A stretch of 64,000 bases of DNA from Flammulina velutipes. Lineage: Eukaryota; Basidiomycota; Agaricomycetes; Agaricales; Physalacriaceae. Shown one piece after another: positions 1-64,000 of the stretch (position 1 is the stretch's first letter; each line of letters starts with the position of its first letter). Below the pieces are notes generated by a model that saw nothing but the letters and a program-made list of their open reading frames with translations, was not told the DNA's origin and did no database searches. The stretch is from the NCBI GenBank assembly GCA_011800155.1, contig CM022376.1, positions 124,001-188,000 of the forward strand, in the 5' to 3' direction. Both the position numbers and the translations under genes were made by a program.

Positions 1-1541
1 CTATCGCAACCCCTGGTTGGATCGCGTAGATGGCAGCCAGGCAGCGCGGACAACAGTGCAGTGGCGGCTCCACAACTGCATACCTAGCGCAACCCCTGGT
101 TGGGTCGCGTAGGTATGCATTGGCCCGCGCAGCACAGCAATACACCAGAGAAACATAGCCACTCACTCATAGCTGCAAGAAGACGTGTGGTGCGGGTAAG
201 AACTTTGGCAGAGGACTGGAGAGAGAGATGTGTTAGGTAAGGGTGAGCAATCAACGGTCTTGCACGTGCTCTAAACAAGCGTGCACCTAAACTAAGTAAC
301 TGTGGCGGCAACATATAATAAGGAGGATGCTCTTATAATAGCAGTCGTTGGAGCTTCGGCTGCATCTAATCCAAGCGCTACACGGCCGACCTCGCCATCG
401 GCGAGGAGCCCGCCCTCCAAGGCGGGTGTGCAGCGTGTGGCGCGACCTTAGGTGTTTTGGAAAGGGTCTGTACGTGACGTTCTGGGAGCATTGGAAGGTT
501 CAATACAGGTAGCAGCGATATTATTCCAATGAACAGGGGTGGTAGATCTAGGCAACATGTAATGGCGATAACGAGCGAGGCCAGCATTCCAACGCCGCTG
601 CCTGGCACCTAATCTAGACGCTGGGAGCCCTTTCGCTGCTCTGTTCTGTCCGAAATCTCCCCATTACGGATATCGTGCAGCATATGAGCCTGCGCGTCAA
701 CTTGGTGAGGGTAGCAGAGGGTGCTACGGCGCCGTTGACGGTCAGGATTCTGGCTATAACAGACGAGCTGTGCTCAGCGGTGTGCAGCTGCGGGAAAAGG
801 GAGAGAGCGCACCTGTTTGTGCGTCTCTTTTCAGCCATCAGAAGCTCCCAGCGATGGGTTTGGCGGTACACCTCTTGGTAGGCAGATTGCCTAGCTCGTT
901 CAGCGGCCTGTTCATCTGCTGTCTTCTTCTTCAACTCCGTGTGTTGCCTTTGTGTTGGGAAAAGGGAGTGTAAGTAAGTAGAAAGCACTGCATATAATGA
1001 CCTAGGCCACGCACCGACGCTGATAATCCCGCGCACTGCTACGGCGCTCTTCGCGATGAGCGTCCTCGTACCGCCTCTCGCGTTCCAGGCCTATGCGTAC
1101 CCGCGGGTCTATATTTGGTCTTGCGCGAGCTCGCGTCTTAGTCCGGGGCATGACAGTAGCTCAGTCAGACGTTCGACGTGGTTAAAGGACAAGAGTAGCT
1201 GCTTCCATATCGGGAAGCTCACTCTGTATGGTGAGTTTCCCACCAGAAATCTATTAGCATGGCTTCTACAAAACGTGCAGCGCATTTTGCGCTGTGCCGT
1301 ACGACAGAATCAATGTAAATAGCATTCATAAAATTAATAGGACGCCAGATGAGATCACACAACTGATAGTTGAACACCTACAGACAATCACTATAATCTG
1401 TCTCATCAGTAATATGAACAACATGTATTCCTTTGAATCCTTTCCACATTTATGTTTGCACCTCTTCAACTCTCTAGATTCAAGCTTTTATTTATTCTAC
1501 TAATGCACGATAGGTATATTACAAACATCAAGAGCGAAGGT
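1..1541. other. Gene-poor stretch at the window edge
   Basis: I see no coding region here that I can support. The longest open frame is on the minus strand (614-1036). It has a charged, coil-like middle, but no recognisable motif and no partner exons. The notable content is a pair of related 29-bp sequences at 1-29 and 84-112, the second lying inside a strong palindrome. Low-complexity AT-rich sequence follows at about 1300-1540, just beyond the 3' end of the hAT transposase gene. Confidence 0.5.
78..120. repeat. Imperfect palindrome (hairpin) with a second half-copy at 1-29
   Basis: The arms TGCATACCTA and GTAGGTATGCA pair perfectly. Inside them GCGCAACC faces GGTTGGGTCGC around a CCT centre, so about 40 bp can fold into one long hairpin. 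The central 29 bp (84-112) recur with two differences at 1-29. The function is unknown; it could be a transposon end or a protein-binding palindrome. Confidence 0.6.
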
Positions 1542-4500
1542 TTATACAACTGCTACAAAGTCCTGCTCATCCAAGACAGCCCCGATCCTTTCAAGCTCAT
1601 CATTCACCTCGTCCTGCTCCAATAGTTTGGAAAACGGCGCCATGTCGACAACCATGACACCCTCTTCATTGAGCCGTGCGAAGTCAGTCGTATCCCCGCG
1701 TCATTTGCCCTTCATCATCTGCAGCTCTTCAAACTTGGCCGTCCCAAGCTGCGAGCGAAGGTGCGTCGCTGTCTCTCCACTGGAAGAAAACATTCGCTCG
1801 CAAGGGACTGCTGTCGCGTGCGAGGGCATGTAGTCGATTGCAATATGTGCGATTGTGGGGTAGGTATGCGAGTGTTTCTGTAGAGTGTTAGCACATTGAA
1901 CGGGAATGATTTAGACAACGTAACGCCCAATACTTGCAAAGGTCAGTGTCCTTGGTGACGTTCCGCGGGATGTGCTTGAGCCAAGACCGGAGCTCAGCGC
2001 TCCATCCACTGAATCCGGGACGCTGGTCTTTGATGAGTGCTGCGCGTTTCTTTGCGTAGAGTTCATCGGGGCCAAGATCGTCGTCACTATCTTTCTCGCT
2101 CTGCGCTCGAGACGATGGGCCAGGTGAGGAGGTTTGAGGAGGAGGGGAGACGAATCCTGCACGACCGTCATCATTGTCGTCGTCTTCTGAATCGCTGCCG
2201 CCGACATCGTCTTCATCGTCAGAGAGATCTTCGCCGCCGACTTGCTCTGCAGTAAGACGTATAGGCCAGTATTTAGCCATCTGTAATAGATAAATAGAAT
2301 GAAATTGGTAGGCAGCTGGCTACGCACCGTTGCCTCCACAAGCTTCTCTGACTCTATGTGCCAATTCTTTGTGTTGTGTTTGCCAGCAAGGATCTCCGCT
2401 CACTGCTCCTTCTCACCACCCCAATGCAGGAATATCCAATGTAGCTTGAAGAACGGATGGATAACTGTGATGTGTAAGTGATAGAGGTATGCGGAACGGC
2501 GGTCGACATACACATAGCGAGGATGTATGCATCCTTCTTGTCGAACTGGTCGTAGTATTTCCTAAACTTTGCGAGACCTGCTTCTAAAGCCTCATGGTAT
2601 GGCGCGAACCGCGCGTCCTTGAGTTTCTTCTCCCAAAGTGACAGGAGGGTTTCAAATGCCGGCAGGACTTGGTAGATCGTAGGAACATTGTTGGCTGAGA
2701 AGAGATGTTGAATACTGTTTGGATCCTAGAGCTGGTCGTCGTAAGGTGTTCAGATAGGACTGGAAACAGTAGACATACCTCTAGGATATCTTTGCAATCC
2801 TCTACACGTTGTCAGTCATCTTCGTTAAGCTTGAACGCACTCCATTTCAGCTTCTTGGTTGTCTTTCCGTAAGAGTGTATGACGGTGATGTCTCCAAAGC
2901 GTTCGTCTGCGGACACGATGAACTGGTTGATAGGCAAGGGACAAGTTGAGCTTTAGAAGGTAGACGTTTAAACCGGCGCACCTTTTTTAACTGTAAAGCA
3001 CGCTTCATCATCCCATGTGCGGTTCCCCAACGGGTATTTCCATGAAGGGTAATTGATAGTGGCCGTTTAAAGTCACATTCAGCTTGGAGCTGGTGAAAAT
3101 ATTCGATCCTTTGGCCGGATGCTTGGATCTTGACGGCGAGGGTGCGGATTGCAGCGATAACATCCAGAGAACCACCAAGGATACGGTTCCGCGGGTCCTT
3201 TGGGTCGTACTCCCAGATTGCAGTTGTTGTCTCCACGGCGGCAATAGACGTGACCTTGTCCATTACTGCAACGATACCGAGGTTGAGGATATGAGCCAAG
3301 CACCTTCAAAAGTTTAATCAATAAGTTTTAAAGAGAGGGGTGTGCGTACATTAGCTGACGTGCAGCGGCATCCCATCTTTGGAGCTTTAACGCCTCATGG
3401 AGCTTCTCGAGAGCCTCGCAGAGAGTGCCGTTGTTGGCAGCGTTGTCCAACGTTACATCACCAAGCTGCCGAAGGAGTAAGTAAATATATACAAACAAAC
3501 CACGGGTGAGCTGGCCTTTGAAATCTTTCTATCAACGTCGACAATGCCACCCCGTATACACAGGCTGAAGAAGAAGCGGCCAATGTTGAGGCCACTGTGC
3601 GTACCCTCGAGCGCCTTGAAACCAATAATTGCTGACTTAATACTCCAGACGGGCCGTTTCTTTTTTCGGAGGACAACAGCTGTCCACGACGCCGTCGCCC
3701 CAAGATAGCTCGTCTTTTGAGCCGCCTTTGTTGCCGACCACGTATCTCCCGTCATTGCTATCAGCCCAATGGCTGCCTATTATGGATGTTTGTCAAGGAG
3801 GATACTCAATGGTGCGTGGCTTTCTGCTTACCTTAATTGATTCCTTATCCGCCTCCAGCATGTCAACAAATTCGTTATGGATATACGTCGACACCTTGTG
3901 TGCTGTTGGGAGCTCAGAGGACCTTGTAGTCGGGCGCATAGCAACCAGAACATTTCGAAACTTCACGTTGTCAGCAGTGGCGAGCGACTAGGCTTCATGG
4001 TAAGCACAAGTTTAGTGCAGCAGTTGTAAAATATGACTTACTGCGTCAGTACAGCAGATATATTTTGAAACATGCTCCAGGACTGTCGCTACGTCAAATG
4101 CCTTTGGACGTGTCGACGCCACAATTCCTAGGTCCGCCAATGTTGGCTGTCTCTTTTTCCCTGTCGCCTCATCCTCCTCAGCCGCCGCGTCAGCTTGCAA
4201 CATTTTCAACACCAGAGGAGGCATCGCCTTCTCTCTGATGTCGACTTGGTTTGCCTCACAGCGGGTCTTGTACTCCGCCCAATGCTGCTTACAATGGTTG
4301 CGCAGTGTAGCGTTGGAGCCTGTGAGGAAGGCTTTCTTAAGGCCAAACTTCCTCACCAAGACCTTGTCTGCCCTATACAATGCGGTGAGTCTGACTGAGT
4401 GCTTCGTTGAAGAGATGTACTGACTTGCACGTATTACAGTAACGCCCCTTGGTTGGACGATCGGCATTGAAGCCCTTGAAGACGACATACTCCACGGGAT

Positions 4501-4928
4501 CAAACATGAGTTCAAGATCGTCGGCGCGCGTTCTTGTAGCAAACTTCTCGGGAATCTTGGAGTTGGGAAGGATCTTTAATCGGTGAGTGCTGAGTATTTC
4601 CTAAGTGACGTTGGCTTACCACAACCTCGTCGTCGCTATCCAGACCACCTTCATCGCCATCATCCTCATCGATCACCATTGGGCTCGTAGGATCATCAGA
4701 GCTGGCAACCGATGCAGCAACCGATGCTGCCGCCGACTTCGTCTTTTTTTTGGGAGGACGACGAGATGGTCCAGCAACATCCTCGTCTTCCTCAGACGGC
4801 GACTCGTAGACACACTTACCTTTGGCTGCTGTGCGCTTCTTTGCCGCCGTCGTCTTTGCAGGTTTTGCAGCCTTCTTTGGTGGAGATTTTGGTGCCGCTT
4901 TTGGTCTTGGTTTGGCAGGCTTCGCCAT
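1542..4928 (-). CDS. hAT-family DNA transposase, with a premature in-frame stop
   Basis: This is a cut-and-paste transposase of the hAT superfamily in several exons. The N-terminus (4928-4620) is Lys/Ala/Pro-rich, then acidic, as in nuclear transposases. The next exons give a BED-type zinc finger: CNTC is spliced to a helix with RNHCKQHW and a further Cys. Mid-protein exons (about 3300-2990) contain AHILNL and NTRWGTAHGMM, which are typical hAT core blocks. An acidic region (2280-2060) precedes the last exon, which has the C-terminal dimerisation block AVPCERMFSSSGET followed by EELQMMKGK. A TGA at 1701-1703 then interrupts the frame, although the same frame runs on for about 53 more codons to a TAA at 1542-1544. 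A TGG-to-TGA change would explain this. Whether the truncated protein works is unknown. I could not identify terminal repeats. Superfamily assignment is firm; exon edges are approximate. Confidence 0.78.
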
Positions 4929-5068
4929 GGGCGTAGGGTAAAGAGAAATGGAACATGTTCAACATGTTTTTATAGGGCAATCTTTGGTGTTGGGTTGTAT
5001 TAGTTTTCGTAGACTCTACAATCTAGATTAGATTTCGTGCGGCCTTAACTGGTTGTAACCGGCATAAA

Positions 5069-5695
5069 ACCAGATCTCCGAGTCTCGAGAATCGGACCGT
5101 TCAGACGCCCCCCTCGAGACTGTCTCGAGACTCGGATACCCCAAGATCTGGAGACTTCAGTCTCACAGTAGCCAGTAGATAGTATTGAATATACAAATGA
5201 TATTGATTCCTCGCTATATAACTACTGTATGGGGTACAACTCGAGACTCTAACCAAAAACTATCTACAATCCACTATCTCGAGACAATCTCGAGACAATC
5301 TCGAGACAATGCTCGAGACAATGCTCGAGACAATGCTCGGGTCAATGCTCGAGACAATGCTCGGGTCAATGCTCGAGCTAGTTCTCCATCAACTACTCGA
5401 GACAAACCCCGAGACCGTCCTGCGTTGTCTCGGGACAAAGCACCACCATGCGCCACACAGACCGCCACTACGTACTTACCTCAACCCACGTCAACGCTCC
5501 CTTTTCGTTAGCTATGTACCGTAAAATTATCCCTATTCATTTGGTTACCTTAGCGCTAAGATCTTGTTGAGGGAGGCATAATAAAAAAAGGGAGTGGCTA
5601 CCACGAAGGTAAGAGGAAAGAGGCAAAGGCCGGCACATGACTCCGTGTCGACTGCTTTGTGGCCGCAAATGTTGTACTCACCGGCACATTCAGCT
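5069..5695 (+). repeat. Left long terminal inverted repeat with a 12-bp tandem array
   Basis: This arm matches the reverse complement of 19898-20564, with small indels. From 5279 to 5396 it consists of roughly nine units of a 12-bp motif alternating between GCTCGAGACAAT and GCTCGGGTCAAT. Further CTCGAGAC copies lie at 5083-5130. The repeated palindrome CTCGAG is a plausible transposase-binding site. Open frames across the array (repeating SRAL/TRAL) are artefacts of the repeat. Confidence 0.85.
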
Positions 5696-5762
5696 GCCTT
5701 TGTTCAATAATCAATGCACACGCCACTGGTATCTAATCTAAGTAAATTTGAATATTATATTA

Positions 5763-8700
5763 TTACATTGCTTTATACCGGTGCTCTGCCTCTTCCAAGA
5801 GCTTCTTGCGCTTCTCCCAAAAAAGTGCTTCCACAGTATTTGGTTTCCCATTCCGCCGTACTGCTTCGTAAATGTCCATAGCATCCGTTTTGGCCAGCTT
5901 GGCTCTCAAAAGCAAGTCAGTCCTTCGAGCGAGCTCCTTGAAGAAACCAGCAGTCTTCCGCGCCTTTGCTCGGAATCCTCGTTCTGCTCGTTCATAAGTA
6001 CCTTTTGATAGCGATAGCCAGACTTCTTGGTAACGCTCAAAGCTGCGCAACGTCCTCAGCATCTCAACAATCTTCATCTCCCATTGTTCTCTCCAGCGTT
6101 CCATTTCCGCCTCATCCCGGAAAAACTGAACACGATTGGCTAATAAGGTGTTAGATGTGGCGCAAAGATGAGAGACACAGTTACTTACAATCATCCATCC
6201 ACTTGGCGTCATCCTTTGGCAGACCAGGTATTTCTGACCAGATGCATCCGTTTGAAGATTCTTTTGTCTCTTTATCCCGCTTACGCTTCTTGCCTGGCGA
6301 TGGTCCGGGCTTCTTACCTGTAGGATTAATTAGCACTCGTGATATCCTGTATTAAAGTACACATACCTTCCCGAAATTGCATCTGAGTCCCAATCTCCGC
6401 TCGCTGATGAGTATTAGATGGTGTACCGATCCCGCTATGCCCTCCTTGGTGTGTCGTTGAAAACAGTGCTGCCTCGGTCACCTTCGAATCTCCAACTTGG
6501 CGTGTTCCAGCAACATTCTTCCGCAAGGTATCCTCACGTCCTAGAGACTTCCACCAGTTGCTTTTACCGGGAGTGATTGATTCCTGAATCCGTCGATTGG
6601 TATTGTAGTCCTTCAATGTCTTGTCAAGCGAATGAGACATGGTCTGAAGCTGTTTTTGAGCGCGAGTCCTAGCTTTGGTTCCCTTGAGCTGCTTTTTCTT
6701 CCGTTGAGGAACTACACTGTATGCCGAACTAATCCTCCGTAGGTCAAGGTACGCCACATTGATCGCTCCCTGGCGAAGGTCATACTCCAACTGCAAGAGT
6801 GCCGGCGAGATACCCAAGCGCGAGCGTTCTTTCTGCGACCAAGCAGACGGCATGAAGAGTCTCTCGTCCTCCGGTTCTCCCACCATCTGCGGTAATGCGT
6901 CCAACGTCTGCGGTAAGACCTGCTTTTGTAGACGACGGAAATCAGTCAGTTGTTCACGCAAACGCTTGCGCTCAGCATGGAGACTTTTCTTTTCGGGCAT
7001 GCCTTCCCCGTTCGTCTCACGAGTTGCCCGCGCAGCTAGGGCTCGTCTGCATGCTCTCGCATAAGTCCCAAAAAAGCTGACAAGATAACTCAGGGCTTAC
7101 TGATCATGCTCGATACATATTCCAAGGTGAATGAATTTTCCTTCGTCGTCGGTAAACTTCTGAGCTTCGTGAGCTTTTCGTGCGACTGCAGACTTCGTAA
7201 GCAGGTTTTCTAACACCTCCTTCGCAGAGGGCACTACACATAATATATTAGTGCCTTTGACAATGGATAGAAGCTTGTAAACTTACGTGCAGCACTGCTC
7301 ATCCGATACCGACTCTCGCCGGCTGTGTTTGGCTTCGAATGTGGCCATCTCTTCCGCCATCCTGCAGTTTCCTCAGAGTACATTTCCGAAACTGCCACAT
7401 AATCGTCCAATTTAGCGAGATAAAGGTTGTAAGCCTCGTCGATGTCCTTGGCTAATTGCTCAGCTGTCGATGAGAGTTAGATAGGGAAATACGGTTCGAA
7501 GCTACGTACCAAGGCCACGCATTTTCTTGAAATTCCAGTCAGAATGATGTGTGTTGATCACTTCCTGCCGGTAGCCATTGTTCATCTGCGTTGTCTGGGG
7601 CCCAATGAGATTTGCCTCCGCCCAGTAATATTCTGCAGTCTCGCCGTGGAAGTGACCTGCGCAAGGAGTGTAGGAATACCCCCAGCAATATACACATCGA
7701 TCGGCGTGCCCCATAACATGACACTCGGGAACAATCTTGCCCGCCCGTTCCAGAAATGGTAGTAGGACCGTTAGTTCCTCCTTGGTGATGATACCGCTCT
7801 TTTGCATTGTCTTGAAGCGATCTAAGAGATGAATGTCGTATGCGCACATAATGTCGTAGGAGAACATGGCATAGAGGGCGCATAAACCTTTGTGATCTCC
7901 CCTCTTGCGGAGATCGATCAAACGTCGCAATACCATGAGCAAAGCATAGTCTGCATTCGGGAATCTAAAAGCTTGTCAGATAATGAGGGTACGATCCCAA
8001 GGTCTTACTTACTGTTCCCCGAACGGCAAATCCACGGAGGACAGGACAAGCACATGGCTACATTGGCAGTTCACTACTCCAGTAACTCTGAGGTTCTTGA
8101 ACTTCTTTCGATTCTGGTTATTGACAACCTTCAGATAGTCGCAGGTGGATTTCTACAATTAAATCAGACATTGGACGATGCACGACACATTGATAGAGTC
8201 ACTCACCGTCTGCGGGTTCGGTGAAGTCTTCAAGTAGTCGTTGTATTCGGAATCCAGAGGAAAGTAGGCGGAAGCACCCATCATAGAGATATCGTTAGGG
8301 TTCGTGTTTTTGGATGTCAGGTTCATGTGGTGGTTTCCGTCAAGAGTAACTTGTAATTGATTCAAATGTCTGCGTGGGATGATGAGCGAATGAAAGTTGT
8401 ATCAGCCAGACACGAACCTCATCTCTGGCCGGGTTACCACAATGCCCAGATCATTGAAACCTGGTTCAGGACACGCCGGACACCATAGGATCACGTTGTC
8501 TACTGGTCGATGAACAAGTACTTCACCGATTCCATGCGCCTGCCCGGAGATAATCTTTCCCCTCAACACTCTCCAGATACGCATAGCATCAGTAAATCTT
8601 TCAATTGTATCCTAAAATCCAGTCAGCATTGATCACACAACCATCCTGTTCCACTTACCCCCATATCTCCCGGGAACATGCCATCCGTTTTGCGGGTGAT

Positions 8701-9570
8701 AGTTGACATATAGTCATGAGCGTTCAACTTCCCCTCCATCTGTAGCAAATGAAACTCCTTCATCATTTCCAGAGTAAACGCGCTGACAGGCGCCTTCGCC
8801 GTCGCAGGGAACAATCCCGTCTGCATTAGTTGGCGAAGAATACCTTCGTTTGTCTGTGAACAGTTCGTCGTCTGCTCCCGGCACTGGCAAAACAAAGCGC
8901 GAGTTCGATGGATACCGTTCGAGTGGGTGATGGTGAATTTGACGGGCATTCGAGCCTTAGGGCATGGGTTACCGTGGTGGCCCAACTTGATGGAAAAGTC
9001 GGGCAAGACTTCGCTAAGATCGTGCTTGCGCATGTGTCCGAGGGTTGAATCGCCATGCATAGCCCAATGCAGAAAGTGTTGTCCTTCATGATTCGCAATG
9101 AAGCAGTGAGCGCAGGATGGTTTGTATTGCGCGCAGTCGAAGCACATCCACTCGGCGAGCCTGCCCTCCTTCGAATTACAATGGCTGCATTTCCGTCCAA
9201 AGCCGTTGTTCCAGTGTCGATCCATCAGCTCCTCCAGTAGCAATGTTTCCACTCCCTTGAAATCACCCAGTCGATCCAGGCGCTGCACAAGGTATGCTCA
9301 GTGGGTTCATCGTTTGTACGGCTGGCAACTTACCTTGGGTTTGTCGGGAATGGGGTTGGTTTGAGTAGTCGAAGCTGTCTGTGGGGGGGATGGTGTAGCG
9401 CCTGTTGTTGAAAATCCATCGAGGGATCCTGGAGTAGTATCCGTGGGGGCGAGATTATCTGTCGCATGGGATAATTCTTCTGGTGGCGCACTCGCAGCGC
9501 TCCATGCCGTTGTTGTCGAGTTGGCTGCATTTTCAGAGCGAAGTTTGTCTTTCTTAGTTTTTTTAGCCAT
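5763..9570 (-). CDS. KDZ-family transposase with N-terminal CxC2 cysteine cluster
   Basis: This is the transposase of the 15.5-kb element, read in about nine exons. The N-terminus is a Ser/Thr/Pro-rich tail. Next comes a CxC2-type cysteine cluster (9288-8690): CSHC, CFDC, CAHC, then CQCREQ with a further Cys. A second cysteine pair follows (CPAC, about 8480). The KDZ catalytic core shows LDGNHHMNL (about 8330), SYDIMCAYD (about 7860), HVMGH, and the block HGETAEYYWAEAN (about 7640), consistent with the acidic catalytic residues of this family. The C-terminal part is helical and basic (LPSAW/ERSRLGIS-type block near 6830). No stop or frameshift was noticed in the blocks I translated, so it may be active. 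The ATG at 9568-9570 starts a clean reading frame. The gene reads toward the left terminal repeat, ending 68 bp from it. The inner repeat at 9831-9932 lies upstream. Confidence 0.88.
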
Positions 9571-9830
9571 GGCGAGGGGGAGTGGACACTAATAGATGAA
9601 TAGAAGGCATACTGTGCTAATGTAGTATATAAAAAAGTCTGTGCTGTGGCCCGCAGAACAAAAACGATGCCATGACGATAGGGCCCGTGCAGAATCATTC
9701 CAACAAAAAGATATCAAGGGAATCCTGGAAAAGTGTTAGCTTGTACTGCACAGGAGCATCGATAGAGCTGCCTACCAATACGTGCCATGAAGGAAATGGA
9801 CAAGTCGAGAGGTCACGTGCACAGCGCCCT

Positions 9831-9932
9831 CAGCCTGACTAAGTAGGCCCAAATGTTGTAAATCCGACGTGGTCGGAACAACATTTTGCGGTACTTACCC
9901 AAGCGGGCAAGATTTGCCCACGCTTTCCCTCT
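9831..9932 (+). promoter_or_regulatory. Inner inverted repeat, left copy (nested palindromes)
   Basis: These 102 bp match the reverse complement of 15928-16029 with a single mismatch. They contain two compound hairpins. One is AAATGTTGT...ACAACATTT enclosing CCGAC-GTG-GTCGG (9851-9886). The other is GGGCAA-GAT-TTGCCC (about 9904-9919). A CACGTG hexamer lies just outside in both copies. This copy is about 260 bp upstream of the transposase start. The sequence similarity stops sharply at both edges, which suggests selection on a binding or promoter module rather than ordinary duplication. Alternatively, the two are the termini of a 6.2-kb nested element, but I found no matching target duplication. 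Confidence 0.75.
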
Positions 9933-10196
9933 CTGCCTGCAACTACCGCGTCGGACTACTTCACTGGTGAGTGCACTCAGTTTTCTTCCACACTTCTCTG
10001 AAAAATTTACAGTACAGCCATGAAATAACGAAACCGCCTGATTGGACGCCACATCACTTCGATTGACGCGACCTACGCCTCATCGACATTCCTCGCGTCG
10101 CTTCAGCCGATTCTATCTGGGTAGCTAGGAGGAAATCAAGGTCGCACATGTGGGTAGAAGACATTGATTACAAGGGATAATAATCGACCGTAATTA

Positions 10197-11094
10197 CTAG
10201 CGTCCGCCAAAAATTCCAGCCGTCGTCAGTTTCGCTTCAAACGAGTCTAAGAACATCGGAATTGGCATTGAGAAGGGCAACGAATCGTGCAGCTCTCTTA
10301 TGCGGTTGTTGGCTTTCCGACAGTCCCTAAAGTTGACATTGGTTGAGTGGCAGATGAGAAATGCGCCATATACGTAGAAGGGAGTGTCATCCTTCAGCGG
10401 AACAAACAAGGCGAGGGATGGAAGATATACTTTCATCCGGCGGTCCAACTGTGGTAAGGATGTCGGTACAACACATCTCTCGCGCAGCTTGATGACGAAC
10501 TCCTGAGGCGCCGAATGCTCGTTCTAGAGGGTGTATGGGTCGACGTCGGGTGGGTAACGAGCATCACATACCGTATAAACTAGCATGACTGTCTCATCGT
10601 GGACTGTGGATGTCGATGGGCTATTTTTGGGACGCCTGGCCTCAGTACCTAGTGAATAGTGAGATAAATCATATCAATGGAATTGTCTGTACTTACCAGT
10701 ATCCGTCGCAGAAAAGGTGACATGCCTCGCTTCTTGGGCCCTTCGCCGCTCACCGATACGGTGATTGGTGGAGTCCCAGATACGACGCTGATTTAAAAGC
10801 GCGGTTTTCTTACTCTCAGGCATCTTCACAACGACGTTGACCTGACACCGTCGACACTGTATGAAGACTGGTAAGAATTGGTCTAATGTATTCAGTCCAA
10901 CGTACTGTAATAGTAGTATCTCCCAAGCGGCTATCGTCCAGGGTCCCATGAAGTGTTCTGATATTCAATTGGTGTTGAAGTCGTTGACATGGTTGTAGTG
11001 CCTTGTTCGTATCCAACTCTCTCTGCCATTGAGGGCGAGCTAGTTCCTTGGCAAACTGAGCTCGGACGTCGGTGGTGACACGCTCATCAGCCAT
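10197..11094 (-). CDS. Unrecognised cysteine-containing protein of the KDZ element
   Basis: Four exons splice cleanly on the minus strand to about 255 residues, starting at the ATG at 11092-11094 and ending with a TAG at 10197-10199. The introns are 48-49 bp and start GTACGT, GTAAGT and GTATGT. The N-terminal third is polar and helical. After the first intron the sequence CRRCQVNVVVKM suggests a metal-binding Cys pair, but no second CxxC pair is evident. A basic stretch (IGERRRAQEAR) follows. The last exon is more hydrophobic and ends in TTAGIFGGR. I recognise no family. It sits inside the inner repeat pair, upstream of and in the same direction as the transposase, so it is probably an accessory protein of the element. 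Confidence 0.65.
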
Positions 11095-11624
11095 GGTAGT
11101 ACGAGTTCACGCTCGTGGGGACAGACAAGTAAGTTTATATATATATATCGCTCAAAGGGCACAATGTTGTAGGCACGTATATACAATTAAGACACAACGT
11201 CAGGATCTGCCGGATCAATGCGTTCTCCCAGCGCTTCTTTGCTTTCTTGATCAATGATATCTGCTAAAATATGGTCGATGAATAGTCAATTCATCAATGC
11301 GACAACGCACATTGTGATTCCGTCAAGGCTGCCTTGGACAGAGACCAGACATTCTCCGCGGACTCTCCGTGTGTATGCACAGGAAAGTACCTACAGGCAA
11401 ATCAGTAACATATTTTCAACGCTGTGAATGGACGTACTGGTGGACGTACTGGTACATGCAGCAAGAGACGTGAGAATACTTGATGGATGTGTAACTGGTT
11501 GACATTGTTGGGGCGTTGGAATGAAGCCGCTACGTCGTTCAAATAGTACGAGAACACAATAGACACGGGCCAAGCTACTGAGTTCGGCACAAAAACAAAA
11601 GCATTCGGTCTATATTCGGCGGAA

Positions 11625-12177
11625 ATGATACCTCGTCACACTATGTCCAGCTTTCTATTGTCTAGTAGTACAATAGCCGCCGCCAGGGATGGAGTAGCGG
11701 ACCATCTCCACCTGAGGATGCGCATCCATCACTCACGCCTGCTGCAGGATCCTTTCCAGCAGAAGATCACCAAGCATTTTCATCAACTCGCACCCAAACG
11801 ACCCAAGTTGACGAGGGGTAATAGGACCGTAACTTTAGTATTCTATCGCGCTGTGAGTAATCAAAATACATTACTTATTCGTACTCTCACGCGATCCGTA
11901 GCAACATCGAAAGGTCTTCGTCGTACTGCGTGATGTGATGGCCCGCATTCGCTTATCAGACCATGCCATGGTCTTGTCAGCCGCCGGGGTGGGTCAAAGA
12001 CCACAGTTTCGCATCTTGAATATTTCAGGGAGCTCGTGTTGGTGGTCCAGTATCGGATGGCGTACCTTCTTCGACGTGCCTGACGACCCCAACCGTCCCG
12101 TCTTCTTTCATGCAACCAATGAGCCATTACCGCCAACGTGGATGGATGACGTTGAAGTTCATCTGAGCGTACTCTAG
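11625..12177 (+). CDS. Small unrecognised protein of the KDZ element
   Basis: Two exons join in phase across a 48-bp intron (GTGAGT...CGTAG, ending at 11901). They give about 168 residues if the ATG at 11625 is used, or fewer from the ATG at 11720. The second half includes VFVVLRDVMARIR and SSCWWSSIGWRTFFDVPDD, and ends in DDVEVHLSVL. No motif tells me a function. The 5' end is uncertain and an upstream exon is possible. The gene lies head-to-head with the cysteine-containing gene and directly upstream of the acidic-repeat gene. Confidence 0.5.
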
Positions 12178-12344
12178 AGTACTGTAGTATAGTCACCATG
12201 TACCGTCTGCAATTATGCGTCCTCCCCATCCTTTTGTTTTATTGTTCTATCGTTTGGGTCCCTTTCCGCAATGGTCTTCGCGCGATATATTGTTTGAGAG
12301 GATTTAAAAAGACTGAAGACACCTCTCAACATTCTATCCTCCTC

Positions 12345-13466
12345 ATGCCTCAGCTTGTCAAGAAAGGCCTCGTCCTTCGCCTCCCAGAGAAAGCCTCTTT
12401 CGGACAGAGACTCCTTTTTGCCTTTTGCCCTCCGCCTACTATCACAGCTGAGGAATACGAAAAGGCTATGCAATGTGGCGACAGGAATCGCCATCACGTG
12501 CATCACACGAATGAAAATGGGCCCAACACTGGCGATCAAAGTATTCAGGTAGGCCATCCACCTCTTTCAACACGACGACACCATAATCATCACTATCTAG
12601 TGTCTACCAAAAAATCGCTCCCAAAGCATCCCCTGCGTGCCCCGGATACTCTCTGTACCACTGACCCAAGCACAGCGCTCCTTTCTGGAAGTGAAGCTGG
12701 CGGAGATCACTGCTCTGGTTATCAGGATTGAGGCCCTCGGGAAAACGTGCGCAGCCGAAGATAAGACCTGGACTCGCACACGCCAGACAGTCAGGAGCGA
12801 AGAAATAGATTTGACAATCCAGCAAATATGTCAATGTAGGTCGTACAATTCCTTCTTTGATCCAGACCTGCTGACGCCACGAAAGATCCCATCGAGCAGC
12901 GTTTGGAAAAAGAGTCTGATCTAACACGGGCTGGCCAGGCGCTTAAAGATGCCTCCAGACGTGGAAACCAAACTCACAAAGAGTATGAGCATTGCTTGCA
13001 ACGTATGTCTCCCTTCCTATCGTCTCGCTCGAAGCTGATTCTTCCCTAGGTTTGAAGGAGCTAGCAAACAAATTATCAAGAGGACTCGGGGAACATACCG
13101 ACGAAGACGAGGAACAAGAGGATGACGACGAAGAACGAGCGGACGATGACGAAGAACGAGAGGACGATGACGAAGAACGAGAGGACGATGACGAAGAACG
13201 AGAGGACGATGACGAGGACCCTCTCGCTGATGCTCGTTCCGTTAGTGAAGATATTGTGACCGGTGAAGGTATGTTCTGCCCTTCTAGCTGAGCCCAATTA
13301 GTACTCAGCACGCGCAGCTGCCCGCCATCGATCGGCTTCGGTCACATTTTTGGATGGAGCGGAGGCGGAAGCTGCCCAAGCACGGGCAACAGTCAAGCTA
13401 GCTAACAAGAAACGGGGTCATGACGATGTGGCGTCCTATGGATCCCGTAAGAAGTCAAAGGTCTGA
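12345..13466 (+). CDS. Acidic-repeat, coiled-coil nuclear-type protein of the KDZ element
   Basis: Five exons splice in frame. The N-terminal part from MPQLVKKG includes ITAEEYEKAMQ, then a helical segment with RSFLEVKLAEITALVIRIEAL and RLEKESDLTRAGQALKDA (predicted coiled coil). The fourth exon encodes an acidic tract at 13121-13219 made of nearly perfect 21-bp tandem units (DDDEERE). The last exon is basic and ends GSRKKSKV, a plausible nuclear localisation signal. Acidic-plus-basic layouts like this are common in histone-binding or chaperone-like proteins, but I recognise no named family, so that is only an analogy. The gene converges on the SPT5-like gene and the two 3' ends are close or overlapping. 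An upstream in-frame ATG exists at 12198, but the intervening residues look non-coding. Confidence 0.7.
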
Positions 13467-15905
13467 TATTTACTGTCGGATGGTAGCATAATAGTTGTAT
13501 GTATGTAAATGTCCCCTTGTCAGCTATCGCCGAGTAGCACGTTCTCGAAGTATACTCGCTAACCGTGTGTTGACCCGTCGTGAGGTTGATGTTTCCCAAC
13601 CCAGAATCATGTCCGTCGCCAGGATTTCCAGCACTGGACCAATATCCAAGTCTTCTTCCCCCTCCCCACGGATCGATACCCACCTTGACGGTCCAAATAA
13701 CACCATTAGAACCATTATCAGCTTCCTTCCATTGGACGGGGCGTACATGCTGCCCGGCGTGTTCACCTTGATGGATGAGAAATCTACCGAAATCGTTCTT
13801 GGTGGGATGCTTGACAGAGATTTCGGAGAGGTCAACGGCGATGCTTTGCTTGTAGTGCTCCCGCATAATCAGTCGCTGCCCATCTTGAACTTCTTGCCAA
13901 ACACGATGTTCCCTACTCTTGATTTTAACGCGTATGGAAAGCCCCAGAAGTCGCTTGTCGAGTAGCCAATGAGCGGGAGGAGGAGTAGGTGAGCGTTGCC
14001 GTGATAAAACATCGTCATCAAACCACAGATGACCTGGAGGGCCAGAATCGTGGGGGTTCCAGGCTGGGGAGATGGAACCAGGACTGCCAACAGGTACTGG
14101 TGTCGAAGGGCGGGGCGGTGATATGGCGGGGATGAGCTTAGGTGCACATAGATCAAAGCAGTCGTACTTGACCCAGGGGAGAGCAAATGGATGCTCAGGG
14201 CCGTACGAATCTACCCGAATCTGGACTTTTTCACCAGTATCCGCAACCACAATACCGGTGTGTGCTTTGAATTCCCCACGGATGATAAGTACGTGTTTCT
14301 TCAGCCACCGGCTGCGCGGCTGAACAGCGTCCGATGAAGGAAGCATGTCTTGCAGAGGGGTGGTAATACTAGGTAGCGAGGGAAGCTCGACGAGAGGAGA
14401 GGGAATGAGACGAAGTAGATTGACATGGACATTATGCCACTGTCACGGTATCGTAAATGAAAATGCAGCGACAGAAGGGTATAGAAAATTACCTCCGTTT
14501 GATTGCCACAACCCGTCAAGACGTTGGCAGTATTTTCTGATAAGCGTTCAACGATGCCGTCGCCAATGCCATGAATAGCAACGTGGTCCCCAACATTAAA
14601 GAGTTTCCTGAGAAGAGGTGGGTAGACCACGATCAACTCTTTGGTTTCCTCGAGCTCGACAACCAGCGAGGGGGCGGTTTCTCGTATCCATCCCATCTTG
14701 TCGCATTCTACTCGGACATGCTCGTCCTTTTCGAACGACCATTCAGTTGCCACCGGCAATGTGTCTAGAATGGCCTGCGACAATAAAGGATGACGGGAGA
14801 GCTGGAAGGCAGTGGCGGTGGCTGAAGGAATATCCGTCGATGGAGATAGATTGTGAAGCTGGAGAGAAAGGACGAGCAGGCCAGATTCAAACGAAAGTCC
14901 GTTCCAGGAGAGGTTCACAATGTCGCCAGCTCCCTCGATGTCGGCCATAGGAACGCGTGTAATATCCAATAGAGCGGCATCTGGTCGTTCGCCAGTCTGC
15001 AATTTTCGAGGTGGGGCTGCACTGAACTCCAGATATTCGAGACGCGGCACAACGAGTACCGCGAAATGACCGGGCGTTACCTCTCGAGCTATATAACCAA
15101 CATCTAGATGGTATAAACCTGGCGCCTTGAGTTCAACCCAATCACCGACATCCAGACAGACTGCGCCGCCTTGTTTTAATGTTCGACGATTTTCCTCGAT
15201 AGGTACAGCATGGAGTACTGGTGCGCCTTTCGAGCGAATGATCCAGGGCATAACGGACCAGGCAGGTGACCAAGTCGAGGAGGCTGGATGATCAGCCTCT
15301 AGATAGATCCATCCCGGAATGTGGTCGTGAGCGAAGGCGCTTGCTAGGCCAGGTAGTTGACCGGGTGTGGCTGAAACCTCTAGAAGGCGCATCAGGAGGT
15401 CGTGTTCGTGATTGCGCTAAATGAAAGTAAGGTTGTTGAGCCATCTACAGGCATGTTGGGAGCGTACCAAACATTTAAGTCGCCACAAGGTTGTCATGGC
15501 TTTCTCCTGACCCAAAGCCTCGTCGTCGTAGTCGTGCTTCGACGTAGCGCGAGCCCTAGCACGCTCAAGAAATGCTTGTATTATCTCCTGAGGGTGGTCA
15601 TCAGGTGGTTCCAGAAGGTGGGACTGCACCGTGGCGGTGATGGTTTCACTGTCATCAAAGAGGTCGTCTCCTGGGATGCTCGTTGGTCCTCAAGTCGGAT
15701 AGCCTCTCAGTCGCTTACCAGGTATGTCCTCCCCGTCTGTTTCTACTTCTGACTCGTTCGCCACAGATGCTTCAAGGTCAACAAAGAGGCGCGCGCGTTT
15801 CCGTGGCGGCTACAATTAAATTCAGTAATTACATTCGATTGTACAACCGGTTGATAATACACTGGCGTCCCCTACATCTCAGAGTGGTAAAATACTTACT
15901 TGCAT
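13402..15905 (-). CDS. SPT5-like transcription elongation factor (NGN-KOW) carried by the KDZ element
   Basis: SPT5 with SPT4 binds RNA polymerase II and controls elongation. Here a short exon with the ATG at 15903-15905 is spliced to a basic segment (PPRKRARLF), then an acidic segment (VETDGED...DDLFDDSE). Next comes an NGN-like domain: LWRLKCLRNHEHDLL, HIPGWIYLEADHP, APVLHAVPIEE. A KOW-type segment follows directly (DWVELKAPGLYHLDVGYI...VVPRLEY), in the same order as in eukaryotic SPT5. More KOW-like segments occur: FNVGDHVAIHGIGDGIV, and after a roughly 180-bp intron LIIRGEFKAHTGIVVADTG, then FLIHQGEHAGQHVRPVQW near the end. The usual C-terminal heptad-like repeats are absent. The 3' end is uncertain (stop at about 13402, or earlier by splicing). 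Its start lies 23 bp from the inner repeat at 15928, suggesting that repeat serves as its promoter. It is probably a diverged paralogue, not the cell's main SPT5. Confidence 0.78.
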
Positions 15906-15927
15906 GCTTGGTCGTCGTTCGCAGCGA

Positions 15928-16029
15928 AGAGGGAAAGCGTGGGCAAATCTTGCCCGCTTGGGTAAGTACCGCAAAATGTTGTTCCGACCACGTCGGATTT
16001 ACAACATTTTGGCCTACTTAGTCAGGCTG
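15928..16029 (-). promoter_or_regulatory. Inner inverted repeat, right copy (nested palindromes)
   Basis: This is the reverse-complement copy of 9831-9932, with one mismatch. It lies between the divergent SPT5-like gene (starting at 15905, leftward) and the AT-hook gene (starting at 16241, rightward), so it could act as a bidirectional promoter. The same nested palindromes and an adjacent CACGTG (about 16040) are present. Together with the left copy it could coordinate expression of transposase and accessory genes, or bind the transposase. Confidence 0.75.
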
Positions 16030-16240
16030 TGCCAAGTTGTCACGTGATTTTATCCTTGCCCTCTTCCGTCATGTCCTCTTGGCCTTTGCTTCAAAGAGGT
16101 CAGTCGCATTCAAAGAGCACCTCCGATGCATTGACGATACGTCGTAGACAATACAATGACAACACATTGTTGCATTGTTCAACGATTTCTCAATAAATTG
16201 TTCGATATCTTTTTTGGATGGCTATCTTCCTCGTCTCGCC

Positions 16241-18659
16241 ATGTCTGGCGCAAGGGCTAAAGCCACGAAACCCGGAACACGATTCAAGTTCAGCGAGGCG
16301 ACTACCAATGCCTTCGAGAGGGAGGAGGCAAATTATTTTGCTTTGTGGCGCAGCCAAAACCCCGCAGGAGTCAAATATGGTGATCTACCCAAAGCCCAGC
16401 GAGACAGCCTGACCAATGGCCGGTGGGAGGCCGTAAATAGGCTTATCAAACTATCGTGCGTACAGGAGGACATCGTGAACTCAGAAGGAACCGTGGATGA
16501 ATGGAAAATCGTGCGCCTACCAGATATTCAGTTTATAGGCTACTAACACTCTATCAGGCATTCATGAAACGTTTTACTCGCAGGCATGAGAAGCTTGTGA
16601 AGCCGTCCACAGCTCCTGTCCCCGCCATTCCTCCCAAGATTCTCGACCGACTAGTCGACGGATTATTGGACACGACATCGGGGCGCAAGCTCTTCCGAGA
16701 GAAAGAAGCCGCCTCTATCGATCAACGCCGGGCCGAAATACAAGGGAGAGACGGTGTTACCGACGCTTCCATCGGTGCAAGAGCAGTTGCTGAGGCCCAA
16801 TTGTGGGCAGATCTTACGGAGGAACGAAGAGTTTGGTACCACAACGCAGCCCAGAGCCATAATGAAGGGTGCGTCGTGCCACCTTCTTACAGACTCCTCT
16901 CTAACTCTTGTCAGGAGCCATGCGGATTTGGCTGATTTATTAGCGCAACTGACGGGGAGCATACGCAAGCGCTATGATCCCTGTCTGTTGACCCTCGTCT
17001 GCACGGTAGCCGACTCGTCTGGCCAAGCACAAAGCATCGTGTAAGTCCCTTCTATGCAGTGGATGATGCGTCGACTAACACAGGTGCAGAGTGAACAGCG
17101 TCCCCGACAATATCGACTCGTCCACGGGTACGATCCAACATGCACTGGAAGAACGCCTGCATTGTTCTATCGCTGTCATTGCCAACGAAAAGGCCAAGGA
17201 GGTTTTCAAAAGTGCGTCTCTGCGCGTCAACACTAGAAGCCACTAATAATTATCTTAGGTCTACAACAAGGCGAACCAGTCCCTAGATTCCTAGGTGAGG
17301 CGAACGAGATGGATTCTTCCTTGTCGTTTGCCATTGGGGAAGTTGCGGAGTACTTGAACGCAGTGTGGGGTAAGTACTAGTTAATGGCATTCTGGGCTAC
17401 CTAATAATATACGTTTAGCCCACACCTTTGGCGAACAAGCCATTCCTTGGTCCAATATCGAAGATTACTTCGACAAAGAGAAATGGGCTTTCCCCGGAGG
17501 TTTGAAGGACCCAATGTTGTATGATTCCTGGGGCGCCCTATCTCCTATGCTCGCATATCTTCGCGCGCGTTGTGGCCCTTTCGCCATTCCTGCATTCGAG
17601 TTCTCTAGTCAGCGCGCGCCATCACACGATACCTCATACGATTCTATTCCGTGTTTTATCTCAAACGTCTCGGAAAAGAACTCAACGTTGAGGGAAGCGC
17701 TCGGCGAGGTGCGCGACTTCCTTGCAGTTCTCTGGGGTATGTGCCTTGTAACTCTCGGAATGATATTGCTCTAAACGTTGACATAGTACACGCGTCTTTG
17801 GAGGGCGACATCCATTGGGACGACATCGACAGCTTCTATGATACTACACGATGGTCTTTTCCCGGTGGCGCAACGGATCCCACAGTAGCTTGCAAGTCTT
17901 GGGCAAGCCTCAGAGAATATCTGGATTTCCTTCGCGCCAACTGCGGCCCAGAAGTGCTCAATCGCTTCCATTTTAACACCCGATTACCCAGACTCAGCGA
18001 ACATCTAGACGAGAACGACCCAAAAACCCCTTCGCAGAGCTCTTTTTCCGAGCACGCCACTGTAGAGGAGGATGGGAATGGCTTCGACGAGCCAGAAGAC
18101 GCTGAACGTTCATGCGACGAAATGGATGTGGACATCGAAGATCTTTTCAATAATGGGACTTACATTGGCCATGACCGCAAGTCCGACACGAGTAGCGATG
18201 ATAGCGAACCGGAGGAGCCAGTCAACGACGCTGCCGAACCAGAGATCGTTGAACCTGGTGTCACCGAGCGAGAGTACGAGGAACCCAAGACAGGTGGACG
18301 GAAACGGAAGCACGAGCCACCCATCCCAGAGGTCAAAGAGTACTACGAGGAACCTCCCAAAAAGGCGAAAAGGTGCATTTCCTTTTGTTTGGCAGAACAC
18401 TTCTGACCATGCTCATCAGACGACCCGGTAGACCAAAGACCATGGTTGCCCCAGCAACCATACCTGATCCTGTTGAAAGGAAAGGCAGAAAGAAAGCCTC
18501 ACACACCACGAAAATGTATGTGTCTGACGTCGTTTTCAAACTTAACTAACGCAGTATCGTAGTAATGGGGCGCGATATGCGGAAACGACATCGCCGCCTC
18601 GTCATTTCGTCCCCAAAGTACTGGAGACTCAATTGCGGAATAGGGCCAGCGCCAAGTAA
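16241..18659 (+). CDS. AT-hook protein with internally duplicated module, KDZ-element cargo
   Basis: About eight exons start at ATG 16241 (MSGARAKATKPG) and end at TAA 18657-18659. The N-terminal region is helical and charged (ANYFALWRSQNP, LWADLTEERRVWYHNAAQ), loosely HMG-box-like. Two copies of a module of about 55 residues follow in separate exons: one with WSNIEDYFDKEKWAFPGG and LRARCGP (from about 17420), the other with WDDIDSFYDTTRWSFPGG and LRANCGP (from about 17790). The C-terminal third is strongly acidic, then basic, with KRRPGRPKT formed across an intron, a canonical AT-hook that binds the minor groove of AT-rich DNA. The protein is therefore likely nuclear and DNA-binding. I recognise no named family for the duplicated module. 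It lies about 210 bp downstream of the right inner repeat. Confidence 0.72.
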
Positions 18660-18745
18660 GCTTGAGGTTTTATTGTTTTCTCTGTTTTATTGTTAGCATG
18701 ATGTATAAAATAGAGTAGTCGGAATGGTGATATCATAGCATTAGC

Positions 18746-19830
18746 ATGGTGGAGAAATCCCCAAACGTTCTACTTCTCGAAGACATTCTGAAGACTCAGT
18801 ACGGGAAAGCGGCTTTGCGTAGCACATTGAAATGTGGTCTATGTGGCGGTAATAGTATTGCCTTCTCTGTGAACATGGGTGTACGGAATCCGCAAGATTT
18901 TGCCAAATGCACCTTCGCGGTATGATATCTACATTATACTATGACCTTTCATTAAGCAATTTTACAGTGCGCTCAGTGTCGGAAGCCAATTCGTACTGAC
19001 GTGCCGAAGGCTGAAGAACGCGAAGCCATTCGTGAGCAGTGGAAGCAAGAAGTGAAGGCACGAGGTGAGCCTTGATCCTAGTTGCCACGCTCGTCATGCT
19101 AAATAATATCAAGGTATCGCCATTCGCTATACGACGACGTTACAAGCGCATAGGTCTGACATTTCCGACGACGACGACGAAGCTGGAGATGAAGGCGAAG
19201 CTGGAGACGAAAGCGGGCCTGGAGGGGACGCTAATCGAGCTGACGACATTATTCAAGTCCAATATTTCTGCACAGTGAGTACCCTTTCTCTAGGTTGGAG
19301 CCTATAACTGAGAGAATGTTGATTAGGAGGAGGCAATTTCATTCAACCATCCTATTACAAAAGGAGTGTGCACTCTCTCGAAAATCCCGTTACTGGAGGG
19401 ATGCCGGCGTATCAAGGTCTATACTCCGTCTTATCGGGAGTTCATATCAATGCAAACGACTAATCAGCACGTCTACGTCGAAGGCGCAACGTTGATCTGT
19501 ATGGACCATTCAATGAACGCCACTGACTGTCGGGGCCTAGATCAGATGCTTGCCGACCTGCATGCTGCTCTACCTTACAAGCTCAATGCACCATCTATCG
19601 CTGGGAAGGTTGACGAGCCCGAAGAGAAGGGATCAGAGGTGGACTCCGACTCAGAGATTGAATTCATCGACTCCAATGTCCCACCAACACCGCCGAAGAC
19701 CCCAGCTAAAGGGAAAGGAAAACAGGTAGCAGGACCAGATATCGAATTCAGGCGCGACGGGAAGAAACGGGAGGCATCTGGTGATCCTGAGGGAGCTGTA
19801 GCACCGGTGAAGAATCGTCGCAGATTTTAG
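18746..19830 (+). CDS. Zinc-ribbon-like (CxxC...CxxC) protein, KDZ-element cargo
   Basis: Four exons splice in phase from ATG 18746 to TAG 19828-19830. Cys30-Gly-Leu-Cys33 and Cys59-Ala-Gln-Cys62 (with Cys55 between) form a probable zinc ribbon at the N-terminus. The middle has a poly-acidic run (SDDDDEAGDEGEAGDE), then a globular part with KIPLLEGCRRIKVYTP and a Cys-His pair (ICMDHS). The C-terminus has EIEFIDSNVPPTPPKTP and basic ends (KNRRRF). I recognise no specific family. A CxxC ribbon with an acidic linker suggests nucleic-acid or protein contacts in the nucleus. The stop codon is only about 70 bp from the inner edge of the right terminal repeat, mirroring how the transposase gene abuts the left repeat. 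Confidence 0.7.
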
Positions 19831-19897
19831 TGTACGCCACAACCATTACACATGTATCAATGAGCGGGGACGAACAAAGAACATTTTTGGCCGAATG

Positions 19898-20564
19898 TGC
19901 CGGTGAGTACAACATTTGCCACCACAAAGCAGTCGACACGAGATCATGTGCCGGCCTTTGCCTCTTTCCTCTTACCTTCATGGCAGCCACTCCCTCTTTT
20001 CACTATGTGACCTCCCTCGACGAAACCTCAGCGCAAATGTAGCCACATAAGTAGGAATGATTGGACGGTACGTAGCTAACGAAACGGGGGCGTTGATGTG
20101 GGTTGAGGTAGGTAGGTAGTGACAGTCTGTGTGGCGCATGGTGGTGCTCTGTCCCGAGACAATGCAGAACTGTCTCGGGATTGTCTCGGGATTGTCTCGG
20201 GATTGTCTCGAGCCTTGTCCCGAGCATTATCTCGAGCATTGACCCGAGCATTATCTCGAGCATTGACCCGAGCATTGTCTCGAGCATTGACCCGAGCATT
20301 GTCTCGAGCATTGTCTCGAGCATTGACCCGAGCATTGTCTCGAGATTGTCTCGAGATAGTGGATTGGAGATAGTTTTTGGTTAGAGTCTCGAGTTGTACC
20401 CCATACAGTAGTTATATAGCGAGGAATCAATATCATTTGTATATTCAATACTATCTACTGGCTACTGTGAGACTGAAGTCTCCAGATCTTGGGGTATCCG
20501 AGTCTCGAGACAGTCTCGAGGGGGGCGTCTGAACGGCCCATATCTCGAGACTCGGAGATCTGGT
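19898..20564 (-). repeat. Right long terminal inverted repeat with a 12-bp tandem array
   Basis: This is the reverse-complement counterpart of 5069-5695. The array (about 20163-20360) is longer than on the left, with more alternating CTCGAGACAATG and CTCGGGTCAATG units, so copy number differs between ends. The outer block CTCGAGACTCGGAGATCTGG ends at 20564. Beyond it lies sequence rich in GGTTA/TAACC variants. Confidence 0.85.
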
Positions 20565-20775
20565 TCTTGAACCGGCTACAGTCGGTTATGACAAATATCG
20601 GTTATGACTGGTTGAAGCTGATTTTTCACCGGTTACGGAATTTTTTTCCCAGAGCCTAACCCATAACCGTAACTGGTTTCTGGGTGTAACTGGTTATTTT
20701 TCGGACGGTTTAAATTACGGTTAGGTTAGGTTAAGTTACAGATTTTAACTGGTTAGTGCAACCTAACCTTGACAC
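20565..20775. other. GGTTA/TAACC-rich degenerate repeat flanking the KDZ element
   Basis: About 200 bp hold many variants of GGTTATG, CCGGTTAC, TAACTGGTT and GGTTAGGTTAGGTT. A short counterpart (TAACTGGTTGTAACCGG) lies just outside the left end at 5047-5062. This may be the outermost tip of the element, longer on this side, or the preferred insertion target. It is not the fungal telomere repeat TTAGGG. Confidence 0.4.
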
Positions 20776-20810
20776 CCTACTAATATGTCTCATTTTATGC
20801 GTTCACCCAG

Positions 20811-23075
20811 GCATCTATCATCACCTTGCCAAGCTCAGAGCATTGCGCAGACCGGTATGTGACCGTCGCCCGTCATTTCCATCGTACCAAGAATTTATAC
20901 AGATGCCAACGCCATATATGTGTACCAGACGTCTCCAACATCCCTTCACTCAACAATACACGCTTCGCTGAGCTCCTCGATACGCACATTCCTCCCGAAC
21001 CCGCCGATCTTCCTTCGCTAAAAGCTGGCCTGCAGAGCGCACGCGCTATTTCCGCCGCCATCGATGAAGCCATCACAGCTACCCAACTCGCTCTGGAAGA
21101 AATGCAAAGCGCCAAGACTACCGCCACAACTGCCATCATCCAGCATCTGACGATCCTCGACCTGTTCAGTTCCGTCCCAGACGACATCCTCTTCACCATA
21201 TTCCAATGGTCGTCCTCCTCAGATCAGAAAGGAATAGATTCCCTCTCCTCTTCCCGCGCACCGTGGACGCTGTCTCAAGTGCTGGCGCACTCTCGCCATT
21301 TCCTCCCCTCGTCTCTGGTCAGATATGGACATCACAGCGCGCAGCATCGACACTCCTCACGCCAAAGGAATGTTCACCTCCAAACTCGACTTACGCCTCC
21401 TCCGCTCCGCACAATACCCCCTTCACGTCACTCTCAGCGCCCACATGACGTGTTCATCGACGAATGCTTCGGTTTACCGCTCAATGTACTGGGTGGGTTA
21501 TCTGCCATGCCGGGGCTATCTGCCATGCCGAGGGTTAACTGCCATTTCCCACGGGTTATCTGCCAGCCCCGGCGGTCCGCTCTCCCGACGAATGTTGAGG
21601 CTCTCGCGTCGCACGAATTGAGCTGCAGATGGGCCAATTACTGTGCATTACCATTAAATACTAATTACAATGAAGGTGTAACAACAATATCCGAGCCTCC
21701 CAGGACCCAAGAATTGCCAAAAAAAAATTGTAAATACTGCAATAGAATTAATCCTCCGCCACCTCACAGCCCGTGCCTCCCCCACATCTCCTCTCTTCAT
21801 GTCTCATCCCCCCGTTGATCCTCATACACCGCTTCCATACTCACTCTCATACCGCCACCAGCAGCTTGATCAAGTCACAATAGAAGGGATGGGGGCGTCC
21901 AAAGAAGAGGCTCGTCGAGGACGTCAATCATGTAAGGAAGTATTGTATTTATCAATGTTACGGGAAGAACTGTGGGAGAGTACTCAGATGAGCAATATCT
22001 TGATTTGCTCACAGAATGAAATGTGTCGTCCCATACACTACAAGCGGGAAATGCTGCGGATGCAGTGACATGGATCAAGGAAGTATGTGCTCAGTGAAGG
22101 GCAAGCCTACTAGTGTAAAACCACGACGGCGTTGAAATGTACATGGACGTTCACTGAGGAGCGCAATTGAGAGTGCCGCCGGCAATGACCGATTTGGATT
22201 TCTCTCAATTCTTTCCTTTTTTTATTCTTTTTCTTTCGTTTCCCTTCCAAGATACCCAGTACATTGAGCGGAAAACCAATGCTTCCCCCTCATCCAACCC
22301 ACCCTCCACCCCTAAACCTCACAATCCACAACGCTGCCTTTGCTCTCCAAGCCGATATCAGATTCTAGAACAATTGCACCTCAATTTTTGGGACACAGTC
22401 CCAGGTGATCTCCCGTCTACGTGGGATACCCCAAACATCCGCACCCTCTGGCGACGTCGATATCCCATGGGAACGAATCACCAACTATACCTGCGACGAG
22501 AATGGCATCTGCAATCTCACCCTCTCGCTGGACGTAATAATCATCGAGCGCGCCTTGGGAAGGTTCAACGAGTCCGGCGTCTCTCTCCCATTGTCCCTAC
22601 CGACCGTCCACTCCATAGCAATACAACTGCCAGGACATCTCTCTCCTCTCCGCATGCTTCACCCTCCCATCACTAACAACCCTCACCCTCAAAATACTGC
22701 ACCTCCAACCTCCACGTCCAAAACCTCTCCATGTTCTTCGTAGGAGTCTCATCCTTCAGCTCCGTCAAACCCATCGACAAACAAAACATAACATCCTTCC
22801 TCGCGAATTGCCCTTCGGTCACAGCGCTCCCGAGGGAGAGGTCCTGGAGGCGAGACGGCCCTGCCAAAGCTGACGAGTCTGATTCAGACGATGTGGAACC
22901 ACCCAGAGGGGATCGTGAAACGCTCGGTGTGAGGAAGGGAACGTGGCGCGCATATCAGAGCTCAGGATCGTGGAGCGCCGCCGGATTGGATGGAGGCACC
23001 GCTCGCAACGGAGGATGTAGGAGAGCGGTTTGTGGAAAGGTGGAGGTTCTTAACGTGTTTGATAATGTCTTTTGA
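20811..23075 (+). pseudogene. F-box/LRR-type gene, broken by frameshifts and a MITE insertion
   Basis: The translated blocks align by eye with the intact F-box gene at 40839-42486. Shared blocks are VPDVSNIP, IPPEPADLPSLKAGLQSAR, the F-box segment SVPDDILFTIFQWSSSSD, and SSRAPWTLS. The frame shifts soon after PWTLS, with CWRTLAISSPRLWSDMDI in another frame. The reading is then cut at FIDECF by the 807-bp MITE at 21471-22277. Downstream pieces (DIPWERITNYTCDENGICNL, ITSFLANCPSVTALPR) continue the homology with more frameshifts. The first identifiable exon, after a CCCAG acceptor at 20810, encodes ASIITLPSSEHCAD. F-box proteins link substrates to SCF cullin ligases, but this copy should make no complete protein. 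Confidence 0.75.
21471..22277. mobile_element. Non-autonomous hAT-type element (MITE), copy 1, with 8-bp target duplication
   Basis: This is an 807-bp insert. Its ends are inverted repeats of about 24 bp: GGTTTACCGCTCAATGTACT at the left and the complement of GGTTTTCCGCTCAATGTACT at the right. It is flanked by the identical 8-mer AATGCTTC at 21463-21470 and 22278-22285. Eight-bp duplications are the hallmark of hAT-type insertion. It has no transposase. Near the left end the motif ATCTGCCA recurs several times, a likely subterminal binding motif. It interrupts the F-box pseudogene. Copy 2 lies at 46291-47089 in the opposite orientation. Confidence 0.9.
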
Positions 23076-24465
23076 AGGGAAGCGTTGTACTTGTATAGAT
23101 AGATTGTTGTATCGCGATGTAAAACATTCTTCGTCCATTTGTCGGAGTCGAGTTTATTCAACGCCTTTCGAGCTCCCGTCTCCGTTCTTCTGTGCTTCCG
23201 CTGCGGTTTTATGACGCTCCAAGCCTATACATAACCGAACCCCCGACGAAACTGCGCCACATACGAGTTGTCCCTACTTCGGCTGTGTCAGCTTCCTAAA
23301 AGGGAGCTCATACGCATGCTCCGCTCGATTAGCATCAGCACGACTCTCTCTACAGTATGTGCCGTGATAGTTGCTCCTATAAAGCATTTCTTCTCTTCAC
23401 TAACGGTGGGAGAGCTGGGATATTCGAAACACCCTTCCCTTTGGTCAGTTCAGGACGCGCTGAGGTGTTCTTGCTGGGGTTCCCAAGGTCTTCGTTGAAA
23501 TATCAGACACTGCGTTAGGTCTGTAACGTGTACCGACTGGATGAGAGGTAGTAGAGCTCCAACGTCGAAATGCCCGGCTTTATACGACAGCCTCATTACA
23601 CACGAAGTGACGTAGACTGGGCGATGATATGTACTTCATAGGAAGATATCCAATCATGTGGAAAGAAATAGCACTTGCCGATCTTCCAGACCTTGGCGAG
23701 GAACGAAAGTATAGCGTTCCGAGTAACAGACAAGAAGTGTGTAGAGCCTGGAAGACGATGAACAAACACATAAGAACATGCATAGTGTATCATATAACCT
23801 ATTGTCAAGTGTATAAATCAAAATAAATATGAGTTGCGCCACATGCACCATGTAAGTGCCGTCTAGGTGAGAGTATTTCCGTCGTTAGGCTCACGCTCAC
23901 TGGTTCGGTGCTAATCGTCGCCACACAGTCGAGTCCCACCAATGATCACAGTCCCGAGAGCCTGCGGGTTCGACGACGATTAGATAAGTCCGACGTAGGT
24001 GAGTCCTTGAGAGGAGAGAATAGTGTACCTTTTACGCTTCCTCTAGCAGCTTAGCTTCTGAATTCACCTCGATATCCCGACATTCATCGTCGTGTCCAGA
24101 CATCCGTCCACGCCTCAATCCTTCTCCGAAGGGGTTGTGACAACGTCCAAGGAACGACGGGTTGAGAAAGTCAATGCGCATGCCAGCCTTTATGCATTGA
24201 ATACATCTTTTGCCTATCAGATAACACATTTCAAGATTTCGAACAAGTTGCTACGGGTTTGCATCCGTCGAGATGCGAGCGGGCGAACAGGTATGTGGAT
24301 CGTCATTTTAGACTTGAAAAGGTGAGACATTGCCGTTCGAAGCATGAAAAGAGTATCGCAAGGTCGACAGCGGAGTACGTGGCGTTTGAGACATTTGGAA
24401 AGCGCACGCCCATGGGTGATACAAACAATTCAAATTCCAACCAGGAAAAGTATACATACAACCTT
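23076..24465. other. Intergenic stretch with no supported gene
   Basis: Only short, unsupported frames occur. It contains two exact copies of the decamer TGCGCCACAT (23253-23262 and 23835-23844). It also has an inverted pair TAATCGTCG/CGACGATTA at about 23912-23920 and 23972-23980 that could form a stem of about 9 bp around a 50-nt loop. Confidence 0.4.
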
Positions 24466-25952
24466 CTACTTGAACTACAAAAAACATCAGCACAATCCCC
24501 CTCCAAAAAGCAAAGAAAAGAGCACTCACATTCTTCCCATCCGCCCACTTCTTCCCATCCACCTCCAAATCCCACGCCATCGCAGCCTCAAAGAACGCCT
24601 TATCCCCCTCCTTCTCCAAATCCAACTTCACATACTCATAGCTTTCCCAATCCGGCGCAACATCAACGACCGGGAGGGCTTCCTGCCCCCTTAAGATCAG
24701 CGCACCGGAGATGGCAGAATTGTTCGCCTCGCCGAGGACACCAACGGACGCAAAGAGGTACTTGCGCGACGCCTCGAGGCGGTTGAAGAATCCCCCGATT
24801 TGGTTGGAGGACATGAAGATCTGGGTGAGCTCCGTGGGGTATTTGAAGTCGACGCGCCAGACGGAGAAGCCCGTGGGGTCGTAGCTGGGGAAGCCATCAG
24901 CGAAGAGAAGAGAAGAGATATATAGGAACGAAAAAACGTACTTTTTGTAGAACCACTCTAGAGCGCCGCCAGACCCGCGGGTCTCCATGTTGGAGTACGC
25001 GCGCTTCCAGTCTTCGAGGTTGAACGTCGACTTGGGGAGATCATCAAGCGGGTTCTTCTTCTTCGGCTCTTCGGGAACGAGAGGCTCGTCCTCATCATCA
25101 TCGTCCTTCTCCACAACCTTCGGTTTCGCCTTCGGCTTATCCTCCTTCTTCTTCTCCGGCTTCGCCTCCTTCTTCTTATCGTCCTTCTTAGCAGGAACGA
25201 ACTGAATACCCTTCTCGACGTACTCAAGGGGCCCGTAGATCTCCGCGAGTTTGGGCTGGTTGACGACGGTCTCGAGGTGGCGGATGGTGTGGGGGTAGGC
25301 TTTGCGCACCGCAGCGTCGATGGTGAACTTTGTGGAGTGTTGGATGAGCCCCGCGACGATGAGATCGGCGAGGGTCAGACGCTCGCCGACGAGGAAGGTG
25401 TGCGTTGCGAGGTGGGTGTCGAGGACTTTGAGCGCGCGGAGGATACGGTCCGTTGCGTATGTATGCGCGGGTTTGGAGTAGGGGATCGTCCCCGCGCAGA
25501 GGGTCCGTACCAGACTAGTCGGCACGTCGATTTCTGACTCGACGAGGTGCGTCCATTGGTCGATCAACGCTGCGTCTTCGGGGGACGAGCCGAGCAGACC
25601 CGTAGACGGGGATTTCGAGGCGACTGCGCGAAATAAGAACGCAATCAGAGGGATGGATGAGAAGAAGACGCACGGTATCGCGCAATCGCATCTGCTTCGA
25701 ACAAGCGGAAATCGCCATCCTCCCATGCTGGGATCTTTCCGAAAGGGAATTTCGCGAGGAATTCGGATTCTTTGTTGCTTTTGTAGTGCTCGTAGGCGGC
25801 TGGGAGCTGGTAGGCGACGCCGGTTAGCGCTGCCACTGCACGGATCTGTAGGCGCCGGGTTAGAGGTGACGGCTGGATGGATGTGGATGGAGGCGACTTG
25901 CGTATTTGCCTTTGGCTTGCATGGGAATGGTGTACAACGTCGGCGTCGACAT
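24466..25952 (-). CDS. EEF1G: Translation elongation factor eEF1B gamma subunit
   Basis: eEF1B-gamma is the structural subunit of the nucleotide-exchange complex that recharges eEF1A with GTP in the cytosol. Exon 1 gives MSTPTLYTIPMQAKGKY. A GST-like domain follows (VAYQLPAAYEHY, FGKIPAWEDGDFRLFEADAIARYLAS, then the helical part with LADLIVAGLIQHSTKF). A Lys/Glu/Asp-rich linker (25200-25060) leads to the family's C-terminal domain (NPLDDLPKSTFNLEDWKRAYSN, FWRVD-like SVWRVDFKYP, SNQIGGFFNRLE, WADGKNFK). The last two residues and the stop come from a tiny exon (TAG at 24466-24468). Intron 1 uses a GC donor (TAC|GCAAGT). All exons join in frame and the length fits the family, about 410 residues. 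It is a single-copy housekeeping gene among accessory DNA. Confidence 0.95.
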
Positions 25953-27761
25953 TTTTGGGAAGATGGAGATGGTGGTAAGAGTCAAAAGAAAAAATTTGAT
26001 AATCGATCAGCTAGCCACGCGATGGAGATAAGATCCCGAATCGGATTGTCGTGAGTCGCGACGTGCTGGAGAACGTCTGGGATACTTGGGCGCGTCCTGA
26101 AAGTTTGGCTTTCTCCATCGGTGTCGTTTTCGCTGTCAAGTGTCCTGTATCCAGAAACCAAGCACATCCGATGGTTTACGGCTTTCGGACCGGTGTACCC
26201 TGCCTCCGTACGCCACGTCCATTTCACTCCCGATGATTTAGTGTGTCCAAGCTCCAGCCGAACATGCGAGCAATAGGGTTAAACATTGCCTGAGGTTGGC
26301 ATTCCAAAACATGACGCTGCCGATCAGACACTGCAATCGTCGTACACTACTTATACGTACTTGTATATCCTACGTTATTCTCCCGCGACGCATGGATATA
26401 TGCTCGATTTTCCGCCTGGCCTTGTGTTGGAGAGTCCTCCTGCAGACATTCTCCACCCGGAATCTTTCGTTTCAGCGCCGGAGGGACCGTTTGAACAAGG
26501 ATATGCGACGAACCCTACCATACAGTCTACTGTCGATCTCACCAAAATGGTCTTGCCAGGATACGGTGACGCATCTTTTTTACATGGGAAACAGACGATC
26601 TCTACTCAACAGCCCCAACAATCCCCACCAGCGCCCGAGCACACCCCATCCAACGCCCCGGAACCCACCAAATTCCTCACTCCACCACAACCTCCGCATC
26701 TCCTTCCACACCATACCCTCAAATCCGTCAACTTCTCGCGTCAAACCGCATCGACCCAGACTCATCCCTCCCACGCCCCTCCATCGCCAACCCATCGTTC
26801 TCGAGCGCTAGTAAGAGATGACGGCGGGCTTATTGTCGAGAGCGGCGTACTTTCTGGTTCCGAGGAAATCAACGATCAGACCCGGCAACTTGAGGGAATA
26901 TAGGAACCAGCCGCCCACCTGTAAGAAGCCCTACGGAGGAATATGGGGGATAGGATGGATGAAAATGTGTTATTCGTGGGGTGGTGGAAGACAAAAAGAC
27001 GGCATTTTCCCACGCTGTGCTTCCTCGCATTCTCTTCCCTCGAGCTACTAAGCTAATTCTTACCCAGATCTGACAAACCTACGCCTCGTAGCCAATTTTC
27101 ACATTATGGATCATGGAGCGCGTTCGAATCTCGCTTCGTACCGCTCTCCTCGTCAATGCTAATTGCTAATTGCTCAACAGAAGTCCACATCATTTACAAG
27201 CCAGCGGGTCCCCTTTTCCCAGTCGGATGGCATTGGTTGACTGCTTCGCGATGGTTATTTCCCTTCATCGTTCCGCGCGCGCAACGTTGACTCACTAATG
27301 CATTATCTTTCGATCATTGATTCCCAAGTTAGTGGATGGATGTAATTTCGGAGCGCATTCATCTAGTCTTGCATATGTATCTTGGCCAGATGGAATTTTA
27401 TCGAAGCAGATGCGATTGCGCCACATACCGTACCTCTTTTCATAATTCCTTTTGCATCTTATATAGGCGCTTCCGAATACCTCTCGGAAAGAGGTGGCGT
27501 AATGCGACGAATAGACACTCTTCGTCGAGTCATATGTAACGGAGAGTGGAAGACAAACTCGATCCAAAACTGAATAGATCACTACAATCCCCGGCCGTTG
27601 AGCAGAAAGATGAAGAAACCGTTGGAGCTCCTCTCTCGAAATGGTTACAATTGAATTTGAAGGAACCAGTACATGATGAGCCCGCCTCGCTGTATACAAT
27701 AATAAAGTGTAAAGTCCAAGTACATATCATACACATATGAATAAGCCTACAGTACTACATC
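25953..27761. other. Intergenic stretch with one unrecognised open frame
   Basis: An open frame of about 205 codons on the plus strand (26286-26903) is Pro/Ser/Thr-rich, with segments such as MLDFPPGLVLESPPADIL. A second frame over the same bases is also open, so coding status is doubtful. I recognise no domain. One exact TGCGCCACAT decamer lies at 27417-27426. The rest shows nothing I can name. Confidence 0.35.
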
Positions 27762-29322
27762 CTATCGTTCGACCGCCGGCCCAAACATCACAGTCTCATT
27801 CCCCACCCCAAGCGGCCCCCGAAACAACACACTCGTCCGAACACCCGCCTCCCGAATCTCCTTGCAAGCACAAACATCATCCTTCAAGTACATCGGAAAC
27901 TGAAGCTCCATCAAACCCCAATTCAGCGCTCCAAGCGCTTTCCGATCCCGTAAGAATCTAACAAGCTCCCCAAGCGCCTCTTTGCTCAAAACCCTCGACG
28001 TGAAATGCCTCAGCTCCGGCATGACGACTACATTCAAGTTCCCAACCAAGTGGTAATTCGCCGCATCAAGGACATATCTCCAAGCATTATGAAACTCCGC
28101 ACACTGCACCTTCTCCAGACGCTGGAAGAACTGGTACGGTACGGGAAGCCCCTCTCCCGCTCCCAACGCAGGCCCAAATTGCAGGTTCCCTAAATGGATC
28201 TTCTCGATTTGCGACAAAGGGAGGGTATCCATGACATGCTGGAAAGCTTCCAACGTGTCCGTGTAGATTTGTGTGGCGACCGGCGCGGGATTGGGATTGT
28301 CACCACAGATTTTGAGCTTCGTCAGCGCTGGGACATGGATGTGGTCGATAAATTGGGAGAGCTCTGTTGGGTGCCCGTATGTCACAGATAGATACTCTAG
28401 ACACGGGAATTCGAGGGTTATGTTCGGAGGGTTGGGGTCTTTTGCGCGCGGGAGTGATTTGATCGTGAGGTTCCGAAGTGTATCTTTGCTCGTCTTGAGG
28501 ATCCCAAAGAGCTGCGCAGCCGTCGGGGCGGTGGAAGGCAAAAGTATGCCTAGTACAAGCGTAGTAAGGCTCTGCCTCACAGAGAAGTGTCCCCAGTCGC
28601 AGAATATCCCTTCTAGTACGAGTTCATCCAGGTTAGGAAACGTCGCAGGAGCCGATTCGAGGAGGCGCAGTTCCATCGGGTATCTGTTTACGAAGTTGTT
28701 CAAGCTACCCCGTTCTTGCAGCATCTTCTGTTCGAAAGCAAAGGTGTACATGATTCTGAGGGAGCGGAGGAGAGGGAGGGTCTTCCCGGCGAACATGTTT
28801 GTGAGGATCACTTGATGTTCGCGGAGCGGGGACCGGACAGTGAATTGTGAGATTCGGTGTGCGTGCGGAGAGAGGAGCGTCGCGAGAAGCTCGACTTGGG
28901 AATCGTTAAGCCTGAATGAGGACTCGAAGTCGATGCCTAGTTCGACGTGTATGTCTAGGGGATGTTGCCGGGAACGTTTGAGCATCAGCGCTGCGGTGGG
29001 GAAGACTGCGGATGGGTTGCAGTACATCTCTCGTCCGGGAACGAGTCGCATGTAGTCGAAGCCGGCTTCGTTTATGACCATGGTGGACCAGAGTTCTGCG
29101 CGAGAGAGCGAGACGTTCCTCCAGCGACGCGAGACTTGGGATATGGAGAATGTGTTGAATGTTCCGTTTTTGTGGCTTTCCCAATCCAGATTGGCGAGAG
29201 AGAATATTTCGGAGAGGCAGTCGTCGTTTAAGGTGTCGATGAAGGTGGAAGGTAGTTGCTTGACGCTGATGAAATGTGAGTCAACGCACAGGAATTGAGT
29301 TGGGGGACACATACCTCGACAT
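27762..29322 (-). CDS. F-box protein with LRR-like C-terminal region
   Basis: F-box proteins select substrates for SCF (SKP1-cullin-F-box) ubiquitin ligases. The ATG at 29320-29322 encodes MSS, spliced over a roughly 47-bp intron (GTATGT...ATCAG) to VKQLPSTF. The F-box follows immediately: TLNDDCLSEIFSLANLDW...FSISQVSRRWRNVSLSRAELWSTMVI. The rest, about 420 residues, is Leu-rich with irregular LRR-like spacing (LDELVLEGIFCDW, LRNLTIKSLPRA, LEYLSVTYGHPTEL, LTKLKICGDN). The frame is open to the stop at 27762, about 504 residues in all, typical of the expanded F-box families in mushrooms. A (GGT)n microsatellite lies just upstream. The substrate is unknown. Confidence 0.85.
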
Positions 29323-29344
29323 CGTAGAATGAAGTGTAGGTGGA

Positions 29345-29387
29345 GTGGTGGCGGTGGCGGTGGTGGTGGTGGTGGTGGTGGTGGTAG
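29345..29387. repeat. (GGT/GGC)n microsatellite
   Basis: This is a run of GGT and GGC triplets about 40 bp long, starting 23 bp upstream of the F-box start codon at 29322, so it lies in the 5' leader or core promoter of that gene. Confidence 0.9.
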
Positions 29388-30093
29388 GAAACGATCAGAT
29401 GTGTGTGGCTTTTGTATGCAGAGTGGCGTGTACGATCTGTTATTGTTCAGCTCGGCAAATCAAAAGTGGAACAAACAACCGGTCTTACGGTCATTCATTC
29501 TGAACAATTGACGGAGCGCAATCTTCCCATTCGCACTTGACAACGAAAGAGAGCAATGTGTGCGGCGGAAGGGTCCCAGTTCGAAAGCTGCGAGGTTGAC
29601 CAAAGTTACGGTTATCATGATCACACAGCAATCAGAGTGTAGGACATTTCAGGAATCAGGACATTGTCGCCCCAGCTCATGGCTCGAACAGTCGGACGCA
29701 AGTTAACCTGAGGAATCTCGTTAGTTGTGGGTAGCGCTGAACTTGCGCGACCACACGCACCTGTCTTGCATCCGTTTCAGGTGTAGTCACCCAGCACCAT
29801 ACGAGGAGAACTGAGTACACAACCGACGTATATGGTGGTAGGTGAAGAAAAGCATCCCCGTCGTCACGATTCGGCTCCGGCCGGAACCGTGCTTCTGTGG
29901 CGCAATATTTTCCACTAGAGCAGAAGAATGACCCAGGTTGACGTCGTCGATATGATGGGTAGTGTATTCATCTCCCAATGCTTCGGAAACTAGTACCCAA
30001 ATTACTCAACATCGATCAGTAAAAACTATGACATGATCGCACCGGTACCGCAACTTGGGTCAGACACTCCTTTACTCTGACCATCGCTCATTC
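29388..30093. other. Intergenic, nothing recognised
   Basis: No supported gene. It contains a near copy of the recurrent motif (CTGTGGCGCA, about 29894-29903). Confidence 0.4.
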
Positions 30094-30600
30094 ATGGATT
30101 CTGTAACCCTCACTCAAGTTGAGAACATCGTAAACGCTTCTTCCGACAGGCTGTACAGCCAAGTATGTGATATCCTTCCCCCGTTCTATCTGACATCAGT
30201 TAACGTTCTAGCTGATGGGCGATTTAAATGCTGCATTGAACAATCTCGTACGTCTCTATTTTTCTCCATTTTTCCCCTCGCTAATAGTTACGCAGCGAGC
30301 TGAGGTTCGGCGTTCTTTTTTTGTCATACTTTTCAAATCCCGACTTCCATTACAATCTGTCACGCTTTACCGACTTCTGACGTTGGGCCAGATTAAGGCT
30401 GAGATTTCGGCGGCCAACCTTGCCGTATGTCTCTACTACATTTCTCAACGTTATACTACCTACTAAAAGCCACCCAGCTATCTGAAGTTCGGCATTGTTT
30501 CTTTTCTTCTGCTGTTGAACCTCTGACGTTGGGCTAGATTCATGATACTCTCACAGCGAAGGTCGAAATGCGGTTGTTGGTGGATCTCGATGTTAAATGA
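30094..30600 (+). CDS. Small 72-residue helical protein encoded by six tiny exons
   Basis: All six exons are multiples of three and join in phase 0: 30094-30162, 30212-30247, 30296-30304, 30392-30424, 30478-30486 and 30538-30600. Two exons are only 9 nt, encoding RAE and LSE. The introns have GTATGT, GTACGT or GTTCGG donors and CTAG, GCAG or CCAG acceptors. The product begins MDSVTLTQVENIVN and ends MRLLVDLDVK. It reads as an amphipathic helix or coiled coil of the kind found in short basidiomycete coiled-coil proteins. The introns after the two 9-nt exons start with the same GTTCGGC and end in TCTGACGTTGGG(C/T), so the exon-intron cassette appears duplicated. No family is recognised. The regular phase-0 structure is the main evidence that it is real. 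Confidence 0.65.
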
Positions 30601-33443
30601 GTGCCAGCGGCGGTAGCCAAGAGCCGTTTCTATTCTCCTGATATGGATGAAGTGGTACAACCTTTTCGGAGCGAACGATCTCGTGGGAAACGGCAAAAGA
30701 CGGCGTTTACCACGCGCTTCAGTTCGCGCTCTCACCGTTGTCGTCTGTCTTATGATCTCTCTCTTTTCCTTGTTGACGATGTGATACTCGACGCGACCAA
30801 GCACGCTAGCGGGAACGATCTGCTATACAGTGCGTATTCCCTCCCATCCTGTTTCTATATCGCCGATAATACTAGGAATCCGGTACGAAAAGTTGGCCAT
30901 TCTATACTCTCGAGTTACTTATCATGCTGGTAAGGCAGAGCATGCCTATGACGTGAACTATTTTCTTACAGTCAACTGGTTCTCAGGTTGAGGTCCCTCG
31001 TTTTGCGTTTTTGGAAGCCGACACGGCCGAAATAAGAGCCGAGTCGAAAGAATCTTTGAAGAAACTGCTCGCTCGTATGCGGCGCAGTTTCGTTGGAGGC
31101 TCTGGGCTGATCTGTTTCGTATAGGCTTGGAACGTTGAAATGACGAGGACACTCAAAAGAATGTCGATGCCAAAGGCGGAAGCTCGGAAGTTGATAGAGT
31201 AGATGTTACTTTCTCGTCGAAGTTGGGGAATAACACAAAGGAAGGTCATCAAAGCTGTACGCCATTGAACAAAAGAAATGACTCGACTGGGAGTTGAACC
31301 CAGATCTTCCCGAACGCGGGGTCAAACTCAACAATAGTTCCGCTTCGCACATGTGGGTCCCACACACACGCCGCGAATGAATCGTTCAGGCCAGCCTTCT
31401 CCGGGACGTGCTTCCAGTTGCACTATCGGGTCGCCTAAGCTCAACAAAACCTGATGTTCATCTCTTCCAACATGAATTTGAAACTTCTGACGAGCGCAAC
31501 TGATTTTACATACGCAGTATGAAGTTTGATCTCAACTATTGCGCTCGGTTCAACGTACGGAGTTACTCTGGTTGCTCGCAACGACAGTGTTGCAAAGGAA
31601 TAGGGTTTGGGAAGGAGTTGGGGAACGTCGTGTACTTTCTATACAGTCAGTGAGTCAGAATTATAATGAGGGAAGTGTTTTTGTGTTGCGATAAACGTAC
31701 CCTATCTGGGCACTGGTTTCGGGACTTGCCATGTCCAATTTGGAGGCATCGCCTAGTCCCAACAAGACACGTAAATGGATTGGCGACAAATGATAGAATT
31801 CTCGACCACAATTGGAGGATCTGCCTGTCTTGTCGTATCAGAATAAGTGCAACCTTGAACCTACCGGAGTGTGGCGGTAACCGGCAAATTGCGGCATTGC
31901 CACGTGCACCCGAACAATCTCTCCTCCTTACCACGACCACCACCTCAAGCCGTCTTCAAAGAAACAGCTCCTCCCAGAGCGTATAAACGGACTCATATAC
32001 GCGCGCCGCAACCAAGATGTCGGTTACACGGCGTTGTTCGCTAATGAGGCGCGTTTCCTGCTGTCGTTTTACCGGTCGATACTCATTTGCCCAACAGAAT
32101 CAGAGCGCGCATCGTTCTGCGAGCCGACCAATAGGCCCCTCGTTGGTCAATTGGGGTATACAACTCTACGATAGTCATTTGCCGCCATCTTTTCTCGCAT
32201 CCTTGGCTCCAACTGAGCATTGCTCTTCCCGATCTTCGCCCATCGATGACCACCCGGATTCATAGCGCTTACGCTATTCAAGGGGCCCGCGCGAAGCCAA
32301 CATAGTAGCAAGTTTGGTAGCTAGGCAGCCTAGGCGAGAAGCAATCCCTAGAGTAGTCCGACTCCAGTGCGTTCCTATTCGTATCTCGCTAACCTCTTTC
32401 GCAGCCAGCTTAGGAACGTCCAGGCGATTCCCACTTGTTTAATTGCATGCGATTGTGGTGCGCCTCCTTCTCGTCGTCTACCTTCATCGTGTTCTCATCC
32501 CGCGTAGTCCCCTTCAACCCCTCATTTATAGGTCCCCTGGACAGTTTTCCCGGAGACGCGGCGTCGATAGAGCAATTTCAGTCAAATATAAACTATAGGG
32601 ATGTTCAGTGCCCTTGAACGCGTCAATAAGGCCATTCAGCTCGTTGCCGCCTGAGAGGACGACAATGAGGGCCAGTCCAAGGTCGTCGGATGGCCGCCCA
32701 ATCCCGAATAGCCCAAGAACGAGAATTTCCTTGACGACCTTTCCAAGTCCACCTGACCTCGGAAACTGGAAGCGCGCAAACTACAACGTCCTTCGGGTCT
32801 AGCGGTGCTCTATCTAACAAAGGTGTGTCTTCATTCGTGTTCCTTCACCGAGGCTGACTGCTCGCTTTCTACAGCTACGACCCCATCAACTACGAACCCA
32901 GCCAGGTCTGTGTGACCTCCAATCAGCTCCACGGCTTCTTCAACTGTTGCCCGAGCCAGATCGTCGCCAATAACTGGGCCTTGCGCATCCTCCCGAGGCA
33001 GAAACCCTCGCCGTCGTCGACAAGTACGTCAAGTTGGGTGGAGAGAAGGAGACGGATAGAGCTCTCCCGGGCGGGAGGCGAATGGACGAAATGGATATAC
33101 CTAGTATCAGTGTGAGTTCTTGCTTGATACGTCGAAGGATCGTACTGAAAATCCAGTAGTTCAAATCTTATATACCTTCTCCAATCGGATTGAGTCTTTG
33201 GAACTCTATTGACTATTACGGGTGTTTGGCCTACAACGTTGCTCTTTGGATTAATCATTCCGCAAGTCAGATATACTTGGGATCATCGTGATTGTAGCAC
33301 AGCGAACGTCGAGTCTTCAAGGCCTCACATGTGGCCCACCTATTGTGTTACGGCACAGCGTCTCTTCCATCATACACGAGGTACTATTGATAACCTCTTC
33401 TTCAACCACCATCTGCTTGCCATCGTCGATCAAATTACCGACA
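30601..33443. other. Gene-poor stretch with repeat fragments
   Basis: I cannot support a gene. Scattered short frames with possible splice sites occur (for example 30645-30900 and 32015-33120), but they contain no recognisable domain. A tRNA-like fragment at 31281-31335 and a second module at 31389-31475 match parts of 42756-43870 (listed separately). An AT-rich segment sits about 32560-32600. Confidence 0.4.
31281..31335 (-). repeat. tRNA 3'-half-like fragment (copy 1)
   Basis: Read on the minus strand this contains CTGGGTTCAACTCCCAG, a textbook T-arm including a B-box-like GGTTCAACTCC. No matching acceptor, D-arm or anticodon arm can be folded around it, so it is not a complete tRNA gene. 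It aligns over about 50 bp with 42756-42807. It is probably a tRNA-derived piece of a repeat (SINE-like) or a pseudo-tRNA. Confidence 0.45.
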
Positions 33444-36400
33444 ATGAAGAAGGTGACGAAGAAGCTAGGCGCCGCAGTCACCAAGAAACTGAAGAAAGGC
33501 AAGAAATACGGGGATAGTTGGATAACCTGCTTTGCTTACTTCTACATAGACGACGACGACGGTGTTCGCAACTTGCTTTCGGACGCGACGACGACGATCC
33601 TGAAGATAGTGAAGGAATCTGGCGACGCATTTCCCCCGCTGAAGTCAGCTTTGGGTGGTATATGCGCTATCATTGATAACGTGAACGTAAGTTTCAGACA
33701 TAATGGTTGCCGAATGTATAGTGAAACGTCAAACAGGTCATGAAGGATAACACCGCAGAAACTGCCAGGTTGATTGAACGCATCGATGCCCTCACCAAGG
33801 AGCATGTCAGCAAATGGATAACGCGGGAAGACGTCAGCGACTCGATGAAGAACACACTCCTTCAGCTGTCCAAGTACGTGATTCATTGATTTTTTTTCAA
33901 GGTGATATTGACCTGTAGATTGCAGAAACGTTACAGGTGAACATGTCAAGCTCATGGAGAAGGCCGAAGAAGGAGGCTTGAAGAAATTCTTCCAAGGTGC
34001 AAGGAACGCAGCCGACCTCAAGGACAAGAACGATCGAATCAAGGGGGCATTCGAGGCATTCGACGTGGGTATTCTTCTCTTATATCTTTCGTACAGCGGT
34101 CTGAACATTCCCTGTAGCGCGCTCTTTTGGAATCCATCAAGAAGGAGACAATAGATATACACAAGGTAAGCAGACAGCCTGAGTAGACTCGCAGTTTTAA
34201 TACATGCTGTGTTTAGAGCCAGAACATAGCGAAGATCGAAGGATTTTGCTCCAAATCCGCACCTTTCAACGCCGGAATCGAGGACAAACAGCTTACTCGA
34301 GCACGGTGCACCGCCGGCACACGCCTCTCGGTTTTGAAGACCATCGACGACTGGATCGACAACGGCCCACAGCAACTGTTTTGGCTTACGGGACACGCCG
34401 GCTCCGGAAAGAGTACCATCGCCTACACCGTCTGCGAAAAAATTGCCGCTAACCACCCCAATATCCTACTCGTCTCCTATTTCTGCTCTCGTCAGCTTGA
34501 CAGTGGCGCTTCGAAGCACCTCGTTCCCACCCTCTGTCGGTTTCTCGCTGAATGCGACAGCGTCTACGCCAGCAAGCTCTCGCAGACGATCGAGAGTTCC
34601 TTCGGGTCGCTCACGGTGGAATTACGAACACAAACACGCAAGTTGCTAGTCGAGCCTTGGACATCCGGTCACTCGTCCTCAACCGCTCCTATAGTCATTG
34701 TCGTAGATGCGCTAGACGAGAACGACGGTGGATCCATATTCCTCGACGAAGTGATCACCGCCATCTCCCAGGGCAAGATGACGGGAATCAAGTTTCTGAT
34801 GACGAGTCGTTCGGACGCACGTATCGCTGCACGCTGCGAAGGGCTGCCGTACTGTCGCCTCCAAGAGATCCCAACGGACGAAGTCGAGTCTGACATCCGG
34901 ATGTACCTCGACGAGGAGTTCAAAGGTTGCGATGGAGGATTGCTGGATCGCGTAGCGCATGAAGCCGGTGGTTTGTTCATCTATGCCGCTACCATTGTCC
35001 GTATCATCGGACGAGAGGGGGCGGTGACGAACCAGAACGCGATGCTAGCAGAGTGGATGAATAACGCGGCGTCTGTTATGGACGATGAAGACGATATCCC
35101 CCCGATCCGTGCTCTTTACCTCACTATCATCCAGCTATGGCTCAGAGACGCAGGGAACAACAGGACACGGAATTCTCGCCTTGCGATCCTCCACACTATC
35201 ATCTGCGCCAACGCCCCGATTCCCGCTCCTGTCGTAGCAGATCTCATCGACATCTCATTAATGGTGCACGCCGAAACCGTTACCGCTGTCGTAAACGCTC
35301 TGCACGGGGTCCTTCGAATAGCCCCAGATGGAGCAATTTACTGGTACCATGCGTCGTTCCAGGACTTCGTTGTCACCAAAGGACACTCGCATCGAGAGAC
35401 CCGATATGATTATGTTTGCCGTCTCAACCTCCAGAACCAGAGGCTTGCGCTATCATGCTTCAGGATCATGGACAGTAGACTGCGCTTCAACATCTGCGAT
35501 CTCGGATCGTCGTATCTGTTAGATGAGGAAGTTAGCGACCTATCTGGGCGTGTAGCACGTTGCATTGGGCTCGCGCTGGAGTACTCCTGTCGCCACTGGG
35601 CCTCTCACTTCCTAGTCGCTCTGGAGGGACAGGGAGCGGAAGGGGAGCAGCCGATCTTGACTTTGCTCAATGAGCTGTTGAAATGGGGGAATGAGAAGGC
35701 GCTGTTCTGGATCGAGGCGATGAACCTCCTGAAGGCCAAGCGGGGTTGCTATTCTGCAGTGAAAGACGTCCAAGCTCGGCTTGGGGAGGTAAGTAAGTTC
35801 AGAATCATACAAGTACACTTCTGAAATTTGACATAGCTCAGCATTTCAGACGAGTTGAAGACTACTGTGATTGCTATCGAGCGACTGGCAAGGCTATTTA
35901 CGCAGAGCCAAAGCAGCCTATCGACACCTCATCTCTACCTGTCCAGCCTCGCCACCGAATTTGCCACCACTTCCGTTCCATTGCAATGGAGACGCAGCTT
36001 TCCGACGGTCCCAAACGTTAATTGCGTTGGAATAAGCAACCACGGTGGGGCGATCACAGTCATTCCAGTCGGAAACCTAGTCAAATCCATCGCATTCTCT
36101 CACGACGGTAGACGAGTCGTCTCTGGTTCAGAGCTAAACATTAGTGCTGGGGACGTAGATAACGGGGAGAGATCCATACACATCTGGGATGCGGAGATCG
36201 GGCAAGAGCTCAAGAAGCTGGGTGGGAACGCCGAGACTGCATTCTCCGCAGTCTTCTCGCACGATGACAGACTCGTTGCCTACGGGTCAACAGATACCAC
36301 CGTGCACATTTGGGACGCGGAGACTGAGGAGGAGGTCAGGAAGCTACACGGGCACATGAAATCTGTCTTCTCTGTTGCATTTTCGCATGACAGCAAGCGC

Positions 36401-38068
36401 ATCGTTTCTGGTTCGGCCGACAAGACAGTACGCATCTGGAATATGGCGAGTGGAGAAGAGCTCCGGAAGATGGACGCTCATACAGATCGAGTCAACTCTG
36501 TCGCATTCTCCCGCGATGGGCGATGTGTCGTCTCCGGCTCCGATGATAGGACTGTGCGTATCTGGGACTCGGAGACTGGTCTGGAGATATGGAAGATGGA
36601 AGGTCACACAGATGAAGTACGCTCCATCGCTATCTCGCTGGACGGCAAACGCATCGCCTCTGGTTCACGGGATAAAACTGTCCGTGTGTGGGATGCAGAG
36701 AGGGGTAAAGAGCTGAGAAGGATGGATGGACATACAGATTCTGTGTTCTCTGTCGCTTTCTCCAGCGATGGCGATCGTGTCGTCTCCGGTTCGAGGGATG
36801 AGACTGCTCGGATATGGGATGTGGAGACAGGGCAGCAGCACAAGAAGATGGATGGCCACGCAGGCGGCGTCCACTCCGTCATGTTCCTCCACGATGGGCG
36901 CGTTGTGGCTGGTTCGTTAGACAACAAAGTGCGCATCTGGGACGCGGAGACGAATCTAGAGCTAAAGAAGATGGATGGCCACACGAATCTCGTTACCGCT
37001 ATCGCATTCTCTCGTGACGGCAGACACATCATCTCTGGATCAGACGACAGAACCATTCGCGTCTGGGACATGGAGATTGGAGAGCAGCTCAAGCGGATCG
37101 ATAGTCACTCAAGCAGGATAGTCTCGCTCTCATTCTCGCATGATGCGCGTATCCTCTCTGGCTCAATGGACGAGACCGTGCGCCACTGGGATGCAGATGA
37201 GGGAGTGGAGCTCAAGAGGGTGGATGGCGGTGCATACAAAGTCTCCTGCATCGCGTTCTCGTCTGATGGTGTACGTGCTGTCTCTGGATCAAACGACGGC
37301 ACTATGTACATCTGGGATGCAGAGACCGGACAGAAGATCAAGACGATGCATGGACACACACGAGGAGTTGGCGCAGTTGCATTCTCCCCCGACGGGAGAC
37401 ATGTGGTCTCTGGCTCTAATGACAAAAATGTGCATGTCTGGGACGCAGAAACCGGAGAAAAGCTCAGTAGGATGGAGGGCCACACCAATCATGTGTCTTC
37501 TGTTTCGTTCTCGCACAATGGCCGAGTTGCCTCTGGATCGACAGATCAGACTGTGCGTATATGGAACGCGGAGAGAGGGCTCGAACTCCAGAAGATGGGT
37601 GGTGACATTGGCAAAGTGAACTCGGTCGCATTCTCTCACGACGGGGAACATGTAGTCTCTGGTTCAGCGGACAATGCCGTTCGCATCTGGGACGTGGGGA
37701 CGGGAGATATGTTAAAGAAGATGGATGGTCACACCGACATTGTCTTCTCCGTTTTGTTCTCACCCGATGACAGACACATTGTCTCTGGGTCGTTTGACAA
37801 AACATTGCGCATCTGGGACGCAAGATCTACTGCTCAGATGTTATGGAAGACTGACCCAACAGGTTGGCTTCTCAGCAAGGATTCCACTCGTAGGCGCTTG
37901 ATGTGGTTTCCCTCTGAGTTTCTCCCCACTTTGCGCACGCCTGACTGTATACATGTAATTTCTGTCCGAGGATTCACTACGGTAGATTTTATGACGGCGA
38001 ATATGGGGGAAGATTGGTCGAAGTGTTACGTAGATCCTTATATCACAACTCCAGGAGATTATGAATAA
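33444..38068 (+). CDS. NACHT-WD40 STAND (NLR-like) protein
   Basis: STAND proteins are signal-transduction NTPases; in fungi NACHT-WD40 members act in self/non-self recognition. About seven exons start at MKKVTKKLGAAVTKK. The N-terminal 200 or so residues are helical (VMKDNTAETARLIERID, FFQGARNAADLKDKNDRIKG), typical of basidiomycete STAND N-termini. The NACHT domain has Walker A GHAGSGKST (about 34390), Walker B VIVVDALDEND (about 34700) and a sensor-like FLMTSRSD. A helical linker follows to about 35790, then an intron. The last exon encodes 14 WD40 units (36050-37840) of about 42 residues, with repeated core SVAFSHDG..VVSGS.D.TVRIWDAETG. This suffices for two seven-bladed propellers. The frame is open throughout the large exons, so the gene looks intact. 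High similarity between repeats suggests recent shuffling. TAA at 38066-38068. Confidence 0.92.
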
Positions 38069-38997
38069 CTACATACATACACTCAATTTATGAAGCAATA
38101 GGTTCAGATGGACGGCAATTTGCATACGTGGACGGCTGGATGGGATGGGGTGTTCATGGCAGCGAGCACGATACACAGACCATTTATTTATGCAGGCAGA
38201 TAGAGAAGTGTCCTTCACGTTGGACTCCATCTACTTACTATCCTGTTGTTTGCCCGCAAGGCACTGCGGCTCTGACCCCTGCGCGCACTCACTTCCCTTT
38301 TCGTGTGTTCTCAACTCTTTAATAAACACCACACCCAGGGAAGATCAGGTCAACATGGAGGTTGCATGATTGCGTGGAGGCCTATTGAGAAGTGGGTTAA
38401 AATGGATTTCGGGGAGGCCCCCGGTGGTGCGAGCGCGGCTCGCAAGCGGCTACGCCGCCGGGCTAACGCCCTATGAAGCGGCTGACGCCGCTTCGCACTA
38501 TAGTATAATATATAGAAAAGCAATTCATTCTATAGCAGCGTAACCATACACTTGTAGCTGTATCTTTCTATGCGCTCATTCCATCACGAATAATTGAAGA
38601 CAACAAAGGAAGCAGCAATGTGGCGTAGTACCTAGATCACACAGAGTTTGTATACAACGGTGGTTTCATTGCTAATGGAGAAGACGGGTTTCTGATCTAA
38701 ACTAATAACAAGGCGAACTACAAATGGGATGGCCAATGCTACCTACTTTGAATTTTGAAAGGAACAGTAAAGCGGAATTACAGCGCGGAGGGACGGAGCG
38801 GTGCCGATGTTTGGCACTTGTTAGGATCCAACGGAGTCGAAACGTGTCTTTGTTCTTGTTTGGCCAACCTCAACGGACCGATCTCATGTTGCTAATTAAT
38901 TGCTCGCTGCGCTCGCAATTACGCAATCAATGACATCGTCATCACAGTTGTCGCGTGCCATGGCCAACCAAACTTGAACAGAACGTTCAGCAGGGTC
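38069..38997. other. Intergenic region between STAND and kinase genes
   Basis: No coding region is supported. It contains the compact hairpin cluster at 38411-38494 (listed separately) and a near copy of the recurrent motif (ATGTGGCG, about 38619). Confidence 0.45.
38411..38494. repeat. Cluster of five adjacent short stem-loops
   Basis: Within 84 bp there are five back-to-back inverted repeats with loops of 3-4 nt: GGGG-AGG-CCCC (38411-38421), TGCGAGC-GCG-GCTCGCA (38428-38444), GCGGC-TAC-GCCGC (38446-38458), GGGC-TAAC-GCCC (38460-38471) and GAAGCGGC-TGAC-GCCGCTTC (38475-38494). AT-rich sequence with CTATAG follows. Helitron 3' ends carry a GC-rich hairpin before a CTRR tip, but the tip here is not canonical. 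It could instead be a transcription or mobile-element terminator. Confidence 0.7.
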
Positions 38998-40545
38998 ATG
39001 TCTATCCTCCATCGCTTTCGGAAGAAGAAAACATTGGCTGAAGACGCAATACTTTCCACACCCGACGAGGACACTGGTGAAGTTTATCACGTCTTATTTC
39101 GGGATCTCTGGGCCGAATATCCAGGTTTCCCCCACAATCTTGAACCACCCGAAGTCTGGTGGCGGGATCGATACCATCTGTTTCTTCGTCGTGGCTACCG
39201 TCTTTTGCCTCGATACCATCCCGACTGGAATGGGTCCTGGTGGCGTACCTACGACTCGAATCCCCTCCGGACTGCCGAGACTGCAGGGAAGAACCCGCAC
39301 GTTTACGAAGATCTCATCGTTGTACGCTCTCTTCCATTCACCAGCCTTGTCTTTCAACAACTTACCATTCTTAGATATCATCCCGCAGAGATGTACGGTC
39401 TACCATGTTCGCCACGCGCGTGGCGGACGGCGCACAGGTCGTTCTCAAGCGCGTGTATTCGTTAGAGTCGGGTAATGACGAAGAGCTCAAGATCATGCTG
39501 CTCGTATCCTCTCCGGAACTCAAAAACGATCCTAGCAACCACTGCGTTCAGATGCTCGAGTGGTTCCCAATGCAAGATGCAGAGGAGCCACACTTGAGCG
39601 AAGATGATCGGGTGATTACTGTTATGCCGCTTCTACGCAAATGGATGAAGCCTCCCTTCAAACTGGCGGTTGAAGCGCTTTCATTCATACGCCAGATAAT
39701 TGAGGTTGGTTTCTGGCTTTCGTTTTCTAATGTTAATGACACACCATGATCTTAGGGCCTCGTTTTCTTACACAAATATAACATCGCGCATCGGTAGGCT
39801 GCATATTCCCTTGCTCTCTTTGTAACACGTATTGATATTCCGATTATAGGGATATCGCCCCCGAGAACGTGTTCATGGACCCAAGTAGCATGTTCCCATT
39901 CGGCATAAATCCCCTCAACAACATAATCGTGGGGCTCAGGAAAGGTGCACGCGAGCCTCCCGCTCGATATGATCGCCTTGATGTTTCGGTCAAGTATCTG
40001 TACATCGACTTTGGCGAGAGTGTCTGCTTTCCCTATCAAGAACGACACAGTGTTGTGCGCTCTTCTAGATGCCATTTTGCTTTTCCAGAGATGTATGATT
40101 CACACCTTGACGCTCAAGGAGAGTTCACGCTTCATAAGATCGATGCGGAACGAAACGTCTACGACCCATTTCCTGTCGATGTGTATGTCCTGGGGAAGGT
40201 GCTAAAGGATGCATTCGGCCCGGTGGGAATATTTCTTGTCGACTTGATTCGATCTGAATTGGGATTGTCAAATAGAGCTTGCCCTACCTCGGCTCTCTCT
40301 TTGGGGGCATGATGGCTCTCACGCCGGAGGAAAGACCAACAGCTGCTGAATGCCTTTCGTTGTTTGACGAGCGCACTGCTGGCGTCAGTCGGTGGCAACT
40401 CCTCCGGCCCGTCGCGAATTCTTTGCATCCTTACTATCCATACCAGAGTCGTTGGCATCGAGTAGCTGATACAGTGGAGTTCTTGGTGGGTTATCTCCGC
40501 CTGGTCGTGAAGGCGTTATTAACCGGGAAGGGGAGAATAATCTGA
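38998..40545 (+). CDS. Protein-kinase-like protein (basidiomycete-expanded family)
   Basis: Five exons. The N-terminal segment WWRDRYHLFLRRGYRL...RYHPDW is a signature I associate with a kinase-like family common in mushroom genomes. The kinase domain shows the Lys of the N-lobe (VVLKRV, about 39440) and HRDIAPENV assembled across an intron at about 39796-39848, with the catalytic Asp and Asn. YIDFGES (about 40010) has the DFG motif. A late helix follows, with LTPEERPTAAECLSLFD (about 40320). A 53-bp intron (40222-40274) precedes it. All key catalytic residues are visible, so it could be active, although the glycine loop is unclear. The C-terminus continues about 55 residues past the kinase fold to TGA 40543-40545. 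Substrate and pathway are unknown. It lies downstream of the STAND gene in the same orientation. Confidence 0.8.
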
Positions 40546-40838
40546 TATTTCGTTGTGTTGCGTAGACTAAAGGTGGCGAATGTATTTGTGTATGGCACAC
40601 TTGACGAGATGTCCTGGGTCCGAGGGTATACCTTCGAGTGCTGCCTCGCCTTTGATCCACGCACTTCCATATTACTAGAACACCTGATTTTGTCATTTGT
40701 GGTAACAGCTTCCCGGCGTAGTGCGAGCGTTCGGGTTTGAACTCTGGAGTCTATTCAGTAGGAGACGTGCTGTGTAATGGTGTACATGTATGTAAGATCG
40801 CTGTAAGTAGTTGGTGCATACGTATACCAGTCAATCTA

Positions 40839-42486
40839 TCAAAATCGATTTTCAGACACAGTGAGCACATTGACTTGGTTGCAAACATTGCTCCACCTCT
40901 CCAGGATGTCCTTTGTTGCACTCTGTCCCTCCATCCACTTCCCCTTCCGCATCCTTCCATCCATCTCTACAATCCTCAACTCCTTCAGTGGCGCCACATT
41001 GATGCCCTGGCACCGAGACTCCACGATATTAATGACAAATTCTGGACAATTCAGCATCAAGTCCGACGATATACGCAAGCTCTTCAACACTGGCAATGTA
41101 GCAACGTCCGTAAGAACTTGCAAAATCCCCTTGTGTGCAATCTTCATCTCCAAATAAAATGCTCCGACGGACGTGCATCCAGCGAGGAAGGATTGCAGCT
41201 CTGCTTTGTCGGAGTCTATGAGGGGTTGGATTATGTTGGCAACGATGGATAACTGTTGGACATGCCGAATGCAGCCATTAAAGGAAGGAAATCGCCAGTT
41301 ACTGGACTTTATCGTTACCGAAAGAGTGGTCAACGATGGCAGAAAAAATAAGTCTGACAGTCTATCGAGGGGCAGGTATTTCCTGCGAGCCTGCTCCACG
41401 GATATTGAACGCACATTCGATAGGACCAGCGGGAAAGACATGCTCAATGATGCAAGTCGATCGGACGTGAGTGCAGGGAGCGAAAAGTGCTCCAAGGCGA
41501 CGAGTTTGGGAAGATGGCAGATTCCATATTTGTCGCATCTATAGCTGGTGATTCGCCCCCACGGAAAATTTACGGCTGAAGAAGACTGTGTAAAAAGTGA
41601 GAGCTCTCGAATACTAGGCACATCCCAGGTCGTAGAATAGACCGACCGAGCTAATATGTCCCCAAAGTGAATGCGCATCTTCGTTAAACGATCGAATCGG
41701 CATTTTGCCACTCGAGTGGCATGTGCGATATGGTGGATCATGAGAAGAAGACTCTTCCATCGATGCGCTGTAGGTAGGAGGGGAGTAAAGCATTCATCGA
41801 GGAACGCAGTGTGTGTGTCAATGTCAAGACTGATAATGATGACAGAAAGGTCGCATTCCGCGGAGCGCCCTGCGTATAAGTCGACTTTGAATGATAACGC
41901 GTCTTTTTCGTAGGGAGTAGAGGTGTTGAGGTCGCGGGAGACGATCTCAATATTCGACCAAAGAGAAGGGGAGGCAACGACGAGAGTTCTCCAGCGGTGA
42001 CAAACGTGGGACAACGTCCATGGAGAACGGGAAGAAGATAGGCAATCCTTTCCCTTCCTATCCGAAGAGGTACACCACCGGAAAATGGTGAGGAGGATGT
42101 CGTCCGGAAGGGAACGGAGAGGACTAAGAATCGCTTGATGCTCCGCGATGGCTGACATGAGAGAGGTGTTTGCGTTCTGCATTTGTTCAAGAGATTTTTG
42201 GAGTTCGAGCACCCCTTGTTGAAGCCTGGCAGAAACAGATCGCGCGCTCTCAAGGCTAGCGTTGAGGAAATGGAGATCTGTGCATTCGGGAGGGACATTG
42301 GTTTCGAGAAGCTCTTCAAAGCGTGGATTGTGGATGAAAGGTATAGTGGAGACATCTGGTATGTAAATCTGGCGTTCGCGTAGTCTGTATGACCCGTTGG
42401 TACAATTTGAAAGGATATGATAATTCAATGAACACTTACCCCGTAATATTTGCCTGCTCTGAGTGTGGAATCGAGAAGCTACATGC
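40839..42486 (-). CDS. F-box protein, intact paralogue of the 20.8-kb pseudogene
   Basis: This encodes a putative SCF ubiquitin-ligase adaptor. An exon at 42440-42486 (ACSFSIPHSEQANIT) joins over a 55-bp intron to GLRERQIYIPDVSTIPF. A coiled helix precedes the F-box (LESARSVSARLQQGVLELQKS). The F-box is SLPDDILLTIFRWCTSSD...SRSPWTLSHVCHRWRTLVVASPSLW. The remaining 330 or so residues are Leu-rich with blocks such as FPWGRITSYRCDKYGICHLP. The large exon is open to its stop at 40839. I could not find the ATG; a further upstream exon is likely because the first exon seen begins after a TTCCAG acceptor. The same structure and acceptor are seen in the pseudogene at 20811. Confidence 0.82.
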
Positions 42487-42755
42487 CTGGAAGTTCTTTA
42501 GGTCAGACGCCTTCGCTCCAGCGGAGATCGACGCACAATCGGCTGGAAGGATGCCATGGAGGGAAGAAGAGTTAATCACCGGCAGTATCGGCCCGTTTCC
42601 TTCCACTGCGAAATATCGTCATGCCATTACAGCGTCGAAGATGACTTTGGCATTTTATTTCTCGTAGAGTCTAACTATATGGGAAATCGATATGAAACGA
42701 CGGTATAACAAGTGATCAAATTTACGTGAGCGCCACATGGGCAAAATAAGCGGCC

Positions 42756-43870
42756 CGACTGGGAGTTGAACCCAGGTCTCCCCAAATGCGGGGGTATCTC
42801 AATGGTAGAATGCCTTCGATCTGCGGACTTCACGGTCTAATAACAACAACAACAACAACAACAACTACCACCACCACCCTTACCCGGTGTTTTGGTGGGA
42901 GGCGCCTGGCGCCGCTCTCGTTGTCGTTCCGGCTGCTATGAGGCTTCAGGACCCATACCGTAGCGGTCGTCAGGTCTGAAGGTCACTCCATCCACGTTTT
43001 TCACCACCATGCACGTCGCACTCCCGCCTATTCGTCCAACCATTTACGTCGTCCACTCCCATATCCGCAGTTCCCAGCATCTTTGACGCCTCTATTCCAC
43101 CGGAAACCGTCAAACAGTTCATTGCGCCGCTCCGACGTATCCCTCATGACGAGAAACACCCCCAGCCGCGCTTCCCGGATTTTTCCAACCGCGCTGCCTG
43201 TACTCGCTTTCGTCTTCGTCGAAAGGAACACCGTTGACTGCGTGGACCACTATCCCCACCACCGTTTTCTATTCCCATTCGCTACCACATATCCTGGACG
43301 AAGAGAAACACCACCCACCACATAGTCGCTCAGCGCTCATCCTGCGCCCGTTTCTTTTCTTTGTTTTTGTGTCGGAAAGGCACTAGCGGCTCCCCATTCA
43401 CCTCCAATCCTCCCTCCTTCCCCTTCTTTGCCTGCTGAAGCCCGGTTGAAGGTTCAACTCACCAGCTTTATCAGTGCAGCCACGTCATCCATATCCTCTC
43501 TCGCAATGGTGCATTCTTTTGGGTAGCCTACAGTACCTACGGACTACTCCAAGGGCCCCGCTCACGTCGCCGCCACCATACCGCTTTCGTGTGCCGCCAC
43601 ACTATTTACTTTTTTGGGTTGGATTAGTCAGCAGATTTAGATCTAGCGCAGGATTTTGGACACGTCGCTTTTCACTACCTTTACAGTTTCTTTTAGTTGC
43701 TGTACTCTCTACATACTTTGTATGGTCCGTCGGGGGCTTGCCCTTAGCCTTCGAGGCGCAGGCGGATTTAGAATAGTAACATAGTAACAAGTCCATAGAG
43801 GCCAGCCTCTGCTGGGACATGCTTCCAGTTGCACCATCGAGCCTCAGTGGGAACACCTTCCAACATGACC
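42756..43870. repeat. Repeat sharing two modules with 31281-31475
   Basis: The first module (42756-42807) is tRNA-like: on the minus strand it carries the T-arm CTGGGTTCAACTCCCAG, while on the plus strand GGTATCTCAATGGTAGAATG resembles a tRNA D-arm or A-box. The last module (43800-43870), with GCTTCCAGTTGCACCATCGA and CTTCCAACATGA, matches 31389-31475. Between the modules here are about 1 kb, against about 60 bp at the other site, so the two loci look like a long and a deleted copy of one repeat family. No reverse transcriptase or transposase is present. Confidence 0.5.
42842..42878. repeat. (AAC)n(ACC)n microsatellite
   Basis: This is a run of AAC triplets followed by ACC triplets, inside the repeat unit that begins at 42756. 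Confidence 0.85.
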
Positions 43871-43949
43871 CAGACGGACGAAAAAACGACATTGGACGAG
43901 TACACAGAAATTACCCTACAGACAGGATTGACAAGGACCTATTTCCCCG

Positions 43950-44644
43950 ACTTCTCTGTCCTTGGAGCCGATCGACTCTGTATCCGAGAAGCCTCTGATA
44001 CGCTCAGCAGACGAAATTCCGTTCTCGAGGTCCTGGAGCTCAAGGCGCTCTACAACACTATTTGCCATTCTTCGCAGAGGATTAAGATGCCGAACTAGTT
44101 GTTTACGACGACGACGTTGCTGCGAATGATACTTTTTGACGGTTCCAAACGATATACCATTTGCTTGCGCACGCTGAAGCTGCACGATCTCCACTAACAA
44201 AGAGTCTGTCATTTCGCCGTTATCGCTGAGACGTTTGCACAACGAATGTCGTCCAAACGGCGGAGAAGAGGCCGGCCTGGGATACATCAGTCATACCTGG
44301 GTTGGTGATCAGACAAAATACCTACGGAGACGAGGAGTACATCAGAGGAATCACTGGATTGACTGATCATGTCAGCGTCCTGCATCCTGGACTCTACGTC
44401 GTCAACCTTTAAGACGCGTGCATTTTCTCCGCATTCGTCCCCGTACGCGTCTTCGGGAAAGATCTGTTCGTAATCTTCGTTTCCTATTGTATAGTGAGTT
44501 AGAAGTGTGTCGGAAGAGCGGAGAACCAATTGGTACCTTGGTCATTGGTCGGATCTAGAGAAGACATTTCCCGGTGAGAAGAGATACCTACCCACGTGTG
44601 GGCTCATAGAATGCACTGAAGTCTCCGTATGAATCAGGATCCAT
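43950..44644 (-). pseudogene. DUF6535-type membrane protein gene, frameshifted N-terminal remnant
   Basis: DUF6535 proteins are predicted membrane proteins expanded in Agaricomycetes, of unknown function. From the ATG at 44642-44644 the exons read MDPDSYGDFSAFYEPTR, then NEDYEQIFPEDAYGDE, GENARVLKVDDVESRM and SSDVLLVS. They join AGLFSAVWTTFVVQTSQ, the characteristic first membrane segment of the family. The frame then meets TAA at about 44224. The expected continuation appears in another frame (TDSLLVEIVQLQRAQANG). The usual later membrane segments are missing, and basic sequence replaces them. The locus is therefore a truncated, frameshifted copy. Confidence 0.65.
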
Positions 44645-45546
44645 CGATTTTCGAACGTAAACCACACTGCAAGACACATGAGCACTGGACGTTCCATTCT
44701 GTCATATGCTTTGAACACGTACATAGTCCAATCAACTGTCCGAAGCCTCAGGAAAAAAGCAGATCCAATAGGAAGAAATATACCTTATGATTATGTCTAA
44801 ATGTCAAAGCTGCGCGAACCTCAGGAAACGCGATGGCAATCACGTCGCGGTAAGAGGCAAAGGGTGCCACGTGCTTCGAATACCACGTTCTCTTACATAG
44901 CCTGTCCTATTTCTGTCACTTGAGTTTGAGACTCACTGGTCCTTTGAAGGCTACGCGCAACTCATTTCCGAGCGAACACCATTAATGAACTGTACCGTGA
45001 CAATGTACAATTGGATTGAGGCGGGCCGCGGCGAACGGCCAAGGGCGCCATCAGAGCCACGTGTCCCATGTTGTTTCCTTCCACCATGTCTCGTTTTGGT
45101 TGCTCGTGTTCAACGCATAGCAGGCTCATAGGCGTGCATGAAAAGGAGGACGACAATACAGCTCGATATAGTGTTAATGAGGCCCGTTTCATTATCAACT
45201 TCGTTCGTTCTGAATGACTAATTCAGCCATACGGAACTAACTTAGATGTCTATATGCGATGGAGCAGCGCTTCGCAGGCCTTCAAGCTTCAGCGCTTCAG
45301 GCTCTACGGGAGAGGTGTATCCCGTCACACCACGGAACGAAAATCTACGTTCACCAAGCTCTATATATGATGGTATCTTCGAAGTTAGTAAAAGAAAATC
45401 TTCATAGTAACGAACGTCCATATCAAAAAACCGAACGATGCTTGAGCTTCCACCAACGATCCTCCTCATTTCAACTTCTGCCTCCCTGGACTCTGCCACT
45501 TATGCACACTCTCCTTTGCTTGGGACACGGATGAATGTAGCATTGC
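44645..45546. other. Intergenic, one unrecognised minus-strand frame
   Basis: A minus-strand frame at 45242-45499 (with RFFDMDVRYYEDFLL) may be a leftover exon, but I recognise no family. No other supported gene. Confidence 0.35.
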
Positions 45547-46044
45547 TCATTTACCAGCCACTCGTCGTGCACCGCTCTGTTTAACGAGAGGTTTACCGCC
45601 CGCTCTGGCGCCGTCGTTCGGGTGAGCCTGACCAGCGACCCGCTTCTGGTCTTGGGTCGGCTGAGTGGTTTGCGTATACTGCCAAGTGGAACTTGAGTAG
45701 TACTGATTCTGTTGGGCATTTTGCGTGGACTGCGACTGGTAGGTACTAGTCTGCGAGTAGGAGTAACTCTGCGGCTGGTGGGTAGGGGGATTGGTATGCG
45801 GCTGGTTGGCCCGGGGAATGTTCTTCGGCAGGCCCTGCACCGACTGGGCCCTGGCAGTAGAGGTCTGCGCCACGCCAGTCTGTGGAGTAGTGGGCTTGGT
45901 TGTAATCGGCGCCGGTTGAGCGCCGTTGTGACGAACTTCTTGGGAGAATTGTTGAGAGTATTGTCGCTGAACTACACCGGTTGTGTTGTTTCGGACGACA
46001 TTGTCTTGAACCGCCTTTTTGGATTTGGTATAGGTCGGAGACAT
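45547..46044 (-). CDS. Gln/Thr/Ser-rich low-complexity protein
   Basis: The open frame is uninterrupted from the ATG at 46042-46044 (MSPTYTKSKKAVQDN) to the stop at 45547, about 165 residues. Composition is dominated by Gln, Thr, Ser, Asn and Tyr (for example SYSYSQTSTYQSQSTQ and QQNQYYSSSTWQYTQ), with a few basic residues at both ends. This resembles prion-like or intrinsically disordered sequence. It has no folded domain, signal peptide or membrane segment. A second Gln-rich gene of similar size and strand lies at 48647-49228. Because the opposite frame is also open, coding status rests on composition and length. Confidence 0.55.
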   Translation of the reverse strand: MSPTYTKSKKAVQDNVVRNNTTGVVQRQYSQQFSQEVRHNGAQPAPITTKPTTPQTGVAQTSTARAQSVQGLPKNIPRANQPHTNPPTHQPQSYSYSQTSTYQSQSTQNAQQNQYYSSSTWQYTQTTQPTQDQKRVAGQAHPNDGARAGGKPLVKQSGARRVAGK

Positions 46045-46290
46045 GGTTGTTGGTTGTTGAAGGTTGTCCAAGGTCGAGGAGTATCAGGGCTTTATAACAC
46101 TGGTACTATGTGCCTCGGAGAAGCTCAAGAGTCAACGTCGAGTTCCGAATCGATAATACACCTGTGGCGGCAATCAATGTATGTAGGGTGTGTCCAGCAA
46201 ATTTAAGGCGTTAATCAGCCATCCGAGAAGTTGTGATCGATTATTACAGAAGACCCGTGAGTTGTTCAAATAGATCGGAGTCAATGGAAA

Positions 46291-47089
46291 GGTTTTCCGC
46301 TCAATGTACTGGATATCTTGGATGGGAAACAAAAGAAAAAGAATTAAAAAAGGAAAGAATTAAGAGAAATCCAAATCGGACATTGCCGCTCTCGATTGCG
46401 CACTTCAGTGAACGTTGATTTACATTTCAACACCGTCGTAGTTTTACACTGTTAGGTTTGCCCTACACTGAGCACAACTCATGTCAGTGCATCCACAGAG
46501 TTTCTCGCTTATACCATGGGACGACATATTTAGTTCATACTGTAACCAATTCGAAATATTACTCATTTCTCCTATAGCTCTTCTCGCAACGTCGACGAGC
46601 ACACATCTCCCCTACACGATTGACCTCCTCGACGAGGTCTCACCTCTTCTTTTGACGCCCCCATTTCTTCCATTGCGCTTGATCAAGCCGCTGGCGGCAG
46701 TATGAGAGAAAATGACGAGTATGGAAGCAGTGTACTAGGCTCAATGGGAGGGAGGGGAGACATAAAACGAGGCGATGAGAGGGAGGCACGGGTTGTGAGG
46801 TGGCGGAGGATTGATTGTATTTATATTTTTTGGCGATTCTTCGGTCCTGGGATGCTCAAATATTGCTGTTAGACCCTCATGGTAATTATAATCCAGTGGT
46901 AATGTAGAATAAATGGTCTCATCTGTAGTGCGGTTCCATATCCTCGTGCAACGCGAGAGCCTCAACATTCATCGGGACAGCGGACCGCCGGGACTGGCAG
47001 ATAACCCGTGGGAAATGGCAGTTAACCCTCGGCATGGCAGATAACCCCGGCATGGCAGATAACCCACCCAGTACATTGAGCGGTAAACC
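46291..47089. mobile_element. Non-autonomous hAT-type element (MITE), copy 2, with 8-bp target duplication
   Basis: This 799-bp element has the same ends as the copy at 21471-22277, in the opposite orientation. The left end is GGTTTTCCGCTCAATGTACT and the right end is GTACATTGAGCGGTAAACC. It is flanked by the identical 8-mer AATGGAAA at 46283-46290 and 47090-47097. The ATCTGCCA-containing subterminal repeats occur near the right end here (46985-47070), as expected from the inversion. It encodes no transposase. Confidence 0.9.
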
Positions 47090-47097
47090 AATGGAAA

Positions 47098-48646
47098 GGA
47101 ACGAGAACGCAAGGAAGAAGACGGGGGCCGCCTCACGCCAGCACTATCAGTATTCTGACTCAAAGTCGGTTTGAACTTCTGTGATCTTTCTCTCTTGATT
47201 TCGAAAGCCTTGGAACATAGCGTTGATAACACATGCTTCTCGGATTCCATGTTATTCAAAGCTCGCAGGTGCATATGAGTTCAGAGCATACCGAAACGAG
47301 CGGAGATGGTTCCTATCGTCGTAAGTGATAATGTGACGTGGCGTGTACGCCGCGCATTGGTGCAGTCGGGCGGTTCTTTCACCTATGATCTCTCATTCTC
47401 TAGGTCTGAAATCACTACTATTGTTCACCACGGAATGGCAGATTGACGCCACGGAGTCACGCATTGATCACTTTCAACCACAACCATGACCCTCAATTGA
47501 ACGGAAGGAACAAGTTATGTATAGCGGACCCTAAACCTTGGATAGGTTCAGTGATCCGAGAGGCGCCAATCAATCAATCCTATCTCGTGGTCGAGTTAAG
47601 ATCGTGCAGCAAGGGCTTTTGTATAGGATTGATACCGAGACGGCTGAGGGAATTTGACGAAAGCACAGGCGGAGAAGGTCTTTGAGCGTAGCATACCACC
47701 ATTGCATTGATATCATTGCTTCTTATAATTCCTGATCTATTTCATCTCGTTCTATGATACATCGTGAAATTCAAAGAAGCTGTAGTAAATAGACTGCACA
47801 AGCGCATGATCTCGACATTGTATCGTACTCCATATGCTTGGGTCTCTAACGGATTGTATGTTACAGCGCTATCTTCCTTCGGCGCACATCTAGCCGCCAT
47901 ACCTTCCGGCTGAGCTTCTACCTCTTCGCTATTTGACTTCCTTACTCCGATCACAATGTAGTTGAATAGCAATTCTCATAACTTACCCGCATTCACGCTG
48001 AGTAATGGATTTGATGTCAATGAGTCGCGCAATGTGCAGTGGCGCATGTCCCTGAGCGGTCCGGTGACGCCGAACACAGGTGAAAGTAGGGTCAGGGGTT
48101 CCGTAGTACATCTCTAAACTATCATCATCTCGAGCACCGTTTGTCTTCCTCTCTCTGCGCTGTCGCGGTCGCATAACCTTCTCAAATTCAGCGTTGGTCT
48201 CCCGCTCTCCTAAGTGTATTACCTATTTGACCTGATTCCACGTCAGTTACAGCACCTTCGCTCAGTACTTGTTGTCAGTCTCCCAATTTCGACGCCCCTC
48301 TCGATCATCTGCCCTCACAATTACTGTCGCATCAACATAACCTGCTCAGCTACTTTCAGGAGGACTGGGTTTCCCTTATCTGCTTGGTGCCACCGTGCGC
48401 CAACTTTGTTACCCAACCTTCCTGGTTTTCTTGCCGCCCACGAGGTCAGCCTCTATCTGCTTCATCTCTGTGATCTCTAGTGTACTAGTTCTTGTTCCCC
48501 TCATCATTGTGAAGGTATTTCACTATCGTAATCGCATTTCAAGACTAATTAAATACAGTAAATGTCCAGTTGTCCAGTTGTCCAAACAATACACAAATAC
48601 TTGTCCTTACCGCTCCGCTATGTCGACTGCTTGCCAGTCCTAGCCT
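47098..48646. other. Intergenic stretch with a partial duplicate of the DCN1 upstream region
   Basis: No supported gene. Sequence at about 48045-48150 resembles the region upstream of the DCN1-type gene (about 49690-49800): both contain GGTCCGGT, a TAGGGTTCC-like block, and CTATCATCATC(T/G)CGAGCACC. A minus-strand frame at 47983-48174 and a plus frame at 47443-47685 are not recognisable. Confidence 0.4.
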
Positions 48647-49228
48647 TCAAATTGCCCATTTGCGACTCCTCCACTGGCGCCACACAGTCGAACCCTTTCT
48701 CCATCCGCCGTTGCTCTGGTAGTAGCCACCGGAGCTCGATACTACAGTCGCCTGGGGAGCTCTTTGAGGCTGCTGTACTTGATACGCGACCTGGTGCTGC
48801 ACCGGATGCGTAATCTGGCGTTGCGTGGTCTGGCGCTGCACCAGTTGGATCTTCGCGGTATTCTGGTTCTGGTTCTGAACACGCTGGGGAGAGACCCGGC
48901 ACTGGTACTGAACCTGCGGTTTCTGCTGTGGAACGTGCTGAACCTTTGGCGTGATTTGTTTCTGTATCGTCGCCCGCGGTGCAGATTGAGAAACCACCTG
49001 CTGCTCTTGTTGGTAGTATTGCGACTCCACTGCGCCGTTTGGATGGTATTGGACGGAACTGTTCACTACCTTCTGGTACTGGAGGTGCCGGGAAGGGTCC
49101 GCTATGTCTTCGTAAACCGCCTGCTGTTGCTCTTGTACATGAGTCTGTGTATGCACTGCGCCATATCTATCCCTGTATCGATTGGTGACCCACCATCGAC
49201 GTATTTTCCAGGACTTGATCCTGAACAT
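48647..49228 (-). CDS. Gln-rich low-complexity protein
   Basis: This is an open frame of 193 codons. The start is basic (MFRIKSWKIRRWW). The main part is rich in Gln, Val, Thr and Tyr (VESQYYQQEQQVVSQS, VPQQKPQVQYQCRV, VQRQTTQRQITHPVQHQV), and the end is Gly/Trp-rich with basic residues (SGGYYQSNGGWRKGS). It resembles disordered, aggregation-prone or nucleic-acid-associated sequence. No folded domain is recognised. It shares composition and orientation, but no clear alignment, with the gene at 45547-46044. The 5' end may include an upstream exon. Confidence 0.55.
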   Translation of the reverse strand: MFRIKSWKIRRWWVTNRYRDRYGAVHTQTHVQEQQQAVYEDIADPSRHLQYQKVVNSSVQYHPNGAVESQYYQQEQQVVSQSAPRATIQKQITPKVQHVPQQKPQVQYQCRVSPQRVQNQNQNTAKIQLVQRQTTQRQITHPVQHQVAYQVQQPQRAPQATVVSSSGGYYQSNGGWRKGSTVWRQWRSRKWAI

Positions 49229-49828
49229 TGTGGCGATAGGGCGAAGAGTATTTGGGTCTGTAGAAGCTTGAGAAGACTACCACGTAGATTTATACTAGTG
49301 AAGGCTGAAACCAGGAGGAGAGTGTTTTGATCCCTTGACGGCTCCATGAGAAGCGCGTATTTCATTGGCAAAGAAGATACAAGCGGAACTAGTCCACTCC
49401 ATTGGACTTGGGGTAGTCCGAAGCTCGAATAGCGCTAATCGATCGACGGGAGACTGGGTGTCTCACTGCCATAGAACACTTGTTTCAAGGAAGAGAAGTC
49501 ATCAGTACTGTTAGACATATCAAACGGTCAGATCAGGGCAAGTTGAATTTTCGCTCTTCGTCACTCCATAAGCTCGGAAATCGACAATAATTTTGCACCA
49601 TATTTTCCCAGGATCTTGGGAGAAGCCGATATGAAGGTATATATATGAGTGCAGTATGTAGCCTATATTTCACAAGAACGTGACGATGTGGCGCACGGTC
49701 CGGTAGTACCGCCAACGAGCGTGCTCGGGTTAGGGTTCCATAATCTCTCTCCAATCTATCATCATCGCGAGCACCTTTCATCTTCGTTTCCTTTGTTATC
49801 TGGCTGTGAAAGAGACAGCCCAGTAGCG

Positions 49829-50961
49829 ATGGTATGTTGCGCATTTTAAATGCTCGGAGAAAAGCTAACACCTCGCAGTCGAAACGTGTTACAGATGCAG
49901 ATATCTCCAGCTTTTGCAGCGTAACTGGCTCTACGTTCGTCTCCAATGCCCTCTTGTATGCGCTTCTGAAGAATATACAGGCCAAAGGAAGCGAAAAAGT
50001 ATCTGGAGAAACACAAGCGACTAGACGTAGCAGTGGACGCGTTTTTCAATTCGGGTGGCACGTCCGTAACAGCCAAGGCTGGGGGTCCCAGCACGACGAA
50101 GCTTAGCACTCTATTCGACAAATACAAAGGTGCGCGTTGCCTTTACTCGTCGTGGTGGAACTGACCGGCATATAGACAAGGACTTGGAGGAGGACGTGAT
50201 CGACATTGACGGGACCATCGCCCTCTGCGAAGACTTGAACGTGAACCCAGAAGAAGTCGTCCTGCTTTGCATAGCGTACGAGCTCAAGAGCAAGAAAATG
50301 GGCACGTGGGAGAGGAAAGGGTGGATCGACGGCTGGAAAGCCCTCGGGTGCGCTCCTTCTTGCTTGCATGTCCGCAGTCTAACGACGCGTCTCTCAGATG
50401 CGACAACATAGAAGCCATGCGAGCATCTCTTCCGAAACTCAGAACCAAGCTCTCCCAGGACGCCGCCTACTTCAAGAAAGTGTATACCCATACCTTTGAT
50501 TTTGGTCGCGCGGATGGCCAGCGAAGTTTAGGTTGGTTTCTATGACAGCTCCACGCCCTCTGGCTGATATCGTTCTAGCGATGGACTCTGCTCTCGCCTT
50601 CTGGTCACTCCTTCTTCCCGTTGGGCTCTCTGGCGCCTCGCTTTCCCATCGCGTTCTATCTCCTGATGGAGAAGAGATTCCACCACCGCCAGGCGAGCAA
50701 GGCTGGTCCGAGGCTAACACGCAACTATGGCTCGAATACATGCAAGAGAAAGGTGGAAAGGGTGTAAGCAAGGATACGTGGTCCATGTTCCTTGACTTTG
50801 TGAGGAGTGTAGACGACAAGCTGACTAGATATGATACGGAAGGTACACTTCTTCGTTCACTTTCTCGAACGAACCTAATTCCTTGGTGTGTAGATTCATG
50901 GCCATCGACAATCGATGACTTTGTCGAGTGGGCGAGGGAAAAGCTGGGCACGTCGAGTTGA
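49829..50961 (+). CDS. DCN1: DCN1-like cullin neddylation scaffold protein
   Basis: DCN1 family proteins help transfer NEDD8 onto cullins, activating cullin-RING ubiquitin ligases. The ATG at 49829-49831 is split from the next exon by a GTATGT intron. The N-terminus is UBA-like (SKRVTDADISSFCSVTGSTP, then EAKKYLEKHKRLDVAVDAFF). The potentiating-neddylation domain follows: LSTLFDKYK, DIDGTIALCEDLNVNPEEVV, WERKGWIDGWKAL, FKKVYTHTFDFGR, ALAFWSLLLPVGL, LWLEYMQEKGGKGVSKDTW, and the end STIDDFVEWAREKL. Six introns of about 45-50 bp join all blocks in frame, and the length (about 280 residues) fits. The acidic DDFVEWAR tail corresponds to the cullin-binding C-terminus. It looks intact and is probably a housekeeping gene. 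Confidence 0.93.
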
Positions 50962-51398
50962 TAATCGTAACGAAGCAAACCGGTGTCGCTTCTGTATCCT
51001 TGCTGTCGTAAGAGTTTTCATATATATTGATCTGTCCTCGCGGGAGTCTGAGCGTCGAGGGAATCTCATTGGCTGTGGTTTTTTGCCGCACTGACTCTTT
51101 TTCTCAGACTATTCTCCAAGACTTATGTACAAGAGATGATAAAAGCTTGCGACACCGGATGCCGGAACGAAGGCTCTTGTCTTTACTCATCATTGATCAC
51201 ATCGTGTATCTCGAAGATGCGAAGGTCTGGTCGGAGTGTACAACTGTTCTCATACCATGAACTCAACAGCCTCTATTCGTCCGCGAAGCCCCTCAATATG
51301 TGTGGGACAGGAGGAACCCTGCACACACGATCACCATAACTCCTCTTCTTGTTCCAATTCCGCTGTTCGCTCTTCTTCTTGTTTCTACCACGTTAACG

Positions 51399-52738
51399 AT
51401 GCCAACCGTCGAACCTCCCACAGCGCCCAGTGCAGGCGCCATCTCGTTCCACTACACGATCTCCACCCCGACATGCGCATCTGCCTCGACAATCGACCCC
51501 GCCCTTCCTACGCTTCTCTTCCTGCATTCGGTCTATGGTGACCAGGTTATGCTTCATTGTGAGTATAAACCACCTCTATCTTTTTCTGTACGTCCTGACG
51601 TGTGTACACCCCAAGGTCAATTCGCCGACTGCAACGTACGACGGTACAACTGCGTAGCTGTCGACCTGCGTGAGCATGGTCTAACCACGAACGCACCAGT
51701 CCAGGAAGGCTATGGCGTCCGAGAAGGCGCGGAGGATGTCGCAGCATTCATGGTATGCATGGCGTCTGATATTCGGACGCGAGCAGTAATATTGACGTGA
51801 CGCTTGCTTTAGGATGCTCTGGAGCTTCCACCATGCCACGTTGTAGGCACGTCCATGGGAACTATCCATGGCGTCGCTCTCGCCGTCCACTATCCCGACA
51901 AAGTCAAGTCTTTATTCTTGATCTCGCCGCTCTGCACTGAGGAGGTACGTTTTCGTTTTCAAATAAACTGTCCCAGAGCTGATAGATGGATGTACAGCCT
52001 GAATACGTGAAAGACGGTCGACGGGAGATTACACAGATCTGGGAGGAGGGCATGCGTCAGGATCCACCAGACGAAGTGATGTTAAAAGACGCAGTGTTCG
52101 GTGTTACACAAATGGCGCTCAGCGGGATGCCTACGGACAGTATGATGAATGCGTACATCTTCTTCCTTCCCTACCCCCTCCCCTGGTTCTTACTTCCGTG
52201 ACAGGATGCTCTCTCACACACTCTCCGTAAGCATGTCCCGCTGGACTCCTCCGCGCTTCCCATCTCTCGAACACATCGCACTCGACTTTTTCTGCGATAA
52301 AGGCGATTTCGACCTGACGGGTATAAACCCAGCTCTTCCAGTGTTCATGGTGCATGGTGCGCTGGACATTGCGTACTCCACGGAGATGGTGCTAGAGTTT
52401 CGGAAACAGCTGGAAGATGCCGGGGTACGCGATGTGGGGATGGTGGATCTGGAAAATGCACCCCAGTATCCTTGGGTGGGGACGCATGCCAAGGCGTGGG
52501 TTTTTTTCTACTCCTGGTGCGATGACTCACACTAACGGCGTTTGTTATCAGTGTGAACGGACTCTTGGTAGATTTCGTTGCGCGCGTCGAAGGGAGAGAT
52601 CTTCCGGTCCCGCAAAAGGTCATCTCTCCCTGGGCGGATGAATTGAAAAGGTTTGGTTGGGAAGCACAATCTGGTGAAGGTGGGAATGAAGAAGAGGAAG
52701 AAGAGGACGAGGACGAAGTTCAGATTGTATATCATTGA
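51399..52738 (+). CDS. Alpha/beta-hydrolase fold protein (esterase/lipase-like), copy 1
   Basis: Several exons from MPTVEPPTAPSAG. The fold is shown by LPTLLFLHSVYG (HG-type oxyanion loop, here HS), NCVAVDLREHGLT, and the nucleophile elbow GTSMGT assembled after an intron (about 51850). The block YPDKVKSLFLISPL follows, and later PVFMVHGALDIAYS, which supplies the usual acidic residue. A late His lies in WVGTHAK. A Ser-Asp-His triad is therefore plausible. The C-terminus has a run of Glu and Asp followed by VQIVYH and TGA at 52736-52738. A partial paralogue lies at 62963-64000. The acidic tail is also found duplicated near 54275, part of a segmental duplication. Substrate unknown; no signal peptide is obvious. 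Confidence 0.82.
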
Positions 52739-53279
52739 TGTGTTACATGATGCCTGGTGAGAGTAGTGGCAGGCAAGGAGCTCCGATTCCGTAGTTAGAA
52801 CATTCCGTACCCCAGCTAGCAACCCCCAGCCCCCATCCCCTCCCCCAAGCGCTGATTCGAGTGTTGGGAGACCACTAGTTTTAGTTTTATTTGCTCGTAC
52901 GAAAGACCTGATAGACTTTTCAACACCACGACGAGCACTGCTATGTACCCATGCCGATGTGGCGCTGTTCCGCACAGCATCATTGCCGACATTCCCATGG
53001 TTTCCGTCGATCTGACAGTCAGAGATTTTCCCACCGCGCTGAAATGGCTACGGATCTGCGGTGTGCTAAGTTATCGTTGGGTAGATACAAGTGACCCTCC
53101 TTCGGACGTGGAAACGAAAGTCCTTAAAGAGGATTCGATCTTCGATTCTAAAGACACCTTCCCTCGACTTCTTCACTATACGCTGGCAAGTTGACAGATC
53201 TATTCTTTGAAAGGATTCGAAAGGCTAATGATATTCAGGTCGTACCGCCGTAATAAGATTCCCTCAGACCGCAATCGTC

Positions 53280-53821
53280 ATGCATATCAGCTTCCAAACT
53301 ACGTTCAAGCTTGTATGTGCTTTGGCTCTACCTATCCTCTTCGCCAGCGCTAGGTATAGTCCTTTATTCTCTGTGTATATCCCTTGTAACACTTACGTTG
53401 TAATTGAGTCCTACCCACTCTCAGGCTCTCGACCAGCGCGCGACGCAAACAGTCAGTTTCTCTGCATACATCTATAGAAATGATGGGGAAAGAAGTATTG
53501 GCTACTACCCATTCAACGACATCGAACTGGAGCCTATATTGGGATCAGATATCAAATTCCGCATTGTGAACGGGTGGCGAGTCCACGACGACGATGTTCC
53601 TACGGGTGTGTGGCGCTTTGTCCCTGCGCTAGCTTTCAAGGGTACAAGAGAAAACTCGTATGAGTTGATCTTGGATTGCAAAGAGGTATGTTTCATGTAT
53701 ATTCCTGCGCTACACACGGCTAAATCGATCTTTACCACAGGATGGAACACTACTTGCATCTGGTGAATCCTCACCTGACGACTCTGGGAACGCAGATCAG
53801 TGGGTGATCTGTAGGGAGTAA
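53280..53821 (+). CDS. Small secreted protein, copy A (orphan)
   Basis: Three exons encode about 138 residues. The first (MHISFQTTFKLVCALALPIL then FASAR) is a clear signal peptide with a hydrophobic core and an Ala-x-Ala-like cleavage site. The mature part contains DIELEPILGSDIKFRIVNGWRV cut by no intron, then TGVWRFVPALAFKGT and LILDCKE. After the second intron it reads DGTLLASGESS and ends QWVICRE. Two Cys in the mature part could form one disulfide. The introns start GTATAG and GTATGT. I recognise no family. The paralogue at 55073 keeps the signal peptide and the GVWRFVPALAFKGT core almost unchanged. Role unknown; candidates include effector-like or cell-surface functions. Confidence 0.75.
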
Positions 53822-55072
53822 CTATCAATAATACATGATAGCCTTACTCCTTGACTTGTTGCTGCAATGTGCATAACATTCATCAACTTATCTACCCCGC
53901 AACACTTAGATGTCTGTGATGTGTTCGCTGCATATGTCCGTCAACACCGATGCATGTCTAATTTGGCTACGTGCGGCGTTGAAAATGACGATTAAGTTCC
54001 AGCTGTGTATCTTATGAACATTTTCCGCGGGTGGAAGAGTGCGCTAGGTCTTGGATTTCGCCATCTGATGTGTTCCAGGTATGAACTGAGGTTTCGCTGG
54101 CGTCCAGAGGACTGTTCCGGAATGTGGTGTGCAATTTGCCTCAACAGCTTGCGTGTCGTTATTCCAAATGAGAAAGAAAGAGATCCGTGCCTGCGAATTA
54201 TCACGCTCTCGTTAAGTCGGAGTCATTACTAGACAGATCGGACTCTGCGGGCCGCGTCTCCACTCCTCCTTTAAGGAGGACGAGGATGAGGACGAGGACA
54301 AAGTCCAGATTGTATATCGTTGATGTGTTTTATATATGATAAAAAAGCGTCTGGGAAATGTAGTAGCCTTCAAGGAGCTTTGAGGCCGTATCTAGCACAT
54401 ACCTTGCCCACTGTTCTGTAATGTGGCGCAAAAGCCACTTTTGATGATCGTTCTGTTAGGCATCGCTATCTTATATCGTCTCCATATTAATCCGCTGGCA
54501 CCATCCATGATATGAATTGGAAAAAAACGTATCCGACCTCGCGGTCCGTACGCTGGCTTCTTGCGCTCGTTATAACGTTGGGAAACAAAGACATAGGCAT
54601 AGACGTGGCTTAGCTCTATGTTTCATTACTGTATACGTACCCCGGGCTTGACGGACTCTCAACTCCGCGACGAGCACTGCTTTGTACCCATGCCAATGTG
54701 GCGTGGTTCCGTACAGCCATCGCCATCGACATTTCTATGGTTTCTGCCGATCTTCGAGTCAGAGATTCTCCAATTAAGTATACTACTTCACCGTTATGTG
54801 GTATGCGAAACGATTATCTGGTATGCGAAACGGTTATGTGGTTAGATAAACGGTTATATGGTATGCTAAGTTACCGTTGGTTGGATATGTGTGGCTCTTC
54901 CTTCGGACATGTCAACAAAAATCCTTGAAAAGGATTTAATCTTCAACATGAAAGAGTCACCCCCCTCTGCTTCTTTACTGTACGCTGGCAAGCTGACAGC
55001 TGTTCGTTGGAAGAATCATGGCTAATAATGTTCAGGTCGTACCGCCGTAATAAAATTCCCTCAGACCCAGTT

Positions 55073-55607
55073 ATGCATATCAGGTTCCAAACCTGGTTCA
55101 AGCTTGTTTGTGGATTTGCTCTACCTATCCTCTTCGCCAGCGCTAGGTAAAGTCATCTGTGTAGATCACTTCGTAAAACTTACTCTGTAACTGAGTGCGA
55201 CCCACTCTCAGGCTCTTGGCCAGCGCACAACTCAGGAAGTCGACATCATTGGGTATCACTATAAGAATGGAGAAAAGGGCGAAGCCCAGTACAGATTCGA
55301 CAGCATCAAACTCGATGCTGTACAAGGATCAGAAACCCAATTCCGTGTTGTAAACGGGTGGCGAGTCTACGACGGCGTTCCCCCGGGTGTGTGGCGCTTT
55401 GTCCCGGCATTAGCTTTCAAGGGTACATCGCAAAACTGGACTGATTTCCTATTTGATTGCAAAGATGTATGTTTCATGTACTTCCCTGCGCTACACGTCG
55501 CTGATAGATAGTCACGGTATTAGGATGGTACACTACTTGCATCCGGTGCATCCTCACAGGCTGACGCCTCTGGGAACAGAGATATGTGGGTGATCTGTCG
55601 TGGATAA
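55073..55607 (+). CDS. Small secreted protein, copy B (orphan paralogue)
   Basis: Same three-exon structure as the copy at 53280: signal peptide MHIRFQTWFKLVCGFALPIL, then ALGQRTTQEVD, a diverged middle (IIGYHYKNGEKGEAQYRFD), the conserved VVNGWRVYDGVPPGVWRFV, and LFDCKD. It ends DGTLLASGASS...MWVICRG with TAA 55605-55607. The frame is intact, so both copies are probably expressed. Divergence is concentrated after the cleavage site, while the signal and the WRFVPALAFKGT core are conserved. A bait-like or fast-evolving surface is one reading, but two copies are too few to test it. Confidence 0.73.
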
Positions 55608-55980
55608 TGATCCACGATACGTGATAGACCTTACTCCTTGACATGTTGCTACAACGTTAATGCCAAGATATATAGAATGCTCTATATCAACTCATCTTCC
55701 GCACGACCCTCAGATGAAGAAAAGGAAAGACAATGTGTTCGCCACATATATCCGTTAACACCGATGCATGCCCAATTCGGCTACATATGCGCGATGTGGG
55801 AAATGATGCCATCGCCTGCCAATACGGAAGGTTCGGTTGAGAAGCCGATGAGGAACACAAGAACGAAGTTCCGCCTGTATTTTATGAACATATCCCGCGT
55901 GTTGAAGAGTGCGCCATTGACAGGTCAGATCACTTGGCGCATTCCAGTGTTTAACTGAGTTTTCACTGGCGTCCAGTAAG

Positions 55981-56984
55981 GGGTCTGTTCCAGAATGTGG
56001 AGCGACTGGCAGTTAATACTTTGTATGATGATGATGATGATGGGTACCCAAGGGACTGCGCTTAATTCGCACAATCGCTCGCTCACGTCTTTCGACGTGA
56101 CCCCGGGGCCTCGGCCAGTTCCGGCAGCGCCCTCCTGCGCTGGCGTCATGTACCTGAAGTCCGCGAGGGTAAGGTGGCGCGCTCCCCACCCGCGCCACCT
56201 ATCAGTCAAGGGGTCTTCAGTAAAGGACATGTCAGCCTTTCATTCATCGTATTATTACGATATTTTGAATACTTCCAGATTCCTTCTTTCCTCCGTGTGT
56301 GTGGCAATGATGTGGTGTTCTGAAGCCTCTGATGCCAGTGCCTCCACTGTCATCTGTGAGACCCATAACGGGTGCTATCAATCCAGCAGCCATGATGTCT
56401 TCCTTAGTGACTCCCATAGCCCTCCTCACCATTAGCAACACCAGCGCAGTGTATATGTCATCAAATCCCCCATGTCATGTCAGCGCCACTATAAGTGTTC
56501 GTGTGCTGGACGCTCCGTACCTGTGTTGTGGGCTATATGTGCCACACTTCGTGTCCATGGTTGCATATGTTGGGCGTTCACGGTTGTTGTTCACCTGCAT
56601 TGTGGTAGTGCTTTGACTGTGTGAGTGAACCACTCGGTTTTAACGGTGTATAGTTCGATCGATCGTTTATTCTCAGTTGGGAATCCTGGGAACAATTTCA
56701 AATCGCGCCTTTTCCTCACCCCCATAACCAGTCAATTTTGCGCGTTTCGACCCTACCTTCAGGTGTCGCTATTCCTATGTCTAATTCTCCACCTCCCTCT
56801 TGCGCGCCGATGCTCTCTCCCTCTCGTGAATTCCGCCTAGTCTGGTTTTCAATCTCAGTTATGCTTTATCTGTGTCAGATCATCCGAGACGTATACATAC
56901 CCGCGATCGGTTCCGTCACCTGTTGCATCCATCTCTCGGGGTCAAGTCGTACGAATGGTGAGCGCCTTGCACTGCAAAACGCGG
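55981..56984. other. Intergenic; (ATG)n microsatellite at 56025-56042
   Basis: No recognisable gene. Open frames on both strands overlap around 56050-56230 (minus frame with HLTLADFRYMTPAQE), but no partner exons or family were found. A short ATG-triplet repeat is present. Confidence 0.35.
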
Positions 56985-58140
56985 ACCGGGTCATTGTCAC
57001 CCGAAATGTCACCCGGTTGTCGGTTTAAGTAGCCTTGATATCCTAGTCAAAGTAAACCGTTCGTCACCCGTTTTCCGTGCCATCAGAATGTCGTCCATTT
57101 AAACCGGTAAACGGGGTAGGGTCACCCTGTTAAACTAGGTAGATTGCACCATCAACCAGGGCATTTTCCACAGTTTTGAGAGAGGGCTTTCATGGAGCAC
57201 ATACAGTGTAATGCATACAGGGGGGGCACCAGAAAGACACAAATGAATGTATTCAGAAAACACTACATATACACGATGGGATATATAGCTGGGAATGCGA
57301 AGCTAAAGGCAACACAGCGCCTGATTGTGATGATGAGCCCCAACCTATGAGAATATGAAGACTGAATCAGCTGACGAAGTAAAAGCTTAAACAATACTCA
57401 CATTGGTCATTGGGGTTCCGAGTCGACGTGCACATTGGGAATGGATATCTTCTGCAAAGTGGATAAATTAGTATCGGTAAAGGTTGTTCAGATAACGACG
57501 CACCAATGCTCATGAAAGTCATTTTGCTTCACATTTAGACCCGTATTGGAAGTCACTCACATTTGACACAGGGGAAGTTGGCGCGTAGACGGGGACATCT
57601 TCTACAGAGGATGGAGATATCAGTATAAGCGAAGGTTATCACGAAGATAACACAACACACCAGTCAATGCTCATAGAGAGTCATCGTGCTCCGCGGTTAC
57701 TCGTCGGCTTCTCCAATGTTGGCGGGCAGGCAATATGGCGGTGAGAGGGAAAGAAGGGCATCGCGCTGATCGAGCGGACTTCGAAGTTTTGATTTCAACA
57801 TACACGTGACCGCCCGACTTGGGGTGGATTTTGTTAATTCCCGTGTCTACCATGGTGCTCCCTCAGCGCTCAGCCACTGGCCGCTATGCACCACTAATTA
57901 CTTGAAATGTGAAGGCATGTGTATGATAAGATATTGCTATCATTTAAAGCAGCCATTCAGCACCTAGCATGTTAACCCGTTTTCCGGGTGAATGGGCGGA
58001 CACCGGTTTCCGGGTCATTAGCGAGTTAAGTCTTGTCGGCGCCGTTTACCGGTTGAAATCCACCCGCCTCACTGTCACTCGGTTTAACCCGTTTGGCGAG
58101 TAACGAGTGACTTTCCCCCGCCCACCGAGTGACTTCCACC
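56985..58140. other. Candidate degenerate transposon with AACCGG/ACCCG-rich ends
   Basis: Both ends are rich in variants of ACCCGTTT, CCGGTTT and AAACCGGTAAACGG. Part of the left end (about 57105-57165: AACCGGTAAACGG, then GTTAAACTAGGT) resembles the reverse complement of the right end (about 57960-58060). The centre has an imperfect tandem repeat of about 140 bp (57430-57690). No transposase is present. The ends recall the sequence beside the KDZ element at 20565-20775. Confidence 0.35.
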
Positions 58141-58290
58141 TGGTCTCGGGTTCATAGTGTTGGTTACCTATGCCCCAACAAGGCCCCTTTCTCGCCCGCC
58201 TTATGTCGTTCTGCCTCAGCGTCCTGTCCACACTTCTACAGGCTGTTGTGAGTCTTGTGACCCCGATGTTTTCCTCGTCAGTAGGTAGAC

Positions 58291-58760
58291 TGGTGCAGAG
58301 GGAGGGGTTCGTTGGCATAGGTCCATCTATCAAAATATTTTGATGATCCGAGTGATGGCCGCCGGTCCGGACATTGCGTCGTGGCGCAACTTTCATTAAA
58401 ACAATTCGAATATATGTGGCTCGAGCTAATAATTCTATACTGACCTTATATACCGAATAGTACTCAGTAAGCGGTTAAGCCCACTACGAGTTAGACTTTG
58501 GAAAGAATCTAAATGGCTTACAACTGTCACTGTAAGGAACAGGACGGGAAATCACTCTCAAGCTCGATAGAGTTTTTCTACTAGTCTAACTTGGAGGTAT
58601 GCTTCACTGCTAGGGTCTGTAGGGGATACAGAGAGCAGGAAATTGACGAGAACACCAACAGTTGGAATATCCCGTGATCTGCCGGAGCGAGGCCATCACC
58701 CGGATCATCAAAATATTTTGATAGAGGGACCTACGCCTCTTACCCCCTCCCTCTGCACCA
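58291..58760. repeat. Inverted-repeat (foldback) element, about 470 bp
   Basis: The arm 58291-58368 matches the reverse complement of about 58683-58760. Shared parts are TGGTGCAGAGGGAGGGG, GTAGGTCC-like, ATCAAAATATTTTGATGATC (itself containing the palindrome ATCAAAATATTTTGAT), and CGGGTGATGGCC. The roughly 315-bp centre has no coding potential. It looks like a foldback MITE. Confidence 0.75.
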
Positions 58761-59019
58761 GGCTCTATATAAGTGAGTTCCAACGAACGTTTTCGAGCAG
58801 GGATCTCCAGGCTAGTCAGTAGGTCAGATCGCGTTACATATTTGGGTCGCTCTAAGGCGCATGGGGGATCTCATACGACTATAAAACAGTCCGCTCGTCC
58901 ATCCGATGTTCTATATCTCTACGTTGATCCCCAGATCCCTATGTACGTCAAGTGGCTCATCATCAATGCTATTTTCCTGTATGTCGAGATCATCAATCCT
59001 GTCGAACCAACGAAGTCGG

Positions 59020-59308
59020 GCTATTCTCTAAGTACGTCAAGCCATTCTCCTAGTACGTCAAACATTCTCTAAGTACGTCAAACATTCTCTAAGTACGTCA
59101 AGCCACGATGAACGAGGATCACTGTCGCCATTCTCCAAGAGCGTCGAGTCATTCTCTAAGTACGTCGAGCCATGAGCCATCTCTATGTACGTCAAGCCAG
59201 TGCGCGGTGTCATCCCTGTCGAGCCATAGAAATCTCTGTCTACGTCAGACCAACGAAGTCGAGCCATTCTCTAAGTACGTCAAGCCATTCTCTAAGTACG
59301 TCTAACCG
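59020..59308 (+). repeat. Degenerate minisatellite, unit about 21 bp
   Basis: About ten imperfect copies of CTAAGTACGTCAAGCCATTC occur, some intact and in perfect tandem (59028-59100 and 59258-59305), others diverged or separated by a few bases. The repeat precedes the F-box-like gene at 59456. Confidence 0.8.
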
Positions 59309-59455
59309 TTGATACATGGTGGACGTTCATGTCATTCAAAATGAGAAAGAAAGAACCTGAAAATTTATCACGCTCCCGTCAATCGGAGTCATTACCACAT
59401 GTGTCGGACCATCCGGACCGCGTCTCCGCTCTCATTCTTCAACCACCACCATCGA

Positions 59456-60761
59456 ATGCCAGGCCTTCCCCTTGAAATAAAGGCACTTATCATAGCTGAA
59501 GTATGGAAGGCTGATCCTAGGTGGATACACTCCCTCTCCGCTCTCAGTCTTGTCTGGAAAGATGCAGCCTCCTTCATCAGAGAATGGCGCTTCAACGATG
59601 TCTCTTCCTCGGACGAACATTTTATCCTTTTATCTGGACTATTGAACGACGAATGGGATCCTCTCCCTCTGATTCGCAAACTGAAATTATACATCACGCG
59701 CCCTCTGGATCATCCCATAAACGGTCCTCGGCTGTTCGCTACGGTCGCCCAAGCAGTCAATGTTGAAAATTTGACTTTCGTGGGGTTGTCGGCTCGTTGC
59801 AGCGTCGGGGTTCTGTCAGAGTCCTTGATAGGATACCGCCGTCTGACTACCCTCACTTTCTCTTCCCTCTGTGTACACATCATACCTTGGATCAAACTCC
59901 TCCATGCAATCCCACATTTAGTCTCTCTAACGTTGGCGGAAATCAGGATAATAGACTGCATGTCGATCGCTCTCGAAGTCTGGCCCCATCAGGATCGAGA
60001 CAGTTATTCACAAGGACCTCCTTACTTTACCGTCGAGGAATGTGCGCCCTTCGACTGGGAGACGCACGTCTTCCAGACTCCACATATCCTCCCGAATCTA
60101 ACCCATCTATCATTCACATTCCTTAAAGCACCAGAGCTCATGCTCCTCGACCTCATCGCCAGCTCCAAAACCCCGTTCCCAAACATCCAAAGGTTACAGC
60201 TTTCCGATCAGGCATACTCATACCGCACCCCTCGCATAACTGCCTTGATGCGACAATTCAAATCATCGTTAACCTCCTTTGAACTCATGGAGCATACCTG
60301 TAAGCTCTCTGTCTAATTCTCAATCTTGCGGTCATCTCAACGTAGCAGCGTGTAGGGATGCTCGACCCGGATTTGATCAGTCGCGGTTTGTGCTTCCCGC
60401 TGGCGTTCGGTCTTACAGGTTTCTCGTTGAGGATTCGGCGGCGATGTGTCCAGATACCCTCTATCATAACGTCCTGTCCGGTAATCTGGATGTCGTGACG
60501 ATGCGGATGAACCTCCGGATCCCTCTGGAGCATTATCACCATCCGATTTCACACCAGACTGCTTTGAAGGTCGCGCGCCTGGATGAACTCATGTCATCTT
60601 TGAACATTCCAAGGTTCAATATAGAGATATCAGGCCGCAGGATAACACAATCGGCTGAGAGTGCGAAAGCAGTGGCGGCAATCATTTTCCCGTTGTGTAC
60701 GGCTACAATCCTGAAAGGTGGCGAGGGAGGATGTGTTTCGTGGAATCATTTACGATTCTGA
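59456..60761 (+). CDS. F-box-like protein with LRR-like region
   Basis: The start MPGLPLEIKALIIAEVWKAD, followed by LSALSLVWKDAASFIREW, resembles a short F-box-like motif at the N-terminus. The rest alternates Leu-rich strand-helix units (VENLTFVGLSARCSV, YRRLTTLTFSSL, HLVSLTLAEIRI, NLTHLSFTFLKAPEL, IQRLQLSDQAYS). One intron (GTAAGC...AGCAG, about 60300-60348) joins SLTSFELMEHT to a second exon with GVRSYRFLVEDS, DELMSSLNIPRF and a late VAAIIFPLC. The stop is TGA 60759-60761, although a frameshift or unseen intron near 60720 is possible because another frame continues. If real, it is an SCF adaptor of unknown substrate. Sequence just upstream (59335-59430) is part of the 52.7-56.0 kb duplicated family. 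Confidence 0.65.
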
Positions 60762-61032
60762 GGTGCGTCTCGTGGACAGCAGTATTTCTATCCTTACCTC
60801 TACATGCCAGAAAGCCGTCAAAGAATCAAAATTTCCTCTGGAGGCCAGAGTTCCCCTTAAAGGTTTGAGTCGTGAGCGTACATTGTAATGGCCGGTCATG
60901 AGATTGTGCGTGCACTGAGTAAGGTTCAGAAACTATGTACCTTGGCAACAATAACACTCTAGCGCGAGCTATATGATATGATGGCGGACTGAGGAATAAA
61001 GCGGGTACGAAGCTTTAGTGTGAGAAAGAGAT

Positions 61033-61887
61033 TCACACCCTCGAACCTCTAGTAGTATCAAGTAACTGGACGTTTGCCATGTTACCATCCGTGCGCTCAC
61101 CACTCTCATTCAAGACTCCTTTCCGCCCTTCTGCCTCTTGTCGATACTGCTTGGGGATAAACATCAATCCGACGGAATAGGCAACGGGGACAACCTAATA
61201 GAAATAAATGAGAAATGTGCAAGGCCGAAGCAACACAAAGGCTCACCACGACCCAAATGTACCACACGATATCTACGCCTCCGCCCACCGCTCCTCGTCC
61301 AGTAGCAGTGGGCCACTCAGTCTTATATCCGATCCGGACTTCGTAGAACGACACGGCGATGATCACTATACCCAGGATTGCGTGAACGTAATTTCTATTC
61401 GGTCGCCTAGTAGCTCGCTTTGGCTTCACCCAGTGAATAAACGCGCCGCCTGCGCATTGGATGAGATATACGACAAAGAGCGCTACGCCACATTTCTACG
61501 AACAATGTACAATCAAACTTCGGCATTCAATATTAGAGCAAGAAATCGAACGCACTTTGTGGGTTGTATCAAAGTGCGTCCCTGTATTTTGGGACGCACT
61601 CTGAAAGCCGAGCGAAAGGCCGACGAGGATTGTTATCCCAGCTGAATCAAAGTTTTAGACTTTTCGGGATAGATAAATGACCATTCCGTACCTAATGCGA
61701 ATTGGAGGATCCAGTGGCCCGCGAACCATTTCGGAGAGAATGTCCTCATGTAGCGAGCGAGGAGGGATCCAAAGGGTAGGAATATGAGAAAGCCGACAAC
61801 GCTGAATATAGCATGGGCGACTATGATGCGCGTAGAACTGCTATCAGCTCTAGAAATCACTGGCTCTGTTGAAGAAGTAAACGACAT
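61033..61887 (-). CDS. Cytochrome b561-type membrane protein
   Basis: Four or five exons from MSFTSSTEPVIS to TGA at 61033-61035. The product has about five hydrophobic helices with the conserved histidines of cytochrome b561/ferric-reductase-like domains: VAHAIFSVVGFLIFLPFG with LLARYMR, WFAGHWILQFAL, GAFIHWVKPKR, NYVHAILGIVIIAVSFYEVR, and VDIVWYIWVV joined by a last exon with VPVAYSVGLMFIPKQY. Such proteins move electrons across membranes, often from ascorbate or a linked DOMON domain. No DOMON domain precedes it here, unlike many fungal homologues, so it may be a stand-alone or N-terminally shortened member. Exon 2 contains a perfect 10-bp inverted repeat (61573-61600). Confidence 0.72.
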
Positions 61888-62962
61888 GGCCACTGTTGAT
61901 GATAGCTGACAGCGCTGTAACTTTGATTTATACGACATACAGTTTTTCCTTTCTTCCTAATATCCGTTCATTCTCTGATCAAGCATAGAGTCGCAGCACT
62001 GAGCTGTGCACGCCAAGCCATGCTCGAGTGAACGTATTGCGAGTTTTGAAACTTCTGGATAGCGCGCTTCCGTTTTTCCGGGATAGCCTTGAGCCCAACG
62101 TCGGTGATGACTGATGATCGGGACACTGAGAAGGCATTGAACGAACTCAACGTCAAGTTATCAGACACTATTTCCATCTATTTACGATGCATATGTTAGA
62201 GTATAATGATGTGGCGCACTGATAAACGTGGGAACACCTTGTACGTAATCTAATCAAACCTGCTTCCGACTTACCACTATCGGTTTGGATAGCTTATTCT
62301 CATACGTCGCAGGAACCACAATTCCCTGGAAACTTCGACTGATTCATCTCACCCTAAAAGGTTCATTACCGTCGGTTGGGTGCATTTCCAATAACCCACC
62401 CCAAGCACTGCCAGGCCAAACAGGAGAAGATCGACAGACACCTCTCGGCTCTTTTTTCTATCGTTTTTACGATCACTGCTACTTCTTCGTCGACATGGGC
62501 GACCTCTACAAAGAACTTGGCACTCAGACACCTGGAGAGGGCGTCGAGTCGCGTCACAATACTGCAAGCGACGACGGGTTCTAGGAGGGTGTTGATTGCA
62601 GCCAGTCGCAGCACCCCGTTACTGGGGGTTTTAATTAACGCAATTCTGACAATAAAGGGTTGGAAAAGCGTCTATTGCTGTAACTCTGTTCCTGGCTTCC
62701 CATTCGGTCTTGTGTGGCGTTCGTGAAACAGGTATTAAACTCTTCGAGAGGGTCATCCCAGGGAGAACTTCGCAGGTGGTGTATATTCTTCTGGCTTTTA
62801 CTGTCATTCTCAAAGTTTTATTGCAGAAAAGAAGCTCCTTCCACGGAATCAATAATGTTGACGCCAATTCGCGTCCCCTATGTCATCGTGCAGTGGACAC
62901 ATGGTGAATCTACCAACGACACACCCTAGGGGACGTATTCATCCCTCTCTCTTTGACCATCC
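61888..62962. other. Intergenic, no supported gene
   Basis: Short frames occur on both strands (for example minus 62631-62867 and plus 62285-62584), but no domain or consistent splicing was found. One exact ATGTGGCGCA decamer is at 62209-62218. Confidence 0.35.
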
Positions 62963-64000
62963 ATGCCACACGTAGACACGAAAACTTCGACGGGGCGCAC
63001 CAGCTGGCACTACGAAATCTCGACGCCGTCCGTAACCAACGCCACGGAGATCGAACCAAATATTCCGACCATTCTCTTCTTTCACGGGCCGTTCGTCAAC
63101 AAGGAGATCTTTCAGCGTATGTTCAGCCACTCTTGTACTTCAATGTCTCGTCACTTATATTCATCGTAGTTCAATGGCAGGACCCGAGTGTTCGACGGTT
63201 CAACTGTGTCGCGTTCGACTTGATGGGACATGGAAAGACCAAGCATGAAGTCCCTCCAACGTCCTACGACGCCGACAATTTTGTTGAGGACATTGTCGCT
63301 GTCATGGTGCGCGACGTTTTCCTACTATTCCCTTCCCCGCCATCCTTGCTAATACTATCCCCAAGAACGCTCTCAAACTCCCCGCCTGCCACATCGTTGC
63401 CATATCTATGGGAACCATCGGAGCCATCCCATTAGCTATGCTTCACCCGGACCTCGTCCTCTCTTTATTCCTGATCTCCCCATTAGGCCTAGAGGAGGTA
63501 AGCGCCACGTTCCCTTCAAGTTTGCCCCACAATTTACCTTAACTCGATTCTAGCCTCCTGAGGTCGCAGAGGGGAGAGAGGAAATACTAGAATGCTGGAA
63601 GGAAGGATTGCAAAGAGACGAAAGCGCTTTGGAGGACGCGGTATACGGTGCTCTTCAACTGGCATTTAGCAACATTCCCGACACGCTTGCGATGGCGTAC
63701 GCGTTTTTTTCTTTGATCGCACCCGCTCTAAACCATTTTTAGCTTGGTTGCCAGAGGCTGTCCCCCTGCTTTGACGAACTGGGGTCCAGGCCGCTTCGAG
63801 TTCTACGAAACAGCGACTGTAAAGATCTTTACCGAACGCAAGTCGTATACACAGGAGCAGCTGGCGAAGATAAAGTGCCCTGTGCAGTTGGTGCATTGCA
63901 TGGAAGATATTCCGTACCCATTAGAGTACTCACAACGGTTCTATGATGCCCTCCAGGAGGCGGGCGTGAAGGTATCGCTTACGGCTGTTTCCAATGCGCC
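62963..64000 (+). CDS. Alpha/beta-hydrolase fold protein, copy 2, cut by the window end
   Basis: This is a paralogue of the 51399-52738 gene with matching exon structure. It starts MPHVDTKTSTGRTSWHY. Blocks in order are IPTILFFHGPFVN (HG oxyanion motif intact), FNCVAFDLMGHGKT, and the nucleophile elbow, where the first Gly is replaced (AISMGT after a splice near 63365). HPDLVLSLFLISPLGLEE, IKCPVQLVHCMEDIPYP (acidic residue region) and VKVSLTAVSNAP follow at the window edge. The Ser is kept, but GxSxG has become AxSxG. The C-terminal part with the expected His lies beyond 64000. Splice sites between exons look normal. Confidence 0.75.

Follow-up and report, generated by a model that had tools for sequence, protein, structure and literature searches.

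The 64,000-nucleotide window analysed here (contig CM022376.1 of Flammulina velutipes, positions 124,001 to 188,000) contains a KDZ transposase gene enclosed, together with several other genes, by long inverted ends. The locus raises the question of whether these genes travel with the transposase as one unit, as proposed in a preliminary description of the sequence, and of what they might contribute to the element.

Comparison with other copies sets the limits of the element (hereafter referred to as E1) at 5064-20569, a span of 15,506 bp. The limits given earlier (5069-20564) had located a real element, but were 5 bp too short on each side. E1 is flanked by an exact 7-bp target duplication, AACCGGC, at 5057-5063 and 20570-20576. 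The inverted ends, previously estimated at about 630-670 bp, measure about 630-680 bp and are 93% alike (589 of 632 aligned bases identical in an end-to-end alignment). The left end occupies 5064-5694 on the forward strand (outer terminus 5'-ATAAAACCAGATCT) and the right end 19890-20569 on the reverse strand (outer terminus ...GGTTCTTG-3'), the extreme termini being 5'-AT on the left and TG-3' on the right. Identity varies along the paired arms, with values of 98% for 5068-5299/20334-20565, 84% for 5405-5576/20011-20182 and 91% for 5577-5694/19890-20007, and a tandem array of 12-bp units is located at 20178-20369 in the right end. The palindrome TCTCGAGA occurs five times in the outer 700 bp of the left end and four times in the right inverted end. 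Such end palindromes are element-specific, with 9, 6 and 8 copies in E1 and in two diverged elements of the same genome, E2 and E3, respectively; the maxima in resampled sequences (300 each) are 3, 2 and 2, and neither E1 nor E2 has a copy of its palindrome in the interior. The insertion of E1 took place as a single unit of 15.5 kb and created a 7-bp target duplication.

A search for other copies with the same ends, suggested in the preliminary description, identified at least 14 short copies in this genome. These are gene-less and have moved, and 7-bp duplications flank all eight of those examined and hence, with E1 itself, nine of nine E1-type copies. The mobility of E1-type elements is well supported. 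A second full copy was not seen in protein searches of this genome, in which matches above 90% identity fell only within E1. The interior of E1 as a DNA query yielded a single 124-bp match, in the short copy L041, a weak negative because the locus of the query itself was not listed. The absence of a second copy with both matching ends and cargo is, literally, the outcome that the preliminary description had named as counting against its proposal; the purpose of that comparison is answered by E2 and E3, discussed below. Since E1 is a single-copy element, its present activity is unproven.

The KDZ transposase gene (5763-9570, reverse strand) is predicted to encode 1117 aa, with exons at 9334-9570, 8659-9282, 8418-8611, 8207-8369, 8013-8152, 7510-7964, 7287-7463, 7101-7233, 6363-7046 and 5763-6309; one exon boundary of the final model (exon 5) was set by comparison with relatives. 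Its assignment in the preliminary description agrees with Pfam matches above the cut-offs, obtained with an earlier gene model, to PF18758 (E 2.2e-25, 90.1 bits, cut-off 26.6) and to the CxC2 domain PF18803 (E 8e-26, 90.8 bits, cut-off 27). The protein matches Paramarasmius palmivorus P0003 at 47%, covering 98% of the query, and its nearest counterparts are the transposases of Paramarasmius, Favolaschia and Mycena. It may be argued that E1 is a decayed relic, no longer moving and kept as a single copy, as the 93% similarity of its ends and the single full copy would suggest. Against this reading, the main exons are open in the predicted splice models, as noted earlier, the 7-bp duplication is intact and 121 of 146 strongly conserved transposase positions are kept, even when counted on the earlier model with one exon boundary wrong. 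A relic is possible, but we consider it doubtful.

The most informative comparison is provided by E2, with a length of 16.8 kb, and E3, with one of about 16.9 kb. Each has inverted ends of its own, which are about 350 bp long in E2 and were detected over 47 bp in E3, and duplications of 7-8 bp. Locus C12 is a candidate for a fourth element. All five E2-type copies with both ends read carry 7-bp duplications; two of them share flanks, leaving four independent cases. The termini of E2 are 5'-CT and TG-3'. E3 has a shared flank of 8 bp, and the duplication may comprise 7 of these or all 8; its termini are 5'-CA..AG-3' if the duplication is read as CTCGGCA. The E1 and E2 transposases are only 24% identical. 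They grouped together, with support of 0.917 and long branches, in a tree of KDZ half-domains from this genome comprising 20 sequences, namely E1, E2 and 18 distinct others, with E3 left out (30 loci were fetched, of which 27 had a long enough match; one with a stop was dropped and identical sequences were merged). Four core genes, encoding the KDZ transposase, an SPT5-like protein, a coiled-coil protein and a 136-aa protein, are common to E1, E2 and E3. As for the conservation of gene order and content, which the preliminary description proposed to test, these core genes recur, their orders differ and the extra genes of E1 and E2 are not shared: a two-CxxC pair is restricted to E1, and genes N1 and N2 to E2. 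A relationship of N1 and N2 to E1 proteins was rejected in the three pairs tried (z up to 1.7). Because the diverged E2 and E3 hold the core genes in other orders, each between ends of its own, the core gene set is an old unit that travels together. Support for movement of the cargo as one unit thus comes from the exact 7-bp duplication, from the short copies and, above all, from the core genes of E2 and E3.

The 136-aa protein, encoded on the forward strand at 11718-12177 (predicted exons 11718-11852 and 11902-12177, the second modelled by comparison with relatives), is a conserved gene that was overlooked in the earlier reading. The E1 version is 60% identical in E2 and 67% in E3 (60-70% among all three). 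Synonymous sites are saturated among the elements, and the pS (0.73-0.83) and pN (0.18-0.27) values place the gene under purifying selection in all three; it is regarded as central because it changes more slowly than the adjoining transposase. Within this genome the 136-aa and coiled-coil genes were found only in E1, E2 and E3. The 136-aa protein has no match in Pfam, and by that absence appears as an undescribed family. A motif, PFQQ[KR]ITKHF, is invariant at residues 12-21 in the three elements. The PCNA-interacting box has the form Q-x-x-[ILM]-x-x-aromatic-aromatic, and QQ[KR]ITKHF may be a DNMT1-like form of it, although a text search of the literature for the letters of this form found no paper containing them. 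The pattern QxxITxHF is present in all three small proteins, whereas shuffling the E1 protein 20,000 times never produced it. The proteins also fit a looser PCNA-box pattern, which occurs in 535 of 20,000 shuffles, but none of the three fits the strict one, because a His occupies a position where an aromatic residue is usual. Conservation of the motif may be a mere by-product of the conservation of the whole protein.

These data bear on one alternative, an ordinary KDZ transposon with host genes captured by chance, in which only the transposase matters and the others are passengers. The unshared genes of E1 and E2 speak for such an element, and capture of genes such as TET/JBP by fungal transposons is described in PMC12730594. 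However, four genes recur, in different orders, in three elements with transposases as diverged as those of E1 and E2, and the 136-aa protein has retained its similarity despite saturated synonymous sites. Chance passengers are quite improbable.

Besides the transposase gene there are six genes, namely those for the SPT5-like, AT-hook/HMG-like, acidic coiled-coil and two-CxxC proteins, the partner of the last, and the 136-aa protein. The acidic-repeat protein of the preliminary description is the coiled-coil protein (12345-13466, forward strand; predicted 314 aa), residues 64-148 of which are conserved in E2 (z 21.3). The AT-hook protein corresponds to the AT-hook/HMG-like gene (16241-18549, forward strand; predicted 629 aa), which contains an internally duplicated segment (z 23.5). 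HMG_box (PF00505) had no match in this protein and a match below the cut-off in the E2 HMG protein (E 0.023); homology of the E1 and E2 HMG genes is unsupported (z 1.6 and 0.9), that between E2 and E3 being supported. The zinc-ribbon protein is encoded at 18746-19830 (forward strand; predicted 311 aa) and has two CxxC pairs of zinc-ribbon-like form, with no match outside E1 in this genome. It was considered as a candidate SPT4 and rejected, Pfam yielding only zf-NOSIP (E 0.13). Its diverged partner (9961-10949, reverse strand) is related to it with z 17.5 against 500 shuffles; the conserved part is 10200-10523 and the remaining model is uncertain. As regards RNA genes, three Rfam matches in 9700-13500 were all far below gathering scores, and no tRNA was found in 5000-20700.

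A 102-bp internal repeat is present upstream of the KDZ gene (9831-9932, reverse strand) and, inverted and 99% identical, between the SPT5-like and AT-hook/HMG-like genes (15928-16029, forward strand). The arms could be the ends of a second element that entered a smaller KDZ element and introduced the genes for the SPT5-like, coiled-coil and small proteins, as the similarity of the arms and their enclosing exactly these three genes might indicate. A nested element within 9831-16029 was nevertheless rejected, the arms having no flanking target duplication and no other copy in the whole genome; nor was the 6.2-kb inner block found alone elsewhere in this genome. Moreover, the arms lie upstream of two outward-pointing genes, and the enclosed genes are present in E3 and in E2 as well. 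Besides its ends, E2 has at the place of the arms no more than an inverted repeat of 16 bp (E = 0.34). A composite origin is highly improbable; the arms are probably shared promoter sequence.

The SPT5-like gene (13402-15905, reverse strand) is predicted to encode 753 aa in exons 15900-15905, 15719-15809, 15468-15670, 14493-15416 and 13402-14439. Its earlier identification is corroborated by a Spt5-NGN match (PF03439) above the cut-off (23.4 bits against 22.4), with KOW5_SPT5 below it (16.8 against 27); in the same Pfam scan the E2 protein had a KOW match (24.0 bits, cut-off 22.3) and no reported NGN domain. A profile search matched a canonical SPT5 with E 6.4e-10, and hhalign aligned query residues 123-382 colinearly with SPT5 174-436 (probability 96.9, E 1.7e-10); canonical SPT5 as the reverse query did not recover the SPT5-like genes. 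Judged by these alignments, the gene is a relative of real SPT5, and the host's own SPT5 is located elsewhere in the genome. Among 7,994 candidates in a public protein search, the protein had at least one match and its profile at least two. AlphaFold models of two exons were poor (mean pLDDT 42.8 and 29.9). In Foldseek the first exon had 16 matches at an E of 0.001 or below, all to chains of Pol II elongation complexes, most of them presumably SPT5 by their chain letters; with TM-scores of 0.12-0.26 and an rmsd of 14-22 A, these add little beyond the sequence.

SPT5-like silencing factors exist in plants, and the SPT5-like protein might, rather than promoting elongation, be an anti-silencing decoy that takes the place of host SPT5 or obstructs a complex for RNA silencing or methylation. 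Close to one SPT5-like gene outside KDZ elements (C3) there is a weak TET/JBP-like ORF (PF12851, E 0.019, well short of the cut-off). TET/JBP dioxygenases are also found in the related Kyakuja elements, where they are interpreted as anti-silencing and thought to counter DNA methylation (PMC12730594). No sequence feature pointing to silencing partners was seen. The region aligned with SPT5 is the NGN-KOW part, the polymerase-facing part of SPT5, which also argues against a decoy, and this reading appears unlikely.

On balance, E1 is probably an autonomous multigene cut-and-paste KDZ transposon with inferred helper genes for transcription and perhaps replication. The transposase would act on the long ends, the repeated palindromes being putative binding sites whose element-specific forms would restrict recognition by each element to its own ends and short copies. 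The SPT5 relative may bind RNA polymerase II, serve the element as its dedicated factor for elongation or antitermination and keep the element's genes transcribed despite host silencing. Points against this reading are that SPT5-like genes occur at six other loci of this genome outside recognised KDZ elements, that the models of the SPT5-like exons are poor and that canonical SPT5 did not recover the SPT5-like genes. The 136-aa protein might couple transposition to replication or repair through its PCNA-box-like motif, and the basic AT-hook/HMG-like and coiled-coil proteins might help assemble the ends. The stronger proposal, of a transposon lineage with its own Pol II elongation factor, a clamp-binding adaptor and palindrome arrays that separate families, is tentative and rather less likely to hold. 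If true, the element plugs into transcription elongation as well as DNA replication of its host, a transposon has made a tool of a core elongation factor, and the palindrome arrays stop families mobilising one another; the expression of long genes by large DNA transposons in silenced chromatin would become a testable question. This genome holds three families, and since each has short copies or an end code of its own, they provide a system for studying cross-mobilisation. The data suggest that DNA transposons can carry with them the means to act on the machinery by which the host reads its genes and perhaps on that by which it copies its DNA.

No report of a transposon carrying an SPT5 relative was found in the open-licence literature; anti-silencing enzymes (TET/JBP) on transposons are already known. 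The TET-positive Kyakuja elements (Kojima 2025, PMC12730594), as described in the part of that paper available, resemble the present elements in their KDZ transposase, 7-bp duplications, occurrence in Agaricomycetes and possession of an extra gene presumed to affect host control of transposons. They differ in having no inverted repeats, in their 5'-CA..TG-3' termini, which the left ends of E1 and E2 do not share, and in a TET/JBP cargo, none of which was seen in the proteins of the present elements scanned with Pfam, in place of the SPT5 relative, coiled-coil and 136-aa genes. Cryptococcus KDZ1-KDZ3, of about 9-11 kb and with demonstrated movement, are likewise large mobile KDZ elements that have inverted repeats and encode a CxC-KDZ transposase; they have CxC1 whereas E1 has CxC2, their repeats are 139-241 bp and their duplications 8 bp (4-8 bp in KDZ2/3), and SPT5 is unmentioned in the accessible text of their description (PMC12810828). 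Zisupton and Dileera belong to the same superfamily, and Zisupton has inverted repeats, but their duplications are given in the same excerpt of PMC12730594 as 8 bp, compared with 7 bp in the E1 and E2 types. Transposon proteins that reach a sliding clamp are described for Tn7, whose TnsE contacts the clamp of bacteria, and for pogo, whose transposase has a PCNA box (PMC9690074, PMC4103810); the 136-aa protein is likened to them by motif alone, with no sequence relation claimed. RfaH and the plasmid-borne ActX are specialised bacterial NusG/Spt5 paralogues according to the available section of PMC7819879, and are drawn on as an analogy only, with no membership claimed; a transposon SPT5, if true, would be the counterpart of such plasmid- or operon-bound NusG paralogues.

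The 15.5-kb KDZ element of the window (E1) is a real, mobile, multigene KDZ element and one of three diverged ones in its genome (38.1 Mb in 23 contigs, here C1, C3 etc.; the window is C9:124001-188000). The inverted ends claimed for it in the preliminary description were borne out, with 589 identities in 632 aligned columns. Queried with the left end, the whole genome gave at least 71 matches, which were grouped by hand into E1 and no fewer than 14 short loci (about 1.0-1.4 kb), each carrying the two ends inverted. In all nine copies whose flanks were read (E1 and eight of 14 short loci), a 7-bp duplication lies directly beyond the same pair of termini, 5'-ATAAAACCAGATCT on the left and ...AGATCTGGTTCTTG-3' on the right. 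E1 is therefore delimited at 5064-20569 (15,506 bp), with AACCGGC at either flank; the inverted arms of the span first proposed, 5069..20564, stand, but its limits do not. The left terminus is unlike the right in sequence and the ends are thus polar, a polarity retained in the short copies. The expectation of further copies with the same ends holds for the short loci but not for a second full E1, as genome searches with the SPT5-like, AT-hook/HMG-like and two-CxxC proteins gave near-identical matches in E1 only. As a DNA query, the 14-kb interior matched no more than 124 bases of a single short copy; this search was given no weight because it missed E1's own locus. E1 almost certainly moves as a unit.

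The second element (E2) was found through an SPT5-like match at C8:536 kb in a protein search of the same genome, near which lie a KDZ transposase and inverted repeats (351 aligned positions, 83.8%). E2 spans C8:525944-542711 (16,768 bp). Setting it against its own short copies shows exact 7-bp duplications at all five E2-type copies for which both ends were read, two of these having flanks in common. E1 and E2 share 24% identity in the transposase (E 6e-60), 23% in the SPT5-like protein (E 4e-23) and 40% over 86 residues in the coiled-coil protein (E 5e-13), with shuffling controls giving z values of 42 for the SPT5-like, 21 for the coiled-coil and 24 for the small 136-aa protein. For the HMG-like proteins the z values reached only 1.6 and 0.9, and the HMG gene of E1 is therefore matched to that of E2 by position and composition only. 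The third element (E3) came to light when the E2 SPT5-like query hit a 61% relative (C8:1272785-1275007). Four E2 proteins searched as one joined query placed small, coiled-coil and HMG relatives around this gene, and a CxC2 and KDZ match adjoins the group. Its end sites were predicted from the distances in the other two elements, and the 1.2 kb examined at each showed, in the predicted positions, a 47-bp inverted match (83%) and a common 8-bp flank, CTCGGCAC. A blind comparison of 75 by 80 positions would yield about 0.09 8-bp matches by chance, so this flank is a likely, not certain, target duplication. E3 spans about C8:1264955-1281836.

The gene order is transposase(-), two-CxxC partner(-), small(+), coiled-coil(+), SPT5-like(-), HMG-like(+), two-CxxC(+) in E1; transposase(-), N1(-) and N2(-) (two genes without relation to E1 proteins in three pairwise comparisons), SPT5-like(+), small(+), coiled-coil(+), HMG(+) in E2; and HMG(-), coiled-coil(-), SPT5-like(+), small(+), transposase(+) in E3. 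Conservation of gene content, raised earlier together with that of order, is thus seen for four or five genes in all three elements, but order and orientation are not conserved. Such shuffling of a common gene set speaks for long joint travel and not for a recent one-block duplication.

Each element carries its own palindromic 8-mer in the ends: TCTCGAGA in E1 (nine in the ends, none in the interior), GTCCGGAC in E2 (six and none) and GTTGCAAC in E3 (eight in the ends, no exact copy in the flank portions examined). In 300 Markov resamples the commonest palindrome never exceeded three for E1, two for E2 and two for E3, and seven short E1 copies hold 5-10 TCTCGAGA apiece. The palindromes are read as putative binding sites for a dimeric element-encoded protein, the subterminal repeats of plant Spm serving as the model. 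Within E1, a 102-bp inverted repeat (9831-9932 and 15928-16029, 99% alike) has one arm upstream of the transposase and the other upstream of the AT-hook/HMG-like gene. No further copy was found in the genome, CACGTG stands just beyond each arm, and the repeat is perhaps a common promoter sequence. Elsewhere in the window, 21471-22277 and 46291-47089 form an inverted pair 24 kb apart (79% alike over 837 aligned positions), of which 21471-21818 falls within a 344-aa ORF (20784-21818), F-box-like by eye. Two neighbouring long ORFs at 34217-38068 resemble by eye a NACHT-type NTPase and a WD40 repeat protein, and 53277-53715 and 55070-55496 form a direct repeat (71-88% alike, spacing about 1.78 kb).

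The SPT5-like protein of E1 exceeds the Pfam cut-off for Spt5-NGN. A four-row profile matched a canonical SPT5 in a public protein collection (E 6.4e-10), hhalign aligned residues 123-382 with 174-436 of this SPT5 (96.9%), and the best solved-structure sequences were SPT5 chains (E 0.008 and 0.033); AlphaFold models were poor and the Foldseek result gives weak support. Canonical SPT5 as a genome query found a separate host gene (C1:2523203-2525204) and none of the SPT5-like genes, which are therefore distant relatives. A functional role as a transcription helper is plausible for the SPT5-like gene, at slightly under even confidence. In the open-licence literature searched, no report of an SPT5 gene inside a transposon and no publication treating Spt5 together with KDZ was found.

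SPT5-like matches occur at nine loci: the three elements, other full-size genes at C3:2.27 Mb, C9:1.78 Mb and C8:0.34 Mb, and weak matches at C3:3.11 Mb, C5:0.21 Mb and C12:1.98 Mb. Small-protein and coiled-coil matches are confined to the three elements (own genome, E up to 0.001). Among the matches listed, KDZ/CxC2 lies within 10 kb of only one of the six other SPT5-like loci, that on C12, where it is about 8 kb from the weak match (C12:1971882-1982145), a possible fourth element. The genome holds 85 CxC2 matches, and the SPT5/small/coiled-coil lineage is therefore a minor share of its KDZ elements. The regions C3:2264001-2284000 (gene at C3:2273750-2275654), C9:1771001-1791000 and C8:326001-346000 each contain a full-size SPT5-like gene with no KDZ nearby among the matches listed. 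A weak TET/JBP-like ORF (C3:2271278-2271868; PF12851, E 0.019, below cut-off) lies near the C3 gene. Neighbour ORFs at the C3 and C9 loci, which have no Pfam match, share by eye motifs such as STKAYG and IWDDF..EWDPP; these loci perhaps represent another mobile element. The weak matches at C3:3113011 and C5:207329 each have a short E1-type copy about 8 kb away, and the two loci resemble a duplicated segment. A relative of the E2 HMG gene at C1:2432267-2433641, away from the listed KDZ genes, is a candidate relic or domesticated copy.

The 136-aa gene was recognised at 11745-12122, the sole stretch between genes where E1 and E2 DNA still aligns, and addition of E3 resolved it into two exons with an identical intron position in all three elements. 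The proteins are 60% (E1-E2), 67% (E1-E3) and 70% (E2-E3) identical, the E3 sequence being incomplete at its end. Near-saturated pS (0.83, 0.82, 0.73) with low pN (0.27, 0.25, 0.18) indicates strong purifying selection. No Pfam family was matched at E up to 10, and no solved sequence better than E 1. The invariant PFQQ[KR]ITKHF near its start fits a loose PCNA-interacting box, QxxIxxHF, the form found in DNMT1; a text search of the literature for the letters of this box found no paper with them. In 20,000 shuffles the loose pattern appeared in 2.7% and the exact QxxITxHF in none. From the motif, the protein may bind PCNA, at somewhat under even confidence. Among transposon proteins, Tn7 TnsE contacts the sliding clamp (PMC9690074), and the pogo transposase is credited with a PCNA box (PMC4103810).

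The E1 transposase query gave 99 proteins, every one with a CxC2 and/or KDZ domain, the best from Paramarasmius palmivorus (47% over 98%), followed by Favolaschia and Mycena (34-38%); transposases of this type are thus common in mushrooms. Compared with 33 relatives, E1 retains 121 of 146 nearly invariant positions, one exon of the model being wrong. KDZ elements were reportedly founded as a group by Iyer in 2014. According to Kojima (PMC12730594), TET-bearing Kyakuja elements lack inverted repeats, end in 5'-CA..TG-3' and make 7-bp duplications, and Zisupton and Dileera make 8-bp ones. Cryptococcus KDZ1-3 (PMC12810828) are elements of 9-11 kb whose repeats measure 139-241 bp.
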